Shown one piece after another: positions 1-64,000 of a stretch of DNA of 64,000 nt. Below the pieces are notes generated by a model. It made no database searches. It saw only the letters and a program-made list of their open reading frames with translations, and was not told where the DNA came from. This DNA comes from Pseudomonas sp. BGr12. Its GTDB lineage: Bacteria > Pseudomonadota > Gammaproteobacteria > Pseudomonadales > Pseudomonadaceae. Position 1 is the first letter of the stretch. Each line of letters opens with the position of its first letter. The stretch covers positions 62,001 to 126,000 of the forward strand of contig NZ_JALRNF010000001.1 of NCBI RefSeq assembly GCF_030272895.1. Direction: 5' to 3'. Made by a program: the position numbers and the translations under genes.

Positions 1-51
1 TGGCCGACAGCGCGCAACCTGCAGCGTTCGGTGCTGCAGTTCCAGACCTGA
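1..51 (+). CDS. C-terminal end of a chromosomal protein, probably a chemoreceptor
   Basis: Only the last 16 codons and a TGA stop are in the window. The peptide ends ARNLQRSVLQFQT, which resembles the closing amphipathic helix of many Pseudomonas methyl-accepting chemotaxis proteins (alternating L/V/F with a final F). A factor-independent terminator follows 14 bases later, which supports a real gene end. The fragment is too short for a firm family assignment. Confidence 0.4.
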   Translation, partial: WPTARNLQRSVLQFQT

Positions 52-64
52 GGCACGGACATGA

Positions 65-91
65 AAAAGCCCGGTTTCGGCCGGGCTCTTT
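65..91 (+). terminator. Rho-independent terminator of the upstream gene
   Basis: The arms AGCCCGG (68-74) and CCGGGCT (81-87) form a 7-bp GC-rich stem with a short loop and are followed by a T-rich run. It lies just after the stop at 49-51. Confidence 0.85.
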
Positions 92-148
92 CGATGTCAG
101 CTGGCATTCGCGAAAGACTGCTCTCGGCCGAGGTGCATAGAAGCTCGG

Positions 149-175
149 TGGGAGCGGGCTTGCCCCGCGATTCTG
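149..175. repeat. Half of a Pseudomonas palindromic intergenic repeat
   Basis: The stretch GGTGGGAGCGGGCTTGCCCC (starting at 149) matches the left arm of the full palindrome at 29120-29180, but no complementary right arm follows here. It appears to be a solitary or decayed copy of the same repeat family. Nothing else is evident between 92 and 244. Confidence 0.55.
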
Positions 176-244
176 GCTAAGGCCGCTTTCGGCATCCGGG
201 AAATTCCTCTCACACAGATGCTGCGTCGACATGAATCAATAGTG

Positions 245-592
245 CTATAGATAGGGCCCCTCGGACGCCCCGAGCACAGCCTTGCGACGGCGTTTCACCA
301 GGAGCTTACGGGCTGTTTCGACAAAGGGCGTGACGATCAGGCTATAGACCGTCAGGTAACGCTGGTGGTCTTGCTCTCCGGTGCCGAAGCGGATGTTTTC
401 AGGCGTTGATGTGGTGACATAGAGCGTGCCGAACGTCCAGTCCCAGAGGGACAGGTTGGTGCCGAAGTTGCGGTTGAAATGGCGCGGGGCGTCACTGTGA
501 TGGATCTGGTGCTGGGCCGTGCTGTTCAACACATGCTCGAGCCGTGGGCCGAACGACAGCCAGACATGGCTATCTATCGCGAAGGGCTGCAT
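245..592 (-). pseudogene. Truncated sterol desaturase / fatty-acid hydroxylase family gene (C-terminal part only)
   Basis: The 115-residue frame contains the late part of a fatty-acid hydroxylase-superfamily protein: a HQIHHSD histidine cluster (about residues 28-34), HFNRNFG, then LSLWDWTFGTLY, which is the usual C-terminal signature of this di-iron membrane family. Normal members are two to three times longer, with several membrane helices and further histidine boxes upstream. Those are missing, and the first residues do not look like a natural start. The DNA upstream (from about 600) is AT-richer and carries an unrelated gene, so the 5' part was probably lost at a recombination junction. 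Activity is very unlikely because most metal-ligand histidines are gone. Confidence 0.75.
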
Positions 593-716
593 TCGGCCAA
601 AATGCTGTGACTCAAAGGAGTGTACGAAACCAGGGGCGATTCATAGCCTTAACCGCCACCAAACGAAAAATGCGGATAACCGCAACGCGATTATCCGCCC
701 TACTCCACCAGCAAAA

Positions 717-1223
717 CTACTTCTTCCCGAAATCAACTGTGGTATACCAACTTGTACCTCCTGGGTAATAAAGCGCCACACCCGCATCTGTAAATTGACA
801 ATCGAGCATAATAGCTCTATGTGGCGGACTATTCATCCACCAATCAACAGTTGCCACTTCTTCATTTTGAGAGAGATTATTATCCTTCCAATATATAATC
901 TCGCCAATACGGGAGTACGGTGTATAGCCAGCTTGGGTTATTCGTTGCTCCGGCCTACTACCGTCAGTCCCAGTATGACCATCCGTGCCAGTCTGCAGGT
1001 GGGCTTTTTTATATGCCATGTCATTTGCATGCCGATCGGCGGCTGTCCAAAGCTGCCCATTTCCAAAAACTTCTTTACAACCCGCAGCAACGCGTTTTTG
1101 GTTGATTAGCGAGAGAATTCGATCTGCTGGCCCATTACTCGTCCCACCCTGCGGACAGCCCATCCCCGCCACTGTTACTACTATTACGGGGAGAAACATC
1201 AGCTTAATAATCTGGCCTCGCAT
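717..1223 (-). CDS. Secreted CAP-domain (SCP/PR1, YkwD-like) protein
   Basis: This 168-residue protein begins with a short charged N-terminus and a hydrophobic stretch (about residues 8-22) typical of a secretion signal. A Cys at residue 23 could be lipidated, but the preceding residues are not a canonical lipobox. The mature part has the CAP pattern: ILSLINQKR, a helix with DRHANDMA, GHTGTDGSRPEQRI, a GE motif in RIGEIIYW, and WWMNSPPHRAIMLD, with His residues in the usual cleft positions. CAP proteins of bacteria act outside the cytoplasm; their biochemical role is mostly unknown. The gene sits in DNA that is AT-richer than its surroundings and next to a truncated gene, which suggests acquisition by transfer. 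Confidence 0.8.
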   Translation of the reverse strand: MRGQIIKLMFLPVIVVTVAGMGCPQGGTSNGPADRILSLINQKRVAAGCKEVFGNGQLWTAADRHANDMAYKKAHLQTGTDGHTGTDGSRPEQRITQAGYTPYSRIGEIIYWKDNNLSQNEEVATVDWWMNSPPHRAIMLDCQFTDAGVALYYPGGTSWYTTVDFGKK

Positions 1224-1472
1224 TTTCTGCCCTCCTTTTCTGCAACGCTTATAGGGTGAGGGCGGGACACCTAATCAGGCCCTATAATATTGGCCGGACA
1301 ACCTGAGAGGTCGAACTACTAACACAATATCCAGCAAGCATCCAGCAAATATAAATTCAGAACTACCACGCATTCCTATCATGAAAAAGGCCAGGATCAA
1401 GAATATTTCAACATAAACTACATAGCATTTAGTAATTTAAGGAAACCCTTAAAATGGCCTCCTGAGCCTGGT

Positions 1473-1589
1473 TGTTGGTACTGATACGATTTTGACCTGG
1501 CTACGCATTTTTACTGACCAATACATAACTTATGAAATCCCGCGCAAGGTCATCTTTTGCTGAGCCCTCACATCGTATCAGCGCCAACA
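1473..1589. repeat. 117-bp element bounded by 18-bp inverted repeats (MITE-like)
   Basis: The left arm (1473-1490, containing CTGATACGAT) and right arm (1572-1589, containing ATCGTATCAG) pair at 16 of 18 positions. An inner pair TGACCT (1493-1498) and AGGTCA (1547-1552) could extend a stem. No open frame lies inside. The structure could be a miniature transposable element or a structured RNA; no target duplication is obvious. It is the only clear structure in the gene-free stretch 1224-1631. Confidence 0.4.
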
Positions 1590-1631
1590 TATGGAGTGAT
1601 ATGAATCGCCGCCGCTCGAGTTAAACAAATC

Positions 1632-1769
1632 CTAGCGCGACACTTGCTTCACGGCCGATGCCTCCCGGTGCGACAGGCGGGTACTATCCGCCGATCGATA
1701 GGCGTCGAGAATCTGTCTCGCATCGTCTGAGTCAAACGTCAGCAACGCAACCACCGCTTCTGCGGCCAC
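1632..1769 (-). pseudogene. Possible remnant of a coding sequence, 45 residues
   Basis: A short open frame from a GTG codon (1767-1769) to TAG (1632-1634) has codon use like real Pseudomonas genes and reads VAAEAVVALLTFDSDDARQI and onward. A neighbouring frame just upstream (about 1790-1860) also looks coding (RRKDLKIITELGGLLQ), as if a longer gene had been broken by a stop or frameshift. I do not recognise the family. The stretch 1770-2019 otherwise holds nothing I can support. Confidence 0.2.
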
Positions 1770-2019
1770 CAATGGTGAGCGCGTGGCTTACTGCAGAAGG
1801 CCCCCCAACTCCGTAATAATTTTCAGATCCTTGCGTCGGGCCGCAGCGCGCACTGTCCGGATAGAGAAATCCAGGCACGGGTCGCGTATCAGCATGCCCA
1901 GGGTCGTTCACCGCCTACCGTGAAAGGCAGCTTCTGGCCCTGGCTTTGTGATACCCCAGACACGTCAGCGGATTGCTGCTTATAGAAAGCAAGCGGCGCA
2001 AATATGAAGTCGATTTTGA

Positions 2020-2478
2020 CTATAACCGCCGTGACATAAGGTATTGCTCTTTCCCCCAAGCCTCAAAGCGATCCAGCACTTCCCAACCAAGCGTGGCGTA
2101 ATAAGCGCTCTGGTTGTGAGTGTGCAAGTACAAGGTCGTGAAGCCAGCGCTTCTTGCATGGTCACAGATACCTTCGATCAACTGCGCCGCAAGCCCTCGC
2201 CTTCGCGCTTCAGGTTTGATGAAGACACACGCAAGCCACGGGCCCAGATCCGGCCGGTCAGCCAGGTCGTTACTGGCAAGCGAAGCGCCACCCAGCAACT
2301 CGCCTCGCTCCGTTGCGATCAGGCACTTCCAGCGGCCATCACGCTGTCCATCGGCGAACTCCTGTTGCCAGCTTGAAAGCGATTGCTGGGCAAATTCATA
2401 ACGGAATTCTTGATAAAGCCATTCGGCCATGACGCCGCACTGGTCCATTTGTGTATCGAGCCAATCCACTCGCAGCAT
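2020..2478 (-). CDS. GNAT family N-acetyltransferase
   Basis: The 152-residue protein has the GNAT fold signature: a beta strand ACVFIKPEARRRGLAAQLIE, in which the RRRGLA segment is the acetyl-CoA pyrophosphate-binding loop, preceded by GELLGGASL and followed by TLYLHTHNQSAYYATLGWEV, the usual end of the domain. Family members transfer an acetyl group from acetyl-CoA to an amine; the substrate here is unknown. The start at 2478 is chosen because AAGGAGTG lies at ribosome-binding distance upstream; a longer frame to 2553 has no such site. Confidence 0.85.
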   Translation of the reverse strand: MLRVDWLDTQMDQCGVMAEWLYQEFRYEFAQQSLSSWQQEFADGQRDGRWKCLIATERGELLGGASLASNDLADRPDLGPWLACVFIKPEARRRGLAAQLIEGICDHARSAGFTTLYLHTHNQSAYYATLGWEVLDRFEAWGKEQYLMSRRL

Positions 2479-2618
2479 TTGCAACACTCCTTGTCTGTTT
2501 TTCCCGCCGATAGTAACCGCCGCTGGCAGCCAAATACTCACTTCAACTAGCATGGGACGCCAGGCAAAGACTGCCTGAGAGCACGCTCCTTCATGCGATT
2601 TAACATGACGTATCTCTC

Positions 2619-3383
2619 ATGACTGCCTTCTACCTCAAGCTGTTCATCACACCTGCACTGATGCTGTTGATCTCCTTGGCTGGAAAGCGCTGGGGCGCCC
2701 AGATCGGCGGGCTGCTGTCGGGGCTGCCCCTCACCTCGGCGCTGGTCATGCTGTTTCTCAGCCTGGAGCAGGGAGAGACCTTTGCCTCCATGGCCGTACC
2801 CGGCGCCCTGGCCGGGCTGGCTGCGATCCAGGCGACCTACCTGTTTTACTTCCTGGTCACCCGACGCACTTCTGCGTTTAGCGGATGTTGTGCGGCGCTG
2901 GTTTTCTACGGCTCGACTGCGTTCGCGATGAGTCGTTTGGGGTGGCTGGCACTCTCTATCATCGCCACGCTGCTGCTGGTCGCGGTGATCATTGTGGTCA
3001 CGTCGAAACAAGCACAGACAAAGGCAGCGCAGTATGTCCCCCTGCCCCGCTGGGTCATCCCGATGCGCATGGTGACGGCCACCCTGCTGCTCCTGGCAAT
3101 CACGGCAAGCGCTGAGTGGCTTGGGCCGGTGGCCAGCGGGTTGCTGGCGCCGATACCGGTGATCGCCTGGCCGCTTGCCGTCTTCGCCCATGTGCAGGGC
3201 GGGCATCACGAGCTGGGCGCAATCGTGCGCGGCAATGCGATCGGGGCTGTTGGTGTGGTGGGCTTCTATCTGACCGTCAAGGTTTCGATTCTGCAATGGG
3301 GCGCCGTGCTGTCCATCACTACGGCCGTCATGCTGGCCGTAGTGATGACATTCATGCTCGCCAGGTTGCTGGCTGCACGGTAG
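2619..3383 (+). CDS. Multi-pass inner-membrane protein with an internal duplication
   Basis: The 254-residue protein is almost entirely hydrophobic, with about eight predicted membrane segments separated by short loops. Two halves show a related motif: RWGAQIGGLLSGLPLTSALV (residues 23-42) and WLGPVASGLLAPIPVIAWPL (about 167-186). This suggests an inverted or tandem duplication like that of small transporters, and it is loosely reminiscent of GlpM-like proteins. No substrate can be inferred. It stands alone between the acetyltransferase gene (divergent) and the convergent nuclease-motif gene. Confidence 0.65.
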   Translation: MTAFYLKLFITPALMLLISLAGKRWGAQIGGLLSGLPLTSALVMLFLSLEQGETFASMAVPGALAGLAAIQATYLFYFLVTRRTSAFSGCCAALVFYGSTAFAMSRLGWLALSIIATLLLVAVIIVVTSKQAQTKAAQYVPLPRWVIPMRMVTATLLLLAITASAEWLGPVASGLLAPIPVIAWPLAVFAHVQGGHHELGAIVRGNAIGAVGVVGFYLTVKVSILQWGAVLSITTAVMLAVVMTFMLARLLAAR

Positions 3384-3391
3384 CGGTTGCT

Positions 3392-4990
3392 TCAGGCCGG
3401 GGAAGGCGCCGTCAGCAGGTACCCGTCCAGCTCTTCGATCACGCTCATCGACAGCGTCATCTGTGCATCGATACGCGTATCCAGCGTCCCGATCATCTGC
3501 TTGTCTCGCTCAGCACGGACCACGCCGAACAGATCGATCTTGTCGAGCAGGTAGCAGACAAAGGTCATGCTCAGCGCGGTCGCGGCCCCCACCAGCACAG
3601 CCGTCAGCACAGCGGCAAAGGGTGCAAACAGGGGGACCCCGAGAATAAGCTTCTCGACCACCTCTTCCAGGGCCACGCCACCCACCACGACGCCGCCCGC
3701 AGCGAGCAACTTCAAGGCTTCATGTGCCGCCTGGGCGAAGGTCATGTCCTTGGGCGGGAACAAGAAGGTCTTGAGTGCCTTGAGCAACGAGAAGATCCCT
3801 TCGCGGATCATCCGTACCGCACGTTTGCCGGTGGTGACGAACAGGTTGATCATCACGGTCACGGCATTGGACACGAAGCCGGAAATGAAGCCGCCGCTGA
3901 AACCGTGCAGCATTTGCTCCCATCGCCCCGCTACCTTGACGCCCACACGCTTGAGGCGCTCGCCCAGTTCGGCAAGGATGGTGTCGCTCTGGCGGCCGTT
4001 GCGGAACAGGTCCTTGACCTCGTCCAGGGCGCCGCTGAACAGTTCGACCATGAGCATGCCGAAGGCCTGCTGGCTGCCCATCTTCAAGCCTTCGTTCATG
4101 CCAGTCTGGGCGGCGTGGGCGGTGTAGTAGGCGGCTTTTTCCGAGGTGCTGGGGGCGTGGCGGTCGGCAGCCGCCTGGCCGCGCTCCACTGCAGCCTCTA
4201 CACGCTTGCGATCGATACCGTAATATTCTTCGTTGGTAACTTTGCGACCGCTCGATTGCTTATCCAGCCACACCAGCTTTTCATCATCATTCATCGAGCT
4301 ATTGATGTGGCGCTGAGTGGATATTAGGTTCTCGGTATCCGTCCCGAAATCGGCGCGCTGGGTTTTAGACTGCATGTAGCCACCGTTCTGGTGGTATTTC
4401 TTCAGCGGAATGATGTGGTCGGGGCTGGTCTGATCGCCTTTGACCGTTTCACCGGTGTAGCCATCACGCAGATTCTGTTCTTTGTCCAGTTGGCCACGGG
4501 TAAACGTCGAACCCACCGATTTATCACCGCCCCCAGCGAATCGCTTGCCTTGGCTGTTCGCCCCCCTGTCATAGTGATCGCGGTTGTATTTTTCTTCGTC
4601 AGGATTGGCATAGATGTCCTGCCTGGCATTGTGAACGGTGGTCACATTACCCCCCTGCTTGTCGTACACCGCCAGGAACTTACCCAGCCCCAGTGGACCG
4701 GCAATGGCGCCGATAATGTCGCGCTGCGCCTTGGACAACAGCTCGTTCACCCGGGCCTGGTCGAATTCCTGCTCAAGCTCGCCGAGCAGCTCGCGAGCAT
4801 CCTGGGGGGCGGCCTGCAGCGTGAAGCTCAACGAGGCGTGATAGTCCAGGCTGGCGAGACGTGCGCTGTCGGTCGGCCTGGCCAGCAGCGCCGCGACCTC
4901 TTCAGGGGCGGCAGCGGCGTGAAGCAGCGGGCGGTTGGCCAGTTGCTCGCGCAGGGCCTGTTGTTTTCTGAACTGTTCGAGCTTGCTCAT
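3392..4990 (-). CDS. Membrane-anchored protein with an HNH-type nuclease motif
   Basis: This 532-residue protein has a helical N-terminal region (1-110). A polar middle follows with TSPDHIIPLKKYHQNGG (about 188-204) and then ENLISTQRHINSSM (about 221-234), together matching an HNH (DH...N...H) endonuclease core. The C-terminal third has hydrophobic segments, including LLAAGGVVVGGVALEEV and APFAAVLTAVLVGAATAL, that should anchor it in the inner membrane. It is the last gene of a leftward set after the WYL regulator and the TerB-like gene, 12 bases from the latter, so the two are almost certainly cotranscribed. Inference: a nuclease effector held at the membrane. I do not recognise this architecture as a named system. 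Confidence 0.7.
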   Translation of the reverse strand: MSKLEQFRKQQALREQLANRPLLHAAAAPEEVAALLARPTDSARLASLDYHASLSFTLQAAPQDARELLGELEQEFDQARVNELLSKAQRDIIGAIAGPLGLGKFLAVYDKQGGNVTTVHNARQDIYANPDEEKYNRDHYDRGANSQGKRFAGGGDKSVGSTFTRGQLDKEQNLRDGYTGETVKGDQTSPDHIIPLKKYHQNGGYMQSKTQRADFGTDTENLISTQRHINSSMNDDEKLVWLDKQSSGRKVTNEEYYGIDRKRVEAAVERGQAAADRHAPSTSEKAAYYTAHAAQTGMNEGLKMGSQQAFGMLMVELFSGALDEVKDLFRNGRQSDTILAELGERLKRVGVKVAGRWEQMLHGFSGGFISGFVSNAVTVMINLFVTTGKRAVRMIREGIFSLLKALKTFLFPPKDMTFAQAAHEALKLLAAGGVVVGGVALEEVVEKLILGVPLFAPFAAVLTAVLVGAATALSMTFVCYLLDKIDLFGVVRAERDKQMIGTLDTRIDAQMTLSMSVIEELDGYLLTAPSPA

Positions 4991-5002
4991 CGGGCGGCTT
5001 CC

Positions 5003-6130
5003 TTACGCGGATTTCAGGCTGTTCCAGGCTTGCATGAAGGCCGCTTCCTGCGGGTGCACGGCATCGTCCGAGTGCACGACCAGGTTGATGATGTCGTCGA
5101 AAATGGACAGGCTCATGCCCGATTTTTTCGCCAGCTCAAAGGCTTCCTTCACGGTTGGCGGCTGCTGGTAGAGCGACTCGATTTTGGCTTTGATCGCCTC
5201 TGGAATGGCGCCGGCGGCGAGGCCGGTGATGAACAGCTCGATGTTGGCCCGTTCGTCTGCGGTGATATCGCCGTCGCATTGGGCGGTCGCGACAGCCACG
5301 GCGTTCAGGGCGATGATTGCATTGAAGTGTTCGCCGGCTGCCTTGAGGCTTTCCATGGCTTTTTCCAGGCGCTCTTTGAGCATCGTGATCTCAGCCAGCT
5401 GCTCGGCCTTGGCTTGCTTGACGCCAGCATCGAACCCGGCCTTGCGTGCTTCCTCGTCGCCGTCCATGTTCGCGGCCACCACGGCACCGGCAACGCCAGC
5501 GCCCACGGCAGCAGCGATAGTGCCAGCACCGGCCAGTGAGCCCAGCAGGCTGGCGCCACCGATCAGCGATCCGCCGCCGGTAAAGGGCGCTGCGGCGACG
5601 GCCCCCACGCCGATCGCGGCACCACCGAGCACTTTCAGGTAGTCAATTTCCTTCTCGCCGGAGACCACGTCGCCTACGTAATCGCGCGTGGCGTCGTAGC
5701 CGTTGGAGACGGTTTCGCGAGTCGCGTCGTAAGCGTCGGACACAGCGTAACCCACTGTTTCTGCCGCGTCGGACAGCGTCTCGGCAGTGGAGCTGTAGAT
5801 ATTGGAGGCTGTTTCGGACACTGTCTCGGCCACATTGCCGACCGTTTCGCGGGTGGCGTCATACGCATCGGAGACGGTATCGGCCACTTTGTCAGCCACA
5901 TCGCTGACGGCGTCTTTTGCCGAGTCGTAAGCGCGAGACAGGGCGTCGCCGATAGACGAGAAAATAAAGGTGCAGCCCACTGCGTCGCGGGCCATCGGTT
6001 CGCACTCATGGCTAACCAGGTTGGCACCGAAACCTTGAGTCGATTGCAGGAAGATACGTCGATACATGAGCAGGCCATCCGTGGTGGACAAAAGTGCCTG
6101 CGATTCTCCATAGGGTGCGAGTGATGTCAA
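5003..6130 (-). CDS. TerB-like / DUF533-like protein with an N-terminal amphipathic repeat region
   Basis: The longest frame gives 375 residues. After an uncertain N-terminus comes a run of 11-mer-like repeats (DAYDATRETV occurs twice, then YDATRDYV; roughly residues 55-150), resembling LEA/apolipoprotein-type membrane-binding helices. A Gly/Ala-rich hydrophobic segment (GGAAIGVGAVAAAPFTGGGS, then GAGTIAAAVGAGVAGAVVAA) follows. The helical C-terminal domain contains TAQCDGDITADERANIE and VVHSDDAVHPQEAAFMQAW, the acidic helix pattern of TerB-like proteins. The start is unclear: ATG codons at 6130, 6067 and 5995 are all possible and none has a strong ribosome site. The gene lies between the WYL regulator and the HNH-motif gene in one direction. 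Known TerB proteins act in stress and defence complexes at the membrane; the role here is inferred only. Confidence 0.6.
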   Translation of the reverse strand: MTSLAPYGESQALLSTTDGLLMYRRIFLQSTQGFGANLVSHECEPMARDAVGCTFIFSSIGDALSRAYDSAKDAVSDVADKVADTVSDAYDATRETVGNVAETVSETASNIYSSTAETLSDAAETVGYAVSDAYDATRETVSNGYDATRDYVGDVVSGEKEIDYLKVLGGAAIGVGAVAAAPFTGGGSLIGGASLLGSLAGAGTIAAAVGAGVAGAVVAANMDGDEEARKAGFDAGVKQAKAEQLAEITMLKERLEKAMESLKAAGEHFNAIIALNAVAVATAQCDGDITADERANIELFITGLAAGAIPEAIKAKIESLYQQPPTVKEAFELAKKSGMSLSIFDDIINLVVHSDDAVHPQEAAFMQAWNSLKSA

Positions 6131-6139
6131 TATGCCTGT

Positions 6140-6161
6140 AGTGGCATTTTAGAATGCCACT
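6140..6161. promoter_or_regulatory. Inverted repeat between the regulator and TerB-like genes
   Basis: AGTGGCATT (6140-6148) and AATGCCACT (6153-6161) are perfect complementary arms with a 4-base spacer. The repeat is 10 bases upstream of the longest TerB-like frame and 38 bases after the WYL stop. It could be an operator for the WYL protein or a weak processing or attenuation hairpin; no T-run follows in the direction of transcription. Confidence 0.45.
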
Positions 6162-6199
6162 GCTCATGCGACACAAGGGCCCCGCCATTGGCCGGGTAC

Positions 6200-7072
6200 C
6201 TACTCATACAGCCAGGGCTTCAACGCCTCCAGGTTTTTCACCACAATCTGCTGTGCCGAGGCCTTGGGCTCAAGCTTCTTCGGATCGATCTGGTAGCGCT
6301 GCAACACATAACCCACCAGCGCACACCGCGTCGGTATCACCAGCTCACCGTGCTCCATCCCGAAGTCGACCTCGATGATCGCCTTTTGCTCGGGCTTCAA
6401 ACGCGAGTCCGGCTCGATGACCACATCGACCAGGGTGTTCCACTCCTCATCCTCGTCGATCAGGTGCTCGCTCATCCGCTCGAACTCCGGCGCCCCGCGG
6501 AAGCGGCTCAAGACAAAATCCCGATACTTGCGATTCTTCTCGCAATACGCCCGCACATGCCAACGCATACCCGTGTAGACCAGGGTGTGCGGCGCTATCA
6601 GCCGCATCTCCGGCACGGGGTTGGACAGCGACACATACTCGATGGCGATGACCTCGCCATTTCGGCAAGCCTTGAGCAGTGGCCGCAGCACTTGGGGACG
6701 AATCGTGCGGTCCGGCACCTCCAGTACCTTGGTATGCGCATAAGCCAGTGCCAACCCCTCCACATGCGGTGCCCGCGAGTGGGTCTGGTTCAGCAGCTGC
6801 AGATAGGCATTGGCACTGTCCTCGATGAACAGCGGGGTGAAGTGCTTGCCCGGTACATAACCCTTCAGCTGCTTGTCATATGTAAGGTTTTCAGGCGCAT
6901 GCTCGGTGATGTAGGTGTTGATGTCCTTGGACGCTTGCTGGCGGCTGATGCCGAAGCTCTGCATCAGGTGGCCCGTGGTGAGGCGGCCTTCCCACCAGGC
7001 CACCGTTTCGATCAAGCGATAGCGAAGTGCCAGGTCCCAGCGGACCTGGTCGATCTCTTGTGTGCGTTTCAT
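6200..7072 (-). CDS. WYL-domain transcriptional regulator (BrxR/CapW-like)
   Basis: The 290-residue protein has an N-terminal winged-helix region (about 10-75, with GHLMQSFGISRQQASKDI as the recognition segment). A central WYL domain follows (about 125-215), visible as VIAIEYVSLS, APHTLVYTGMRWHVRAYCE and FVLSRFRGAP, and then a C-terminal extension domain. WYL regulators of the BrxR/CapW group repress phage-defence operons and respond to nucleic-acid or nucleotide ligands. The gene is first in a leftward set with the TerB-like and HNH-motif genes, 69 bases upstream of the former. Inference: it controls that pair. Confidence 0.85.
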   Translation of the reverse strand: MKRTQEIDQVRWDLALRYRLIETVAWWEGRLTTGHLMQSFGISRQQASKDINTYITEHAPENLTYDKQLKGYVPGKHFTPLFIEDSANAYLQLLNQTHSRAPHVEGLALAYAHTKVLEVPDRTIRPQVLRPLLKACRNGEVIAIEYVSLSNPVPEMRLIAPHTLVYTGMRWHVRAYCEKNRKYRDFVLSRFRGAPEFERMSEHLIDEDEEWNTLVDVVIEPDSRLKPEQKAIIEVDFGMEHGELVIPTRCALVGYVLQRYQIDPKKLEPKASAQQIVVKNLEALKPWLYE

Positions 7073-7189
7073 GGCCTGTCCATGTGCGTGGTTTGTTTAC
7101 CTGTACAAGTCTACAATCTATACGTGTAATAAATCACTACATATCCTTTGGCTGTCTTCGTAACAAACGACTTAGCGAAAGGACTGAAC

Positions 7190-7447
7190 ATGACTACGAC
7201 GGATGTGATTTCGGCAGTTGCCCTGGCGATGATGGTGGTGATTGCTGTGTTGCTGCTGGCCCACTATCTGAAGTTGCAAAAGCTGTGGGACACCATTGTC
7301 AGTTGCCGTACGACGTTGCGCTGGGCGCGCATTCATGCGTCGGAGAACAAGGCGCTTCGGTCGGCACTGCGTGCTGAGCGGGCGCATGTGGACCAGTTGC
7401 AGAGGAAGGTGACGTTGCTGGAGGAGTTGTTGCCCGAAGGCAAATGA
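7190..7447 (+). CDS. Small membrane protein with a coiled-coil tail
   Basis: This 85-residue protein has one hydrophobic helix (VISAVALAMMVVIAVLLLAH, residues 5-24) followed by a charged helical tail with heptad spacing (SENKALRSALRAERAHVDQL and on). The start at 7190 is preceded by AAAGGAC. It is divergent from the WYL regulator with about 117 bases between them. No function can be named; small proteins of this form often support membrane complexes or are orphan genes. Confidence 0.55.
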   Translation: MTTTDVISAVALAMMVVIAVLLLAHYLKLQKLWDTIVSCRTTLRWARIHASENKALRSALRAERAHVDQLQRKVTLLEELLPEGK

Positions 7448-7511
7448 ATACTGCCCGCGGGTGCAGGCTCAAGGCTGGCACTCCCGGCCCTGAGCATGTA
7501 GGGAATTGAAG

Positions 7512-8402
7512 TCAGTCCACCGACCCGGCCTGCACCTCCTGCAGGAACGCCAGCAGATGCTCGTTGAATGCCTGCGGCGCTTCCTCCATCACGAAGTGCC
7601 CGCACTCAGGGATGACCACCCCGCGCAGCGATCGTGCGCGCCCCTTCAGCGTCTGCAACGGCGCATCGCCCGTGGCATGCTGCGCCCCGATCGCCAGTAC
7701 CGGCATCTCCAGTTCGCGCTGGGCGCGCTCTGTGTTCTGGCGGATGGTTTCGGGGATCGCCCGGTAATACTCGAAGCCACCCCGCAGGCCACCCGGCGTC
7801 GAATAGGCGCGGATGTAGACGTCCGACGCCACGCTGTGACGGCGCACAGCCCAGAGGTCGAACATGAAGTTCAGATAGCCCTCCTCACGGCCGGCAATCA
7901 GGAACTCCGGCAAGTCGCGCAGCTGGTTGAACAGGAAGTGCCAAAGGAAGATGTTCTCCTGCGGCGCAACGAAGATCGGCGGCGCCGCGGCCAAGCCGGG
8001 AATCACGGCTTCGGCCACCGCCAGGCTCCTCACCGCCTGCGGCTGGTCGCTGGCCAGCGCATAGGCTACCCACATGCCCACGTCATGGCCGACCAGGTGG
8101 TAGCGGTCGTGGCCGAGCTGAGCCATGGCCTGGTGCAGCAGCCGGGCGATAGTGCCGGTGTCATAGCCCTGGGCCGGGCGATCGGAGTCACCCAGGCCCG
8201 GCGGATCGACGGCGATGGCCATGAAGCCGCGCCCGGCCAGCGCCTGCATCACATGGCGCCAGGCATACCAGGTCTGCGGCCAGCCCGGCACCAGCAGCAC
8301 CGGCTCGCCCTCGCCCGCCACCACGCAATGGATACGCAGGCCGTCCACCTGCATATAGGAATGGGTGAACCCATTGACCGAAGAATCGAGAGGTACCGTC
8401 AT
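7512..8402 (-). CDS. Alpha/beta-fold hydrolase, epoxide-hydrolase-like
   Basis: The 296-residue protein shows the alpha/beta hydrolase order: an oxyanion-hole region VLLVPGWPQTWYAW (about 35-48), DPPGLGDSDRP, a nucleophile elbow HLVGHDVGMW with Asp107 as nucleophile, and a late ECGHFVMEEAP with the catalytic His. An Asp nucleophile with the GWPQ motif points to the epoxide hydrolase/haloalkane dehalogenase branch rather than to a Ser esterase. No signal peptide is seen. Its start overlaps the stop of the upstream isomerase gene by 4 bases, so the two are translationally coupled. The natural substrate is unknown. Confidence 0.8.
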   Translation of the reverse strand: MTVPLDSSVNGFTHSYMQVDGLRIHCVVAGEGEPVLLVPGWPQTWYAWRHVMQALAGRGFMAIAVDPPGLGDSDRPAQGYDTGTIARLLHQAMAQLGHDRYHLVGHDVGMWVAYALASDQPQAVRSLAVAEAVIPGLAAAPPIFVAPQENIFLWHFLFNQLRDLPEFLIAGREEGYLNFMFDLWAVRRHSVASDVYIRAYSTPGGLRGGFEYYRAIPETIRQNTERAQRELEMPVLAIGAQHATGDAPLQTLKGRARSLRGVVIPECGHFVMEEAPQAFNEHLLAFLQEVQAGSVD

Positions 8403-9472
8403 GCGCCTGCCTCCTGCGTGTGCACGCCGAGCATCCGGCGAATCTGCCCGGCGTCGACCGGCGCGCCGGCAAAATCGTCGAACACCTGCTCGGTCACCCG
8501 GATGATGTGGCGGTTGATGAATGCCACGCCTTCGCGGGCGCCGTCCTCCTGGTCTTTCAGGCAGCACTCCCACTCCAGCGTCGCCCAGCCGGCATAGTCG
8601 TACTGCGCCAGCTTGGAAAAGATCCGCTTGAAATCCACCTGCCCATCGCCCAGCGAGCGGAACCGCCCGGCCCGATCGGCCCAGCCGCTGTAGCCGCCAT
8701 ACACCCCCTGGCGGGCGCTGGGATAAAACTCGGCGTCCTTGACGTGGAACATGCGAATGAACGGGTGATAGAGGTCCAGGTAGCCGAGGTAGTCCAGTTG
8801 CTGGAGCACGAAGTGGCTGGGGTCGAAGAGGATCCGGCAGCGCTCGTGCTCACCCACCAGGGCGTGGAAGCGTTCGAAGCTGGTGCCGTCGTGCAGGTCT
8901 TCGGCGGGATGGATCTCGTAGCACAGGTTGACGCCCTGCTCGTCACACACATCGAGGATCGGCCGCCAGCGCCGCGCCAGTTCCTCGAAGGCCGTCTCGA
9001 TCAGCCCTTCAGGGCGCTGCGGAAACGGGAACAGATACGGCCAGGCCAGCGAACCGGAGAAGGTGCCCATGTCTTCCAGGCCGAGGTTGCGACTGGCCCG
9101 CGCCGCCAGCTTCACCTGCTCGATGGCCCAGGCGCTGCGTTCTGCAGGGTGCCCGCGCAAGGCCGCGGGGGCAAAGGCATCGCACATCGCGTCGTAGGCG
9201 GGATGCACCGCGACCAACTGACCGAACATATGGGTGCTCAGCTCACTGATCTGCAAGCCGCGCTCGGCCAGCCTGCCCTTGATGTCTTCACAGTAACCGT
9301 GGCTTTGCGCCGCTTGCGCGACATCGAACAGACGCGCGTCCCAGGCCGGCACCTGCAGGGCCTTGAAGCCCAGGCCGCTGGCCCAGTCGGCGATGCTGTC
9401 CAGGCTGTTGAACGGAGGTTGGTCACCACTGAACTGGGCGAGATGGAGACTGGGGCCTTTGAGGGTTCTCAT
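8399..9472 (-). CDS. Sugar phosphate isomerase/epimerase-like TIM-barrel protein
   Basis: The 357-residue protein has the xylose-isomerase-like TIM-barrel signature with metal-binding acidic and His residues: VNLCYEIHPAEDLHDG, RILFDPSHFVLQQLDY, IRMFHVKDAEFYP and WATLEWECC. Such proteins isomerise or epimerise sugars or inositol derivatives in the cytoplasm. It is the first gene of a two-gene leftward unit with the hydrolase. The start at 9472 follows the 44-bp palindrome directly; a longer frame reading through the palindrome is unlikely. The unit is divergent from a TetR gene, which probably regulates it. Confidence 0.85.
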   Translation of the reverse strand: MRTLKGPSLHLAQFSGDQPPFNSLDSIADWASGLGFKALQVPAWDARLFDVAQAAQSHGYCEDIKGRLAERGLQISELSTHMFGQLVAVHPAYDAMCDAFAPAALRGHPAERSAWAIEQVKLAARASRNLGLEDMGTFSGSLAWPYLFPFPQRPEGLIETAFEELARRWRPILDVCDEQGVNLCYEIHPAEDLHDGTSFERFHALVGEHERCRILFDPSHFVLQQLDYLGYLDLYHPFIRMFHVKDAEFYPSARQGVYGGYSGWADRAGRFRSLGDGQVDFKRIFSKLAQYDYAGWATLEWECCLKDQEDGAREGVAFINRHIIRVTEQVFDDFAGAPVDAGQIRRMLGVHTQEAGA

Positions 9473-9474
9473 AC

Positions 9475-9518
9475 GATCGATCCTATTGTTTGTCGATCGA
9501 CAAACAATAGGATCGATC
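9475..9518. promoter_or_regulatory. Perfect 44-bp palindrome: divergent operator/promoter
   Basis: Bases 9475-9518 read identically on both strands, with centre TGTCGATCGACA (9491-9502). Because of the symmetry, the same promoter-like pair appears in both directions: TTGTTT (9486-9491), 16 bases, TAGGAT (9508-9513). It lies exactly between the isomerase gene and the TetR gene, so it is probably the TetR operator overlapping two identical promoters. Confidence 0.8.
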
Positions 9519-9582
9519 AATGCTGGCCGTCAACCCCGAGTTGGATAGAATGGTCGCCCACCCCATTCAAGGCAGGCAGGCG

Positions 9583-10179
9583 ATGGCAGGACGTCCCAGG
9601 GAGTTCGACAAACAGGAAGCGTTGCGCAAGGCGATGCGGTTGTTCTGGGAACACGGCTATGAAGGCACGTCGATGTCGATGTTGGTGTCCGCGCTGGGCA
9701 TCGCGTCGGCGCGGATCTATGCGGCGTTTGGCAGCAAGCAGCAGTTGTTCGAAGAGGCTGTGGCGCTGTATGAATCGGCTGAAGGTGGCTTCGCCGATCG
9801 CGCCCTGGAGATGCCGGATATTCGTCAGGCGTTGGCGCAGATGCTCGATGCGGCTATCGGCACCTACACTCGGGCCGGTGAACCGCGTGGCTGTTTGGTG
9901 GTGAGCGCGGCCAGTGGTGTGGCGCCGGAAAATACCGGGGTTCTTACCTGGTTGTCCGGGCATCGTCTGCAGCGGACCGAGTCGATCATTTCGCGGCTGC
10001 ACAAGGCCCGCGCTGACGGCCAGTTGCCTACCGATGCGGACGTTGAGGCATTGGGGCATTTCTATGCCACGTTCCTGCACGGGATCTCGGTGCAGGCGCG
10101 GGATGGGGTGTCGGCGGATGCGCTGCGTAGTGCCTGCAAGTGTGCATTGGCAGTGTTGCCGGAGAGTGATCGGCGATAG
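9583..10179 (+). CDS. TetR/AcrR family transcriptional regulator
   Basis: The 198-residue protein has an N-terminal TetR DNA-binding domain (AGRPREFDKQEALRKAMRLF, then GYEGTSMSMLVSALGIASAR and IYAAFGSKQQLFEEAVALY, residues about 2-62) and a helical ligand-binding domain with RGCLVVSAAS, a motif common in the YxaF/LmrA-type branch. The start MAGRPRE at 9583 fits the family; an in-frame ATG at 9520 would lie at the expected transcription start. It is divergent from the isomerase-hydrolase unit across the palindrome, which implies repression of both directions. Confidence 0.88.
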   Translation: MAGRPREFDKQEALRKAMRLFWEHGYEGTSMSMLVSALGIASARIYAAFGSKQQLFEEAVALYESAEGGFADRALEMPDIRQALAQMLDAAIGTYTRAGEPRGCLVVSAASGVAPENTGVLTWLSGHRLQRTESIISRLHKARADGQLPTDADVEALGHFYATFLHGISVQARDGVSADALRSACKCALAVLPESDRR

Positions 10180-10289
10180 CTGGTGTTCAGGGGGCTGTGG
10201 TCGGTTCTGCCTAGGCCCCTCCCCTTGAATCTGCACTCCAACCTCGCTACCCTCCTCCTGTCGCTGTAAATCCAGCGACTCGGGCTTGG

Positions 10290-10498
10290 CGGCCCGGGAC
10301 GAAGGCGCAAAGCGCCCCATTTTCACCATCGCAGGCGCTTTTTTTGTGCCCGCGATGCTGCTTTATGGCGGGCTGCGCATGGACTTCTTCGGAAGTGCCG
10401 GTTCCTTCGTACCGGTCCGCCAACCTTGCGTAGTCCGTCACCCTTCCCTGCTTGGCGGCAGTCGGTGGCGGATCCTTTAACTACGAAGGAGCACCACA
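10290..10498 (+). promoter_or_regulatory. Structured leader with two mutually exclusive hairpins
   Basis: The hairpin GGCGC-AAA-GCGCC (10304-10316) shares its right arm with a second hairpin, AGCGCC (10311-10316) with GGCGCT (10334-10339). The second is followed by seven T and so resembles a terminator. Only one can form at a time, as in attenuators. The region then continues about 150 bases with further short inverted repeats to the ribosome site GAAGGAGCACC of the next gene. From memory, similar sequence recurs upstream of DUF3077/DUF6124 genes in Pseudomonas. It could alternatively just terminate the TetR transcript. Confidence 0.45.
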
Positions 10499-10840
10499 AT
10501 GACAAAGCCTGTCCCCGATCCCCCGTTTGTCACCAAAACCAGCACTACTTTCGGCTCCTGTAACAGCAGCCATGCCCCATTGTTTGCCGTCCGCACCGGA
10601 GTCTCGTCCGAAGACGCCCTGGTCCATGCCAGTGTCTTGCTGAGAAGCGCTTACCAGACCAATGCACAGGCCTGTGAGAAGGTCGAGCCTGATGTTCGTG
10701 GGCTGCTCTGGGCTACCCAGCATTCGCTGGAAATGAGCCTGGCGCTGGTGGAGGCGTTGCTGGATGAGGTGGAGGCGCGATCCACGACGGCGGCGTTAGT
10801 GCGTCGTGCTGGGCAGGTGGATCACGCTTCAGTTGAGTGA
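10499..10840 (+). CDS. DUF3077/DUF6124-like small protein
   Basis: This 113-residue protein begins MTKPVPDPPF and contains PLFAVRTGVSSEDALVHASV, then LLRSAYQT and a closing helix EMSLALVEALLDEVE. That arrangement is typical of a Pseudomonas-restricted family annotated DUF3077 or DUF6124 (from memory). The function is unknown; no membrane segment or catalytic motif is seen. GAAGGAGCACCACA provides a strong ribosome site. The family often appears in several copies per genome. Confidence 0.7.
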   Translation: MTKPVPDPPFVTKTSTTFGSCNSSHAPLFAVRTGVSSEDALVHASVLLRSAYQTNAQACEKVEPDVRGLLWATQHSLEMSLALVEALLDEVEARSTTAALVRRAGQVDHASVE

Positions 10841-11144
10841 TTGTTGAAGGTTGTGCCAAGGGCCGCAGGTGCGGCCTATCGATATGGAATGGCGATTTGA
10901 GCTGGTGTCCGGCGTTGGGTGGGAGGGCTGGGTGTTGCTTTGCGCCTGGGTTGCTAGCGATTGCAGACTGGCGACAGCGGCTGCGAGTTCGCGATGCAGT
11001 TCCGTGTGAAGCACAAATCTGGACCGTCTATTGCGCCCTGGATGGAACGTTTTCCTTTTTTGCTGCCCGTCATGACCGGCAGCAATCTTTCGACAAGGGA
11101 GCGGTCGTTCTGTAGCAGTCAATGTAATTTGAGCTCGACAAAAA

Positions 11145-11164
11145 TACTGGCTATGCATACAGTA
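11145..11164. promoter_or_regulatory. LexA-type SOS box
   Basis: TACTGGCTATGCATACAGTA contains the CTG-N10-CAG core and agrees with the classical 20-base LexA consensus at most positions. A possible -35 TTGAGC (11129-11134) and -10 TATGCA (11152-11157), 17 bases apart, would place the box over the promoter. The first gene downstream is the NdpA-like gene at 11294. The rest of 10841-11293 shows no gene I can support. Confidence 0.7.
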
Positions 11165-11293
11165 AAGGTATCGATCACTCTCAATGGCTCTGTTGACCGT
11201 TCGGGGAAAACGGGCGGCAGACCAATGGCCATTTGCAGGCCACCTCTGAGTCTCGTAATCTCACATTGATATTACTGAAACGGAAGTCGATCT

Positions 11294-12427
11294 GTGATCA
11301 CGCTAAAAACCGCCATCATCCACAGCTTCAAGAAAATTGTTCATACAGATCTCGTTTCTGACGTGGTGAAAAAGGACGTTGTCCTCGATACACGAAACCC
11401 AGCGTTAGAGTCCCTTGTCGAAGGCATCAACGGCCTGATTGGTAAAGAAGGGAACAGTGTGGTCTACGGACAATTTGCAGACGACGGTCGCCAAGGCCCA
11501 TTTCCCGATCGGTTTAGTGCATTCGTCGATGTCTGTGATGATGAGGCTGAATTTATCGCTTTAACCCATTTGGCCATGGATCAACTGGTCGAGCAGGCGA
11601 AGGATCAAACCTTGGCTACCGGCGGTCATATTCTCTGCGCGCAGTACACCTCAGGAGCTTCTGACTTCTTTCTAGTCGCCAGTATCAAGCAGCGTGGGGG
11701 CATTCAGCTCGATGAGAACTATGTGCCCAAAGCTATCCAGGAAGTGGACCTGAAGACTGTTCAGCAGGCAGCCAGGATCAACTTGGTGAAATTCGCGACG
11801 GTCACTGCCGCCGCCATGCTTGCTGCTGAAGGCAACGCAGTTGTAGATGCTGCGGACGCAGAAGAGGTTGATACGACCTATCTTTGCTTTATCAGCCGTG
11901 GCCGAGACAGCCAGGCGTCTGACTATTTTATCTCCGCCTTGGGATGTGCCAAAGGCGTGGCATCCGGCCGGGCAACCAAAAATGCCATTGATTACGTTGG
12001 TCGTTTCTTCCGCAACAATAAACAACTCAAGCCCTTTGCCTACAAGGCGAAAGAGGCGGTTGTCCGGTACTTGCAGGACCGGCTGGCGGATGGCAAATCT
12101 GCTCGGCTGGATGCGATCTGCCATGCGGCAATTCAGCACGTTCCACCTGATCTGGTCGATGAGATCGCAGGGCTGAAAGACTATCTCAACGACGAAAAAC
12201 ATCGAGTTCCTGAGGATTTCACCGTCAATCCAAAATCGCTGAAAGAGAAGACCAGGATTAAAGGCGAAGCTGCGAGCTGGTCACTTCAATTTGAACGTGG
12301 TGCTTTGGGGAAGGAGCCAAATTCCGATGTTTATTATGATGAGGGTCGTAAGAAGCTAACCCTATCTAACATGAACCAGGAGCTGGTCGATTTGATTGAG
12401 AAAGAGCTTCAGGCCAGGGTTGGGTAA
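11294..12427 (+). CDS. Nucleoid-associated protein, NdpA/YejK family
   Basis: The 377-residue protein starts at GTG (11294). It matches the 37-kDa nucleoid-associated family: an N-terminal domain with IIHSFKKIVHTDLVSDVV, middle FFLVASIKQRGGIQLDENYV, CFISRGRDSQASDYFISALG and a helical C-terminus. Known members bind DNA and occur once in the core genome; this copy lies in AT-richer, probably acquired DNA. The next gene, for a membrane protein, begins 3 bases after its stop, so the two form one transcript behind a LexA box. Inference: a paralogue recruited into a two-gene stress or defence unit. Confidence 0.8.
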   Translation: MITLKTAIIHSFKKIVHTDLVSDVVKKDVVLDTRNPALESLVEGINGLIGKEGNSVVYGQFADDGRQGPFPDRFSAFVDVCDDEAEFIALTHLAMDQLVEQAKDQTLATGGHILCAQYTSGASDFFLVASIKQRGGIQLDENYVPKAIQEVDLKTVQQAARINLVKFATVTAAAMLAAEGNAVVDAADAEEVDTTYLCFISRGRDSQASDYFISALGCAKGVASGRATKNAIDYVGRFFRNNKQLKPFAYKAKEAVVRYLQDRLADGKSARLDAICHAAIQHVPPDLVDEIAGLKDYLNDEKHRVPEDFTVNPKSLKEKTRIKGEAASWSLQFERGALGKEPNSDVYYDEGRKKLTLSNMNQELVDLIEKELQARVG

Positions 12428-12430
12428 ACC

Positions 12431-13693
12431 ATGTTCTCCAATGTCGTGGCCCTGTACCGGGCAATGGGAGCACCAGCCATCGAAGGTGGTGTAGCCTCCT
12501 ATGATGGACCGCTCACTCCCGACATCACGGCCGCGCTGCAGGGATGCAAGGATTTGCAGCCCGAGTTTGGCAAAATCCAGCATCATGAAATAGTTGAAGG
12601 TGGTGCAGTAGAGATCGAACTCCGCCTACCCACGAATGAATCTGGCCGATTTTACGCGAACGTGAGCGATTTGGCACGTAATGGCTCACTGGGGAAAGGG
12701 CAGTTTCCACAGAATGTATACGTAGTTGACTTAGATTGGGCCGATTTCGACGGTGGCGAACCGACACAAATTAAAGGGCTCAGACGGGTCTGTAGGCTGA
12801 TCGAACTTTTGGCGTTGTTAGCAATCGGGGTAGACAAGGACAGCAGTCCAGACACCTATAATTTGTTCTTCGCTTTGCCTCCCGATGGCGCAAAACCGCC
12901 CAGGACGTTTCTTCTGCCGACTGTGGTTGATGAAAATGTACTTGGGCATGAGCTCAGACACGTGAGTCTGCTAGAGGAGATCCTCAACCGTAAAAATGAA
13001 AACAAGGCTCACCTCTCAGAACGCAAGCTCATGATTCGGATGGCAATTGCCAGTGTAATTGAGAAGTTTGAAAGCGAGCCAAATCACTTCCTCGTAATTG
13101 TTCGCGAATGGAATGAGGTCCTAGCTACCTACCGTGCCAACTTGCAAACATACGTCTACAGTTTCTCATTCGAGAAGGCTCGACGTGAATTGGCACAGGC
13201 GGAAATTGACTACGGGACCAAGCTCAGCGGCGTGCTGGGGGACATTGCCGGAAAAATGCTGGCGCTCCCGATCTCTTTTGCTGGATGGGTAGCCCTGAAC
13301 AACAGCACTTCTCCGTTTGAAGGATTCGTTTTGGTACTTGGTTTGATTGTCGTGTCGCTGGTCCTACTCGCAATCCTGCACAATCAGACGCTACAGACGA
13401 ACCGCTTATTACATAGCTTCAATGTTGTTTTCGACGACTTCAAAGACAAAATCAAAACCTATCCCCCCAAGCTTCAAGGCCTGCTCAAAATTACAATTGA
13501 GCAAGTCGAAACGCAGGGGCGTACTTTGCGGCGCACCTTTCTGTTATTGCAGGGACTGGCATTATTACCCGGGGCCGGGGCGGCGCTATTGGCTCTCATA
13601 AAATATTGGGACTCGCTGCTATGGGTTGCTGTGACTGCTATTTCGGCAATTTCCGCAGCCCCTTATATTGATCCTATTTTTCTAAGTCCATAG
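12431..13693 (+). CDS. Membrane protein partner of the NdpA-like protein
   Basis: This 420-residue protein has a soluble N-terminal half (1-270) with no family I recognise. The C-terminal half has about four membrane segments: ALPISFAGWVALNN, FEGFVLVLGLIVVSLVLLAI, LLLQGLALLPGAGAALLALI and LLWVAVTAISAISAA. A charged loop FDDFKDKIKTYPPKLQGLLK separates the second and third. It is tightly coupled to the NdpA-like gene. Inference: the membrane part could be an effector triggered by the DNA-binding partner, as in other sensor-plus-membrane-effector defence pairs. No direct evidence for toxicity is visible. Confidence 0.6.
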   Translation: MFSNVVALYRAMGAPAIEGGVASYDGPLTPDITAALQGCKDLQPEFGKIQHHEIVEGGAVEIELRLPTNESGRFYANVSDLARNGSLGKGQFPQNVYVVDLDWADFDGGEPTQIKGLRRVCRLIELLALLAIGVDKDSSPDTYNLFFALPPDGAKPPRTFLLPTVVDENVLGHELRHVSLLEEILNRKNENKAHLSERKLMIRMAIASVIEKFESEPNHFLVIVREWNEVLATYRANLQTYVYSFSFEKARRELAQAEIDYGTKLSGVLGDIAGKMLALPISFAGWVALNNSTSPFEGFVLVLGLIVVSLVLLAILHNQTLQTNRLLHSFNVVFDDFKDKIKTYPPKLQGLLKITIEQVETQGRTLRRTFLLLQGLALLPGAGAALLALIKYWDSLLWVAVTAISAISAAPYIDPIFLSP

Positions 13694-13823
13694 GCGAGGC
13701 CTGCGCATGGCATCTCATGCATGCATCAACGGAAACCCCGCTACGATCTAACTTAGCGACAATTCATGGACTAGCTGTGTTTTAGAAATTCGCTCCAGCA
13801 GAGGCCTCCCTACTAAGGTTAAC

Positions 13824-16109
13824 TTATTGATACGAGCTGATTAGTGTATTGAACAGTTCATCAATAGAGGGGCCGGCCTCATAGCCTGCGCCTCTACTTT
13901 CTTTCCAGATTTCATACGCATGTGCGGACTGCTCGTCATGATAAGCCTCAAGCTCACCAATTTTCTCTGCAATCCATGCGCACTCCGAAGACACATCGAC
14001 CTCTATTGCTTCGCTTAAAGCAAGTACATCTTGCTCTAAAGATTCGCATTCAGATACTGAGCCCATTTCAGATAGCTCTTCTCTGAAACTGTCATCTAGG
14101 TATTGTTCTATCGCCCTTGCAAGCAACTCTGAGCGGGAGGCGCTAGGGCGCTTATCAATAATGCTTAAAAGCGAACACAGTTCATTTGATCGAGCACCAT
14201 TCAATGAATGATTTAATAAAGTGTCGATGATGAAGTCCAGATAAAACTCTTTATCCTTGGCGGAAATGGCATTACCTTTGTAAAGCTGCTTGAATACATC
14301 TGTCCCGCTAACAATATTTGGTACCGATTGCACCCATGAGCTTGATAGCACTTCAAGGGCTTCCAGCGCAATCGCTTGCATGCGCTGGGAAACTATAGAT
14401 GACGCTATTTGTAATACTGTGTCGGTTCGACTTTCCAGGGAGTTAGAGTAGTAATAGAAAGGCTCAGAGTTGTACGTAACAGCCGCAGGGGCCTTAAGCA
14501 GTCTTTCGACTGTTTGTGCTAGCCGATCAGATTCGCGTAAAAGACAATCAAAAATCCTTGTACTTTCTTCTGCTTTAGCAAACACCCAGATGCGTCGGAG
14601 TTGAGGGAAATATTCAGCGGCATCTATTAGGTCTATTAAATTGGAAGTATCCTGTCGAACTACTTCGTTCAGCATATCTAGAACAGAGGGATTAATAAAC
14701 TCCAGCTTAGCGCCCGGCCTTATAAAAGACCCATTCACCTCCGCTAAAGCCTTGCGCCAATCAGACGGCTGGGTGCGGAATCCATAATGGTCTGATCGAA
14801 TGCCGTGAAGGGTATTGTAAGACCTCTCCAAATTCCTCAGATCAGTTTTACCGCCGCATAGATATAGCGCTAAAAGCACGCTTCTAGCTGCGTCACTAAT
14901 CTGGTTTTCATACGCGTGCGACCATATCTCAGCAGGATTTTCTAACAAGTTTTTTACGAAGTCTTGATATTTCTCCGAGGGAGCCGATTTAACTCTATGA
15001 TAGGACGACAGCCATTCTATAAGCCGAGGATTAAATTTGGCATGCTCTACGATTGTTGTGTAGAAGCGATCTTTTAGCAAGGCTGACACATAATCTTTCG
15101 GCAGCTCACTAAAATATATGTGATTATATAAAATTAGCGCCCGCTGATGCTGAGTGTAATCAGATATCTCGAGAACGCAGTGCCTGTCGATAATGGTAGA
15201 GTGCTTAAGCTTCTCAGAAATTGCTATCGCTTGCCTCAGGATATGTTCGCGAGTGGTCAGTATAAGAACTGAATTCGGGGAGCTCTGCACTAATTCAATA
15301 AAGTCCAGAATCTCTCTGTCTTCATTTCGTGTAAAAGATGAGCCGCTCTCGCCAAGGAATGTGGCTCCTATGAAATCATCATAGTAAAAAATCTGCTTTT
15401 TGCCTTTTTGATAGCGCTCTCGGCCACTCCGGAAGCCATCCACGATTGATACTACTTCGTAACCCTGCTCAAGGTAATTGAATAGCAGCATTTTAGCCAA
15501 GCTGGTTTTTCCAACTCCGGGCGCACCGGAAATGATTGCGACATGCTCTTTATCCAACATTTTCAAAGCTCTAGGGAATGCGGCACTGCTTACATAACGC
15601 TGTATATCCCTGTGAACACGTTGCGCATCGAACTCGCTTTGCGTTAGAGAGGCGTTGTGGATGACGCGATCTAGAACAACTTTACTTGCCAGCCACAGCT
15701 TGTAGTGCGTCATCTCGACACTGGGAAAAATAGTGAGGAGGTTATTCAAATCGTCTCGACCGACAATGTCAGCAGAGGAAAGTAATGGGTCGAATAGTTT
15801 CGCGATGCTTAGCTTATTTTCCGGAGTCAACCCAACTGAAGTTACTAAAATGTAGCGCGTCGGATTTAATTTTTGAGCTTTTATGCTTTCTTTGCTAAGG
15901 CTGCTCAACAGCCCCGTAAATCCAGTGCCGCTGTAGTGTTTGCATTGCACTATTGTATTCAGGGACGCGTGTGCGATACGGAAGTCAATCCCGCCATCTC
16001 TTCCAGACTTAAAAGATTCTAAAATTATCTGATCCCGTGCCTGGATGAGGTCTCGAGCAAGCTCCTCAAAGTCATTAGGGGAAAGCTGTTTGAAATCATA
16101 GCTAGGCAT
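13824..16109 (-). CDS. Mrr-like nuclease fused to a STAND-type NTPase (defence protein)
   Basis: The 761-residue protein starts at 16109 (MPSYDFKQLS); a longer frame to 16157 is less typical. Residues 1-110 form an Mrr-type restriction endonuclease domain, with SGRDGGIDFR (Asp42) and VQCKHYSG (Gln55-x-Lys57) as the PD-(D/E)xK core. Residues about 190-330 are a P-loop NTPase: Walker A GAPGVGKTSLAK with Lys201, Walker B KKQIFYYDDFIG, and VLILTTREH as sensor, consistent with the novel-STAND 3 group. The remaining 400 residues are helical with no clear repeats. Similar proteins act in antiphage immunity by cutting DNA after sensing a trigger. The gene is convergent with the NdpA pair and AT-rich. 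Confidence 0.8.
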   Translation of the reverse strand: MPSYDFKQLSPNDFEELARDLIQARDQIILESFKSGRDGGIDFRIAHASLNTIVQCKHYSGTGFTGLLSSLSKESIKAQKLNPTRYILVTSVGLTPENKLSIAKLFDPLLSSADIVGRDDLNNLLTIFPSVEMTHYKLWLASKVVLDRVIHNASLTQSEFDAQRVHRDIQRYVSSAAFPRALKMLDKEHVAIISGAPGVGKTSLAKMLLFNYLEQGYEVVSIVDGFRSGRERYQKGKKQIFYYDDFIGATFLGESGSSFTRNEDREILDFIELVQSSPNSVLILTTREHILRQAIAISEKLKHSTIIDRHCVLEISDYTQHQRALILYNHIYFSELPKDYVSALLKDRFYTTIVEHAKFNPRLIEWLSSYHRVKSAPSEKYQDFVKNLLENPAEIWSHAYENQISDAARSVLLALYLCGGKTDLRNLERSYNTLHGIRSDHYGFRTQPSDWRKALAEVNGSFIRPGAKLEFINPSVLDMLNEVVRQDTSNLIDLIDAAEYFPQLRRIWVFAKAEESTRIFDCLLRESDRLAQTVERLLKAPAAVTYNSEPFYYYSNSLESRTDTVLQIASSIVSQRMQAIALEALEVLSSSWVQSVPNIVSGTDVFKQLYKGNAISAKDKEFYLDFIIDTLLNHSLNGARSNELCSLLSIIDKRPSASRSELLARAIEQYLDDSFREELSEMGSVSECESLEQDVLALSEAIEVDVSSECAWIAEKIGELEAYHDEQSAHAYEIWKESRGAGYEAGPSIDELFNTLISSYQ

Positions 16110-16600
16110 TATTAGCGTCCGTCCAGCCGGGCTTATTCGCATTGCGAATATTGACATTATATCTTGAGTACAACCTTCGTTTACTAGAAATGAAAATTTC
16201 TATAGCTCCAGTCCAACACTCTAGCTCCAAGCATATCACCACCGTCACAGCAGGGGTATTTGAGTGGGGACACAGTGCCACCATGATCCTGCGAGCTTTG
16301 TTAAATAGGGGGCTTGGCTACCTATTCACATCTCGAAGAAGGACCGCAAATGGCGCTGATCAGCAAGATCATGCCTTAAAGTCCTGATGATCCACTTTTG
16401 GTCGAAATCTACCAACTAGGTCCTGCCTTGCAGCTTCCCCATGCAATCAATTTTCCACCTACTTCAGATCGTAACTTGCCTCAGGTTCCGAAAAAGCGAA
16501 AGCACACCACCCATCGCTTTTCCCGATACAACCCATTTTCCCCCTCCCCAAAAAACCGATGACAATCCCCCCCATCAAACCCAACCACTCAGGTGTTGTC
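16110..16600. other. Intergenic region at the edge of the AT-rich island
   Basis: No gene or clear repeat is evident in about 490 bases. The short open frames here have poor codon use. The base composition shifts to GC-rich core-like sequence near the right end, so this is the probable right edge of the island that holds the NdpA pair and the STAND nuclease. Confidence 0.4.
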
Positions 16601-17050
16601 ATGCTCACGTCCCACAAATCCCTCACCGAGCGTATCGTCCACGCCGTAGGCTTCGAGGCCATTGCCGTGCTGATCTGTGCACCCATCGGTGCCTGGTTGC
16701 TGAACCGTTCGGTACTGGAGGTGGGTGCCCTGGCGCTGGTGTTGTCGACCGTGGCGATGCTCTGGAACATGCTCTACAACACCGTTTTCGACCACCTCTG
16801 GCCGGTCGAGCGGGTGGCCCGTGGGGTCAAGGTGCGGGCGCTGCATGCGGCGGGCTTCGAGATCGGGTTCGTGGTGATCGGGGTGCCGATCGCGGCGTTG
16901 ATGCTCAATCTGTCGCTGGTGCAGGCGTTCGTGCTGGAGATCGGTTTCTTCGCCTTTATGCTGCCCTACACCATGGCCTACAACTGGGCCTACGACTTGC
17001 TGCGCCAGCGGCTGCTCAAAGGCCGGATCGGCGGGCTGCAGGTGCAGTAA
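16601..17050 (+). CDS. PACE family multidrug efflux transporter
   Basis: The 149-residue protein has four membrane helices arranged as two bacterial-transmembrane-pair repeats. Both repeats carry the family motif: LTERIVHAVGFEAIAVLI with MLYNTVFDHLWPVER in the first, and ALHAAGFEIGFVVIGVPIA with MAYNWAYDLL in the second. The acidic residue in each first helix (VGFEA, AGFEI) is the proton-coupling Glu. Family members (AceI type) export chlorhexidine and other biocides, and natural short-chain diamines such as cadaverine and putrescine have been proposed as substrates. The location next to polyamine genes fits that idea, though it may be chance. The start at 16601 is chosen for domain length. 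Confidence 0.88.
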   Translation: MLTSHKSLTERIVHAVGFEAIAVLICAPIGAWLLNRSVLEVGALALVLSTVAMLWNMLYNTVFDHLWPVERVARGVKVRALHAAGFEIGFVVIGVPIAALMLNLSLVQAFVLEIGFFAFMLPYTMAYNWAYDLLRQRLLKGRIGGLQVQ

Positions 17051-17077
17051 GGCTATTGGGTATCAGGGCGTTTATGG

Positions 17078-17101
17078 TTTAGCCTTTAGCACATAGCTAA
17101 A
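17078..17101. promoter_or_regulatory. Probable operator of the S24/HTH repressor
   Basis: TTTAGC (17085-17090), ACATA and GCTAAA (17096-17101) form a perfect inverted repeat, with another direct TTTAGC at 17078-17083. It ends 18 bases before the start of the adjacent repressor gene, a natural place for autoregulation. Confidence 0.5.
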
Positions 17102-17119
17102 GACTGGCACTGGACGCCC

Positions 17120-17785
17120 ATGAACATTCACGATATCCGCAAGTCCAACCTGCTCCGGCTGATCGGTACCCAGCGCAAGGCCAGTTGCGCCGAGCGCTGG
17201 GGCATGAGCCCGGCGCATTTGAGTCAGGTGCTTTCGCACAAGACCGAGAAGAACCTCGGCGACGAAGTCGCCCGGCGCATCGAGGCCGCCGAAGGCCTGG
17301 AAGGCGGCTGGATGGATGTGCTGCAGGACCAGGCCGTCGCACCGCCCACGCCGGGCTTCGTCACTATCCCCCACTTCGATATCCGCGCCTCCATGGGCCG
17401 AGGCCAGACGCCGCCGAGCCAGGTCGAGGTGATCCGCGACCTGACGGTGCACCAGGACTGGCTGCGCAGCCAGGGCGTTTGCTATTCCAGCCTGCACAAC
17501 CTGGCGGTGATTGCCGGCGACGGCGACAGCATGGCCGGCACCTTCAATGACGGTGACGCGCTGCTGGTGGACCGGGGCATCACTGAGGTGCGTACCGACG
17601 CTATCTATGTGTTCAGCCTCGATGGCGATCTGTTTATCAAGCGGCTGCAACGGCTCACCGACGGGGCCTTGCGGATGATTTCCGACAATCCGCTGTACCC
17701 GCCCCTGCTGATCGAAGGCGCCGCGCTGGACAAGCTGCATATCCAGGCGCGGGTGCTGCTGGTGTGGAACGCCCGTCGATTGTGA
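17120..17785 (+). CDS. HTH repressor with S24 (LexA-like) peptidase domain
   Basis: The 221-residue protein has an N-terminal helix-turn-helix (about 5-60, including CAERWGMSPAHLSQVLSHK). The C-terminal S24 domain has IAGDGDSMAGTFNDGD, with Ser137 as nucleophile, and DGDLFIKRLQR, with Lys174 as the general base. This is the architecture of phage CI-type and PrtR-type repressors that cleave themselves in response to RecA. No adjacent phage genes are present, so it is either a domesticated repressor or a local regulator. A TTTAGC-N5-GCTAAA repeat upstream is a likely autoregulatory site. Confidence 0.82.
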   Translation: MNIHDIRKSNLLRLIGTQRKASCAERWGMSPAHLSQVLSHKTEKNLGDEVARRIEAAEGLEGGWMDVLQDQAVAPPTPGFVTIPHFDIRASMGRGQTPPSQVEVIRDLTVHQDWLRSQGVCYSSLHNLAVIAGDGDSMAGTFNDGDALLVDRGITEVRTDAIYVFSLDGDLFIKRLQRLTDGALRMISDNPLYPPLLIEGAALDKLHIQARVLLVWNARRL

Positions 17786-17865
17786 CCGGTGACGGGGTTG
17801 GCCTCGTGAAATTTATCTGGTAGTTTTTCATGAAAATATACCAATAAAAATTCACGAGACCCGCC

Positions 17866-19155
17866 ATGTTCAAGCAATCCGCCCAGCATGTCGCCAGCTA
17901 TTACGCCCGTACCTTCCCTGCTCCGATCCCGCTGCGCCCTTCCCTGCATGCGTCCATCGACACTGAGGTGCTGATCGTCGGCGCCGGTTTCAGTGGCCTG
18001 CACACGGCGCTGCGCCTGGCCCTGGCCGGCAAGCGGGTGACGCTGGTGGAAGCCAGTCGGGTGGCCTGGGCGGCGTCCGGGCGCAATGGCGGGCAGGCGC
18101 TGCTGGGCTGGTCGTGCGATATGGCGCCGCTGGAAAACGCCCTGGGCGTCGAGCGCGCCCGGCGGTTGTGGGACAGCATGCGCTGGGCCGCCGCCGAGCT
18201 GCGTGAATTGCCGCGCCGGCATGGCTTCAATATCGATTATCGGCCCGGCAGCCTGTGGACGGCGGTACTGCCACGGCGGGTCGGTATGCTGCATGAGGCC
18301 CAGCATGAGGCTTCGCACAAGTGGGGTTACGACCAGCTGCGGGTGATCGAACGCCACGAGCTGCCCGAGTGGATCGACAGCCCGCGTTACCAGGCGGCGC
18401 TGTATGACCCCGAAGGCGCCCACCTCAATCCGCTGAAGCTGGCCCAGGGCCTGGCTTCGGCCATCGAGGCAGCCGGCGGACGCCTGTATGAGCAGACCCG
18501 GGTGCTCGACTACCGGGAAACCGCCAACGGCTTCGTCGCCCGCACCGAGCACGGCGAGGTGCGCAGCGATGTGCTGGTGCTGGCCTGCAATGCCTATATC
18601 GACAGCCTCGACCGGCAACTGTCGCGGCGGCTGTTGCCGGTGGGTTCCTACCAGGTGGCGACCGTGCCGCTGGACCCGGCCCTGGCCCATTCGCTGCTGC
18701 CGCGCAACAGCTGTGTGATCGACAACCAGTTCGTGCCCGACTATTTCCGCCTGACCCCGGATCACCGCCTGCTGTTCGGCGGCGGCTGCACCTACCTGGG
18801 CGGTATTCCCCGCGATGTCGCGGCGGCTACCCGGCCGGTGCTGGAGCGCGCCTTTCCGCAACTGCGCGGGGTGGCGATCGAGCATGCCTGGGGCGGGCAC
18901 CTGGATTGCAGCCTCAAGCGCACGCCGGATATCGGCCGCGCCGGGCAGCGCTACTGGTTGCAGGGCTTTTCCGGGCATGGCGTACTGCCGACCCTGGCCG
19001 GCGCCCGTGCCGTCAGCGATGCCATTCTCGGCGACTCCGAACTGCTGGCGTTGTACCAGGCCATCGACAATGGCCGCTTCCCCGGCGGCGACCTGCTCGC
19101 CGCACCGCTGGAAGCGGCGGCCAAGGCCTGGTACCGCCTGCGCGACACTATTTGA
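17866..19155 (+). CDS. puuB: FAD-dependent gamma-glutamylputrescine oxidase
   Basis: The 429-residue flavoprotein of the DAO family has an N-terminal dinucleotide-binding motif VLIVGAGFSGLHTALRLA (about 35-52) and ASGRNGGQALLGW (about 70-82), the hallmark of PuuB/ordL-type oxidases. The C-terminal GHLDCSLKRTPDIG and WLQGFSGHGVLPTLAGA segments complete the FAD site. PuuB oxidises gamma-glutamylputrescine to the aldehyde with H2O2 release. The regulator gene and the gamma-glutamylpolyamine synthetase gene follow in the same direction with short gaps, giving a puuB-puuR-puuA order. Pseudomonas has several paralogues, so the exact polyamine preferred is not certain. Confidence 0.85.
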   Translation: MFKQSAQHVASYYARTFPAPIPLRPSLHASIDTEVLIVGAGFSGLHTALRLALAGKRVTLVEASRVAWAASGRNGGQALLGWSCDMAPLENALGVERARRLWDSMRWAAAELRELPRRHGFNIDYRPGSLWTAVLPRRVGMLHEAQHEASHKWGYDQLRVIERHELPEWIDSPRYQAALYDPEGAHLNPLKLAQGLASAIEAAGGRLYEQTRVLDYRETANGFVARTEHGEVRSDVLVLACNAYIDSLDRQLSRRLLPVGSYQVATVPLDPALAHSLLPRNSCVIDNQFVPDYFRLTPDHRLLFGGGCTYLGGIPRDVAAATRPVLERAFPQLRGVAIEHAWGGHLDCSLKRTPDIGRAGQRYWLQGFSGHGVLPTLAGARAVSDAILGDSELLALYQAIDNGRFPGGDLLAAPLEAAAKAWYRLRDTI

Positions 19156-19167
19156 GAGGACAGCACC

Positions 19168-19725
19168 ATGGATATGCAGGATGAAATCGAAGGCTTGGCG
19201 ATCCTGATCCGTGACTTGCGCAAGCACCGCAACCTGACCCTGGGCGAGCTGGCCCAGCGCATCGACCGCTCGGTGGGCTTCTTGTCCCAGGTCGAGCGCG
19301 GCCTGTCGCGCCCCACCGTGGCGGACCTGACCGCCATCAGCGAAAGCCTGGATGTGCCCACCACCTACTTCTACAACCTGAGCAAGCCCCGGCAAATCGA
19401 CTGGGTCACCCGCCCGGGCGAGCGCCGCACCCTGTACTACGCCGGCGGCATCACCGACGTGCTGGTCTCGCCCAAGCTCACCGGCGGCTTTTCCATGCTC
19501 GAAAGCCACCTGGCGCCGGGCGCCACCAGTGGTGAAGGCCATCTGGACGACAGCTCCGAGCAAGGCGGCTTCGTACTCGAAGGTGAGCTGAGCCTGTGGC
19601 TCGACGACAACCCGGAGCCGGTCACCCTGGGCCCCAACGACAGTTTTCAGCTACCGCCGCACAGCCAGTTTCGCTACGCCAATCTGACAGAACATCCGAC
19701 ACGGGTGCTCTGGGTATTCCGTTAA
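19168..19725 (+). CDS. puuR: HTH-cupin regulator of polyamine catabolism (PuuR-like)
   Basis: The 185-residue protein has an XRE helix-turn-helix (residues about 10-65: LRKHRNLTLGELAQRIDRSV, then GFLSQVERGLSRPTVADL) and a C-terminal cupin (about 105-182: GGFVLEGELSLWLDDN and LGPNDSFQLPPHSQFRYAN). PuuR repressors sense putrescine through the cupin and repress the puu genes. It sits between puuB and puuA, 12 bases after puuB and 23 bases before puuA. An alternative is a regulator tuned to other polyamines, as with PauR. Confidence 0.82.
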   Translation: MDMQDEIEGLAILIRDLRKHRNLTLGELAQRIDRSVGFLSQVERGLSRPTVADLTAISESLDVPTTYFYNLSKPRQIDWVTRPGERRTLYYAGGITDVLVSPKLTGGFSMLESHLAPGATSGEGHLDDSSEQGGFVLEGELSLWLDDNPEPVTLGPNDSFQLPPHSQFRYANLTEHPTRVLWVFR

Positions 19726-19748
19726 CCACGCTGCAGGATCGCAATAAG

Positions 19749-21101
19749 ATGACAACAACAAAAAGCTTTCCCGATCTGCTCAGTGAAGTCCGTCATTTCC
19801 GCACCCTCAATCCTGACGTGCGCTATGTCGATCTGATCAGTCTGGACATTCCCGGGCATTTCTACGGCAAGCGCTACCCGATCGACATGCTGGAAAAGGT
19901 CGCCGCCGGCAGCCCCCTGAAGCTGCCGCAGAACTGCGTGTTGCTGGGGGTCCAGGGTGGCCTGTTCCCGATCGGCGACTACTGCTTCAGCGACGGCGAC
20001 CCGGACGCGCCACGGCGGCTGATCCCCGGCACCCTCAAGCCGGTGCGCTGGGAAAACCAGCCGTTGGCGCAGATGCTGATCAGCTCCGACGGCACCCAGG
20101 CGCCGATCGAGTTCGAGCCGCGGGAAGTGCTGGCCCAGGTGCTGCAGCGTCTGGAGCGGCGTGGTATTCGGCCAGTGGTGGCGTTCGAGCTGGAGTTCTA
20201 TCTGTTCGACCGTGCGCTCAAGGACGGCCTGCCGCAGTTCCCGCGCGATCCGTTCACCGATGACGCCGACGACCAGCCGAACATGCACATCGAGCGCCTG
20301 TCGCGGTATTCCGATGTGCTGCGGGAGATGGTCGAGGCGGCCAACGAACAAGGCGTGGATGCCAACGTGATCACCGCCGAACTCGGCCCTGGCCAGTTCG
20401 AGATCAACTTCGGCCACTGCGACGACGGCCTGCGCGCCGCCGACTGGGCCGCGCTGTTCTGCCGCAGCACCCGTGGCGTGGCGCTCAAGCACGGCATGCG
20501 CGCCAGCTTCATGAGCAAGCCTTACCTGGACGCGCCGGGCAGCGGCATGCATGTGCATGTGAGCCTGTATGACCGCGACGGCAACAACCTGCTGGCCGCC
20601 GATGCCCAGCGGCCTTTGCGCCATGCCGTGGCTGGCTGTTTGGAACTGCTGCCGCACTGCATGCCGATTTTTGCTGCCAACCACAATGCCATGCGCCGGT
20701 ATGGCGCCATGGTCAATGCGGCCAGCCGTGCGAGCTGGGGTTTCGAGGATCGCGATGCGTGCATTCGCATTCCTGAGTCCGATCCGCGCAACCTGCGCAT
20801 CGAACACCGGCTGGCGGGTGCTGATGCCAACCCTTATCTGGTGCTGGCGGCGATTCTCAGTGGCATGGAGCATGGGCTGGATGCTGGCCGTGAACCTATT
20901 GCGCCGCTCAATGATGATCGCAGCAGCGGTATCGACTTTCCCAAGGACATGCTGGCGGCGGTCAGGGAAATGCACCACCACCCGGTGGTCAACCAGCAGC
21001 TGGGCAGCGAGTTCGTGATGGTCTATTGCGAGAACAAGCGCCAGGATCATCTGGCGTTCATGCAGGAAGTGAGTGCGCGGGAGTATCGCTGGTTCATGTG
21101 A
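19749..21101 (+). CDS. puuA: Glutamine-synthetase-family gamma-glutamylpolyamine synthetase
   Basis: The 450-residue glutamine synthetase family member has VVAFELEFYLFD (metal-binding Glu), ITAELGPGQFEINFGH, KHGMRASFMSKPYLDAPGSG with MHVHVS, and NLRIEHRLAGADANPYLVLAA, all in family order. PuuA/GlnA-like enzymes join glutamate to putrescine or other polyamines with ATP, the first step of the gamma-glutamyl route. The start at 19749 is used because the upstream frame runs through the puuR gene. Its gene context with puuB and puuR separates it from true nitrogen-assimilation glutamine synthetase. Confidence 0.87.
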   Translation: MTTTKSFPDLLSEVRHFRTLNPDVRYVDLISLDIPGHFYGKRYPIDMLEKVAAGSPLKLPQNCVLLGVQGGLFPIGDYCFSDGDPDAPRRLIPGTLKPVRWENQPLAQMLISSDGTQAPIEFEPREVLAQVLQRLERRGIRPVVAFELEFYLFDRALKDGLPQFPRDPFTDDADDQPNMHIERLSRYSDVLREMVEAANEQGVDANVITAELGPGQFEINFGHCDDGLRAADWAALFCRSTRGVALKHGMRASFMSKPYLDAPGSGMHVHVSLYDRDGNNLLAADAQRPLRHAVAGCLELLPHCMPIFAANHNAMRRYGAMVNAASRASWGFEDRDACIRIPESDPRNLRIEHRLAGADANPYLVLAAILSGMEHGLDAGREPIAPLNDDRSSGIDFPKDMLAAVREMHHHPVVNQQLGSEFVMVYCENKRQDHLAFMQEVSAREYRWFM

Positions 21102-21129
21102 TCGGTTTGTGTGTTCATCGCGGGGGTTT

Positions 21130-21520
21130 GTGGGAGCTGGCGCAGCCTGCGATCGACTGCGCAGCAGTCGCAATCCGGCCAGCTCATTGGGCCAGGTGTA
21201 CTGAGGCGGTCTGGTTTTACGGCCGCTTCGCGCCCGATCGCAGCCTATCGGCAGCTCCCACAGAGCCGGGGCATGGCGGGAACCCCTGTGGGAGCTGGCG
21301 AAGCCTGCGATCGACTGCGCAGCAGTCGCAATCCGGCCACCTTATTGGGTCAGATGTACTGAGGCGGTCTGGTTTTACGGCCGCTTCGCGCCCGATCGCA
21401 GCCTATCGGCAGCTCCCACAGCGTCCGGGGCAGGCCGGAAACCCTTGTAGGAGCTGGCGAAGCCTGCGATCGACTGCACAGCAGTCGCAACCGGGATATC
21501 GCGGGCTGGCCTTGCGATGC
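21130..21520. repeat. Two and a half tandem copies of a 158-bp palindromic repeat
   Basis: Units begin GTGGGAGCTGGCGCAGCCTG at 21130, a near-identical copy at 21288, and GTAGGAGCTGGCGAAGCCTG at 21447. The first two end in GCTCCCACA at 21261 and 21420, so each unit is a long imperfect palindrome about 133 bp long separated by about 26 bp. The third is only a left half. They fill the gap between puuA and the PL7 gene. They belong to the family of Pseudomonas extragenic palindromes; a role in transcript termination or stability is possible. Confidence 0.85.
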
Positions 21521-21530
21521 TGTATGGCCA

Positions 21531-21546
21531 GCTAAATTACTTTAGC
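21531..21546. promoter_or_regulatory. GCTAAA-N4-TTTAGC inverted repeat upstream of the PL7 gene
   Basis: A perfect 6-base inverted repeat about 93 bases before the lyase start. Its half-sites are the same hexamers as in the putative S24-repressor operator at 17085-17101 but in the opposite order, so shared control is only a guess. It may also be a hairpin. Confidence 0.3.
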
Positions 21547-21638
21547 TGCCAGCATTGACGCATCATTTACCCTGAAGCTAAGTTCAAGGACAGGCGCGAC
21601 ACATTTTGTCGCGCCTTCCCCAGTTCAGGAGAACGCCC

Positions 21639-22313
21639 ATGTTCGTCAACATCGACAATCTGATCATCACCACCCCCGTCCCCAAGTCCAGCACCGACCC
21701 GGTCGCCCTTGAGCTCACCGGGGCCGAAGCCCTGGAGCAACTCCCCAAAGTCATCGCCACCCTCGCCGACGGTTCGGTATGCTTCACCGCCCCCACCAAG
21801 GGCGCCGCCAGCAAGAGCACCCACCGTACCCGCTGCGAATGGAAGGAGCCGCTGTACTGGTCGCTCGCCAGCGCCGCCCTGCACCGCAACCACCAGGTCA
21901 TGACCCTGACCAAGGTCAACCTCGCGCAAAAGGTGGTGGTCGCACAGTTGCATGTGAAGGACGACGACAGCCCACCGCTCAAGGTGTTCTGGAACAAGGG
22001 CAAGATCACCTACGGCTTTCGCAAGAGCTTCAACCAGGCATCACCGGCCAGCGTCACCCTGCTGGCCAACGTGCCGCTGAACGCCGCCTTCACCGTCACC
22101 ATCGAGGTCAACGACGCCCGCCAGCTGACCCTCACCGCCACGTGCAACGGCGCCAGCGCCAGCACCGGGGTGCTGCAGATGGACAGCAGCTGGAACACCC
22201 GCACCTTCAACTTCCACGGCGGGGTGTACAACCAGGTCGACTTCACCGACGACACCCCCACCAGCGATGCCTCGGTGTGCGTGCTCAGCACCCTGCAGCT
22301 GCGTCACACCTGA
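21639..22313 (+). CDS. Polysaccharide lyase family 7 protein (alginate-lyase-like)
   Basis: The 224-residue beta-jelly-roll protein has the three PL7 signature blocks: THRTRCEWKE (Arg63, Arg65, Glu67; usual form R-x-E-L/W), VVAQLHV (Gln103, His105; usual QIH) and FNFHGGVYNQ (Tyr197, Asn198, Gln199; usual YxKxGxYNQ). PL7 enzymes cleave alginate or related uronates by beta-elimination. Length is normal for a single-domain member. No signal peptide is visible, unlike many alginate lyases. Its start is preceded by CAGGAGAA. The last 29 bases overlap the convergent LysR gene. There is no alginate operon nearby. Confidence 0.85.
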   Translation: MFVNIDNLIITTPVPKSSTDPVALELTGAEALEQLPKVIATLADGSVCFTAPTKGAASKSTHRTRCEWKEPLYWSLASAALHRNHQVMTLTKVNLAQKVVVAQLHVKDDDSPPLKVFWNKGKITYGFRKSFNQASPASVTLLANVPLNAAFTVTIEVNDARQLTLTATCNGASASTGVLQMDSSWNTRTFNFHGGVYNQVDFTDDTPTSDASVCVLSTLQLRHT

Positions 22314-23160
22314 GCTTCTCTTCCAGCCACTGGCAGAAGCTGCGGGTCAAGGCGTTGTCTTCGCTGTCGCGGTGCACCAGCCAGGCCCACTTCGGGCCGC
22401 TGACGTCCTGCTCGGTCAAGGGCACCAGGCTGCCCTCCTCCCGCGCCCGCCCGGCCAGCAGTGCGCTGACCAGGGCGATGCCCAGGCCCTGGCTGGCTGC
22501 GTCCAGCAGCAGGCCAGGGTCGGAGAAGTTCAGCCCTTGCAGCTTCTGACCGATGTCGGCCCCGCCCTGCAACTGCCAGTGGCTCCAGTCCATTTCGCGC
22601 TCGCCATGCAGGGTGGTGCGCGACTCGGCAGACAGCGCCAGCACCCGTGGGTGGCAGGCCGGGTACAGGCGATCGTGCAGCAGTACGCGGAACGCGCATT
22701 CGGCCTGGGCGCTGATGTCGTCGCGGATGGCGATGTCGATGGTCTGCTCGCTCATCTCCGGTATCTCGTCGCTGGTGAACAGCCAGACATCCACCTGCGG
22801 GTGCTGGCGGTGGAAGTCTTCGAGATGCGGCACCAGCCAGTGCCGGGCAAAGGCCGGGGTGGTGTTGACCACCAGCTGGTTGGGTTTGCGGTACTGCTCC
22901 AGGCGGCGGATGCCCACGGCCAGTTGCTGCAGCAGCACCTGGGTGGTGCTGAGCAGGTCGTGGCCGGCATCGGTGAGGGCCACGCTGCGCCCCTGGCGGT
23001 AGAACAGCGGCTGCTCCAGGTAGCTTTCCAGGCCCCGGATCTGCTGGCTGATCGCCGACTGGGTCAGGTGCAGCTCCTCGGCCGCCTTGTGGAAGCTGCC
23101 CAGGCGCGCCGCCGCTTCAAAACCGCGCAGGGTATTCAGGGGGGGCCAGTGCTTTAGCAT
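22285..23160 (-). CDS. LysR family regulator (GcvA-like)
   Basis: The 291-residue protein has an N-terminal winged helix (LNTLRGFEAAARLGSFHKAA, then EELHLTQSAISQQIRGLES, residues about 8-46) and a periplasmic-binding-like effector domain (about 90-290). The GcvA branch is suggested by the start MLKHWPPLNTLRGFEAAAR. It is divergent from the agmatine deiminase gene with 137 bases between them, so it is the likely activator of the agmatine operon. This differs from the TetR-type AguR known for P. aeruginosa. Confidence 0.85.
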   Translation of the reverse strand: MLKHWPPLNTLRGFEAAARLGSFHKAAEELHLTQSAISQQIRGLESYLEQPLFYRQGRSVALTDAGHDLLSTTQVLLQQLAVGIRRLEQYRKPNQLVVNTTPAFARHWLVPHLEDFHRQHPQVDVWLFTSDEIPEMSEQTIDIAIRDDISAQAECAFRVLLHDRLYPACHPRVLALSAESRTTLHGEREMDWSHWQLQGGADIGQKLQGLNFSDPGLLLDAASQGLGIALVSALLAGRAREEGSLVPLTEQDVSGPKWAWLVHRDSEDNALTRSFCQWLEEKLRCDAAAGC

Positions 23161-23297
23161 TATCGATAAGCCACGCTAATCAGTTTTAGGGAAAATTCAT
23201 CGTTTGTTTATGCATTAAGCCAGCCATAGCATTGAGTCATCAAGTTTTGACCTCGCCAACACACTGAAAACAAAAACTTAACTCAAGGCTCAACTTC

Positions 23298-24359
23298 ATG
23301 CACAAGCACAACGCCACGCACACCGGCTGGTTCATGCCCGCCGAATGGGTACCTCACGCTGCCACCTGGATGGTCTGGCCGCATAACCAGGCTCTCTGGG
23401 AATCGACCTGGGGCGTGTCCCTGGCCGAGGTGCAAATCGACTTCGCCCGCGTGGCCAATACCATTGCCCATTTCGAGCCGGTGAAGATGGTGGTCGACCC
23501 CAGCGCAGTGGACCGTGCCCGGCAACTGTGTGGGGCCAATATCGAGCTGGTGCAGATCGCCGTCGATGACAGCTGGTGCCGCGATTCGGGCCCCAGCTTC
23601 GTCTGCCACCCGCAGCTGGGCATGGCCGGTGTCAGCTGGCGTTTCAACGCCTGGGGCGGCAAGTCCGCGCACGGCCTCGACGAGGGCCTGGCCCGACGTA
23701 TCCTCAACGGCCTGGGCATGGACTGCTTCGGCACCCACCTGTCCAATGAAGGCGGCGCCATCCACGTCGACGGTGAAGGCACGCTGATCACCACCGAATC
23801 GGTGCTGCTCAACGCCAACCGCAACCTGGGCATGAGCAAGCGCGACATCGAGGAGGTATTCGACCGTCTGCTGGGTGTGGAGAAAGTCATCTGGCTGCCG
23901 GGCGATCCGGACTACATCACCGGTGACATGACCGATGGCCATGTCGATGGCGTCTGCGCCTTCGCCCGCCCCGCCACCCTGCTGGTCGATGCCACCCGCG
24001 ATGCTACCGGCACCTATGCCCAGGTGGTGCGGGAAAACCGCCGTGCCCTGGAACTGGCCACTGACGCCCGCGGCCGTCGCTTCGAGCTGATCGACCTGTT
24101 CGAGGCCACCGATGCGGTGGATGAAAACGCCGACGTGTTCTGCGCCTCCTACACCAACTTCTACATCTGCAACAACGCGATCATCATGCCGGCCTACGGC
24201 ATCAAAGCCGACCAGGACGCCGCCGCCACCCTGCAGCAGGCCTTCCCCGACCGCGAAATCGCCCCGGTGCGCATCAACCAGCTGGCCCACGGCGGCGGTG
24301 GCGTGCACTGCATTACCCAGCAACAGCCGGCCTGGCCGCTGGTGGGAGGCGCACGATGA
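23298..24359 (+). CDS. aguA: Agmatine deiminase
   Basis: The 353-residue guanidino-modifying enzyme hydrolyses agmatine to N-carbamoylputrescine and ammonia in the cytoplasm. Visible family marks are DDSWCRDSGPSFV, WRFNAWGGKSA, SNEGGAIHVDGEGT, GDMTDGHVDGVCAFARP (with catalytic His and Asp) and the C-terminal HGGGGVHCITQQQP with nucleophile Cys338. The next gene, aguB, starts inside its stop codon (ATGA overlap), so the two are translated together. A divergent LysR gene probably regulates it. Confidence 0.95.
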   Translation: MHKHNATHTGWFMPAEWVPHAATWMVWPHNQALWESTWGVSLAEVQIDFARVANTIAHFEPVKMVVDPSAVDRARQLCGANIELVQIAVDDSWCRDSGPSFVCHPQLGMAGVSWRFNAWGGKSAHGLDEGLARRILNGLGMDCFGTHLSNEGGAIHVDGEGTLITTESVLLNANRNLGMSKRDIEEVFDRLLGVEKVIWLPGDPDYITGDMTDGHVDGVCAFARPATLLVDATRDATGTYAQVVRENRRALELATDARGRRFELIDLFEATDAVDENADVFCASYTNFYICNNAIIMPAYGIKADQDAAATLQQAFPDREIAPVRINQLAHGGGGVHCITQQQPAWPLVGGAR

Positions 24360-25261
24360 GCACCTTGACCGTCGCCACCCTGCAAATGGCCTGCAGTTGG
24401 GACCTGGCCGCCAACCTCGACCAGGCCGAGCGCCTGGTGCGCCAGGCGGCCGCCTCCGGCGCCCGGCTGATCCTGCTGCCCGAGTTGTTCGCCACCCCGT
24501 ACTTCTGCATCGAGCAGCATCATGGCCACCTGGCCCTGGCCGAAACCTTCGAACACAGCCCGCTGCTGCAACGCTTCGCCGCGCTGGCCCGGGAGCTGTC
24601 GGTGGTGCTGCCGCTGAGCTGGTACGAGCGCGCCGGCAATGCCTGCTTCAACTCGCTGACCGTGGCCGATGCCGACGGCCGCTTGCTTGAGGTGTACCGC
24701 AAGACCCACATCCCCAACGCCATCGGCTACCAGGAAAAGGAATACTTCAGCCCCGGCGACACCGGTTTCCGCGTCTGGGACACCGCGGTCGGGCGCATCG
24801 GCGTGGCCATCTGCTGGGACCAGTGGTTCCCGGAAACCGCCCGCTGCCTGGCCCTGCAAGGTGCCGAGGTGCTGCTGTTCCCCACCGCCATCGGCTCGGA
24901 ACCCGGCGCCGCCGACCTGGACTCGCGCGACCACTGGCAACTGACCCAGCGCGGCCATGCCGCCGCCAACATCCTGCCGGTGATTGCCGCCAACCGCGTC
25001 GGCCATGAAGTGGCAAGCCAGGACCCGGCCCTGTCCATGGACTTCTATGGTTCGTCGTTCATCACCGACCACAAGGGCCGCCTGCTGGCCGAAGCCGATC
25101 GCAGCGGCAGCGCCGTGCTGCTGGCCGAGCTGGACCTGGCGCACATGCGTGACGAGCGCCTGACCTGGGGCATCTACCGCGACCGTCGTCCGGAGATGTA
25201 CGCCACCCTGTTGACCCTCGACGGCAAGCACCCACACTCGACCTTCAAACAAGGAGCCTGA
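24356..25261 (+). CDS. aguB: N-carbamoylputrescine amidase
   Basis: The 301-residue nitrilase-superfamily enzyme has the Glu-Lys-Cys triad visible as LLPELF (Glu43), YRKTHIPN (Lys116) and AICWDQWFPE (Cys153). It hydrolyses N-carbamoylputrescine to putrescine, CO2 and ammonia, the step after AguA. It overlaps aguA by 4 bases and is followed one base later by the binding-protein gene, forming an aguA-aguB-potF-like unit. The length is normal for the family. Confidence 0.94.
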   Translation: MSTLTVATLQMACSWDLAANLDQAERLVRQAAASGARLILLPELFATPYFCIEQHHGHLALAETFEHSPLLQRFAALARELSVVLPLSWYERAGNACFNSLTVADADGRLLEVYRKTHIPNAIGYQEKEYFSPGDTGFRVWDTAVGRIGVAICWDQWFPETARCLALQGAEVLLFPTAIGSEPGAADLDSRDHWQLTQRGHAAANILPVIAANRVGHEVASQDPALSMDFYGSSFITDHKGRLLAEADRSGSAVLLAELDLAHMRDERLTWGIYRDRRPEMYATLLTLDGKHPHSTFKQGA

Positions 25262-25262
25262 C

Positions 25263-26360
25263 ATGCGCGCAAAACGTACCCTGCTCGCCACCAGCCTGAG
25301 CCTGTTCCTTGTCTCGGGTGTGGCCTGCGCCGAAGAGAAAGTCCTGCGCCTGTACAACTGGGCCGACTACTTCGCCGAAGACACCCTGAAAAGCTTCACC
25401 GCCCAGACCGGCATCAAGGTCATCTACGACGTCATGGACAGCAGCGAGACCCTGGAGGCCAAGCTGCTTTCGGGCCACAGCGGCTACGACCTGATCTTCC
25501 CCGGCGACACCGTGGCCGAGCGCCTGGCCCGTGCCGGCGCCCTGCAAAAGCTCGACCCGGGCAAGCTCGAACACCTGGGCGACATCGAGCCGGGCCTCAA
25601 GCGCCTGCACGACCGCTACCCCAACTCCCGTGACAGCACCGTGCCCTACACCTGGGGCAGCATCGGCCTGACCTACAACCGCGCCGCCATCGAAAAACGC
25701 ATCGCCAACGCCCCGGTCAACAGCCTCGACCTGCTGTTCAAGCCAGAAAACGCGGTGCTGCTGGCCGACTGCGGGATCTCGATGATCGACTCCCCCGACG
25801 AGGTGCTGGCCGTGGTGCTCAACTACCTGGGCAAGGACCCGCGCAGCGGCAAGGCCGAAGACCTGCTCGCCGCCCGGCAGTTGCTCGACGGTATCAAGCC
25901 GTACGTGCGCAAGTTCCAGTCGCAACCGGTAACCCAGCTGGTCAACGGCGACACCTGCGTGTCGCTCGGCTACAGCGGCGATATGATCCAGGCACAACGC
26001 ACCGCCGACTCGGCGGGCAAGGCCATCGAGTTCCGTTACCACATCCCGGTGGAAGGCACGACGATCTGGATGGACAGCATGGCGATCCCCGCCGACGCCG
26101 CCCACCCGGACTATGCCTACACTTTCATCAACTTCGTCATGCAGCCGCAGCAGATGGCGGCGATCAGTTCGTTCACCGGCTACCCCACCTCCAGCGCCAA
26201 GGCACGCGCCCTGGTCGACCCGCAGATGCGTGACAACCCGGACATCTATGTCAGCGACGCGACCTACGCCCGCCTGATTCCGGGCAAGGACATCAGCCAG
26301 CGCGACATGCGCGCGCGGATGCGCGCCTGGACCACCTTCAAGACGTCCCAGGCCAACTGA
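25263..26360 (+). CDS. Periplasmic polyamine-binding protein (PotF-like)
   Basis: The 365-residue protein has a signal peptide (RTLLATSLSLFLVSGVACAE, cleavage after about residue 22). Its bacterial spermidine/putrescine-binding domain starts VLRLYNWADYFAEDTLKSF and continues with VIYDVMDSSETLEAKLLSG and PYTWGSIGLTYN. It should deliver putrescine or agmatine-like ligands to an ABC permease. No permease or ATPase genes are adjacent, so it must share a transporter encoded elsewhere or act as a sensor subunit. It directly follows aguB and is probably in the same transcript. Confidence 0.88.
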   Translation: MRAKRTLLATSLSLFLVSGVACAEEKVLRLYNWADYFAEDTLKSFTAQTGIKVIYDVMDSSETLEAKLLSGHSGYDLIFPGDTVAERLARAGALQKLDPGKLEHLGDIEPGLKRLHDRYPNSRDSTVPYTWGSIGLTYNRAAIEKRIANAPVNSLDLLFKPENAVLLADCGISMIDSPDEVLAVVLNYLGKDPRSGKAEDLLAARQLLDGIKPYVRKFQSQPVTQLVNGDTCVSLGYSGDMIQAQRTADSAGKAIEFRYHIPVEGTTIWMDSMAIPADAAHPDYAYTFINFVMQPQQMAAISSFTGYPTSSAKARALVDPQMRDNPDIYVSDATYARLIPGKDISQRDMRARMRAWTTFKTSQAN

Positions 26361-26392
26361 AGACGTTGCCACCGTAAAGAGAGCCTTTGTAG

Positions 26393-27502
26393 ATGATGCC
26401 CCGTCGTACCCTGATCAAGTCCCTTTCACTGCTCGCCGGCATGGGCTGCCTGGCCGGCCCGCTGCGCTTCGTTTCGGCAGCCGACAGCGACTGGTACATG
26501 CCCGAGGAAGACCTGCCCCAGCGCCAGCTGTTCGTCGCTTTCGCCGCCTCCGAAGCGATCTGGGAGGACCAGGCCGCAGCCGTCAACCAGTGCATCGCGC
26601 AGCTGGCCAGGACCGTGGCCAAGTACCAGCCGGTCACCGTGCTGTGCCGCGCCAACGACCTGGAGCAGGCCAAACGCCAATGCGGCACCCACAACACCTC
26701 GTTCCTGGTGGTGCCGCTGGACGACATTTGGGTACGCGACTACGGCGGCTGCTTTGTCATCGACGACGAGGGCAACAGCGCCCTGGTGGACTTCAACTTC
26801 AACGGCTGGGGCGCCAAGCAGCGCCACAGTCGCGATCGCGAAGTGGCCAAGGCGCTGAGCAAGGCCACCGGCCTGCCGCTGCTGCGCAGCGAACTGACCG
26901 GCGAAGGCGGCGGCATCGAGGTGGATGGCCATGGCACGGCGATCATCACCGAAAGCTGCTGGGTCAATGACAACCGCAACCGCCAGTGGAGTCGCAGCGA
27001 GGTGGAAGCCGAGCTCAAGGACAACCTCGGCCTGCGCAAGATCATCTGGCTGCCGGGCATCAAGAACCGCGACATCACCGACGCCCATGTGGACTTCTAC
27101 GCACGCTTCGTTGCCCCGGGCGTGGTGATCGCCAACCTCGACAACGACCCGGACTCTTACGACTACAAGGTCACGCGCAAGCACCTGGAGATCCTCAAGC
27201 AGGCCACCGACGCCGATGGCCGGCGCCTGACCGTGCACCTGCTGCCGCCGCCGAGCAAACTGCGCAGCAACCGCTTCACCCGTGACAACGATGAATTCGC
27301 CGCCGGCTACATCAACTACCTGGTGGTCAACGGCGCGATCATCGCCCCCGAGTTTGGCGATCCTGAGGCGGACGCGTACTGCAAGGAGCTGCTGGGCAAG
27401 TTGTACCCGGGACGCACGATCGAGCAGTTGAACATCGACCCGATCGCTGCGGGGGGCGGCGGGATTCATTGCGTCAGCAAGAACATGCCGTCCAGTCAGT
27501 GA
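26393..27502 (+). CDS. Exported agmatine-deiminase-family protein with Tat signal
   Basis: The 369-residue protein is a second agmatine-deiminase-family member in the same operon. The N-terminus MMPRRTLIKSLSLLAGMGC has a twin arginine followed by a hydrophobic stretch ending near VSAADS, so it is probably exported folded by the Tat system. The catalytic segments are present: LDDIWVRDYGGCFV, GEGGGIEVDGHGT, DITDAHVDFYARF and AGGGGIHCVSKNMP with nucleophile Cys360. Inference: it may deiminate agmatine or a related guanidine compound in the periplasm before uptake. An older start 3 bases downstream (second ATG) is equally possible. Confidence 0.82.
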   Translation: MMPRRTLIKSLSLLAGMGCLAGPLRFVSAADSDWYMPEEDLPQRQLFVAFAASEAIWEDQAAAVNQCIAQLARTVAKYQPVTVLCRANDLEQAKRQCGTHNTSFLVVPLDDIWVRDYGGCFVIDDEGNSALVDFNFNGWGAKQRHSRDREVAKALSKATGLPLLRSELTGEGGGIEVDGHGTAIITESCWVNDNRNRQWSRSEVEAELKDNLGLRKIIWLPGIKNRDITDAHVDFYARFVAPGVVIANLDNDPDSYDYKVTRKHLEILKQATDADGRRLTVHLLPPPSKLRSNRFTRDNDEFAAGYINYLVVNGAIIAPEFGDPEADAYCKELLGKLYPGRTIEQLNIDPIAAGGGGIHCVSKNMPSSQ

Positions 27503-27512
27503 ACCCCATCAT

Positions 27513-27553
27513 GGCGCAAGGCCGCTCCCACCCTGTGGGAGCGGCCTTGCGCC
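27513..27553. repeat. Perfect 19-bp inverted repeat (REP-type), possible bidirectional terminator
   Basis: GGCGCAAGGCCGCTCCCAC (27513-27531) and its exact complement (27535-27553) are separated by 3 bases. It lies between the convergent aguA-like and histidine kinase genes. It lacks a T-run, so it fits the Pseudomonas extragenic palindrome family better than a classical terminator. Confidence 0.85.
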
Positions 27554-27564
27554 GCGATGGATCT

Positions 27565-29013
27565 CTAGCCACTGACCTTGAAATACAGGCAAACCCGGGT
27601 ACCTCCCTGCTCGCGACTGCTGAGGCTGACCTCCCCGCCAAAGCGCTCCATGATCTGCCTGACCATGATCAAACCAATACCCAGCCCACCCTGGCGGGTG
27701 GTGTAGATTGACTTGAAGGCCAGCATTTCCTGCTGGCGTGTCAGGCCCTTGCCGGTGTCATGGATACACAGCTGGACCTGGCGCCCATCGGCGGACAAGG
27801 AGGTGTCGATCGCCAGGCGACCGCCTTCGGGCATTGCTTCGATGGCATTGGCGATCACACTGTTGAGCACCTGGGCCAGCAGCAACTGGTGGCTGACCAC
27901 CAGCGGCATGGGCGTGGCGTCGAAGGCGACCTGGATTTTCGCAAGGGCCAGAGGCTGCTCGAAGGAACTCAAGGTGGCATGCACGGCGCCGACCAGATCC
28001 ACTGGCTCCGCCTCGCCGCGCAAGGGCCGCAGGCACAACAACAGATCCCGCACCCAACTCGACATGCGATCGACCTGGTTGACGATGTCGGCAATGTTCT
28101 TGCCCGCCGGCTGCCCGGCCGTGCCCAGCGCCAGTTCGGCACTGGTGCGGATGCTCGCCAGTGGATTGCGCATTCTGTGGGCCACGGCGGTGGACATCTC
28201 CACCAGCCCGCCGTAGGTCTTGTTGGCGACCAGCTGGTCCTGCTGCGAGGCCAGCAGCTTCGACGCCCGCCAGACGATCCAGAACAGGCCGAAGTAAATC
28301 GCCAGGCCGCCCAGGGCCGTGGCCATCCAGATCAAGCGAAAACCACGGTTGACCCGCTCGATCAGGTCCATCGACTCCTTGTAGATCTCCACCATCGCCA
28401 GCACGTTGCCGTGCCTGTCATTCAGGGGAATGTAGTTCTCGATAAAGAACGCCCGTGGCGCCTGCATGAACTGCTGCTCGATCCGCCCTTTCTGCACCTC
28501 GGTGTACTTCGCCGACACCCGCCCCCGGGAGCTGAACGCCGCCTCCAGGGCCTGGTCGCCGAAGATCTTGCGCCCGATCAGCACCGGATTGGTCGACCAC
28601 AACACCACCCGATCGGGCGAATAGATGGTGGCCAGCAGCGAATCGGGCAGGTGGGCCAGGTGATCGAGGAACTCCAAGCGCGCCCGCGCCCGGTTGTGCA
28701 GGGTCTCCTCTTTCAACATGCCGAACGCTGTTGACGTCAGTATGTCGCCCATCTGCATGCCGGACAGATCGTGGTGGCGAATCTCGCCGATGGCCACCGC
28801 CTGGATGAACTGGGCGGACAACAGCGCATCGCGCTCCAGGCTTTCGTTCATCAAAAAGCGCGTGGACAGCGAGCCCAGGCCAATGGCCACGGCGCCGATG
28901 ATCATGAAACTGATGATCGAGAACCAGCGCAGCAGGTTGAACTGGCCAAGGGCCGCTGCTGGCTTGAGCACGCGAAACGGCAGATGAAGGGTCCAGGATG
29001 ACGCTGCATTCAT
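27565..29013 (-). CDS. Membrane sensor histidine kinase (NtrB/ZraS-like)
   Basis: The 482-residue protein has a first membrane helix (about 31-52, WFSIISFMIIGAVAIGLG), a large periplasmic sensor domain (about 55-220), a second helix (LIWMATALGGLAIYFGLFWI) and a cytoplasmic kinase core. The core comprises the H box STAVAHRMRNPLASIR with phosphorylated His279, the N box NSVIANAIEAMPEGG, the D box HDTGKGL and GGLGIGLIMV. The H-box type is that of NtrB-like kinases that usually pair with sigma-54 activators. No response-regulator gene is adjacent in the window, so it is an orphan here. The signal sensed is unknown; the polyamine context is suggestive only. Confidence 0.88.
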   Translation of the reverse strand: MNAASSWTLHLPFRVLKPAAALGQFNLLRWFSIISFMIIGAVAIGLGSLSTRFLMNESLERDALLSAQFIQAVAIGEIRHHDLSGMQMGDILTSTAFGMLKEETLHNRARARLEFLDHLAHLPDSLLATIYSPDRVVLWSTNPVLIGRKIFGDQALEAAFSSRGRVSAKYTEVQKGRIEQQFMQAPRAFFIENYIPLNDRHGNVLAMVEIYKESMDLIERVNRGFRLIWMATALGGLAIYFGLFWIVWRASKLLASQQDQLVANKTYGGLVEMSTAVAHRMRNPLASIRTSAELALGTAGQPAGKNIADIVNQVDRMSSWVRDLLLCLRPLRGEAEPVDLVGAVHATLSSFEQPLALAKIQVAFDATPMPLVVSHQLLLAQVLNSVIANAIEAMPEGGRLAIDTSLSADGRQVQLCIHDTGKGLTRQQEMLAFKSIYTTRQGGLGIGLIMVRQIMERFGGEVSLSSREQGGTRVCLYFKVSG

Positions 29014-29119
29014 AGGAGAGGCTCGCCGGAATTGGTGATCGCACAGTGCGTTACGGCTGGAACCCGCAAAGCCTCACCCACCTTGCCTTCACTCTAGCTC
29101 GACATCATTTGGCCTGCAT

Positions 29120-29180
29120 TGTGGGAGCGGGCTTGCCCCGCGATTGCACAACCGCATCGCGGGGCAAGCCCGCTCCTACA
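29120..29180. repeat. Complete Pseudomonas extragenic palindrome
   Basis: The left arm (GTGGGAGCGGGCTTGCCCCG... from 29121 to 29144) pairs with the right arm (29156-29179) apart from one mismatch, with an 11-base loop. The right arm runs into the stop codon of the glyoxalase-fold gene (29176-29178). The half-copy at 149-175 belongs to the same family. Confidence 0.88.
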
Positions 29181-29595
29181 GCCTTGTGCCGATAGCTTCG
29201 GCAAATCGCAGCAAGTAACCATCCGGATCGAGCACCAGGAAATTGCGTTGGCCAACCTGCTGGTCATCCTGGCGATACCAGCGTTCTTCGATACCTTGCC
29301 TGATCGCCCAGCCTGCCGCCTGCAAGGCAGACACCAGCGCCAGCACATCCAGGCATTTGATCGACAGGTTCATCCCCCGCCCGTACGGCGGCTCCAGCGG
29401 CCCGACCCGCCAGGGCGACTCACTGTGCCAGTCCTGCTCCAGCATGATCTGGCTGTGGCCGAGGGAGATAAAGGCGAACTTGTCTTCTTCTCGCCAGTAT
29501 TCGACCTTGAAGCCCAGCACGTCACAGTAGAAACTCAGGCTTTGCCTCAGATCGGAAACGATCAACTCGGGTACCAGGGCATTCATCTTGAACAT
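29176..29595 (-). CDS. Glyoxalase/bleomycin-resistance (VOC) family protein
   Basis: The 139-residue single-domain VOC protein has ELIVSDLRQSLSFYCDVLGF (first beta-alpha unit), FAFISLGHSQIMLEQD, and the second half with LSIKCLDVLALVSALQ and FLVLDPDGYLLRFAE. Members bind metals or sequester drugs, or catalyse glyoxalase-type chemistry. The substrate is unknown; the pattern resembles the bleomycin-resistance branch. The start at 29595 gives a normal N-terminus MFKMNALVPELIV. It is divergent from the GST gene. Confidence 0.85.
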   Translation of the reverse strand: MFKMNALVPELIVSDLRQSLSFYCDVLGFKVEYWREEDKFAFISLGHSQIMLEQDWHSESPWRVGPLEPPYGRGMNLSIKCLDVLALVSALQAAGWAIRQGIEERWYRQDDQQVGQRNFLVLDPDGYLLRFAEAIGTRL

Positions 29596-29628
29596 AGTTG
29601 CGTCCCTTCCATTGAGCAGGTTCGACTC

Positions 29629-30468
29629 ATGAGTAAAGCATCCTACGTCCCACCCAAGGTGTGGCGCCATGACGCGCCGTCAGGCGGCGAGTTCGCCAAC
29701 ATCAACCGCCCCGTCGCCGGCCCTACCCACGACAAGGCACTGCCGGTGGGCAAGCACCCGTTGCAACTCTACTCACTGGCCACACCCAACGGGATCAAAG
29801 TCACCATCCTGCTGGAAGAACTGCTGGCGCTGGGGCACAGCGGCGCCGAATACGATGCCTGGCTGATCCGCATCAACGACGGCGATCAATTCTCCAGCGG
29901 CTTTGTCGAGGTCAACCCCAACTCAAAGATCCCGGCACTGTCGGACCACAGCGTGCAGCCACCCCTTCGGGTCTTCGAGTCTGGTTCGATCCTGCTGTAC
30001 CTGGCGGAAAAATTCGGCTGTTTCCTGCCCACCGACCTGGCCGGTCGCACCGAAACCCTGAACTGGCTGTTCTGGCAGATGGGCGCGGCCCCGTACCTGG
30101 GTGGCGGCTTCGGACACTTCTATGCCTATGCGCCGGACAAGCTCGAATACCCGATCAACCGCTTTGCCATGGAAACCAAACGCCAACTGGACGTGCTGGA
30201 TCGACGCCTGGCCGAAAGCCGCTTCCTGGCGGGCAACGACTACAGCATTGCCGATATCGCCGTGTGGTCCTGGTATGGGCAACTGGCGCTGGGCAACCTG
30301 TACGCGGCCGGGGTGTTCCTCTCGGTGCAGGACTACAGCCATGTGCAACGCTGGGCCAGGGAAATTGCCGAGCGACCGGCGGTGATCCGCGGGCGACGGG
30401 TGAACCGCACCTGGGGCGATGAGGCGGACCAGGTGGCGGAGCGGCATGAGGCGCGGGACCTGGACTGA
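29629..30468 (+). CDS. Glutathione S-transferase, YghU-like (Nu class)
   Basis: The 279-residue protein begins with the typical long extension of YghU (SKASYVPPKVW, then NRPVAGPTHDKALPVGKHPL). A thioredoxin-fold domain follows (LYSLATPNGIKVTILLEELL, then VNPNSKIPALSD and FESGSILLYLAEKFG), and after it the helical GST domain (MGAAPYLGGGFGHF, YSIADIAVWSWYG). YghU enzymes bind two glutathione molecules and show disulfide reductase activity. The gene stands alone. Confidence 0.88.
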   Translation: MSKASYVPPKVWRHDAPSGGEFANINRPVAGPTHDKALPVGKHPLQLYSLATPNGIKVTILLEELLALGHSGAEYDAWLIRINDGDQFSSGFVEVNPNSKIPALSDHSVQPPLRVFESGSILLYLAEKFGCFLPTDLAGRTETLNWLFWQMGAAPYLGGGFGHFYAYAPDKLEYPINRFAMETKRQLDVLDRRLAESRFLAGNDYSIADIAVWSWYGQLALGNLYAAGVFLSVQDYSHVQRWAREIAERPAVIRGRRVNRTWGDEADQVAERHEARDLD

Positions 30469-30477
30469 CCCCCACGA

Positions 30478-30822
30478 TCAGCGCTGCCCCTCGACGGACG
30501 CCTGCAATGCCTGCGGCACCAACGCGACAGGCCAGTTTCGATGGGCCGCGGTGCCCTCCAGGCACAGCGTCATATCAGGCTCGACCCAGCAAACGAACAT
30601 GCCACCTTTCTTCAGTTGCGGATGGCTGAACGACTTGCTGATCTCTTGCCGGGGCTGGATGTGCGCTGAAGGATGCAGGCACTTGATGATGGAAAAGAAT
30701 CCGGCAGCGGTGATGCACCGCTGCTGGACCGCATAGTGAAATGCCTGGACGGATTCGTCCGGGCTACCGTGCGCATTGAAGAGCTGGTTCAAGGCGAACA
30801 GTTCTACCTCGTCGAGTTGCAC
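30478..30822 (-). CDS. Hypothetical small protein downstream of the binding-protein gene
   Basis: A 114-residue frame starts MQLDEVELFALNQLFNAHGS and includes AFHYAVQQRCITAAGFFSII and MFVCWVEPDMTLCLEG. It is predicted soluble and matches no family I recognise. Its start lies 17 bases after the stop of the amino-acid-binding-protein gene on the same strand, so it may be the last gene of that operon. Codon use is acceptable. Confidence 0.5.
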   Translation of the reverse strand: MQLDEVELFALNQLFNAHGSPDESVQAFHYAVQQRCITAAGFFSIIKCLHPSAHIQPRQEISKSFSHPQLKKGGMFVCWVEPDMTLCLEGTAAHRNWPVALVPQALQASVEGQR

Positions 30823-30839
30823 ACCGACCTCCGCAAGCC

Positions 30840-31625
30840 TCAGTTGTCCCCCGAGATGTCGTACTCGAAGTATTTCTTGCGAATCCGCTCATAGGTGCCG
30901 TCCGCTTTCAGGCCGGCCAGTGCCGCGTCCAGTTCCTGGGCCAAGGGATCATGCTTGCGCACTGCAATACCGGCGCCGGTGCCGAAGTACTGCTCGTCGG
31001 TAAAGTTGTCGCTCAACATATGAAACGCCGCACCGCTGGGCGTCTTCAACAAGCCTTCATCGATGGCCACCGAGCCTGCGAGCGAAGCGTCCAGGCGCCC
31101 GGCCACCAGGTCGAGAAAGACTTCGTTCTGGCTGCCGTACTTGATGATCTGTGCGCCCGCTGGTTCAAAGTTCTCGGTCGCATAGCGATCGAAGTTCGTG
31201 GCGCGCTGCACACCGATCCGTTTGCCGGCCAGGTCACCGGGTACCGCGCCGATTCCGCTGTCCTTGCGCGTGACCAGCTTGGCGGGCAAGCGGTAGTAGC
31301 TGGTGGTGAAGTCCACGGACTTCAGGCGCTCCTGGGTAATTGAAACCGAGGAAATCGCCGCATCGATCTTGCGCACCTTGAGCGACGGAATGAGCCCATC
31401 GAACTCTATCTCGATCCATTTGCACGTTGCTTCAAGCCTGGTGCACAACGCCTGGCCAATGTCGTAATCAAACCCCACCAGCTGGTTGTCGGCGGTCTTG
31501 AAGGCAAAGGGTGGATAGGCCGCCTCGACACCAATACGCAACACTCTTTCACTGGCTTGCGCCATGCCGCTGAGTGCAAACACTGCGGCCAACACCAGCG
31601 GTTTGACGCTCGACTTGATCTTCAT
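30840..31625 (-). CDS. Periplasmic amino-acid/opine-binding protein of an ABC transporter
   Basis: The 261-residue protein has a signal peptide (SSVKPLVLAAVFALSGMAQA) and a family-3 solute-binding domain: VLRIGVEAAYPPFAFKTADN, GFDYDIGQALC, FDGLIPSLKVRKIDAAISS and KRIGVQRATNFDRYA. This is the lysine/arginine/ornithine and opine-binding branch. The gene is last or nearly last in a leftward cluster with RidA and the opine-oxidase-type subunits. No permease genes are present. Inference: it captures the substrate that the oxidase later degrades. Confidence 0.87.
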   Translation of the reverse strand: MKIKSSVKPLVLAAVFALSGMAQASERVLRIGVEAAYPPFAFKTADNQLVGFDYDIGQALCTRLEATCKWIEIEFDGLIPSLKVRKIDAAISSVSITQERLKSVDFTTSYYRLPAKLVTRKDSGIGAVPGDLAGKRIGVQRATNFDRYATENFEPAGAQIIKYGSQNEVFLDLVAGRLDASLAGSVAIDEGLLKTPSGAAFHMLSDNFTDEQYFGTGAGIAVRKHDPLAQELDAALAGLKADGTYERIRKKYFEYDISGDN

Positions 31626-31647
31626 GCTTTTCTCTCACCTTATTGTT

Positions 31648-32022
31648 TTATTGGGTGAACCCATCACACTTCTGCGCAGCGACAACCATGAGCTCCAGGC
31701 GGATCTGCTCATCATCGAACGCGACCTGGGCCGTGGCCCGGGCCGGTGTTTCGCCCGCGGCGAACCACTGCCCCCACTCCGCATTCATGCCGTCGAAATC
31801 AGCCTTCATGTCCTTCATCCACAGTTGTGCACTGAGGATTCGCGAACGGCAGCTGCCGGCGCGCTCCAGCCACTGCTCCAGTTGCGCCAGCACCTGGCGC
31901 GTCTGCTCGGCGATGCCCACGCTGCAGTCGGCCGCGACGATGCCGCTCAACCAGACAACGCCGTTATGGACGACGGCCCGGCTGAGCCGTGGATTGCTTT
32001 CAATGCGTTCGATGTCGTTCAT
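31648..32022 (-). CDS. RidA/YjgF family protein
   Basis: The 124-residue protein has the RidA pattern: NPRLSRAVVHNGVVWLSGIV, AEQTRQVLAQLEQWLERAGS and ARATAQVAFDDEQIRLELMV, including the conserved Arg near ETPARATAQ. RidA proteins hydrolyse reactive enamine or imine intermediates. Here it sits directly after the oxidase genes, overlapping the first by 4 bases. This fits a role in clearing the imine formed when an opine or D-amino acid is oxidised. Confidence 0.85.
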   Translation of the reverse strand: MNDIERIESNPRLSRAVVHNGVVWLSGIVAADCSVGIAEQTRQVLAQLEQWLERAGSCRSRILSAQLWMKDMKADFDGMNAEWGQWFAAGETPARATAQVAFDDEQIRLELMVVAAQKCDGFTQ

Positions 32023-33425
32023 GCAGACTCCCGGGAACGTTGGGGGACAGACTCCGTGGCCAGTTGGCCAAGGGTTATGGGCTTGATGGGCGGGCGAATG
32101 CGGTAGTAGCCCACCTGCTGCGGCGGCACTTGCCGGCGCTCGGCGATCACTTCGGTCACGCTCAGGCCGCACAGTCGCCCCTGGCACGGGCCCATGCCGC
32201 AACGGCCGAAGGCTTTGGTCTGATTGGGGCCCTGGCATCCCAGGTCGACGTAGCGGCGCACATCGCCGGCGCTGACCTCTTCGCAGCGACACAGCGTTAC
32301 CTCATCGGCCGGCATGCGGCACTCCTCCAGCGGGCGATACAGGGCATCGATGAAAGGCCGCGCCGCCAATCGCTGGCGTAACACCTTTTGCAAGGGTGCT
32401 GCGTAGCAGGCGAGCGCTCCCACGCCAAGACGCTGCAACTGGTCAGCAACCCGCATCGCGGCAAGCCTGCCCTGGAGCTGCGCCGCCAGCGCACCGCCGA
32501 TGGCGCCGCCATCGCCGGCGATGAAAACGCCGGGCTGGCTGGTTTCTCCCCAGGCATCGCGCTCGGCGCTCCAGCACAGTTGCGCAGCGCTCCACCGATG
32601 CTCAAGGCGCAGCGCCCAACTGATCTGGGTGTTGGGCACCACGCCCTGGTGAAGCAGGATCAACGCGCAGGCGATGCGTTGGCGGACACCGCCGTGCTCG
32701 AAGGTCAACGCCCGCGCCTGGTCGTCGCCCTCGATGCGCAGCGCCCGGGCACCGCGATAATGTCGCACGCCAGCACGCTTCAACCTTGCCAGCAATGAAA
32801 CGCCCTTGAGCAGGTCGCGCCAGCCGCGCAGCGCGCCGGGAAGGGTTCGCCAGGCACGAACACCGTCGCGAAGCCTGGAGGTGTCGACCAGTGCGGCCAA
32901 CTCAATCCCGGCCCGCAGGTACTGAACCGCCAACAGGTAGAGCAACGGCCCGCAACCGGCCAATACCACCGGGCCGGTCGGCAACAGTGCGGCGCTTTTG
33001 AGCAGGATCTGCCCGGCCCCCGCCGTCATCACCCCGGGCAAGGTCCAGCCGGGGATGGGCATTGGCCGCTCGAAGGCGCCCGCGGCAATCAGCAGGCTTC
33101 GTGCCTGGGCGACATGCGCCTGGCCGTCGACCAGATAGTGCACCTGCTTGTCGTCACCGACCCACCACACCGACGCGCCGCTGACAACCTGCGCGCCACA
33201 GCAGAGAAAGTCCTGTGCCAGTGCCCGCCCGGCCAGGTAATCCGCGCCGAGCACGTCCAGGCGCCTGGCATCGCTTTCCAGCACATTGCGATAGATCTGC
33301 CCGCCGGGTGATGCCTGCTCATCCAGCACCAGCACGCTCAGGCCATGGTGCCGGGCCTGTACCGCGGCGCTCATGCCCGCAGGCCCGGCACCGATCACCA
33401 GCAGATCGACAGGATCAAGACTCAT
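32019..33425 (-). CDS. FAD-dependent oxidoreductase with 2Fe-2S C-terminus (opine oxidase subunit A / HcnB type)
   Basis: The 468-residue protein begins with DLLVIGAGPAGMSAAVQARH (FAD site, residues about 7-26) and has a second nucleotide motif around LPTGPVVLAGCGPLLYLLAV. It ends with a BFD-like cysteine cluster: TLCRCEEVSAGDV, then FGRCGMGPCQGRLCG, which binds an iron-sulfur centre. This is the A subunit of octopine/nopaline oxidase, hydrogen cyanide synthase or D-hydroxyproline dehydrogenase type complexes. It overlaps RidA and the small 2Fe-2S subunit gene. The substrate is not determined by the sequence. Confidence 0.86.
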   Translation of the reverse strand: MSLDPVDLLVIGAGPAGMSAAVQARHHGLSVLVLDEQASPGGQIYRNVLESDARRLDVLGADYLAGRALAQDFLCCGAQVVSGASVWWVGDDKQVHYLVDGQAHVAQARSLLIAAGAFERPMPIPGWTLPGVMTAGAGQILLKSAALLPTGPVVLAGCGPLLYLLAVQYLRAGIELAALVDTSRLRDGVRAWRTLPGALRGWRDLLKGVSLLARLKRAGVRHYRGARALRIEGDDQARALTFEHGGVRQRIACALILLHQGVVPNTQISWALRLEHRWSAAQLCWSAERDAWGETSQPGVFIAGDGGAIGGALAAQLQGRLAAMRVADQLQRLGVGALACYAAPLQKVLRQRLAARPFIDALYRPLEECRMPADEVTLCRCEEVSAGDVRRYVDLGCQGPNQTKAFGRCGMGPCQGRLCGLSVTEVIAERRQVPPQQVGYYRIRPPIKPITLGQLATESVPQRSRESA

Positions 33426-33756
33426 GGCGATCGTTCCTCGCTTGCGCATCACAAGCCAATGCCCGCGCGCCGTTTTGCGTGCGCACACGCATGCCGTCGC
33501 GAACGGCGATCATGCACGCCTGGCAATTGGGCACGCCGTCGACCTCCACCAGGCACTCGAAACACACCCCCATCAGGCAATAGGGCGCACGCGGCCGGCC
33601 GGTTACAGGCGTGGTGCGGGTGCTGCGGATGCCGCTGGCAAGCAAGGCGGCCGCCAGAGAAACGCCGCCCGGCACCGACAACGCGCAGCCATCGAACTCG
33701 ATGGTGTACCCGGGAAGTTCGCCGGCCATTGGCGTGAACAGGCGCTTAGTGGGCAT
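33415..33756 (-). CDS. 2Fe-2S ferredoxin-like subunit (HcnA/OoxC type)
   Basis: The 113-residue protein has a single ferredoxin-like domain with the plant-type cluster pattern: CLMGVCFECLVEVDG followed by NCQAC, giving four Cys ligands. These small subunits pass electrons within the A/B flavoprotein complex. It overlaps both flanking subunit genes (by 11 bases each), indicating a tight operon and an obligate complex. Confidence 0.86.
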   Translation of the reverse strand: MPTKRLFTPMAGELPGYTIEFDGCALSVPGGVSLAAALLASGIRSTRTTPVTGRPRAPYCLMGVCFECLVEVDGVPNCQACMIAVRDGMRVRTQNGARALACDAQARNDRHES

Positions 33757-34870
33757 TGACCACCTCGTTCATGGACGTGAAACGTTGAAGGGAAAAACTC
33801 GACACCTCCGGCAGCGCCTTCGTGCCGGCAATCCAGGGTGCCAGTGAAAGGGCATGGGCAGCGGCCAGGGTCACACCGCTGTGACACGACACCACAAAGC
33901 AGCCTGGCGCACTGGCCAGTTCTTCGTAGATCGGTGCGCCGTCGGGGCTCAACACCCGCAGCGAACCCCAGGCGCGCACCAGCCGCACCTGCGCCAGCTG
34001 CGGGAAACACGCCACGGCGCGCGCGGCAATCTGCGACATCACCGCAACACTGGTGCGATCATCGAAGCCCACCCGCTCGGCGGAGTCGCCAAGCTGCACG
34101 GTGCCCTCATCGGTCTGACGCACATAGGTCGTGGGGTAATGAAGGAAAGGCTTGATCCGCTCGGTCACCAGAATCTGCCCACGGCTGGGCTGCAAGGGAA
34201 CCTCATGGCCCAACATCGCCCCCAGGGCCCGGTTGCCCAGCCCTGCCGCCAGCACCAGGCGCTCGCTCGACACGCGAAGGGATCCGGCCCTGATTTCAAA
34301 GCCGCCAGCGCCCTGGCGGATGTCATCGACCCTGGCACCATTGAGCAGCGTCACATTGCGCTGCTTGCACGCCGCATGCAAAGCATGCAGCAGCTTGAGC
34401 GGATTGACGTGACCATCGAGTGGCGAATAGCAGGCTCCGACCACCTGCGGTCCGATCCCCGGCAGGCGCTTGCGCAGCTCGCGGTTGTCCAGCACCTGGA
34501 ACGGGTAGTCGGCGTCCTGGGCAGCCTGGATCGCCTGCAGTACGCGTGCTTCATCCGCCAGCTCGGCCTCGGACAGACACAGTTGAAATCCGCCGGGTTG
34601 CCTGAGCTGCACATCGATGCCCGTGTCAGCGAGCAACAAGGCCGCCAGGCGTGGCCAAAGCCCGACCGCGGCCTGGGTCCACTGCGCATAGGCGCCCATG
34701 CCGTGGCCCTTGCCCTGTACCCAGAGCAGCCCGAAGTTGCCGCGTGCCGCCCGGAAAGCGGTGTCGCCCTCATCCACCACGGCCACCTTGTGCCCCAGCA
34801 AGGCAAGCCCGTATGCGCTTGCCATGCCCACCAGGCCACCACCAATGACGGTGTAATCAGTTTTTTGCAT
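33746..34870 (-). CDS. FAD-dependent oxidase subunit B (OoxB/HcnC type)
   Basis: The 374-residue DAO-family flavoprotein starts MQKTDYTVIGGGLVGMASAY (FAD site) and contains SPLDGHVNPLKLLHALHAAC and VRAWGSLRVLSPDGAPIYE. It is the catalytic subunit that oxidises a secondary amine such as an opine, D-hydroxyproline or a glycine-like substrate. It is the first gene of the leftward operon, followed by the 2Fe-2S subunit, the A subunit, RidA and the binding protein. A LysR gene lies divergently, 147 bases away. Confidence 0.86.
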   Translation of the reverse strand: MQKTDYTVIGGGLVGMASAYGLALLGHKVAVVDEGDTAFRAARGNFGLLWVQGKGHGMGAYAQWTQAAVGLWPRLAALLLADTGIDVQLRQPGGFQLCLSEAELADEARVLQAIQAAQDADYPFQVLDNRELRKRLPGIGPQVVGACYSPLDGHVNPLKLLHALHAACKQRNVTLLNGARVDDIRQGAGGFEIRAGSLRVSSERLVLAAGLGNRALGAMLGHEVPLQPSRGQILVTERIKPFLHYPTTYVRQTDEGTVQLGDSAERVGFDDRTSVAVMSQIAARAVACFPQLAQVRLVRAWGSLRVLSPDGAPIYEELASAPGCFVVSCHSGVTLAAAHALSLAPWIAGTKALPEVSSFSLQRFTSMNEVVNAH

Positions 34871-35017
34871 AGGACCTGCTTTGGCGATCACCAGCCCCGT
34901 AGCTGCCAGTAAATCCGCGCTTCACTTGTAGTTGCGATGATCCTATGGCGCTGTCAGCCGGTTGAAAAATGCTTTATTTTTCGACGACCATGTCTTTTTG
35001 TTATGGGATTGCCCAGC

Positions 35018-35935
35018 ATGAATCTTCGTCAACTGGAGGCCTTCAGAGCGGTCATGCTCGGCCAGACCGTGACCCGCGCCGCCGAAATGCTGCATATCTC
35101 GCAGCCCGCCGCCACCCGCCTGATCGCAGCGCTTGAGGACAACATCGGGTTCGCCTTGTTCGAACGCAGCAAAGGCCGCCTGCAGCCAACACCCGAGGCC
35201 CTGGTGCTTTACGAGGAAGTGGAGCGCTCGCTATTGGGCGTCGAGCGCATCGCCCGCACGGCGCGGGAAATCAGCGACCTCAAGCGCGGCTCACTGCATA
35301 TCGCCTGCGCGCCAGCCCTGGGCCTGTCGTTCATGCCGCGAGCCATTAGCGCGTTCCTGCGCCTGCACGAGCACGCGCACATCACCCTGATGGTGCAGTC
35401 CTCGGGCGAAGTGGTGGATGCCATTGTCGGAGAGCGCTGCGATGTCGGCTTCATCGCCCAGCCCAACGCCTACCCGAGCCCCCGGGGCGAGAAGATCATC
35501 CAGTCGGCACTACAGTGCGCGCTGCCAACCGGTCACCGGTTGTGCGAAAAGGCCGTGATCGTGCCTGAAGACCTGGAGGGCGAACCCTTCATTTCCTATC
35601 CTCATGCCGTGGCCTCGCGCCAACACATCGACTCCATCTTCGCCGCGTACGGGATCGAACGGCGCATGAACCTCGAAACCCAACTCTCCATGCCCATGTG
35701 CCATTTCGTCGAACTGGGTGCGGGTGTAGCGCTGGTCGATCCGATCAGTGCATTGGAATACACCGGTGAAAAGGTCATCTTCCGCCCTTTCGAGCCCACC
35801 ATTGCGATGGACTTCAGCATGCTGGTGCCGCAGAACAAGAAGCCATCGAGGTTCCAGGTGCAGTTTCTTCAGCACATCAGGGATTTTGTTGGTCGCGAGA
35901 TTGGACAATCTGGCGCCTGGCTAGATCACCCATAA
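35018..35935 (+). CDS. LysR family regulator (OccR/NocR-like)
   Basis: The 305-residue protein has an N-terminal HTH (MNLRQLEAFRAVMLGQTVTR, then AAEMLHISQPAATRLIAALE) and an effector-binding domain (about 90-300). The N-terminus and TRAAEMLHISQPAATR resemble the OccR/NocR group that activates opine genes. It is divergent from the oxidase operon, which it probably activates. The start at 35018 is used because the upstream frame is out of pattern. The 3' end overlaps the convergent MAPEG gene by 15 bases. Confidence 0.86.
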   Translation: MNLRQLEAFRAVMLGQTVTRAAEMLHISQPAATRLIAALEDNIGFALFERSKGRLQPTPEALVLYEEVERSLLGVERIARTAREISDLKRGSLHIACAPALGLSFMPRAISAFLRLHEHAHITLMVQSSGEVVDAIVGERCDVGFIAQPNAYPSPRGEKIIQSALQCALPTGHRLCEKAVIVPEDLEGEPFISYPHAVASRQHIDSIFAAYGIERRMNLETQLSMPMCHFVELGAGVALVDPISALEYTGEKVIFRPFEPTIAMDFSMLVPQNKKPSRFQVQFLQHIRDFVGREIGQSGAWLDHP

Positions 35936-36334
35936 CAGCCTGACCATCCAATAGGCAGCAATGATCAGCTGAACCGCGAAAGCGGCAAACCTGAGGTAGA
36001 TCGCCAAAACGCCAGTCGAAGCCACATGAATGCACGACTGCACCAATCGGGCGAGCAGCAAGATGTAAGCCAGCGGATCGGTGAGCTCGGTTTGTCCAGT
36101 GAGCAAGGCCAGGATCAACACCCCGCCAAAGATGGGCAGGCCTTCCACACAATTGGCATGAGCACGCGCCAGACGTTGCATGAAGGGCGAAAGATTAGCG
36201 TTATCCGGGGTAAACGCTTTGACCGAGACGCCTTTGAACAGCAACAGAAAACCTCGAAGCGACTCCATCAGGATGAGCAGTGACAAGGCCCAGGCGATAA
36301 GCCCCGCCAGCGCGACCGCACTTGGGCTGGTCAT
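35921..36334 (-). CDS. MAPEG family membrane protein
   Basis: The 137-residue protein has four membrane helices and the MAPEG-like segment FMQRLARAHANCVEGLPIFG (Arg, His, Asn and Glu pattern) followed by LLARLVQSCIHVAST. Eukaryotic relatives are glutathione-dependent membrane enzymes; bacterial ones are mostly uncharacterised. The start ATG at 36334 gives a natural first helix. Convergent with the LysR gene. Confidence 0.85.
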   Translation of the reverse strand: MTSPSAVALAGLIAWALSLLILMESLRGFLLLFKGVSVKAFTPDNANLSPFMQRLARAHANCVEGLPIFGGVLILALLTGQTELTDPLAYILLLARLVQSCIHVASTGVLAIYLRFAAFAVQLIIAAYWMVRLLWVI

Positions 36335-36455
36335 TTGGCTTGCCTCCTGTACGGCTGCGGTGCACACCGCCGCTGGCGTTGCGGTGGGGTGATAAATTTT
36401 CCGGACCCGGTCAGAATGGCCAAGGTAAGCAATCTCCCCTTGCATGGAACGCAAA

Positions 36456-36788
36456 ATGAAATTCGCAAGCACCCTCTTGTTATCGATCTCATTAACCGGC
36501 TGTGGAACGGTCAATACCGTGTTCAGGGATGACAGCGTGGCGAGCGACAAGCTTGCCCGCTGGGATTCCCGATGCGAGTCCATCCCGCGCGTGTACAGCG
36601 GGGTAGCGCTGGACTTCTGCAAGCTCAACGCGCAGCCCCGTAGCTCCACCCACCTTGAAGGCCAGCCGTCGGCGCCATTGATGCTTGTCGACATGGCCTT
36701 TTCAGGAGTTGCCGATACCGTGCTGTTGCCCTATTCGATCTACTTGCAGGACAAGAGCGGGAACATTCCGAAGGCGCGACTGCAATAA
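36456..36788 (+). CDS. YceK/YidQ family lipoprotein (DUF1375-like)
   Basis: The 110-residue protein has a lipoprotein signal MKFASTLLLSISLTGC with lipobox LTGC. The mature part has the YceK/YidQ features: YSGVALDFCKLN and MAFSGVADTVLLPYSIY. The family is an outer- or inner-membrane lipoprotein of unknown function. An ATG 12 bases upstream is also possible. Confidence 0.78.
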   Translation: MKFASTLLLSISLTGCGTVNTVFRDDSVASDKLARWDSRCESIPRVYSGVALDFCKLNAQPRSSTHLEGQPSAPLMLVDMAFSGVADTVLLPYSIYLQDKSGNIPKARLQ

Positions 36789-36866
36789 CCGGTCGAGTGC
36801 AGCAAGCGAAAGGGAACGGATTTATTTTTAGAGCAACAGTAAAAATAAACCCGCCCCTTCGGTTAC

Positions 36867-37253
36867 TCAGGTATTTGAACAGACAAGCGCAGCATCGAGC
36901 AGCCGTCCCTTGTCATACCAGGCATCCCGTTGATAGGCCAAAAATTGATGCTGGCTCCCTGAACCGGAGACTTCAACAAGGCCGCTTGCCTTGTTCGGGT
37001 CAGTGCTCTCTAGATAAAGTTTAAGCGTGCCACCTTCCTCTTGTATGTACGTTTTCGAGCTACCTCTAAGCTCTTCTTGTACACAGGCCGTATAGTGTTG
37101 CGGACTCTTCGCAGTGGTGCCCGACGTGTAATCATGCCCTATACGGATATCAGGATTTTGTGCACATCCTGCAAGTAAAAGTGTGACCAGAAACGAAGAC
37201 AACATCCCGGTAACGGCCCGCCTTGAGCCCACCGCCTGCGCCGAGGTGTTCAT
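36867..37253 (-). CDS. Putative lipoprotein
   Basis: A 128-residue frame has a secretion signal ending in the lipobox LLAGC (MLSSFLVTLLLAGC). The true start may be the ATG at 37205 that gives this short signal, rather than 37253. The mature part is polar (YTACVQEELRGSSKTYIQEE). No known family is recognised. It is convergent with the YceK-like gene. Confidence 0.65.
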   Translation of the reverse strand: MNTSAQAVGSRRAVTGMLSSFLVTLLLAGCAQNPDIRIGHDYTSGTTAKSPQHYTACVQEELRGSSKTYIQEEGGTLKLYLESTDPNKASGLVEVSGSGSQHQFLAYQRDAWYDKGRLLDAALVCSNT

Positions 37254-37714
37254 GCGACACCCTCCGACCCCCATAGACAATCATGGACAGTTACGGATCA
37301 GCACAACCCTTTTTAATAATATACCCACGCTGCTTATCGACACCTGTATCGCCTGTAAATATTAGCCTGCTTAGCAATCCTGCAATATTCTGGTTTGCTA
37401 TATTCGCTACGCTAAATGTGAATTAAGTGAATCCACCAACAATAGCCCTGCAAATCTTCAACTCGCCACTACGCAGTACAAACTCACTAGTTAACAGCCT
37501 TGCCGGGGCAAATTGGATAATTAGCCAACTGCACTACAATTATCAGGAGCACCGGCCACCTGGCAGTTACAGAGCGATTGGAACCGGTCTCGCCGCAAGG
37601 TTCATTTGTTGGCGAGTTCAAGCGATGGCCAAGGCCCTTTAGTACGAAGCGCGCTCCTCGATTGGGTTCTTTACCTTGTTCCTGGTGTCGGTTCGACACC
37701 TGAGGGCCAGAGAA
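37254..37714. other. Gene-free interval, 460 bases
   Basis: AT-rich in the left half with no open frame of good codon use and no clear repeat. It should contain the promoters of the leftward lipoprotein gene and of the large membrane protein gene; no specific elements are recognised. Confidence 0.4.
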
Positions 37715-40700
37715 ATGAACAACAACGACTCAGGGAGCAACCTCGGATTCTGGCTACCTGGTAGTGCAATTATTCTTAGCCTGATTGTCTCTACGTTTGC
37801 ACTCACCCGTGTTCCGTTCCTCGAACAACGCCCCTTTGGTGCGCAGTTCCAGACACAACTGCCTATAGAAGCACGCCTGTGGCAGGACCCTTTCGATGCG
37901 CTGGAGCGCTACCGCAAGCGGTTCAAAGACAACAAGATCCAGCCGCCTGGCGCTGAATGCACGTCTGAACTCTTTGACATATCAACGGTTCCTGCCGCCC
38001 GCACGGAACAACGGATTCAGCCGGCAAACGCCCCCGAGGCAGAAACAGCAGGTACGGTTGCAGCAGACAAGTCGTCTGCTGCAACCAACGCATCGAGCGC
38101 ACCTGCGGAGCCCATCAACATCATGGTCGCTCTGGTCGAAGGCGGGCCCTACGCCGAAGAAGTGGAACTGCGCCGACGCATGCGCTACGCCATTCTCGCC
38201 GGTTTCAAGACGGCCCGGATGGTGCCCGAGGATGAGCAAAACATCCGCTGCCTGGCCCTGGCAGACGACCTGGAAGGTGATCCGGCCACGCCGGCAAGCG
38301 ATGCACAGGGCAGTGGCAAGCGCGCAGAACTGCCCTATGAAACCTTTGTCGCCAACCCTTTCGACCCGCCGACCGATCTGGAAGAAAAACCGCATCCGTC
38401 TGCCCGCACCATGTTGTTCTGGCTCAAACAGAGCCACCTGGGCAACGCTCCGCTGCACAAGCTTGAACAACTGCGTCGGACCTTGTCGTGCAAGGTCAAC
38501 AGGGTTGGCGGGACGCCCTTGTCCTGCTCCCAGTTCAACGACGACACAACGCTAAAGGTGATCGGGCCTGCCGACTCGACCGTGTTGCGCGAGATGTACC
38601 GCGAGGAATACGAAGGCCAGAAGGTGTCGCCGAAAATAGAGATCTACTCACCCTTGGCCACCGCCGACAGAACCATGCTGATGCGCGGAATCGAAAAGCC
38701 CAAGGACCGCACGGAGCAGACCGCAGAGCCCGCAAAAAGTCCGAAACAATCGCTCAAGCTGCTGCGCACCATCAGCGACGACCGCACCATGACCACCCTG
38801 CTGCTCGAGGAACTGAAACTGCGTAGAGTTGACCCCGCCGCCGGTCTGCAGTGTGCGCCGGGCGCTGTGATGCGGGTCGCCAACGATTGTGGCGGCGCAG
38901 GCTTTCGACGCATGAACCGCATCGCGCTGATCTCCGAGTGGGACAGTTTCTACAGCCGGGCGTTGATCGAAAGTTTCAAGACCCAGGTGGCCACCAGTGC
39001 CCACCTGGGCGATGAAGAAAAGGCCTCGGTCGATAACTGGCTCCTGCGCTTCAGCTACCTGCGCGGCCTGGATGGGCGCCTTCCGGAGGAAGCCGCCAGC
39101 GCCGACAAGAGCGCCGGCAAGGACAGCAAGAAAGACGGACTTGAACTGGACACCAGCCCGCTGGAGAAGGCCGAAGGCAACTCCCAGCTCGACTACCTGC
39201 GCCGCCTGGCCGACCACATCGCCCATGAAGACGACATCTATCGGCGCAATGGTGAAGACGGCATCGGTGCCATCGGCATATTGGGGCTCGACACCTATGA
39301 CAAGTTGCTGGCCTTGCAAGCCCTGAAGTCGCGCATGCCGAACAAGTTGTATTTCTCAACCGACCTCGATGCGCGCATGCTGCAACGCGGCCAGGCCGAA
39401 ATCACCCGCAACCTGGTACTGGCCTCACCCTATGGCCTGACCCTGACCCGCGCCCTGCAGCAGGATGTCCCACCGTTTCGCGACAGCTTGCAGAGCGCCG
39501 TGTTCATCGCCGTGCTCACCGCGCAAGCCCCGCAAGGCTTCGATGCCAAGCGGGCTAAATTCGACTACACCAAGTCAGGGCTACTCTCACCCGGTATCTA
39601 TGAGGTGGGCATAAAGGGCTTTATCCCCCTGGCAAGCCAACTGACCCAGTCGCGACCGGAGGATTGCGCCGCGCCAAACCCTGGACGCTCAGGCCAGATC
39701 AGCCGTGTACGCCCGCAAGACATCATGGCGTTGCGCTGCTTGCAGGATCGCGCAGAACTACCCTACCCCGAAGTGTCCACGGCAATGCGCGAAGACGTTG
39801 CCGGGATCCTGTCTTTCTTTCGGGCTGGGCCGTTGTCATTGATTTTGCTGTTGCTGGCACTGTTTCTTGGCTGGTGGTGGACCAGCAGATGCCTCGTCAC
39901 GCCAGCTCAGCGCCCTTCCCCGGATCAGAAACCAGAGGCGCCGCTGTACCAGCTCCCGCCCTGGGTTCACAGCATGCCGATGTCGCTCTACACGGCGTCT
40001 GCCTTGTCCGCTCTGGTCGGAACCTTGTATTGGCGGGTGGAGTTCATGTGGATCGCGTTCGTCCTGATCCTGCTGGGCATCGTCTGCGCGGAGCTTATTC
40101 GCCGAACGGTGCCAGCCTCTTCAAGGCTCGGACGCAGCCCTGCCGGCATTGCCGGTTTGTTCGACGCCTCGGGGTGGTACATCCTGGTGCCGTTGGTGGT
40201 GTTCATCCTGGCCTTGTTGTGGGCCTACCAGATTCGCCGCCCCCTGACCTTTGACGGGCTGGGTGAGCCCATGTTCCTGTTCCAGGGCATCAGCGCCTGG
40301 CCCACTGTCGCGCTGCGCCTGTTGGCGGCATTGATCTCGATTTCGGCGCTGTTCTGGGGTTGGCGCAACCTGCAGCTCAACCGTGACGAGATCCTCGACG
40401 ATTACCACCTGAGCCACTTGCCGCTCATTTACCGGGCAAGGTTGTGGCGACATTTTCCATTGTTCACCCCGCGTGGTAAAAAATGGTCATGGCGTCAATG
40501 GTTCGATCATCTGGGGCATTGGCTGTTCAAGATCATCTTCCCGCTGTCAGCCAGCGATATCAGCTACATCAGCGAAAAGTCCCGACTGGCCCTGCAACTG
40601 CCCGCCAGCGGCGACGAGCGCAAGCTTGTTTTCATTTCGCGCTTCTGGCGCGAGCACTGCGAATGCGGCACCTTCACCGCGCGCCTGGTACGGGCGGCGC

Positions 40701-41407
40701 TTGCGACCTGGTTTTTCGTCGTCGTCACCAGCGTACTGATGGTGGTGTGGCCCATGGAAGGAATCCCGGTCCGGGGTGGCTCGCCAATCTGGCTGTGGAG
40801 TTGGCTACTGTCATACTTGTTTTTCCAGCTGCTGGTGTTCTGGGTGGTGGACGCCAACCGGCTGCTCACGCGCTTCATCCGCCAATTGAGCACGCATCAT
40901 GGCATCTGGCCAAAATCCCTGCGGATCGAGCATAAGTTGCACTTCGGAACCGCCACGCACCCCTGCATCGACGACTGGATGGACATGGTCCTGATCGCCA
41001 AGCGTACCTCGGCCGTCAACCGCCTGATCTATGCGCCGACCGTCGTCCTGCTGATCATGCTTGCCTCACGCAACAGCTATTTCGATAACTGGCCGACCCC
41101 GCCCAGCATCGTCATTACCTTTCTGCTCACGGCAGTGATATTGCTCAGCTCGGCGATCTCGCTGCGCCGCGCGGCGGAGAAAGCGCGCCGCACAGCCTTG
41201 CAGCGTATCGACAACTACCTGTTGCTCCCCGCGGACGACAAGCTGAACCGGGAAAAGCTGGAAATGATCCGCGCCCGCATCGCAGCGCTCAATACCGGCG
41301 CGTTCTCGCGCTACTCCGAAGAACCCCTGGTGCGGGCGTTGCTGCTGTCGTTGACCGGTATTGGCGGCTCGATCATTGCCGATGCGATCAATTTCTCCAA
41401 GTTCTGA
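37715..41407 (+). CDS. Large unrecognised membrane protein (1230 residues) with a receptor-like extracytoplasmic domain
   Basis: The start at 37715 follows GAGGGCCAGAGAA. An N-terminal helix (LGFWLPGSAIILSLIVSTFA) precedes about 670 polar residues. Parts of these look like a type-1 periplasmic-binding fold: RIALISEWDSFYSRALIESF (about 400), GAIGILGLDTYDKLLAL (about 517) and KLYFSTDLDARML (about 545). From about residue 695 there are eight or nine hydrophobic helices, including SLILLLLALFLGWWW, WYILVPLVVFILALLWAYQI, ALATWFFVVVTSVLMVVWP and LSYLFFQLLVFWVVDA. No enzyme motif is seen. A lipoprotein gene is convergent just downstream. Inference: a sensor or transport complex component; I do not know the family. 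Confidence 0.55.
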   Translation: MNNNDSGSNLGFWLPGSAIILSLIVSTFALTRVPFLEQRPFGAQFQTQLPIEARLWQDPFDALERYRKRFKDNKIQPPGAECTSELFDISTVPAARTEQRIQPANAPEAETAGTVAADKSSAATNASSAPAEPINIMVALVEGGPYAEEVELRRRMRYAILAGFKTARMVPEDEQNIRCLALADDLEGDPATPASDAQGSGKRAELPYETFVANPFDPPTDLEEKPHPSARTMLFWLKQSHLGNAPLHKLEQLRRTLSCKVNRVGGTPLSCSQFNDDTTLKVIGPADSTVLREMYREEYEGQKVSPKIEIYSPLATADRTMLMRGIEKPKDRTEQTAEPAKSPKQSLKLLRTISDDRTMTTLLLEELKLRRVDPAAGLQCAPGAVMRVANDCGGAGFRRMNRIALISEWDSFYSRALIESFKTQVATSAHLGDEEKASVDNWLLRFSYLRGLDGRLPEEAASADKSAGKDSKKDGLELDTSPLEKAEGNSQLDYLRRLADHIAHEDDIYRRNGEDGIGAIGILGLDTYDKLLALQALKSRMPNKLYFSTDLDARMLQRGQAEITRNLVLASPYGLTLTRALQQDVPPFRDSLQSAVFIAVLTAQAPQGFDAKRAKFDYTKSGLLSPGIYEVGIKGFIPLASQLTQSRPEDCAAPNPGRSGQISRVRPQDIMALRCLQDRAELPYPEVSTAMREDVAGILSFFRAGPLSLILLLLALFLGWWWTSRCLVTPAQRPSPDQKPEAPLYQLPPWVHSMPMSLYTASALSALVGTLYWRVEFMWIAFVLILLGIVCAELIRRTVPASSRLGRSPAGIAGLFDASGWYILVPLVVFILALLWAYQIRRPLTFDGLGEPMFLFQGISAWPTVALRLLAALISISALFWGWRNLQLNRDEILDDYHLSHLPLIYRARLWRHFPLFTPRGKKWSWRQWFDHLGHWLFKIIFPLSASDISYISEKSRLALQLPASGDERKLVFISRFWREHCECGTFTARLVRAALATWFFVVVTSVLMVVWPMEGIPVRGGSPIWLWSWLLSYLFFQLLVFWVVDANRLLTRFIRQLSTHHGIWPKSLRIEHKLHFGTATHPCIDDWMDMVLIAKRTSAVNRLIYAPTVVLLIMLASRNSYFDNWPTPPSIVITFLLTAVILLSSAISLRRAAEKARRTALQRIDNYLLLPADDKLNREKLEMIRARIAALNTGAFSRYSEEPLVRALLLSLTGIGGSIIADAINFSKF

Positions 41408-41445
41408 GGCGTGCGGGGCGGCGACCTGCCCCGCGCCAGGCCTCC

Positions 41446-41940
41446 TTAAAGGCCTGGGAAGGAAGCCCGCTGAATCGCCTCACGCGCTTGCAGGGCGCGA
41501 TCGGAGACCACATCCCAGGAGGCTGGAAGTGCGATGGCCTCCATCGCCGAGGACCACTTCAGGTAGGCATGACTGACCGTCAGGTAACCTGCCGGTGGTT
41601 TCTTGCTGGAGGTGTAGTAGTGGTCGAAGTAGTAGCTGTCGACGATGGGCACCGAACGTTTGCTGCAACCGATCGGCGACAGGTCGGATCGGTTGCTCAG
41701 GCAGCGTTCAAGGGATCTGGACATCAACTGCACCACGTTCTGCTCGGCCGTACGGTCGGGACTGATCTGGTCGCCGAGCCATTCTTCAATGCTGGGGTTC
41801 CTGGCCCTGTCCTTGGCCCACAGTGCTTCGGCGAACTCCCGCTGCTGCTGGGCCTCTTCTTCCGTCATCTGCTTCCATTTCGGCTGGCAGGCAGACAGTG
41901 TCATTGCCAGGAGGACAAGTGCAGCAGAGCGTTTGAACAT
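41446..41940 (-). CDS. Putative lipoprotein
   Basis: The 164-residue protein has a lipoprotein signal (RSAALVLLAMTLSACQ, lipobox LSAC). A helical charged segment follows (QMTEEEAQQQREFAEALWAK), and two later Cys (RCLSNRSDLSPIGCSK) could form a disulfide. No known family is recognised. It is convergent with the 1230-residue membrane protein gene and 38 bases from it; the 1230-residue protein and this lipoprotein may form a unit in the envelope, but nothing shows this directly. Confidence 0.65.
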   Translation of the reverse strand: MFKRSAALVLLAMTLSACQPKWKQMTEEEAQQQREFAEALWAKDRARNPSIEEWLGDQISPDRTAEQNVVQLMSRSLERCLSNRSDLSPIGCSKRSVPIVDSYYFDHYYTSSKKPPAGYLTVSHAYLKWSSAMEAIALPASWDVVSDRALQAREAIQRASFPGL

Positions 41941-42016
41941 TTGGTCTTCCGTGAGGGGTGCCAGTGCGTATTGGATGTTACACCCGACAGGGATTCTGGG
42001 TAGCCCAGAAACGCAA

Positions 42017-42040
42017 AAAGCCCTGACTAATCAGGGCTTT
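42017..42040. terminator. Rho-independent terminator (likely of the tRNA-Ser locus)
   Basis: AAAGCCCTGA (42018-42027) and TCAGGGCTTT (42031-42040) are perfect arms around a 3-base loop, with A-runs and T-runs on the outer sides. It lies immediately beyond the tRNA 3'-end copy at 42046-42071 and would terminate transcription leaving a leftward tRNA gene. Confidence 0.8.
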
Positions 42041-42045
42041 GGAAA

Positions 42046-42071
42046 TGGCGGAAGCGTAGAGATTCGAACTC
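42046..42071 (-). other. Prophage attachment site: 26-bp copy of the 3' end of a tRNA-Ser gene
   Basis: Read on the minus strand this is GAGTTCGAATCTCTACGCTT followed by CCGCCA: the T-loop TTCGAAT with its 3' stem, an acceptor-stem strand CGCTTCC, a discriminator G and CCA. It matches my memory of the 3' end of Pseudomonas tRNA-Ser, the attB used by phiCTX-type phages. No tRNA 5' part is present here, so this is one end of the integrated element. The intact tRNA gene should be at the other end, beyond the window. Confidence 0.75.
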
Positions 42072-42236
42072 AACGAAATTGCGCCGACCGGGCTGCAGGC
42101 CTTGATTTACGTGGGGTGCAGCGTGCGATTTTGAGCGTTTTTGTTCCCAGAGTGTTCCCAGAGTTGGAGTGTACGTCAGCCGTAGGACCTCGCCAACAGG
42201 GGGAGAACGCCGTTTCAGGTTGACCCATCAAAATGA

Positions 42237-42511
42237 GGTAATTTTGGTAATTGAGTTTCGAAAATCCTCTGGAGGCCACGTAGCTCAAGGGCTGGAGAGT
42301 TTTAGTAAGAGGTAATTTTTAGGTAATTGAAAGGTAATCGAATTACCTCCAAGCAGGGTTGGAAGCCGAGAAAATAAAACCCTTTAAAATCAGCTAGTTA
42401 ATAAAAAATTACCTCTCCACTTACCTCAAATTACCTTGTGAGGTAATCGCTCAAAACCTTGTAAATCAAGGCCTAGAGCATGATTTGACCACCCACCTGA
42501 CCGAAATTACC
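42237..42511. repeat. Array of eleven GGTAATT-type repeats
   Basis: The heptamer GGTAATT or a one-base variant occurs forward at 42237, 42246, 42311, 42322, 42333 and 42442. It occurs inverted (AATTACC or variant) at 42341, 42407, 42419, 42429 and 42505. The stretch starts 165 bases inside the attachment site and has no coding capacity. The short dispersed sites in both orientations next to an att core resemble arm-type sites of a tyrosine integrase, possibly mixed with excisionase or repressor sites. Confidence 0.75.
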
Positions 42512-42592
42512 TGTTTTTGATGGCCATCCTGAAAAGACACCAGTAGTGCATCGACTGAGCACCTACAATTCCGGGATGCCTTAGGAGGTCCC

Positions 42593-42811
42593 ATGGACGA
42601 TCTCGATGGAAAGCGACTGCACGAACTGCTGGCTCAGGGTGAAACTCTGATGAACCAGGCGATGGACGCTCTTCGCAAATATCACAAGGCAAAAGGTGTG
42701 CTCCCTAATGATCAGGTTGAGTTGCTACGCCTCGAAGCTGAGTCCTTATTCCAAGCTGTCAGCGCATATCAACTCAGAGCACTTGGCGGCGCAGCCCCTC
42801 CCCTTCAATAG
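42593..42811 (+). CDS. Small prophage protein of unknown function
   Basis: The 72-residue helical acidic protein begins MDDLDGKRLHELLAQGETLM and is preceded by a very good ribosome site (TTAGGAGGTCCC). No known domain is recognised. It is the first gene inside the attachment site on the plus strand. Such small ORFs are common at this place in Pseudomonas prophages. Confidence 0.6.
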   Translation: MDDLDGKRLHELLAQGETLMNQAMDALRKYHKAKGVLPNDQVELLRLEAESLFQAVSAYQLRALGGAAPPLQ

Positions 42812-42903
42812 CAGCCTCCCCGCAGGGAATCGCAGGCTTTCTACCGCATCCTAGATCCGCACCAGCCCAGAACCTGGGCGGCAGCGAAGACATCGAAGGG
42901 ATG

Positions 42904-42977
42904 CGGAAATTTCGACACATTTAGCCCGCCGGCGTGGCGGGGGGACGAGGGCGCGCGCCAGGTGCAGATCGGGTTGC
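42904..42977. repeat. First copy of a GC-rich element flanking the BRO gene (possible cos-like)
   Basis: The sequence runs from TCGACACATTTAGCC (from 42912) through GGCGTGGCGGGG to GGGTTGCCG and is repeated with about 85% identity at 43863-43935. The GGCGTGGCGGGG core resembles the P2 cohesive-end sequence as I remember it. One reading frame in both copies encodes DTFSxxAWRxDxGARxVxIxLP, so the conservation could be coding instead. Confidence 0.55.
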
Positions 42978-43048
42978 CGACTCTAGCTAGGCTGGGCAAA
43001 CTGCTCAACACAGAGCCCCCTGGACAAGACTTCGCAAGGAACGCGTCG

Positions 43049-43846
43049 ATGACCATACCTGTACTGTTTGAGTTTGAAGCGTTGCCGATACGGGTGATGA
43101 CCGGAGAAGGTGGGGAGCATTGGTTCTGCTCCAAGGACGTCTGTGCAATCCTTGGCTACTCCAACTCAAGACAGTCAATTGCTGACCACTGCCGCGAGAA
43201 AGGTGTATCTAAACGATACACCCTCACTGAACAAGGTAAGCAAGAACTGCAGTTCATCGATGAGGGCAATCTCTACCGCCTAATCATCAGGAGTCGGAAG
43301 GAAGAGGCCAAGCGTTTCGAGTCGTGGGTCTGCGATGAAGTATTGCCAGCTTTGCGCAAGACCGGCGGTTATCAGTTGGAAAACCGCTCGACTGCAGCCG
43401 CCCGTATTGCTAACCACCGACTTCGCCTAGGTTTAGGCAAAGAGCTTTATCGCACCCGAGACCCAGCGCTACGCACGCTCATCCACCAGCAGCTGGCTGA
43501 TGTGTCCAGTGCATTGGGCCTACCTACCCCGGAGATCGACAGTTTAGGTCGCACCGCGCCCGTAGCGCCGGACATCCTAAAGTCTTTCTGGGAGGCTTTG
43601 GCTTATCTCGACGGCAAAGGAGTGGACTATAACCACTCCACCCGCTCCAACGTTCTGGCGGTCAATTTGCGAGAGCTCGTCCGCTTGCTCAGAGAAAATG
43701 GCCAATCTCTTCGATTCGACACGGCCCTACGCGAGGCCATGTGGCAAAGTCACTCACCACGCTGCCTGCACAAAAACCACGCAGTTCACAGTCGACTAAC
43801 CGGAAATACCATCAGATGCTGGGTGTTTGAGCGGCTGACGGAATGA
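43049..43846 (+). CDS. BRO-N domain phage antirepressor-like protein
   Basis: The 265-residue protein has an N-terminal BRO domain (about 1-110): IRVMTGEGGEHWFCSKDVCA, then ILGYSNSRQSIADHC, FIDEGNLYRLIIRSRKEEAK and FESWVCDEVLPALRKTGGYQ. The C-terminal half is specific. BRO proteins bind DNA and act as antirepressors in temperate phages. The start MTIPVLF at 43049 is typical, but an in-frame GTG at 42962 lies in the repeated element and would add 29 residues. It is flanked by two copies of that element. Confidence 0.82.
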   Translation: MTIPVLFEFEALPIRVMTGEGGEHWFCSKDVCAILGYSNSRQSIADHCREKGVSKRYTLTEQGKQELQFIDEGNLYRLIIRSRKEEAKRFESWVCDEVLPALRKTGGYQLENRSTAAARIANHRLRLGLGKELYRTRDPALRTLIHQQLADVSSALGLPTPEIDSLGRTAPVAPDILKSFWEALAYLDGKGVDYNHSTRSNVLAVNLRELVRLLRENGQSLRFDTALREAMWQSHSPRCLHKNHAVHSRLTGNTIRCWVFERLTE

Positions 43847-43862
43847 AGATGGACGCAGAAAA

Positions 43863-43935
43863 CTCGACACATTTAGCCGGCAGGCGTGGCGGGCGGACAA
43901 GGGCGCACGCCGGGTGAGCATAAACTTGCCGGCTG
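43863..43935. repeat. Second copy of the GC-rich element after the BRO gene
   Basis: This is the counterpart of 42904-42977: CTCGACACATTTAGCCGGCA, then GGCGTGGCGGGCGG and onward. An open frame continues past the element to a TAA at 44049-44051 (about 45 residues from GTG 43914, beginning MSINLPAVTQ). It lacks an ATG and a ribosome site, so translation is doubtful. Confidence 0.55.
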
Positions 43936-44073
43936 TCACACAGGTGTGCGAGCAGAGGAAACTCAGTTGTGAAAGTAAAAACACGGATGCTGATATGTCG
44001 CCTTATCAGTGCGTGCATTCACCAGATTTCATAGCCTTCTATACATATTAACGATCAAGACAGGAGTCTCCCG

Positions 44074-45309
44074 ATGATTTACACCGCTCTTCTTGCCCCC
44101 CATGAAAGCCCAAACTCCTCGCTGGAAATCAAGAGAGCATTATTAACCTACGAAAAAGTATTAATAATTGATCCTAATGACCGCGATCTAATCCCATCAA
44201 ATTCATTAGCTAGCGTATTAATGGGCATGCCATTATTCGGAATGAGCATGGGGGATGTTCGCCCCATGGGCAAAGTACAGGACTATGACGAGCGATTTGA
44301 GAGAGTCATAGACGGCGCCAGCGAAGCGGTTAAGCAAGGGCTTATTGAAGTTTGCTCAACTTATCAGCCACACAAATCAGGAAAAGTGACGATTGGCGGG
44401 GTGCCTTTAGGTGGTTACCCTATAGATCCGAGTTCAGTTTATTGGATCTATAGAGCAATGGCGTCCAATCAAGATTTTTTGGCATCTGCAGTTCAAGACA
44501 GAGCCGATGTTCAAGACCTACTATCACAATCTGCCAACATTTCTCTCCCCGGCAGTGGCGACCGGGGCATAAATGACCTACCAGAACTTCCTTTGTTTGA
44601 TCAGTATGAGGAATCAACGATACTAGCGAGATCTAGACTTGCCGCATTTATCAAGTATGCGGGATATTGCGAGGCCAAGGAAATCGTCCCCGTGTTTGAC
44701 TCGAATATTTATGGCGGTATTGCCTCTCAACTACTCAGCAATGCCTCAGCCGCCCTTAGAATAGCTGACGAAGATGGCGAGCTAATACGCGCAGGCAGGG
44801 TACTAGAGCTTTGCCACGATGAATTCATCGATGACGCCGCACTTCAAAATATTAGCATCAGAGAAGTAATTAAACTTCGGACATCTGCATGGGGTCGCCA
44901 AGCCAAGTCCCGTGAAGAATTGTTCTCATCAGTATTCGAGCTTGCAAACGAAAACTCTCGCAGTAGCAACTTTGAAACAACCGCAAGAGAGCTCATATCG
45001 AATTACAAGAAAACCTCAGAAGACTTATCTCTCGAACGCAAAAACCTAAAATTTCAAATAAAATGCGATCTGGGCAAAGCTGCTCTAAGCTTGACGGGTG
45101 CGGAAGGAATAATTTCTCAATTGGAGTCACCTTTCGTCGGAGCTTTCGGAACAGTAGTTGCTGGAGGATATTGGGCGCTCGACAAAGCCAAGGAATACAT
45201 ACCCCAACTCCGGCAGCTTAAGCAGCAAGAGGCGCGAATGAAGAGAGGTGCTGCGTTCGGCATGCATAATTTTTACACTCATCCGCGGATCAAAAAAATC
45301 ACGAAATAA
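44074..45309 (+). CDS. Cargo protein 1 of the prophage module, function unknown
   Basis: The 411-residue protein is AT-richer than the phage genes and is preceded by GACAGGAGTCTCCC. The N-terminal part (IYTALLAPHESPNSSLEIKR and LLTYEKVLIIDPNDRDLIPS) and middle (RSRLAAFIKYAGYCEAKEIV, VFDSNIYGGIASQLLSNASA) are mainly helical. A Gly-rich hydrophobic stretch near the C-terminus (PFVGAFGTVVAGGYWALDKA) might touch a membrane. No catalytic motif is recognised. It is followed 41 bases later by a second module gene and lies at the place where phiCTX carries its cytotoxin gene and P2 its old/tin genes. Inference: a lysogenic-conversion or phage-exclusion gene. Confidence 0.6.
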   Translation: MIYTALLAPHESPNSSLEIKRALLTYEKVLIIDPNDRDLIPSNSLASVLMGMPLFGMSMGDVRPMGKVQDYDERFERVIDGASEAVKQGLIEVCSTYQPHKSGKVTIGGVPLGGYPIDPSSVYWIYRAMASNQDFLASAVQDRADVQDLLSQSANISLPGSGDRGINDLPELPLFDQYEESTILARSRLAAFIKYAGYCEAKEIVPVFDSNIYGGIASQLLSNASAALRIADEDGELIRAGRVLELCHDEFIDDAALQNISIREVIKLRTSAWGRQAKSREELFSSVFELANENSRSSNFETTARELISNYKKTSEDLSLERKNLKFQIKCDLGKAALSLTGAEGIISQLESPFVGAFGTVVAGGYWALDKAKEYIPQLRQLKQQEARMKRGAAFGMHNFYTHPRIKKITK

Positions 45310-45350
45310 GCAAGAAAAAAAACACCACCCCGACAAACATGGAGATTATG

Positions 45351-46259
45351 ATGGGCCAAGCCAAACAGCGCAAAGCTAGCGACCCGAACTATGGAAAATA
45401 CTCATCAAAACCGAGGGGGCTCATTGTTTTTAGCCCATCATCGGTCACGGGGAATTCTTTCAACTTAGCTAGCACCAACTTAGACCAGCAAGAACTGCGA
45501 TCATCTCTATTGTACTGGGACAAACTAGCATGGCCGAAGAACAATTTTATTTACACTCCCAACACGGCTGAAATCGACGAATTGGTACGCATAGGAGTAA
45601 TGCAGACTCCTACACTGCCACTAAGTGGCGGCGGAGCAGTTGAAGACGTCATGACAGCTGCGCATGAATACGCATTGACATACTTCGAGAATCAAGCACC
45701 TGGAATATGGAGCGCAGGAGAAGGAATCAACTCCTTCGTAAACAATAATACGGCACCACCCAAGTCACACTCGGGCACAGGACTTTCACTTTACAATGCA
45801 CTACCAGTTCCTAGCGCAGATGTACCGCTGGTCGAAATACTTGACTTTAAAGATCGAAGAAGAGCAGAGCTACTTATTTTTCGCGCCCATCTCGACGCAA
45901 TGGCAAAAGAAATATCGAGCGCAGGCGACAGCGTCGACTCTTTGGGAATAGCGCTCAAGGACTTAGACGCCGCGTGCTCGGACCTAATAAAAGTTACTCG
46001 CGAGTGGCAATTCCCTGTCAAATTAGCCAATGTAAAAGCCTCAATGAACTTTAATTTGGCTACCTCTGCGTCCGCTGCCGTCACGGCCTGGAAAAATGCA
46101 GACTCCTTTAATCTCGACAATACAGAGAAGGCTATTGCAGCAGTGGCGGCTGGTGTGGCGAGTAATTTTAAAATCAACGCAGATGTAAGCTTTCAAAAAA
46201 TCAAAAGACCCGCCTCACCATTTAAATACCTTTATCAGGTCACGCGAGAGCTAGGTTAA
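45351..46259 (+). CDS. Cargo protein 2 of the prophage module, function unknown
   Basis: The 302-residue protein starts MGQAKQRKASDPNYGKYSSK, an N-terminus I have seen on several uncharacterised phage and plasmid proteins. The start at 45351 is preferred over ATG 45339 and 45348 because GGAG (45341-45344) is then 6 bases upstream. The part around SLLYWDKLAWPKNNFIYTPN is reminiscent of DUF6236-like proteins; the C-terminal half is helical. The codon use is AT-rich like that of the upstream gene, suggesting joint acquisition. The stop is only 2 bases from the convergent portal gene stop. Confidence 0.6.
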   Translation: MGQAKQRKASDPNYGKYSSKPRGLIVFSPSSVTGNSFNLASTNLDQQELRSSLLYWDKLAWPKNNFIYTPNTAEIDELVRIGVMQTPTLPLSGGGAVEDVMTAAHEYALTYFENQAPGIWSAGEGINSFVNNNTAPPKSHSGTGLSLYNALPVPSADVPLVEILDFKDRRRAELLIFRAHLDAMAKEISSAGDSVDSLGIALKDLDAACSDLIKVTREWQFPVKLANVKASMNFNLATSASAAVTAWKNADSFNLDNTEKAIAAVAAGVASNFKINADVSFQKIKRPASPFKYLYQVTRELG

Positions 46260-46261
46260 TA

Positions 46262-47296
46262 TTATAAGTCGGCAAGGGGTTGGAACCTCACCACTTCCTC
46301 CCCCAACCAATCGTTAATCTGCAACAGCCTGGCCTGTTCAGGCTCCAGCTCGTTGACAGCCCATACATCAGCCGCATCACGGATCGAACCGAAGCCCCCT
46401 GCGTTCTGTGGCACCACCCCCATCAACTGAGGTGGGATACGCAACATAGCCAACTGGTCGTCGCGACTGATGTTCTTGATCGCCCCGAAGTCGTCCTTCG
46501 CTGCAACCTCGCTGATCGGTATCAGCTGCAGTCCATCCTTCTTGCCACCCGGTGCGTACATGAACAGGTTGCGGAAGTTGCCTGGCCCTTTGCTGTTCTT
46601 CATCGCGGTGCGTAGATCGTTCACAAAATCCTCGTTCTGGGCCGCATCGGTCATGTACATGATGAAACCGGCATGGCTGCCGTTCTGGTAGTACTTGCGA
46701 CGGAACAGAGTGGCGCTCTCGTTCAGCAACGCGCTCTGCAGGGTCGGTAGCCACTCGGGTAGGCCGTAGATCTCCTGGTTGATATCGGCCACCCGCAGGT
46801 GGCACACGCTACCGGACTTGAATACGTGCTCATCCTTCCAGCCCCGCACCTGATAGTAGGTGACCAGGTCATTGCCTCGGCGCATGTACTTGGCCAGGCA
46901 TGGCTGCAGGCCAATAGCCTGGCGCAGCATGTTGTCGCGCTTCTCCAGGTACAGATTACCTGACCAGCCCCAGTCCATGACGATTTGCTCGAACGCCTGC
47001 CGGCTGAGTAGCTTGTGGGGAATGAACGTGCGAGCCAATGCGTTGCGCTTGAAGATCAGTCCCGACTGCAGATAGACGCTCGCCTTCGAGGACTTCGCCA
47101 GGCCATCCAGCGAAACCGGGGGCTCGTACCAACGTCCGTTGGACCAGCACTCCAGGTAGTCGAGGATCTCCCGGCCATCGAGCACCGGTACAGGGTCGCC
47201 GAAGGTGAACGCCATTGGCTGACCGCCTCCGGTCTTGACCAGGAGATCACCTTCAGTTGGCGGCTGGGTGATGGGCTGTTCAAGGGGGCTGTTCAT
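46262..47296 (-). CDS. Q: Phage portal protein (P2 gpQ-like)
   Basis: The 344-residue protein matches the P2 portal family: FTFGDPVPVLDGREILDYLE, ALARTFIPHKLLSRQAFEQI, ATLFRRKYYQNGSHAGFIMY and LRIPPQLMGVVPQNAGGFGS. The dodecameric portal forms the DNA entry channel of the capsid. Its ATG overlaps the TGA of the terminase gene by one base, so the two are coupled, as in P2. Confidence 0.95.
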   Translation of the reverse strand: MNSPLEQPITQPPTEGDLLVKTGGGQPMAFTFGDPVPVLDGREILDYLECWSNGRWYEPPVSLDGLAKSSKASVYLQSGLIFKRNALARTFIPHKLLSRQAFEQIVMDWGWSGNLYLEKRDNMLRQAIGLQPCLAKYMRRGNDLVTYYQVRGWKDEHVFKSGSVCHLRVADINQEIYGLPEWLPTLQSALLNESATLFRRKYYQNGSHAGFIMYMTDAAQNEDFVNDLRTAMKNSKGPGNFRNLFMYAPGGKKDGLQLIPISEVAAKDDFGAIKNISRDDQLAMLRIPPQLMGVVPQNAGGFGSIRDAADVWAVNELEPEQARLLQINDWLGEEVVRFQPLADL

Positions 47297-49050
47297 CAGT
47301 AGATCTCCATGATGCCGGTGTTGGCCACGGTCTGGCCCTCCAGCGGCTCGTTGTGCAGTGCATGAAAGAGTGCCCACGCCAGATCGGCGTGACCGGTTGT
47401 GTCGTTGCGCCCGGCGGTGTAGGTGAATTGACGCCCGCCTGGGGTGACGGTCTTACGGATGGCCATCAGCGATTGCGCCACGTCAGTCCAACCGGCATCG
47501 AACTCCAGCCGTCCCTTGCTGATGACGTCCCAGGCCTTCATCACCAGGCGGGTCTTGACCTCCGGGTTGTAGGAGAAGGTGCGCAACGCTGGGAAGAACG
47601 GGCGCACCAGCTGCGCCACGGCACTGCCCAGTCCGGTGGTGTCGATCCCGATGTAGGTCACCCAGTATCGCAGCGTGACCTGGCGAATCGTCTCGGCCTG
47701 GGCGGTGAAGTCCATCCCTCGGAACTGGTGCCGCTCCAGGATCCTGAACTTGCCACCCGGCACCAGCGGTGGCGCCACTACGATGAGTCCGGCTGTGTCG
47801 CCCGTCTCAGCAGGGTCATACCCCACCCAGACCTGCCGATCGGCAAAGGGTCTGGCCGCGAATGGCTTGTAGTCCTCCCAGACCGACCAACTGTCCACCA
47901 TGCAGGGCTGCAGCATGTTCAGCGGGAAGATGCTCGCGCCGTCGTCGACGAACTGGCACATCAGCAGGTTCTGGAATGCCGCCGCGTCGTACTCCAGCCG
48001 CAACTCGTCGATGTCGAATAAGTCGCAGCCCCGCTCTTCCGCGTCCAGGATGGTGACGATCTGCCGCCAGATCCGGTCGTCGCAGAGCTTGCCTTGCTGC
48101 AGCACATCGTGGCGGACATCCAGCTTCAGGTGCTGGGCGCTGGGCTTACCCTTGTTGAACCGCTCACCGGTCCAGAAGGTGTAGGCCTCATGCGCCATCG
48201 AGCTCGGCGTCGAGAAGTAGGTCCGGCGGTACTGTTTCTGCATCGCCATGCCGGACGCGACCTTGTTCAGTTCGTTGAACTTGAAGGTCCAGAAGAATTC
48301 GTCGAAGTAGAAATTGCCGTGGTAGCCCTGGGCAGTCCGGGCATTGGTACCGAGGAAGTGCAGTTCAGCGCCGTTCGGCAGGATGATCGGGTCACCGGTG
48401 AGCTCGACGCCCACCGTGTCACGGGCAAACGCCTGGATGTAGGCCTTGAAGATATGCGCCTGGGCCTTGCTGGCCGACAGGAAAATCTGGTTGCGCCCGG
48501 TAGTCAGCGCGTCGATCAAGGCCTCCCGGGCAAAGTAGAAGGTTGCACCGATCTGCCGGCTTTTCAGAATCGCACGGGTGCGCTGATTGCCCGCCCGGTA
48601 CCAGTCTTTCTGGTAGTCAAAGCACCCGTCTAGAAACGCCTCTACCAGCTTCTCGACCAGTTCCTCTGGGATATCGTTGCGTTTGGGCTTACGCTTCTCC
48701 CCGGCGTTGCGCTTGGCCAGCTCAGGGTTGAGATCCGTCTCGGTACCGCCCTCCTGGTAACGCTGGATTCGGGCCTGCCGCTCCAGTTGCCGGTGCAGCA
48801 GGTCGATTTCCTTGAAGTCCGCGCCAGACTTGGGGTCCTTGAGGAGCAGCTGCACCAGGCGCGTCTCGGTAGCCGCCTGGATGCGCTGCAGCGGCGTGGC
48901 CCGGTCCCATTCGTCGCGGGCCTTCCAGCTGTGAAGGGTCTTCTCCTTCTCGCCGATGAGCTCGGCGATCTCGCACACACGGTATCCCTGCCAATACAGA
49001 TGCTTGGCGTGGCGGCGGTGGTCGGTTGGCAATTCGCAGATAGCGTTCAT
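47296..49050 (-). CDS. P: Terminase large subunit (P2 gpP-like)
   Basis: The 584-residue protein has an N-terminal HTH region (HLYWQGYRVCEIAELIGEKE) and an ATPase domain with LKSRQIGATFYFAREALID (Walker A region) and YFDEFFWTFKFNEL (Walker B). The C-terminal RNase-H-like nuclease domain has VWVGYDPAETGDTAGLIVVA and GIDTTGLGSAVAQLV, with Asp residues as metal ligands. It packages DNA into the capsid with gpM. It is transcribed leftward, divergent from the scaffold gene. Confidence 0.95.
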   Translation of the reverse strand: MNAICELPTDHRRHAKHLYWQGYRVCEIAELIGEKEKTLHSWKARDEWDRATPLQRIQAATETRLVQLLLKDPKSGADFKEIDLLHRQLERQARIQRYQEGGTETDLNPELAKRNAGEKRKPKRNDIPEELVEKLVEAFLDGCFDYQKDWYRAGNQRTRAILKSRQIGATFYFAREALIDALTTGRNQIFLSASKAQAHIFKAYIQAFARDTVGVELTGDPIILPNGAELHFLGTNARTAQGYHGNFYFDEFFWTFKFNELNKVASGMAMQKQYRRTYFSTPSSMAHEAYTFWTGERFNKGKPSAQHLKLDVRHDVLQQGKLCDDRIWRQIVTILDAEERGCDLFDIDELRLEYDAAAFQNLLMCQFVDDGASIFPLNMLQPCMVDSWSVWEDYKPFAARPFADRQVWVGYDPAETGDTAGLIVVAPPLVPGGKFRILERHQFRGMDFTAQAETIRQVTLRYWVTYIGIDTTGLGSAVAQLVRPFFPALRTFSYNPEVKTRLVMKAWDVISKGRLEFDAGWTDVAQSLMAIRKTVTPGGRQFTYTAGRNDTTGHADLAWALFHALHNEPLEGQTVANTGIMEIY

Positions 49051-49097
49051 GCCGCAGATGCTGCCGTTCGCGCGCGCGGAGCCCTATCGCCGTGCCC

Positions 49098-49116
49098 TGT
49101 AGACCGCCCCGCTACA
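49098..49116. promoter_or_regulatory. Late activator site 1 (TGTA-N10-CTACA)
   Basis: TGTAGACCGCCCCGCTACA lies between the divergent terminase and scaffold genes. It shares the TGTA-N10-CTACA layout with the sites at 55835 and 60910. P2 late promoters carry a related Ogr site (TGT-N12-ACA) centred near -55; here the spacing between TGT and ACA is 13. Confidence 0.65.
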
Positions 49117-49201
49117 ACTCCACCGCATTGCCGCGCCATCGCGCGATGCCGACCATGCCCTCATCGCCAGGCACAACGCCACCGCAATGAGGACTCCCAG
49201 C

Positions 49202-50056
49202 ATGGCCGGCAAGACCGACACTCCAGCCAAGAAGTACCGCTCCAAATGGACCCGAATCGCCGTTGAAGGCGCCACCACCGACGGACGCAACATCGAGCGC
49301 AGCTGGATCGAGGACATGGCCAGCACCTACAGCCCCAACACCTACGGCGCCCGGATCAACTGCGAGCACATCAAGGGCTACTGGCCCGGTGGCGAGTTTG
49401 GTGCCTATGGCGACGTCCTAGCGCTGAAGGCTGAAGAAGTCGAAATTGCCGGCGTCAAGAAGCTGGCCCTGTTCGGTCAACTCCAACCCAACGATGCCCT
49501 GCTCGCCCTGAACAAGGCCGGCCAGAAGATCTACACCTCGATCGAAGTTCAGCCGAAGTTCGCCGACAGCGGCAAGGCCTACCTGGTCGGCCTCGCCATC
49601 ACCGACACCCCGGCCAGCCTCGGAACCGAGGCGCTGTCCTTCAGTGCGCAGCACGGCACCCTGACCGGCCGCAAACAGGACAAAGACAACCTGTTTACCG
49701 CTGCGGAAGAAACGGCCCTGGCGTTTGAGGAGGTCGCCGACACCCCCGGCATGTTCGCCGCGCTAAAAGACAAAGTTGGCGAGCTCCTCGGCAAGAGCAA
49801 GGAAAAAGATGGCAAGGACGCCGCCAGCTTCGCCGCCTTGGGCGAAATGATCGAAAGCCTGGCCACTCACGGCAGCGAGCAAGCCGCCGCCTTCGCTGCC
49901 GAGCAGAAAGCCCGCCAGGAACTGCAAACCAAGTTCGAGCAGCTCGAATCCAAGTTCAGCGATCTGGTCAAGCGCCTGGGTGACACCGAAGACCACAGCC
50001 AGACGCAACGACCGCCGGCAACGGGCGGCGATGGTGCCGTGCTGTCTTCCTTCTAA
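49202..50056 (+). CDS. O: Capsid scaffolding protein with serine protease domain (P2 gpO-like)
   Basis: The 284-residue protein has an N-terminal self-cleaving protease domain (YGARINCEHIKGYWPGGEFG with the catalytic His, IYTSIEVQPKFADSGKAYLV with the catalytic Ser) and a C-terminal helical scaffold (AEQKARQELQTKFEQLESKF). It directs capsid assembly and is cleaved during maturation. The start at 49202 follows GAGGACTCCCAGC. First gene of the rightward late unit. Confidence 0.94.
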   Translation: MAGKTDTPAKKYRSKWTRIAVEGATTDGRNIERSWIEDMASTYSPNTYGARINCEHIKGYWPGGEFGAYGDVLALKAEEVEIAGVKKLALFGQLQPNDALLALNKAGQKIYTSIEVQPKFADSGKAYLVGLAITDTPASLGTEALSFSAQHGTLTGRKQDKDNLFTAAEETALAFEEVADTPGMFAALKDKVGELLGKSKEKDGKDAASFAALGEMIESLATHGSEQAAAFAAEQKARQELQTKFEQLESKFSDLVKRLGDTEDHSQTQRPPATGGDGAVLSSF

Positions 50057-50086
50057 CCCGCCCGACCGATCACCGGAGAATTACCC

Positions 50087-51094
50087 ATGCGTAACGAAAC
50101 TCGCCTCGTCTACAACGGCCTGCTGGCCCACATCGCCAAGCTGAACAGCGTGCCCAATGCTGCCGAGAGCTTCAGTGTTACCCCGTCCGTCCAGCAGAAA
50201 CTGGAGACGGCAATTCAGGAGTCCAGCGACTTCCTCAAGCGCATCAACATCATCGGCGTTAACGACCAGGAGGGCGAAGCCATTGCCCTGGGCGTAAATG
50301 GCCCGACTGCCAGCCGCACCAACACCGCCGGCGGCAACCGCCGCAATCCGGCAAACGTGGCCAACCTGAAAAAGGACACCTACAGCTGCAAGAAGACCGA
50401 CTTTGACACAGCCTTCCCCTATCAACTGCTGGATGCCTGGGCCAAGTTCCCCGACTTCCAGGTGCGCCTTGCCAACGCCATCGCTCAGCGCCAGGGCCTC
50501 GATCGCCTCATGATCGGCTTCAACGGCATCAGCGCCGCACCGGTCACCGACCGCGCCACCAACCAGTTGCTGCAGGATGTAAACGTCGGTTGGCTGCAGA
50601 AGATCCGCATCGCTGCCCCGGAACGCGTTCTCGACGAAGGCGCTACTCCGGGTAAGGTCACCGTGGGCGCCACCGGCGACTACAAGACTCTTGACGGTCT
50701 GGTCTTCGATGCCGTGCAGATGTTGGATCCGTGGCACCGCAAGCGCCCCGACCTGGTGGTCATCGTCGACCGAGCGTTGCTGCATGAAAAGCAACTGGCA
50801 GCCGTGGAAAAAGGGGCGGTCTCCAACCAGGAAGAAAACGCTGCAGACGAAGTCGTCACCAAGGGGCGCCTGGGTGGCCTGAAAATCGAAGACGCCCCGT
50901 TCTTCATCGAGGGCGGCGTTCTGGTCACCACCCTGGCCAACCTCGCCATCTACTGGCAGGAAAGCGCGCGCCGCCGTCACCTGAAAGACGAGCCGGAATA
51001 CGACCGCATTGCCGACTACCAGTCGTCCAACGACGCCTACGTCATCGAGGACCTCGGCCTGGTCGCCCTGGTCGAAAACATCGAGCGGGTGTAA
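50087..51094 (+). CDS. N: Major capsid protein (P2 gpN-like)
   Basis: The 335-residue protein matches the P2 capsid family: MRNETRLVYNGLLAHIAKLN, SSDFLKRINIIGVNDQEGEA, KKTDFDTAFPYQLLDAWAKF and NQEENAADEVVTKGRLGGLK. The length is close to that of P2 gpN. It is cut at the N-terminus by gpO in P2. It follows the scaffold gene and precedes the terminase small subunit. Confidence 0.95.
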   Translation: MRNETRLVYNGLLAHIAKLNSVPNAAESFSVTPSVQQKLETAIQESSDFLKRINIIGVNDQEGEAIALGVNGPTASRTNTAGGNRRNPANVANLKKDTYSCKKTDFDTAFPYQLLDAWAKFPDFQVRLANAIAQRQGLDRLMIGFNGISAAPVTDRATNQLLQDVNVGWLQKIRIAAPERVLDEGATPGKVTVGATGDYKTLDGLVFDAVQMLDPWHRKRPDLVVIVDRALLHEKQLAAVEKGAVSNQEENAADEVVTKGRLGGLKIEDAPFFIEGGVLVTTLANLAIYWQESARRRHLKDEPEYDRIADYQSSNDAYVIEDLGLVALVENIERV

Positions 51095-51097
51095 GCC

Positions 51098-51799
51098 ATG
51101 GCCCTGACCCTTGCCCAACGCAACCAGCTGCGCAAGCGCGCAGCCCAGGAGGCTGCAGCCGTCGCCCCTGCCGCCCTGATGGAAGGCGCCACCGGCTATG
51201 AAGTGATGCTCGCCGCACTGCAGCAGGATCAGTTCCGCCTGAAGCAGGTGCAATCCCAGGAGGGCAAGGCACAGCTCAAGGTCGAGATGCTGCCGGCATA
51301 CGTGCCCTACGTGGACGGCGTGCTCTCAGCAGGCCAAGGCGCCCAGGACGACGTGCTCACCACCCTGATGGTCTGGCGCTTCGACGCGGGCGACTTCGGC
51401 GGCGGATTGCATATCGCTGAATACGTTCTGCGCCACGGGCTGAAGATGCCGGACCGCTTCAACCGTACTACCGGCTGCCTGGTGGCAGAGGAAGTCGCCA
51501 CGGCAGCGCTCAAGGCCCAGAAATCTGGCAGCACCTTCCCGCTGGACATCCTCACCACCACTGCGGTGCTGACTGACGTCCAGGACATGCCGGACGAAGT
51601 GCGCGCCAAGCTGATGCTGGCCCTCGGCCGCGCCACGCTGGAAGGCATCAGCGACGAACACCCAGGGCAGCCTGGCCAGTTGCAGGCTGGCATCGAGCTG
51701 CTCAAACGCGCCATCGAGTTGCACAGCAGCTGCGGCGGTAAGAAAGACCTGGAGCGCGCCGAGCGCCTCCTCAAGAAACACGCTGGCCCTGCCAGCTAA
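51098..51799 (+). CDS. M: Terminase small subunit / endonuclease (P2 gpM-like)
   Basis: The 233-residue protein has the P2 gpM pattern: GQGAQDDVLTTLMVWRFDAG, EYVLRHGLKMPDRFNRTTGC and VEEVATAALKA-like helices, ending with a helical C-terminus (ERAERLLKKHAGPAS). It recognises cos and acts with gpP to cut DNA. It starts 3 bases after the capsid gene. Confidence 0.92.
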   Translation: MALTLAQRNQLRKRAAQEAAAVAPAALMEGATGYEVMLAALQQDQFRLKQVQSQEGKAQLKVEMLPAYVPYVDGVLSAGQGAQDDVLTTLMVWRFDAGDFGGGLHIAEYVLRHGLKMPDRFNRTTGCLVAEEVATAALKAQKSGSTFPLDILTTTAVLTDVQDMPDEVRAKLMLALGRATLEGISDEHPGQPGQLQAGIELLKRAIELHSSCGGKKDLERAERLLKKHAGPAS

Positions 51800-51902
51800 C
51801 CGAGCGTCCCCACGCACCCGGCGGCTCGGGGCGGATCAGCAGGCTTACTCCTTGGCTCAGCTGTGAAGCCCCGACCACCGCCGACCTATTCGAGCGACAA
51901 GC

Positions 51903-52367
51903 ATGAGCGGATTTATCGCCGGCGGCATTCCAACCACCGCTTTCCCGATCAGCAACGGCACCTTCTGGCCAGAGATCAACGGTCAGCACTTGCGCGCCGC
52001 CATGCGCATCACCGACGCAGTGACCGACGACCGTCTGGAGGTTGCGGCGGTCAACGCCATGATCGAAGCCAACCGGGAGCTTGCCGGCTACCGGGATGCA
52101 CAGCAGGCCCAGGGCTATGCCGCCCTGGCCGACGTGCCGGCGGAGCCGATCAAAGGCGAAAGCCAGTTACTGCACCTCTACCGCAGGGTCATTTATTGCA
52201 ACGCCCTGGCCGAGCTGGTGGAGCGCTACAGCAGCTTCGATGCCACCAACAGCGGCGAGAAGAAGATCACCGAGGAAGAAAGTAGCGCCGACCAGCTACG
52301 CCGCGATTCACGCAAGGCCCTGCGCAGCATCCTCGGCGTCAGCCACACCACCGTGGAGCTGCTGTGA
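51903..52367 (+). CDS. L: Head completion protein (P2 gpL-like)
   Basis: The 154-residue protein begins SGFIAGGIPTTAFPISNGTF and contains EINGQHLRAAMRITDAVTDD and LLHLYRRVIYCNALAELVER, as in P2 gpL. It closes the connector after packaging. Its TGA overlaps the ATG of the tail gene X. Confidence 0.92.
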   Translation: MSGFIAGGIPTTAFPISNGTFWPEINGQHLRAAMRITDAVTDDRLEVAAVNAMIEANRELAGYRDAQQAQGYAALADVPAEPIKGESQLLHLYRRVIYCNALAELVERYSSFDATNSGEKKITEEESSADQLRRDSRKALRSILGVSHTTVELL

Positions 52368-52576
52368 TGCCGGCCGTAATCGCCAACCAGGGCGACACCG
52401 TGGATGCCATCTGCTGGCGTTTCTACGGCCGCACCGCCGGCGTCACCGAGGCAGTGCTTGAGGCCAACCCCGGCCTGGCCGATCACGGCACCACTATCCC
52501 GCACGGCACGCAAATCACCCTGCCCGATGCCGCGCCACAAGTTGAACAACGCCAGGTGGTGAACCTATGGGACTGA
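52367..52576 (+). CDS. X: Tail protein X (P2 gpX-like, LysM-type)
   Basis: The 69-residue protein has a LysM-like fold: VIANQGDTVDAICWRFYGRT, LEANPGLADHGTTIPHGTQI and a closing TLPDA. In P2-like phages it joins the tail tube to the baseplate hub. The ATG at 52367 shares a base with the preceding stop; a GTG one codon earlier is less likely. Confidence 0.92.
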   Translation: MPAVIANQGDTVDAICWRFYGRTAGVTEAVLEANPGLADHGTTIPHGTQITLPDAAPQVEQRQVVNLWD

Positions 52577-52603
52577 CCACCACCAACAAAAGGACCTCGT
52601 GCC

Positions 52604-52957
52604 ATGGCTGATCCGACTTCCAGCTCCATCACCGGCCTGCTGATGGGCCTTGGCCTGGCCACCGCCGTGCCGCAGATCGATGGCGAGGCGCTGTTCGGCG
52701 CCCTCCTCGGCGCGTGGCTGGTGACCAGCATCAAACGCGATCTCAAGGCCTGGCAGCGTCTGGGCTCGCTGCTGCTCTCGGCCGGCGTGGGCTACCTGTT
52801 CGCGCCGGTGGCCCTGAAGATCGCGCCGATTATCAACAGCGGCGGCGCCGCGTTCGCCTGCGCCCTGGTCGTGATCCCGATCAGCATCAAGGCCATGCTC
52901 TGGGTCGAACAGGCCGATCTGTTCGACATCCTGCGCCGCATCAGAGGGGGGAGCTGA
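52604..52957 (+). CDS. Putative phage holin
   Basis: The 117-residue protein has three or four short hydrophobic segments (ITGLLMGLGLATAVP, ALLGAWLVTS, LLLSAGVGYLFAPVALKI, AFACALVVIPISIKAMLWV). This layout is typical of phage holins and pyocin-associated holins of Pseudomonas. Its position before the endolysin supports this. Confidence 0.78.
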   Translation: MADPTSSSITGLLMGLGLATAVPQIDGEALFGALLGAWLVTSIKRDLKAWQRLGSLLLSAGVGYLFAPVALKIAPIINSGGAAFACALVVIPISIKAMLWVEQADLFDILRRIRGGS

Positions 52958-52958
52958 G

Positions 52959-53237
52959 ATGTCCATTGTCGCCCTGGTCATTCCGCTGACCACCGCCAGC
53001 GCCTACTTGTTTGGCGCCCTGCGGTTGGCCTGCTACAGCCGAGGAAATGCCCGCTACCGGCGCGGCATCTCACTGCTGGCCAGCCTGTTCGGCGCCGCGC
53101 TGTGCATGAGCGGCCTTGAGCTGCTGCTGTATCGCCCACCGGTAAGCCTATGGCAGGCCGTGACCGCCGTACTGCTCTGCACCCTGATTTACCGATCACG
53201 CGGCAATGTCGCCGCCCTGCTGAGGCCAAGCGTATGA
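52959..53237 (+). CDS. Phage holin family 3-like membrane protein
   Basis: The 92-residue protein has three membrane segments (ALVIPLTTASAYLFGALRLA, SLLASLFGAALCMSGLELLL, LWQAVTAVLLCTLIYRS) and a positively charged middle and C-terminus. It matches the phage_holin_3_7 type found in P2-like Pseudomonas phages, where it acts as a holin or antiholin with the preceding gene. Its TGA overlaps the endolysin ATG by 4 bases. Confidence 0.8.
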   Translation: MSIVALVIPLTTASAYLFGALRLACYSRGNARYRRGISLLASLFGAALCMSGLELLLYRPPVSLWQAVTAVLLCTLIYRSRGNVAALLRPSV

Positions 53238-54079
53238 CCCTCACCCTGCGCCACGGCGACCGTGGCCAAGCCGTCAGCCACCTGCAAAAGCAGCTCAACC
53301 AGGCCGGTGCCAAGCCTGCGCTGGTCGTCGACGCCGACTTCGGCGACGCTACGGAAAAGGCGGTGCGCGCCTTCCAGGCCAAGGTCGGCCTGGTCGATGA
53401 CGGCATTGCCGGCAGCAAGACCCAGGCGGCCCTGGCCGGCGCCGATTGCCGCCTGCTGCTGAGCAACGCCACCCTGCTGGCGGGCGCCGAGCGCCTGGGC
53501 GTCGAGCTGGCCGCGATCTACGCCGTCAACGAGGTGGAGAGCCACGGCCAGGGCTTCCTGGCCAACGGCAAGCCGAAAATCCTGTTCGAGCGGCATGTCA
53601 TGTACAAGCGCCTGGCGATGCCGCGTAACGAGGGTGACGACGTCGCCGAGCTGCAGCGCCATGCCGATGAACTGGCCACGGCCTACCCGCAGCTGGTCAA
53701 CCCCCGCCCGGGTGGCTACATCGGCGGTACCGGCGAGCACCAGCGCCTGGCCCAGGCCCGCATGCTCGATGCCGACCGGGCCGCCGAGTCGGCGAGCTGG
53801 GGGGCTTTCCAGATCATGGGCTATCACTGGCAGCGCCTGGGCTATGCAAGCCTGGCTGACTTCGTCAACCGGATGCACCAGGACGAGAGCGAACACTTCG
53901 AGGCCTTCGTCCGCTTCATCGAGTCGGATCCGGCGTTGCACAAAGCGCTCAAGGGCAAGAAGTGGGCGCAGTTCGCCAAGCTCTACAACGGGCCAGCCTA
54001 CGCCCGGAACCTCTACGACGTGAAGCTCGAACGCGCCTACGAACGGCACGCTGCCTGCGGCTGCACCCTCGCCGCGTAA
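53234..54079 (+). CDS. Endolysin: peptidoglycan-binding plus N-acetylmuramidase domain
   Basis: The 281-residue protein has an N-terminal PG_binding_1 domain (HGDRGQAVSHLQKQLNQAGA, DADFGDATEKAVRAFQAKVG). The C-terminal N-acetylmuramidase domain has YAVNEVESHGQGFLANGKPK with the catalytic Glu, then ILFERHVMYKRLAMPRN, SWGAFQIMGYHWQRLGYASL and FAKLYNGPAYARNLYDVKLE. No signal peptide is visible, so release should depend on the holin. Start 53234 overlaps the holin stop. Confidence 0.92.
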   Translation: MTLTLRHGDRGQAVSHLQKQLNQAGAKPALVVDADFGDATEKAVRAFQAKVGLVDDGIAGSKTQAALAGADCRLLLSNATLLAGAERLGVELAAIYAVNEVESHGQGFLANGKPKILFERHVMYKRLAMPRNEGDDVAELQRHADELATAYPQLVNPRPGGYIGGTGEHQRLAQARMLDADRAAESASWGAFQIMGYHWQRLGYASLADFVNRMHQDESEHFEAFVRFIESDPALHKALKGKKWAQFAKLYNGPAYARNLYDVKLERAYERHAACGCTLAA

Positions 54080-54106
54080 CCCGCCACCAGCGGTCCAGGA
54101 GTCCCC

Positions 54107-54313
54107 ATGATCGACATTGCTCAGATCCGCAAGCACAGCCCTCAGGATGGTGACGTCTTCGTGTTGCCCGAGGGTGCCGACCACCAGGACGCCCAGGCCT
54201 TCGCCGAGGCACTTCATATGGCGTGCCCGGGCGTGAAATGCCTGGTACTCACTACCGATATTCAGCGTCTGGATGTCGCCGCGATGAACGCCGCCGGCTG
54301 GTACCGGGCGTGA
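54107..54313 (+). CDS. Small conserved phage protein of unknown function
   Basis: The 68-residue protein MIDIAQIRKHSPQDGDVFVL is followed by VLTTDIQRLDVAAMNAAGWY. The beta-alpha layout has no motif I can name. Its stop overlaps the GTG of the spanin gene by 4 bases, so it is part of the lysis unit. Confidence 0.65.
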   Translation: MIDIAQIRKHSPQDGDVFVLPEGADHQDAQAFAEALHMACPGVKCLVLTTDIQRLDVAAMNAAGWYRA

Positions 54314-54753
54314 TCGGTGTGCGGCAGGCCGGATTGACGGTCGCAGCGGCTGCTGCGCTGGCCCTGCTGTTCTGGGGCCAGCATCAGCGCCTTGAGGTGG
54401 AAAAGGCCAAGGCCACCAACGCAGTAGAGCGCCTGCAAAGAGTCCAGGAGCGCAGCGATCGCCAGACCGCCACCATCGTTCGCCTCGACGCCGAGGTGCA
54501 GGCCGAACGCACCGCCCAGGCCGCCCTGCGGACCACCCAGAATCAACTGCGCCAGAGCCTGGCCGACAGCCTCAACCAGATCCAGGAGCTCGAACATGCG
54601 AACGCCGAACTTTCCGATTGGTCCCGCCAGCCTCTGCCTGCTGCTGCTCGCCGGCTGCGCGAGCGCCCCGCCATCACCGGCGCCGCAGATTATCGTGACT
54701 GGCTGTCCCGCCGTCGTACCCTGCCGCCTGCCACCGGCGGCACCGATCGGTAA
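54310..54753 (+). CDS. lysB: Inner-membrane spanin (LysB/Rz-like)
   Basis: The 147-residue protein starts at GTG 54310 (overlap GTGA with the preceding stop). It has one N-terminal membrane helix (LTVAAAAALALLFWGQHQRL), then a long coiled coil (KAKATNAVERLQRVQERSDR, ALRTTQNQLRQSLADSLNQI). It matches P2 LysB-type i-spanins. The Rz1-like gene is embedded in the +1 frame near the end, the usual arrangement. Confidence 0.85.
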   Translation: MIGVRQAGLTVAAAAALALLFWGQHQRLEVEKAKATNAVERLQRVQERSDRQTATIVRLDAEVQAERTAQAALRTTQNQLRQSLADSLNQIQELEHANAELSDWSRQPLPAAARRLRERPAITGAADYRDWLSRRRTLPPATGGTDR

Positions 54754-54859
54754 CGGCGAGTTGCTGCGCGATGCCGAAGTGGTGGAAGCCGCCTGGGCTG
54801 ACTGCGCCGCCCAGGTCGATACGGTGTACCAGGCGCAACAGAAGGCCCCTCGCCCATGA
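54596..54859 (+). CDS. lysC: Outer-membrane lipoprotein spanin (LysC/Rz1-like)
   Basis: The 87-residue protein has a lipoprotein signal with LLLLAGCAS and a Pro-rich mature start (APPSPAPQIIVTGCPAVVPC), typical of o-spanins. It starts inside lysB in another frame and ends 4 bases into the gpR gene. With LysB it fuses inner and outer membranes at lysis. Confidence 0.86.
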   Translation: MRTPNFPIGPASLCLLLLAGCASAPPSPAPQIIVTGCPAVVPCRLPPAAPIGNGELLRDAEVVEAAWADCAAQVDTVYQAQQKAPRP

Positions 54860-55380
54860 ACAAGCCCGATTCCCTGCGCAACCACCTCCTCGCCGCCGTG
54901 CCTGAGTTGCGCAATGACCCCGACCGCCTCCTGGTGTTCATCGACAACGGCACCGTCCGCAGCACCGCTGCGGTGGGTCTTTCATTCGAGTACGCGTACA
55001 CCCTGAACGTGATGTTGACGGATTTTGCCGGCCACCCAGATGCGCTGATGATTCCCCTGCTGGCCTGGTTGATGGTCAACCAGCATGAGCTGATCGCCAA
55101 TCTGGAAAAGGGCAAGGAAGCCATCAGGTTCGAAGCCGACGTCCTGGACAACAGCAAGGTCGACCTGTCGATCGAGCTTGCCCTCACCGAGCGGGTGATC
55201 GTCAAGAAACAGGACGACGGCACGTTGCAGGTCAGCCATCCGGACGAGCCTCAGCTTGAGCCGTTCCTGCCAGCCGGGGACTGGAAGCTGTACGCCGGCG
55301 GCGAACTTCTCGCCGAATGGCAGAGCACCGCCCAGGACGGCGGCGATATCGCCGGCTCGCACCCCCGCCGCCATGGCTGA
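54856..55380 (+). CDS. R: Tail completion protein (P2 gpR-like)
   Basis: The 174-residue protein contains LRNHLLAAVPELRNDPDRLL, FIDNGTVRSTAAVGLSFEYA and LLAWLMVNQHELIAN, as in P2 gpR. It acts at the tail end that attaches to the head. Starts inside the lysC stop and overlaps the S gene by 8 bases. Confidence 0.92.
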   Translation: MNKPDSLRNHLLAAVPELRNDPDRLLVFIDNGTVRSTAAVGLSFEYAYTLNVMLTDFAGHPDALMIPLLAWLMVNQHELIANLEKGKEAIRFEADVLDNSKVDLSIELALTERVIVKKQDDGTLQVSHPDEPQLEPFLPAGDWKLYAGGELLAEWQSTAQDGGDIAGSHPRRHG

Positions 55381-55825
55381 TAACCTCAACGCCTTGGAAG
55401 ACTGGGCCGGCGCCTTGCTGGCCAAGCTGGAGCCGAGCGCCCGCCGCAAGCTCAACCAGGAGATTGCCCGGGATCTGCGCCGCAGACAGCAGCAGCGCAT
55501 CGCCGCACAGCGCAACCCTGACGGCTCCCCTTATGCCAAACGCAAGCCGCGCCAACTGCGTGGCAAGGCTGGCCGGATCAAGCGGCAGATGTTCACCAAA
55601 CTGCGCCAGGCCAAACACCTGAAACTGCAGAGCACCCCGAACTCGATCGCCATTGGCTTTCTTGCCCGCACGGCCCGCATCGCCCGGATCCACCAGGAAG
55701 GCCTGCGTGATCGCCCAGGCAAGGGCGCAGCTGACATCCAGTACGAGCGCCGCGAGCTGCTGGGCTTCAGCCCCGCAGACATCGAGCTGATCCGCGATCG
55801 CCTGCTCGAACACCTCACCCGCTGA
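55373..55825 (+). CDS. S: Tail completion protein (P2 gpS-like)
   Basis: The 150-residue protein contains LNALEDWAGALLAKLEPSAR, RRRQQQRIAAQRNPDGSPYA and IAIGFLARTARIARIHQEGL, the GPW/gp25-like gpS pattern of P2. The length equals that of the P2 family. It is the last gene before late activator site 2. Confidence 0.92.
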   Translation: MADNLNALEDWAGALLAKLEPSARRKLNQEIARDLRRRQQQRIAAQRNPDGSPYAKRKPRQLRGKAGRIKRQMFTKLRQAKHLKLQSTPNSIAIGFLARTARIARIHQEGLRDRPGKGAADIQYERRELLGFSPADIELIRDRLLEHLTR

Positions 55826-55834
55826 CCCTGCCGC

Positions 55835-55853
55835 TGTAACCAGGCTTTCTACA
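55835..55853. promoter_or_regulatory. Late activator site 2 (TGTA-N10-CTACA)
   Basis: TGTAACCAGGCTTTCTACA lies in the short gap between S and V, the place of the P2 PV promoter. Its centre is only about 57 bases from the V start codon, so the leader of the V transcript would be very short if P2 spacing holds. Confidence 0.65.
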
Positions 55854-55900
55854 AGCTGCGCGCCGTGCGCTTCACGCGCGCGCATCGCAGCATCACCGGC

Positions 55901-56479
55901 ATGAACATCGCCGAACTCGCTCGTCTCATTGAAAACCTTGTCCGCCTCGGCACCGTCGAAGCGGTCCAGGTGCAGCCGCCCCGCGTCAAAGTGAAAAGCG
56001 GCAAGATCGTCACCGCCTGGCGGCCGTGGCTGAGCCTGCGTGCCGGCGCTGACCGCGAATGGGACCCGCCCACCGTTGGCGAACAGGTCGTACTGTTGAG
56101 CCCGTCGGGGCTACTCGCCCAGGCCGTCGTGCTCACCGGCCTGTTCAGCGACCACAACCCGGCCAACGGTGACCGCGAAGGCCTGCACCGCCGCACCTAC
56201 CGCGACGGCGCTGTGATCGAGTACGACAGCATCGCTCACCAACTGCGCGCCATCCTCCCCGAGGGCGGCGTCACCGATATCACCAGCACTGGCGGCATCA
56301 ACATCACCGGCCCGATCAACCACACCGGTGATTACACCCAACAGGGCAACCAGCAGGTTACTGGCACCGTGACCGTGTCCGAGGACGTGGTTGCCGGCGC
56401 CGACGGCATCAGTCTGGTTAACCACCGCACATCCGGCGTAATGCCTGGACCAGGTGAATCAGGAGCGCCCGTGCCATGA
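55901..56479 (+). CDS. V: Baseplate spike protein (P2 gpV-like)
   Basis: The 192-residue protein has an OB-fold N-terminal region (VQPPRVKVKSGKIVTAWRPW, WDPPTVGEQVVLLSPSGLLA) and a beta-helical spike (GGINITGPINHTGDYTQQGN, GTVTVSEDVVAGADGISLV). It is the membrane-piercing tip. The start at 55901 gives the normal N-terminus MNIAELARLIEN; a GTG at 55865 is upstream in frame. Overlaps W by 4 bases. Confidence 0.93.
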   Translation: MNIAELARLIENLVRLGTVEAVQVQPPRVKVKSGKIVTAWRPWLSLRAGADREWDPPTVGEQVVLLSPSGLLAQAVVLTGLFSDHNPANGDREGLHRRTYRDGAVIEYDSIAHQLRAILPEGGVTDITSTGGINITGPINHTGDYTQQGNQQVTGTVTVSEDVVAGADGISLVNHRTSGVMPGPGESGAPVP

Positions 56480-56829
56480 CCGGTATGAATGCCCAGACCG
56501 GGCGCGCGATCTCCGATCGCCTGCACCTTGCGCAGTCAATCGCCGACATCCTCACCACCCCGATCGGCAGCCGCGTCATGCGCCGAGATTACGGGAGCCA
56601 GCTGGTCGACCTCATTGACTGGCCGCTGAACAACGCCACTCGCCTGCAGGCATACGCCGCGACCGCTATGGCCCTGATGCGCTGGGAACCACGCATCCGC
56701 CTCAGCCGCGTGCTGTTGAGCCTGGGTGACGTACCTGGCCAAGCCATCCTCGACGTTGAAGGCTCACTCACAGACAGCAACGAGCCGTTGAACCTGCGCA
56801 TTCCATTGAACCTGGGGGCTGGGGCATGA
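56476..56829 (+). CDS. W: Baseplate wedge protein (P2 gpW-like, gp25 family)
   Basis: The 117-residue protein is a gp25-like wedge: HLAQSIADILTTPIGSRVMR, RDYGSQLVDLIDWPLNNATR and MRWEPRIRLSRVLLSLGD. It joins the baseplate around the spike. It overlaps both V and J by 4 bases. Confidence 0.94.
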   Translation: MTGMNAQTGRAISDRLHLAQSIADILTTPIGSRVMRRDYGSQLVDLIDWPLNNATRLQAYAATAMALMRWEPRIRLSRVLLSLGDVPGQAILDVEGSLTDSNEPLNLRIPLNLGAGA

Positions 56830-57740
56830 ACACGTTCACCCCGATTGATATCAACTTGCTGCCTGCCCCGCAGGTGGTGGAACAGATCGACTACGAGCAG
56901 ATCCTCAGTGAGCGCATGGCGTTCCTGGTCAGCCTCTGGCCGGTCGATGAGCAGCCCGGCATTGCCGCCAAGCTTGCCCTGGAGTCGGAACCCCTGACCA
57001 AACTGGTGCAGGAGAATGCCTACCGGGAAATGGTCTGGCGCCAGCGAGTCAACGAGGCGGCGCTTGCTACCCTGCTGGCCAAAGCAACCGAGGATGACCT
57101 CGAACAGGTAGCAGCCAACTACAACGTGTCTCGGCTTGTCGTCATTCCGGCAGATCCCACTGCTGTCCCGCCTGTCGCCGCCGTCAAGGAATCGGACGAC
57201 AGCCTGCGAGAACGCGCTCAAATGGCCTGGGAAGGATTGTCGACCGCCGGCCCGCGCAACAGCTACATCCTCCATGCGCGCAGCGCCGAGGGCAGCATCG
57301 CGGATGCCACGGCAGAAAGCCCGTCGCCAGCGGTCGTCGTCGTGACTGTTCAATCGCTCCTGGGCGACGGCAGCGTCGAAGCCGAAGTGCTTGAGATCGT
57401 TCAGCGTTACTTGAGTGATGATGACCGCCGCCCCGTCGCCGATCGGCTCACCGTTCAATCGGCCCAGGTGATCACCTACGCGGTCGATGCAACGATCTAC
57501 CTCTCTACGACCGGCCCGGAATCCGAGCCAATCCGGGCCGCTGCGGAAGCCAAACTGAACGCCTTTGTCGGTCAGCGACGGCGCTTAGGCGTCGAGGTTT
57601 CAGAGTCGGCCATATTCGCCGCGCTGCATGTAGAAGGCGTCCGCAAGGTCGAGCTCGCCGGCTGGGTCGACCTGAAACCCACCCCCGCCCAAGCGGCCTA
57701 CTGCGAAAGCGTCAGCGTCAAAGTCGGAGCGTCGGAATGA
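56826..57740 (+). CDS. J: Baseplate protein (P2 gpJ-like)
   Basis: The 304-residue protein has the gpJ pattern: IDINLLPAPQVVEQIDYEQI, LVQENAYREMVWRQRVNEAA, ERAQMAWEGLSTAGPRNSYI and HARSAEGSIADATAESPSPA. The length matches P2 J. Overlaps I by 4 bases. Confidence 0.94.
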   Translation: MNTFTPIDINLLPAPQVVEQIDYEQILSERMAFLVSLWPVDEQPGIAAKLALESEPLTKLVQENAYREMVWRQRVNEAALATLLAKATEDDLEQVAANYNVSRLVVIPADPTAVPPVAAVKESDDSLRERAQMAWEGLSTAGPRNSYILHARSAEGSIADATAESPSPAVVVVTVQSLLGDGSVEAEVLEIVQRYLSDDDRRPVADRLTVQSAQVITYAVDATIYLSTTGPESEPIRAAAEAKLNAFVGQRRRLGVEVSESAIFAALHVEGVRKVELAGWVDLKPTPAQAAYCESVSVKVGASE

Positions 57741-58438
57741 CCGCCCTGCTGCCGCCCAACGCCAGCCAGCTGGAGCGCCTGGCCGCTGAGGCACTTGCGC
57801 AGATCGACCAGGTGCCGGTCCCGATCCGGGATTTGCTGAACCCTGACCGCTGCCCAGCAGCGATGCTCCCCTACCTGGCCTGGGCTTTCTCTGTCGATCG
57901 CTGGGATGCCAGCTGGGGCGAAGCAACGAAGCGGCAGGTGATCAAGTCCTCCTACTACGTCCACTCGCACAAGGGCACCATCGGCGCGTTGCGGCGGGTG
58001 ATTGAACCGCTGGGCTATCGGATCAAGGTCACCGAATGGTGGGAGACCCAGCCCGAAGGCACTCCCGGCACGTTCTCGCTAGACATCGAAGTGCTCGATG
58101 CCGGCATCAGCGAGGCCACCTACGAGCTGCTCAATGCCCTGATCGGGGATGCGAAGCCGCTGAGTCGCCATGTTGCCGAGCTGAACCTTATCGGCGTCGT
58201 CGCCGGCCCGTTGACGGTCGCAACGACCCTGCAGGATGGCCACGAAACTTCCATCTATCCCTACGCCCCCCGGCAAATCGAAAGCGCGGGCCAGGTCTTC
58301 TTCAGCGTTGCCATCTACGACGGCGACTCAACCTCCATTTTCCCGAAAGCCCCGGCGGCTATTGAGTCGCAGATCTCGATCAACGCCGCATCCACGATCG
58401 TGAGCATCGACACGGTCGCGGTATACCCCCAAGTTTAG
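57737..58438 (+). CDS. I: Tail protein (P2 gpI-like) with a C-terminal extension
   Basis: The 233-residue protein has the gpI core in residues 1-150: PVPIRDLLNPDRCPAAMLPY, AWAFSVDRWDASWGEATKRQ and KGTIGALRRVIEPLGYRIKV. About 60 extra residues form two repeats with a similar unit (HETSIYPYAPRQIES and DSTSIFPKAPAAIES). The added repeats probably form a connector to the tail fibre. Followed by H after 8 bases. Confidence 0.9.
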   Translation: MTALLPPNASQLERLAAEALAQIDQVPVPIRDLLNPDRCPAAMLPYLAWAFSVDRWDASWGEATKRQVIKSSYYVHSHKGTIGALRRVIEPLGYRIKVTEWWETQPEGTPGTFSLDIEVLDAGISEATYELLNALIGDAKPLSRHVAELNLIGVVAGPLTVATTLQDGHETSIYPYAPRQIESAGQVFFSVAIYDGDSTSIFPKAPAAIESQISINAASTIVSIDTVAVYPQV

Positions 58439-58446
58439 GAGCAGGC

Positions 58447-60858
58447 ATGGCTAGCTATTTCACTCTTTTGACCAATGTTGGCGCAGCCAAACTGGCCAAT
58501 GCGATCGCGTTGCAACAGGACTTCACCATCAGCCAGATGGCCATTGGCGACGGTGGAGGCTCGCTGCCCGTACCGAGCACTTCGCGCACTGCCCTGGTCA
58601 ACGAGGTGCGGCGCGGCCCGGTCAATCGGGTCGAGAAGGACCCCGACAACCCGGCTTGGGTGGTGGTTGAGCAAGTTCTCCCGCCAGAAATCGGTGGCTG
58701 GACCATTCGCGAGGTTGGCCTCTACGACGCCGAAGGGGATCTCGTCGCTTACGGCAACTACCCGGAAACTTACAAGCCTGTACTCGCCGAAGGCAGCGCC
58801 AGAACGCAGACCATCCGCTTCATCGCTGAGGTGGGAAGTGCTGAGGCCGTAACCCTCAAGGTCGACCCGTCGATCGTACTGGCTACTCGCGAATGGGCCG
58901 AGCAACAGGCCGCCGCGAAGGTTCTGGCGCACGACCAGGACCCGGCGGCCCACATGGGCAACCACCCGCTCGGAATGGGCTTGTTCACCGGCCGTATGCG
59001 GGCAGGCCAGGCCGTCAAGATCGCCTTTTTCGGCGACAGCACCACCGATGGCAACAGCTCTTCGGGCTGGACCCCAAACCCAGTAGACGGGAACCAGATG
59101 GCAATCGGCGCCACCGATCACGGGGCGGCCGGTGGGTACAACGCCTACCCACGTCGCCTACAGGACATGCTGCGACTGTTCTATGGGAACAACCTGATCC
59201 GTTGCTACAACGCAGGCTACAGCGGCAAGCGTCTGGACAATGGTTGGGCGCTGAACAACCTCGACGCCGCCGTGCTCAGGCATCCGATCTATAAGGATTG
59301 CGATGCAGTCGTGGTGGTGTTCGGCCTCAACGATGCCGCACAGAACGGCAGTCGTCTTGAGGCGTTCGTCAGCGAAAGCAAAAAGGTTATCGAGGCCATC
59401 CTCAAGGCCGGCAAACTGCCAATCTTGATGGCGTCCGACGCGCACTGGCGCAGTCATGACGACTTCGACAATACCGGCAACAACTACGAAAACACCGAGA
59501 TCGTCGAGTTGAACGACGCCAAGCGTGCCCTGTGCGCTCAGTACGGCATTCCGCACCTGGAGATGCACGATCGTCAGCGCGACTGGATGAACCGCAATGG
59601 TGGTTACACCTGGTGGCGCAAGGTTGCCCCCGACGGCATGCACTCAAACGATGAGGGCCACCAGATCAAGGCCTGCATTGTGGCTGCGCAGTTCATCCCG
59701 GAAATCTACCGGGTGGGGCGTCACGTTCTGGAGCGAATCAACTGGCAGGACTCCCGGGCCCGCTTCCCCTATGACCATTCCCCGAACTTCTCGCCCATTG
59801 TTGACTCGGCGTCGATGCAGAACAATTTCCAGGTTCCTCCTGGTCGGTTCGTGCACGGGGCAAACCTGGTTGATGCCTGGGTGTGGTGCGAGGAGGGTGA
59901 TCTACCGCTGATCTACCGCGCAATTTCCGATGCTGGCCAAGCTCAGGCCGACCTGACCATTGACCAGGTGGGGCGAATCAAGGTCTATCACATGGGCGCA
60001 GTCGACCCATCGGCCCCTATCTACGACAAAGAGGTCAACGGTGCAGGAGCGCGGGCCATCATCAACCATACGTTTGACCGCCCTTGCCGGCTGCTGCGCC
60101 TGCCTTATGGCTTGTGCCGTATCACCATGACAGCGCCGGCGAAGGACCTGACAAGGAACCTATTCGGCGGGCACTTCGAGATCAATCCCAGCTACAAGAT
60201 GGCCGAAAGAAAGCCATTCTTTTTGGGGGATCTGGCGACCTTGGCGGTGCTGAAGTCGCCGACCTGGCAGCAAAACTTGATCGAGCGCAGCGGCCCGCAA
60301 AAATTTGTAATCAACGCCCCGGCTGCCGGTCGTTATGTCTTTTCCAGTCGCGAGGAGCGTGACGGCTCGAACACTGTGGACTTCGGTGTGCCTGGGCAGA
60401 AACGGGAGATTTACCTGCGGGCCAAGCTCTCGCAATCCACCGGTGTGATGATGTTCTCAGGGCCGTCTTACCGCGAGAACGGGGAAATCATCACCAACGA
60501 GGGAGCCTTTTTCGTGTATCGGCCTGGCTCCACCGCAGCTGTTCGGCTGTACGTGTATGGTGACGAGGGCTCCCTTGCCATGCTCGGCGAGGGGGTACTC
60601 TCCACCAACTACGTCAACGATTTGCTCGAGTGCGTGATCGTCTTTGAGCGTAACGCTGCTGGGGATCAGCTCGTCAGCTTTTACGAGGGCTCCAAAGCAG
60701 TCGGGACGCCGCTGATTACTTCTACATCAGCGACCACTGGGGCCGCTGGGCCGTGGGCAGGAACTATGGGCGGTGCTTTCGCAAACTTGGGGCCGTCCAG
60801 CCTCAACACGGATCTTTCCGTGGAAATCCTTGAGATGGTCGCCCGCCACTACGGATGA
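58447..60858 (+). CDS. H: Tail fibre protein (gpH-like) with an SGNH/GDSL hydrolase domain
   Basis: The 803-residue protein begins with the tail-collar/fibre N-terminal domain (MASYFTLLTNVGAAKLANAI, TISQMAIGDGGGSLPVPS, WTIREVGLYDAEGDLVAYGN; about 1-160). From about 190 to 420 it has an SGNH hydrolase domain: IAFFGDSTTDGNSSSG (Ser198), VVFGLNDAAQNG (Asn295) and APDGMHSNDEGHQI (Asp396, His399). The C-terminal half is beta-rich with no repeats I recognise. Such domains deacetylate cell-surface sugars, so the fibre may modify the receptor polysaccharide. Confidence 0.88.
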   Translation: MASYFTLLTNVGAAKLANAIALQQDFTISQMAIGDGGGSLPVPSTSRTALVNEVRRGPVNRVEKDPDNPAWVVVEQVLPPEIGGWTIREVGLYDAEGDLVAYGNYPETYKPVLAEGSARTQTIRFIAEVGSAEAVTLKVDPSIVLATREWAEQQAAAKVLAHDQDPAAHMGNHPLGMGLFTGRMRAGQAVKIAFFGDSTTDGNSSSGWTPNPVDGNQMAIGATDHGAAGGYNAYPRRLQDMLRLFYGNNLIRCYNAGYSGKRLDNGWALNNLDAAVLRHPIYKDCDAVVVVFGLNDAAQNGSRLEAFVSESKKVIEAILKAGKLPILMASDAHWRSHDDFDNTGNNYENTEIVELNDAKRALCAQYGIPHLEMHDRQRDWMNRNGGYTWWRKVAPDGMHSNDEGHQIKACIVAAQFIPEIYRVGRHVLERINWQDSRARFPYDHSPNFSPIVDSASMQNNFQVPPGRFVHGANLVDAWVWCEEGDLPLIYRAISDAGQAQADLTIDQVGRIKVYHMGAVDPSAPIYDKEVNGAGARAIINHTFDRPCRLLRLPYGLCRITMTAPAKDLTRNLFGGHFEINPSYKMAERKPFFLGDLATLAVLKSPTWQQNLIERSGPQKFVINAPAAGRYVFSSREERDGSNTVDFGVPGQKREIYLRAKLSQSTGVMMFSGPSYRENGEIITNEGAFFVYRPGSTAAVRLYVYGDEGSLAMLGEGVLSTNYVNDLLECVIVFERNAAGDQLVSFYEGSKAVGTPLITSTSATTGAAGPWAGTMGGAFANLGPSSLNTDLSVEILEMVARHYG

Positions 60859-60874
60859 CCTGTTGACTCATGAC

Positions 60875-60900
60875 AGGCCTCGCTTCGGCGGGGCCTTTTT
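60875..60900 (+). terminator. Rho-independent terminator after the tail fibre gene
   Basis: AGGCCTCGC (60875-60883) and GCGGGGCCT (60888-60896) pair with one G-T wobble around TTCG and are followed by T-runs. It ends the V-H transcript; FI has its own activator site just downstream. Confidence 0.85.
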
Positions 60901-60909
60901 GTTAGGGCT

Positions 60910-60928
60910 TGTAAGCCTGACTCCTACA
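60910..60928. promoter_or_regulatory. Late activator site 3 (TGTA-N10-CTACA)
   Basis: TGTAAGCCTGACTCCTACA lies between the terminator and the sheath gene, the place of the P2 PF promoter, about 80 bases before the FI start. It has the same TGTA-N10-CTACA form as the other two sites. Confidence 0.68.
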
Positions 60929-61008
60929 GCTCGGCAAGCTCGCAGCTTCTGCGCGCGCGCATCAATCTCAGGGCTCACTGAATTGCGATCCTGCGCAGGA
61001 GCCGCCAC

Positions 61009-62181
61009 ATGGCAACCGATTATCACCACGGCGTTCGCGTCTTCGAAATCAACGAGGGCAGCCGCCCTATCCGTACTGTCGCCACGGCTGTGGTTGGCAT
61101 GGTCTGCACTGCCAGCGACGCAGACGCCACTGTTTTCCCGCTCAACAAGCCGGTCTTGCTGACCGACGTGCTGACCGCTTCCGGCAAGGCCGGTGAAGCC
61201 GGCACCCTGGCCCGAAGCCTGGATGCGATCGCCGACCAGGCCAGCCCCGTCACCGTCGTAGTACGGGTGGCCGAAGGCACCAGCGAAGCGGAAACCACCA
61301 CCAACATCGTCGGCGGCGTCACGCCAACCGGTCAGTACACCGGGCTCAAGGCGCTGCTGGCCGCTGAAGCCCAGCTTGGTGTGAAACCACGCATCCTCGG
61401 CGTCCCTGGCCTCGACAACCTGGCCGTGACCACCGAACTGGTGGCCATCGCCCAGAAACTGCGGGGCTTTGCCTACGCCAGCTGTTTCGACTGCGAGACA
61501 GTCTCCGAGGCACTGGCCTACCGCGAAGGCTTCGGCGCTCGCGAGCTGATGCTGATCTGGCCAGACTTCATCAACTGGGACACCGCCACCAGCAGCTCCC
61601 AGCCGGCCGCCGCCGTAGCCCGGGCCCTGGGCCTGCGCGCCAAGCTCGACGAGCAAGTTGGCTGGCACAAAACCCTGTCCAACGTGCCGGTCAACGGTGT
61701 GTCGGGTCTGTCGAAGGACATCTTCTTCGACCTGCAGAACCCGGCCACCGACGCCGGCCTGCTGAACGCCGACGAGGTCACCACCCTGATCCGTCGTGAG
61801 GGCTTCCGCTTCTGGGGCTCGCGCACCTGCTCGGCTGACCCGCTGTTTGCCTTCGAGAACTACACCCGCTCGGCGCAGGTCCTGGCCGACACCATGGCCG
61901 AAGCGCACTTCTGGGCGGTGGACAAGCCAATGCACCCAAGCCTGGTACGCGACATCGTCGAAGGTATCAACGCCAAGATGCGCGAGCTGGTGCGCAATGG
62001 CTACCTGCTGGGCGGCGAGTGCTGGTACGACGAGGCAGCCAACGACAAGGACACCCTCAAGGCCGGCAAGCTGTACCTGGACTACGACTACACCCCGGTC
62101 CCGCCTCTGGAGAACCTGCTGCTGCGCCAGCGCATCACCGACCGCCACCTGGTGCAGTTCGCTGCCGCCGTCAACGCCTGA
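61009..62181 (+). CDS. FI: Contractile tail sheath protein (P2 gpFI-like)
   Basis: The 390-residue protein has the FI pattern: [53 protein letters not shown] segments and the C-terminal [20 protein letters not shown]. The length matches P2 FI. It forms the contractile sheath. Confidence 0.95.
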
Positions 62182-62228
62182 TCCCATTTGCCCGCGCGGC
62201 CCCGGCCGCGCCGTAGGAGAGCCCGACC

Positions 62229-62744
62229 ATGGCCCTGCCCAAGAAACTCAAGCATCTCAACCTGTTCAACGACGGCAACAGCTACCTGGGCGTGGCCAAG
62301 TCGGTCACCCTGCCCAAACTCGGTCGCAAGTTCGAAGCCTACCGTGGCGGCGGTATGGAAGGCCCGGTCAAGGTCGACCTGGGCCACAGCGACGACGGCC
62401 TGCAGCTGGAGTGGACCCTCGGCGGCTGGGACCTGATTGCCCTGCGCCAGTTCGGTGCGGTGAAGGCGGACGGTGTGCAACTGCGCTTCACTGCCTCGGT
62501 GCAGCGTGATGACACCGGCGAAGTCAGCGCCGTGGAGATCGTCACCCGTGGCCGCCACGAAGAAGTGGACTTCGGCGATGCCGAACCCGGCGAAGACACC
62601 GAGCACAAGATCACCACCGCCCTCACCTACTACAAGCTCACCGTTGACGGCGAGGACATCGTCGAGATCGACCTGCTCAACTTCATCTACGTGGTTGATG
62701 GCAAAGACCTGCTCGAAGAGCACCGCAAGGCCCTCGGCATCTAA
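62229..62744 (+). CDS. FII: Tail tube protein (P2 gpFII-like)
   Basis: The 171-residue protein has the FII pattern: MALPKKLKHLNLFNDGNSYL, PKLGRKFEAYRGGGMEGPVK, LQLEWTLGGWDLIALRQFGA and VVDGKDLLEEHRKALGI. It forms the rigid inner tube. A clear ribosome site (TAGGAGAGCCC) precedes it. Confidence 0.95.
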   Translation: MALPKKLKHLNLFNDGNSYLGVAKSVTLPKLGRKFEAYRGGGMEGPVKVDLGHSDDGLQLEWTLGGWDLIALRQFGAVKADGVQLRFTASVQRDDTGEVSAVEIVTRGRHEEVDFGDAEPGEDTEHKITTALTYYKLTVDGEDIVEIDLLNFIYVVDGKDLLEEHRKALGI

Positions 62745-62828
62745 GCCATGCCCAGGCAGCGCCCACCCTTCCGCAATCCACCGCCGGGCACTGCACCGGC
62801 GGCCTCTTCAAACCCAAGGAGCAACCCC

Positions 62829-63155
62829 ATGAAAACCCCTGAAACCGCAGCACCTGTGAAGAACCTCAACGAAGAAACCATCGCCCTGGACACCCCGATC
62901 ATCCGTGGCGAGACCCAGATCGAAACCCTGACCCTGCGTAAGCCCATGAGCGGCGAGCTGCGCGGCGTCAGCCTGGTCGACCTGGCCAACATGGACGTAC
63001 AGGCGCTGCGCAAGGTCCTGCCACGCATCACCAGTCCCTCCCTCACCGACATCGAGATCGGCCGCATGGACCCCGCCGACCTGCTCCAGTGCGGCGTGGC
63101 GGTCGGCAGTTTTTTGCTGAAGAAGTCGGACAGGGAAGCTGCCCTCGTTGCGTAG
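62829..63155 (+). CDS. E: Tail assembly protein E (P2 gpE-like)
   Basis: The 108-residue protein has the gpE/gp41-like pattern: IALDTPIIRGETQIETLTLR, KPMSGELRGVSLVDLANMDV and ITSPSLTDIEIGRMDPADLL. It chaperones the tape measure together with the E+E' fusion made by frameshifting near its end. The start at 62829 follows AAGGAGCAACCCC. Confidence 0.92.
   Translation: MKTPETAAPVKNLNEETIALDTPIIRGETQIETLTLRKPMSGELRGVSLVDLANMDVQALRKVLPRITSPSLTDIEIGRMDPADLLQCGVAVGSFLLKKSDREAALVA
63110..63116 (+). promoter_or_regulatory. Programmed -1 frameshift site T TTT TTG
   Basis: In the E frame the codons read AGT TTT TTG, i.e. the heptamer T TTT TTG in the correct phase for a -1 slip. The -1 frame then continues without a stop through E' to the TGA at 63284-63286. 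P2 uses the same heptamer for its E+E' fusion. Confidence 0.85.
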
Positions 63156-63163
63156 ATGAGGCC

Positions 63164-63286
63164 ATGGCCGACCTGGCCATTGTCTTTCACTGGGGGCCGG
63201 CGGATATGGATCCGCTGTCCCTTTCTGATCTGATGGAATGGCGCGAGCGGGCCATAACGCGCTGGGAGCAAACCCATGGCAAATGA
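63164..63286 (+). CDS. E': Tail assembly protein E' (made as E+E' frameshift fusion)
   Basis: The frame encodes MADLAIVFHWGPADMDPLSL, then SDLMEWRERAITRWEQTHGK (40 residues from ATG 63164). The FHWGP and LMEWRERA pattern is that of P2 E'. It is in the -1 frame relative to E and open back to the slippery site, so it should be made mainly as an E-E' fusion joined at residue about 95 of E. Its TGA overlaps the start of the T gene. Confidence 0.85.
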   Translation: MADLAIVFHWGPADMDPLSLSDLMEWRERAITRWEQTHGK

Positions 63287-64000
63287 CCTGAAGATGGAAG
63301 TGGTACTCCAGGCCATCGACAGCGCCACCCGGCCCATTCGTGCCATCACCCAAGGCAGCGTTGGCCTCGGCCAAGCGCTCAAGCAGTCCCGCGACAAGCT
63401 CAAGCAACTGCAGGCCACCCAGGCGGATGTCTCCAGCTTCCGCCAGGCCAAGGCTGCCAGCCTTGATCAAGCGGCCGCCATGAAAGCCAGCCGTGATCGG
63501 GTCAGCCAGCTATCTGCTGCGTTGATGGCCCATGAAAAGACAGTCCGACCGCTACAGACCAGCTATGACCAGCTGATGGGCGAAACCACAGCGCTCAAGG
63601 ATCGGCAAAAGGAACTGTCCCAGCAGGTGCGCCAGACGCGTGAATCAGCCCAAGCGGCCACCCAAGTCTGGAAGAACAACACTGCCCGCATCCGCGAGCT
63701 GCGTTCGCAGATCGCCAGCACCGCCCAGCCCACGCAGAAGCTACGCAACGAATACGACGCCCTGGTCACCAAACAGCAGGCCCAGCTGGAGACAGTGCGC
63801 CGGCTGACTGCGGTACAGAAAGACCTCCAGCAACAACACCGCGCCACTGCCGACAGTGCCCGCCAGCAAAGAGAGCGCATGTCAGAACTGGCTGGCCAGC
63901 TCCAGGAGGCCCGAGCCCCCATGCAGGGGCTCAACCAGGACTATCGCACCGCCGTGCGTGAGGCCCAGGCACTCAAGGCCAAGCACAGCGCACAAGCTCA
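63276..64000 (+). CDS. T: Tail tape measure protein (P2 gpT-like), partial
   Basis: An open frame from ATG 63276 overlaps E' by 11 bases and runs off the window. It begins MANDLKMEVVLQAIDSATRP, then LKQSRDKLKQLQATQADVSS and long coiled-coil helices (RQKELSQQVRQTRESAQAAT), the normal start of a P2-like tape measure. Only about 240 residues are visible; the hydrophobic middle and C-terminus are beyond the window. Confidence 0.93.
   Translation, partial: MANDLKMEVVLQAIDSATRPIRAITQGSVGLGQALKQSRDKLKQLQATQADVSSFRQAKAASLDQAAAMKASRDRVSQLSAALMAHEKTVRPLQTSYDQLMGETTALKDRQKELSQQVRQTRESAQAATQVWKNNTARIRELRSQIASTAQPTQKLRNEYDALVTKQQAQLETVRRLTAVQKDLQQQHRATADSARQQRERMSELAGQLQEARAPMQGLNQDYRTAVREAQALKAKHSAQA

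What the first reader, a model, noticed from the sequence alone, without database searches (positions are those of the whole stretch)
3392..7072. WYL regulator, TerB-like membrane protein and membrane HNH-motif protein in one leftward unit
Seen: three codirectional genes with short gaps. The first encodes a WYL regulator with helix-turn-helix and APHTLVYTGMRWHVRAYCE; the second a protein with amphipathic repeats and a TerB-like C-terminal domain; the third a protein with DHIIP...NLISTQRHIN (HNH-like) and C-terminal membrane segments. Established: BrxR/CapW-type WYL proteins control phage-defence operons, and TerB domains occur in membrane stress and defence complexes. Inference: a WYL-controlled immunity system in which a membrane-associated sensor works with a membrane-anchored nuclease. 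I cannot match this three-part architecture to a named system.
Basis: partly seen in the sequence, partly recalled or inferred. Interest (0 to 1): 0.8.

Follow-up and report, generated by a model that had tools for sequence, protein, structure and literature searches.

The report
Switchable sensor–nuclease phage-defence cassette
Three neighbouring bacterial genes look like a mobile anti-virus cassette: a switch gene, a sensor/adaptor protein and a DNA-cutting protein held in the cell membrane; in other bacteria the same adaptor is fused to known phage-defence proteins, which makes the idea easy to test.

Summary
On the minus strand lie a BrxR/CapW-type WYL regulator (7072-6200), a TerB-domain protein (6130-5003; likely start 6067) and a 532-aa protein (4990-3392) with a His-Me/HNH nuclease domain and hydrophobic C-terminal helices.

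The nuclease matches PADLOC candidate PDC-M40B (E 1.6e-75), but the partner is not PDC-M40A, a SUKH protein. In 74 species loci, 44 pair this nuclease with an adjacent TerB-domain gene. In 296 genomes of the Vibrio family, all 11 with a TerB hit carry the nuclease beside it.

Elsewhere the TerB domain is the constant C-terminal end of partners whose N-terminus varies: amphipathic repeats here, JukA (jumbo-phage sensor) in seven loci, BnzA in one. WYL genes are about 50-fold enriched at these loci (30 genomes tested). The pair moves as a gene-boundary block, with or without WYL.

Best explanation: a repressible, mobile immune module in which TerB couples a swappable sensor to a membrane-held nuclease. 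Defence is inferred, not shown. PADLOC-type genes were not enriched in the flanks. Identity with "Dionysus", a TerB system in a preprint I could not read, is open. New variant of a known kind.

The parts
3392..4990 (-). Effector candidate, 532 aa: N-terminal helical region with conserved GPxGLGKxxAxYDKxGGNVTT motif (about 98-118), His-Me/HNH nuclease domain (about 146-282; D191, H192, N221, N230), helical C-terminal half with hydrophobic segments (363-491)
   Evidence: PDC-M40B E 1.6e-75; model aligned to Vvn, Cas9 HNH and an HNH nickase; residue conservation; hydropathy
5003..6130 (-). Partner/adaptor, 375 aa as listed, probably 354 aa from ATG 6067: amphipathic repeat region (about 56-160), glycine-rich hydrophobic stretches (165-220), C-terminal TerB-like domain (about 266-375)
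6200..7072 (-). BrxR/CapW-type wHTH-WYL regulator, 290 aa
   Evidence: PF13280 E 9.4e-14; BrxR 7t8k E 2.4e-64
7093..7116 (.). Imperfect palindrome upstream of the WYL gene, candidate operator; 7096-7113 corresponds in position to the palindrome TTTACCTGTACAGGTAAA upstream of congener WYL genes
7148..7447 (+). 99-aa divergent ORF with a hydrophobic N-terminal stretch (by eye) inside the 89.5% identical block shared with L003; possible passenger, role unknown

Best explanation
A horizontally moving anti-phage immune module under a BrxR/CapW-type WYL repressor. In uninfected cells the WYL dimer sits on a palindrome just upstream of its own gene and keeps the three-gene unit low. The TerB protein is membrane-associated; its N-terminal part is the exchangeable infection sensor (amphipathic-helix repeats and glycine-rich hydrophobic stretches here, JukA or BnzA in relatives), and its C-terminal TerB domain is the constant adaptor that positions or switches on the partner. 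The 532-aa protein is the effector: an HNH nuclease held at the inner membrane by its C-terminal helices, which cuts DNA near the site of phage entry once the TerB partner signals. Shown by computation: gene identities, conserved catalytic residues and nuclease fold, recurrent pairing, JukA-TerB and BnzA-TerB fusions, WYL association, movement as a block. Inferred: defence activity, membrane insertion, direct contact between the proteins, the trigger, WYL binding and repression, and that the DNA cut is the phage's rather than the host's.
For: Pairing: a TerB gene is adjacent in 44 of 74 loci (one search counts 43, L002 is added because an over-long ORF start hid it). In 296 genomes of the family of Vibrio albus, 11 have a TerB hit and 33 a nuclease hit; all 11 have the nuclease beside TerB (ten read as ORFs, G580 by coordinates only). 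Fusions: JukA plus TerB in seven loci, L028, L038, L042-L046; BnzA plus TerB in L022. hhalign of five JukA-fusion tails with the TerB profile: 99.6%, E 3.1e-24; hmmsearch of 7 reversed and 140 shuffled controls gave no hit at E<=10. WYL: 29 of 74 loci, 24 within 3 kb. In the genomes of 30 of the 74 loci, 12 of 62 Pfam WYL hits fall in the loci against 0.24 expected. Mobility: DNA homology to L002 covers 3398-6198 (pair without WYL), to L003 3392-7457. Accessory: besides the own genome, 1 of 24 genus genomes (distant relative), none in the same-species genome, 4 of 368 in the class. Nuclease residues and fold. Operator.
Against: No defence assay exists. PADLOC families were not enriched in the flanks: 13 families among 95 flank proteins against 29 among 96 matched control proteins at E<=1e-20. 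TerB is not obligatory: 22 of 33 nuclease genomes of the Vibrio family lack a TerB hit (at least one of them, G495, does have an adjacent TerB ORF, so at most 21), and 30 of 74 loci have other partners (SUKH, a coiled-coil TM protein, PDC-M09A) or none identified. No WYL was found in 45 of 74 loci (19 of the 74 are shorter than 15 kb), and none in L002. Foldseek alone found no significant match for the nuclease (best E 2.9). The TerB model is low-confidence except its C-terminus. The left half of the window's operator is degenerate.
Confidence: 0.66

Rival explanations
1. Toxin-antitoxin or polymorphic-toxin-style pair: the 532-aa protein is a toxic nuclease and the upstream protein neutralises it; phage defence, if any, is abortive.
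For: In five relatives (L053, L054, L070, L071, L075) the gene directly upstream of the nuclease is PDC-M40A (E 5.6e-64 to 1.3e-81), which is a SUKH protein (L070: SUKH-1 E 1.2e-24; SMI1_KNR4 in 5 of 56 partners); SUKH proteins are known immunity proteins (recalled). Partner first, then nuclease with a 12-bp gap, fits an antitoxin-first operon.
Against: JukA and BnzA fusions to the TerB domain point to infection sensing; a separate WYL regulator is often present.
Confidence: 0.2
2. The cassette is the 'Dionysus' TerB system described in a 2025 preprint as blocking early jumbo-phage vesicle formation, that is, already discovered under that name (compatible with the best explanation, so the odds overlap).
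For: Reviews describe Dionysus as a TerB-homologue defence system found in P. aeruginosa and acting at the early vesicle stage (passages); relatives of both proteins occur in P. aeruginosa records (P0036, P0145, P0147).
Against: No passage I read mentions an HNH or membrane nuclease partner or a WYL gene; the preprint is not held.
Confidence: 0.3
3. A membrane-stress or conjugation/plasmid-exclusion module (Ter-like) rather than phage defence.
For: TerB domains belong to Ter systems; a review passage links Ter genes to plasmid exclusion and phage inhibition (PMC7824862). DUF533-type sequence in 9 of 56 partners.
Against: Conserved nuclease site; JukA/BnzA fusions. Other ter genes were not specifically searched for.
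Confidence: 0.12

Closest known systems
PADLOC candidate PDC-M40 (PDC-M40A + PDC-M40B)
   Same: The nuclease belongs to the PDC-M40B family (E 1.6e-75; 36 of 36 nuclease sequences in A5, window included)
   Different: The partner is a TerB protein, not the SUKH protein that is PDC-M40A
Juk (JukA sensor with diverse effectors)
   Same: Two-protein sensor/effector logic; in seven relatives the JukA domain is fused to the same TerB domain beside the same nuclease family
   Different: No JukA domain in the window; the effector is an HNH protein with no JukB match
Bunzi (BnzA/BnzB) and Shango, TerB-linked systems
   Same: TerB association (PMC10952713 table); one relative, L022, carries BnzA fused to the TerB domain; one unidentified member of A5 weakly matches BnzB (E 3.2e-9)
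   Different: Window proteins match neither BnzA nor BnzB models; L022's nuclease does not match BnzB either
Dionysus (TerB system, jumbo phages)
   Same: TerB homologue, found in Pseudomonas (reviews)
   Different: Unknown; preprint not held
BrxR/CapW WYL regulators
   Same: Sequence (BrxR 7t8k E 2.4e-64), palindrome upstream in congeners, association with diverse cargo (PMC9122601 passages)
   Different: Cargo not among those named in the passages I read
GmrSD C-terminal / His-Me finger nucleases
   Same: DHIxP...N...N motif and fold
   Different: Joined to hydrophobic C-terminal helices; no GmrS-type domain found in the protein

Membership tests
BrxR/CapW WYL regulators | wHTH + WYL sequence homology to solved BrxR/CapW | tested here: met
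   E 2.4e-64 to BrxR 7t8k, E 3.9e-38 to CapW 7tb6
BrxR/CapW WYL regulators | Palindromic operator upstream of its gene | tested here: inconclusive
   Congeners: perfect 18-bp palindrome in 4 of 6, one mismatched pair in 1 of 6; the window keeps the right half-site only (3 mismatches, 0.00 expected in 64 kb); binding untested
PDC-M40 (PADLOC) | PDC-M40B protein | tested here: met
   E 1.6e-75 over residues 74-509
PDC-M40 (PADLOC) | PDC-M40A (SUKH) partner | tested here: not met
   Window partner has no PDC-M40A hit at E<=0.1; PDC-M40A search of own genome and 17 relatives: 0 of 18
Juk | JukA sensor domain | tested here: not met
   No JukA hit in the window partner at E<=0.1; present in 8 of 56 partners of relatives
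Juk | JukB effector | tested here: inconclusive
   No JukB hit in the window nuclease or the other 35 nucleases of A5, but I did not confirm that this PADLOC release holds a JukB model
Bunzi | BnzA and BnzB | tested here: not met
   No BnzA/BnzB hit in the window proteins at E<=0.1; both models exist in the library
TerB domain | TerB profile match and fold | tested here: met
His-Me/HNH nuclease | Conserved catalytic D/E-H...N...N | tested here: met
His-Me/HNH nuclease | beta-beta-alpha fold | tested here: met
Dionysus | Orthology to the published genes | not testable with these tools
   Preprint not held

The most novel reading that the evidence does not exclude
The TerB domain is a general plug in bacterial immunity: a constant adaptor that couples interchangeable infection sensors (JukA, BnzA, membrane-reading amphipathic helices) to a membrane-embedded HNH nuclease, so that phage DNA is cut at the membrane as it enters, with a WYL switch as an optional add-on.
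Probability: 0.35. Interest if true: 0.85.

Novelty: new variant of a known kind. Interest (0 to 1): 0.64.

Why it matters
If right, it explains why TerB domains keep turning up in defence systems (Bunzi, Shango, Dionysus): they would be the connector between a changeable sensor and a shared effector. It also suggests a way of attacking phage DNA at the membrane, before phages that hide their DNA in vesicles or nuclei are protected, and gives a concrete domain-swap test of sensor and adaptor roles.

Tried and rejected
Defence-island test: up to eight flanking proteins of at least 150 aa at each of 12 loci (95 of the 135 picked, the nearest; four partner proteins dropped by hand, and TerB, nuclease and WYL ORFs removed by the script) against 96 proteins from 12 stretches of the same contigs. 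PADLOC at E<=1e-20: 13 families against 29 (25 shown; much of the control list is one family, PD-T4-6, in many models). No support for island enrichment.

Foldseek of both models against PDB gave nothing significant; only the VIA second look showed the nuclease and TerB-like matches. Other rows there (transporters, dynamin, GPCRs) are helical look-alikes at similar Z. No convincing sequence-level PDB relative of the nuclease or TerB family.

Phage origin: no match in phage records and only 2 viral contigs, so not a common phage gene. TerB partner not found on plasmids; the nuclease has hits in 66 plasmid records, all below 60% identity. The operator pattern was absent from viral contigs as an exact match.

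An alternative coiled-coil partner with a C-terminal hydrophobic stretch lies downstream at 16 loci; its role is unresolved. A JukA partner without a recognisable TerB tail exists (L035; hhalign probability 3.7%).

Literature: ten full-text searches. 'PDC-M40' gave no paper; three of TerB, HNH, anti-phage, DUF533, YaaW gave two, neither describing this pair in the passages read. That covers open-licence PMC papers only. No paper was read whole; I saw passages or listings.
Full report
WHAT IS THERE. The minus strand carries three codirectional genes: WYL regulator 7072-6200, TerB-like protein 6130-5003, HNH-motif protein 4990-3392, with gaps of 69 and 12 bp. The TerB gene is probably 21 codons shorter than listed (ATG 6067), since its closest homologue begins there. 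The WYL protein is a clear BrxR/CapW relative (E 2.4e-64 to BrxR 7t8k).

THE PARTNER IS MODULAR. I built a profile of the C-terminal part shared by 25 TerB homologues and mapped it on the 56 partner proteins of A4. I had chosen these: 44 with an earlier TerB hit (window, 42 loci, one of them with two genes) and 12 upstream neighbours without; the 44 match and the 12 do not. 24 of the 44 are short (183-257 aa), usually a glycine-rich stretch plus TerB. Close Pseudomonas relatives carry an N-terminal amphipathic repeat region, as in the window. In L028, L038 and L042-L046 a JukA domain precedes the TerB domain; JukA models hit 8 of 56 partners in all, the eighth being L035, which lacks a recognisable TerB tail. 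In L022 the N-terminus is BnzA (E 6.1e-115) and the TerB domain follows at 566-774. The tails of five JukA fusions align with the TerB profile by hhalign at 99.6% (E 3.1e-24), and hmmsearch on 147 reversed or shuffled controls gave no hit. JukA is described as the sensor of early jumbo-phage vesicles with diverse effectors (PMC13282480, passages). So one TerB domain, beside the same nuclease family, is joined to different N-terminal parts, two of them known defence proteins. This is the main evidence that TerB is an adaptor and that the system serves immunity. It is still guilt by association.

HOW CONSTANT IS THE PAIR. A scan of one genome per species gave 74 loci. TerB is adjacent in 44: one search counts 43, and L002 was missed because its longest-ORF start overlapped TerB. 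In two (L014, L028) TerB lies downstream of the nuclease. Other partners: SUKH/PDC-M40A proteins (L053, L054, L070, L071, L075), PDC-M09A proteins (L037, L064, L066), and a coiled-coil protein downstream in 16 loci. In 296 genomes of the family of Vibrio albus, TerB was found in 11 and the nuclease in 33; all 11 have the nuclease next to TerB (ten verified as ORFs, G580 by coordinates). Independence would give about 1.2 shared genomes. The reverse does not hold: 22 nuclease genomes have no TerB hit, though G495 does show an adjacent TerB ORF, so the true number is at most 21.

REGULATION. An iterated WYL profile finds WYL genes in 29 of 74 loci, 24 within 3 kb, 16 of these upstream on the same strand. 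As a control I searched the whole genomes of 30 of the 74 loci for Pfam WYL: 62 hits in 166.1 Mb. Matching coordinates by hand, 12 of the 62 lie inside the 0.64 Mb of loci, against 0.24 expected (Poisson P about 5e-17). In six congeners a WYL gene 71-78% identical at DNA level (in one, only 459 bp aligned) sits in a 17-18 kb stretch in which no ORF of 90 aa or more matches TerB or the nuclease: similar regulator, other neighbours. Upstream of these WYL genes, at -41 to -24, four of six have the perfect palindrome TTTACCTGTACAGGTAAA and one has a single mismatched pair; the window keeps the right half-site, its 3-mismatch match being the only one in 64 kb with 0.00 expected. CapW and BrxR are known to bind such sites (PMC9122588, PMC9122601, passages).

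MOBILITY. In P. wadenswilerensis (L002) the 88% identical block is 3398-6198: nuclease plus TerB, ending before WYL. In Pseudomonas sp. Irchel 3A7 (L003) it is 3392-7457, including WYL. No other part of window 1-12000 matched either locus. Besides the own genome, 1 of 24 genus genomes has a nuclease relative (27-28% identity), and the same-species genome has none; in the class it is 4 of 368 others. So the pair is an accessory cassette and WYL an optional part.

AGAINST. Flanking proteins were not richer in PADLOC matches than matched controls. Nothing here shows phage restriction. SUKH partners in relatives fit a toxin-immunity reading.

WHAT IS KNOWN. PDC-M40 is a candidate label without a paper in the library. 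TerB is listed for Bunzi and Shango (PMC10952713, passage). Dionysus is described as a TerB system (PMC12926258) that acts against jumbo phages at the early vesicle stage (PMC13282480, PMC12931631, passages); its preprint was not readable, so this cassette could be a Dionysus member. I therefore rate it a new variant of a known kind, with interest mainly in the adaptor idea.

Noticed in passing
window 10247-10445: C4 antisense RNA (RF01695, 75.2 bits) and its a1/b1 target (RF03163), a phage/satellite immunity signature, to the left of a low-GC stretch
   Followed up: partly
window 13824-16157: Mrr-type nuclease plus nSTAND3 protein matching PADLOC PDC-S73 (E 1e-160), GC3 0.45; a second candidate defence gene
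   Followed up: no
window 11294-13693: 37-kD nucleoid-associated protein (NA37, E 4.9e-42) followed by a protein with no family above cut-off, in the same low-GC stretch
   Followed up: no
window about 55000-64000: ORFs that look by eye like P2-type phage baseplate, tail fibre and sheath genes; not tested
   Followed up: no
P0077, P0081, P0085, P0089: Nuclease relatives in Vibrio, Pseudoalteromonas and a Gracilibacteria record are named 'lactate permease' in public records, apparently a mis-annotation
   Followed up: no
L016:4142-5414: Two TerB partner genes in tandem before the nuclease
   Followed up: no
A4 (one of 56 partners): One partner protein carries an H-NS C-terminal domain (E 6.7e-12); member not identified
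   Followed up: no
L141:1072-2160: 362-aa relative that matches the family profile mainly in the C-terminal half (309-525), hinting that the membrane part can occur without the nuclease
   Followed up: partly
L016, L064, L067, L070, L073, L128: More than one ORF, or stops inside, match the nuclease in these relatives, so several copies look broken
   Followed up: no
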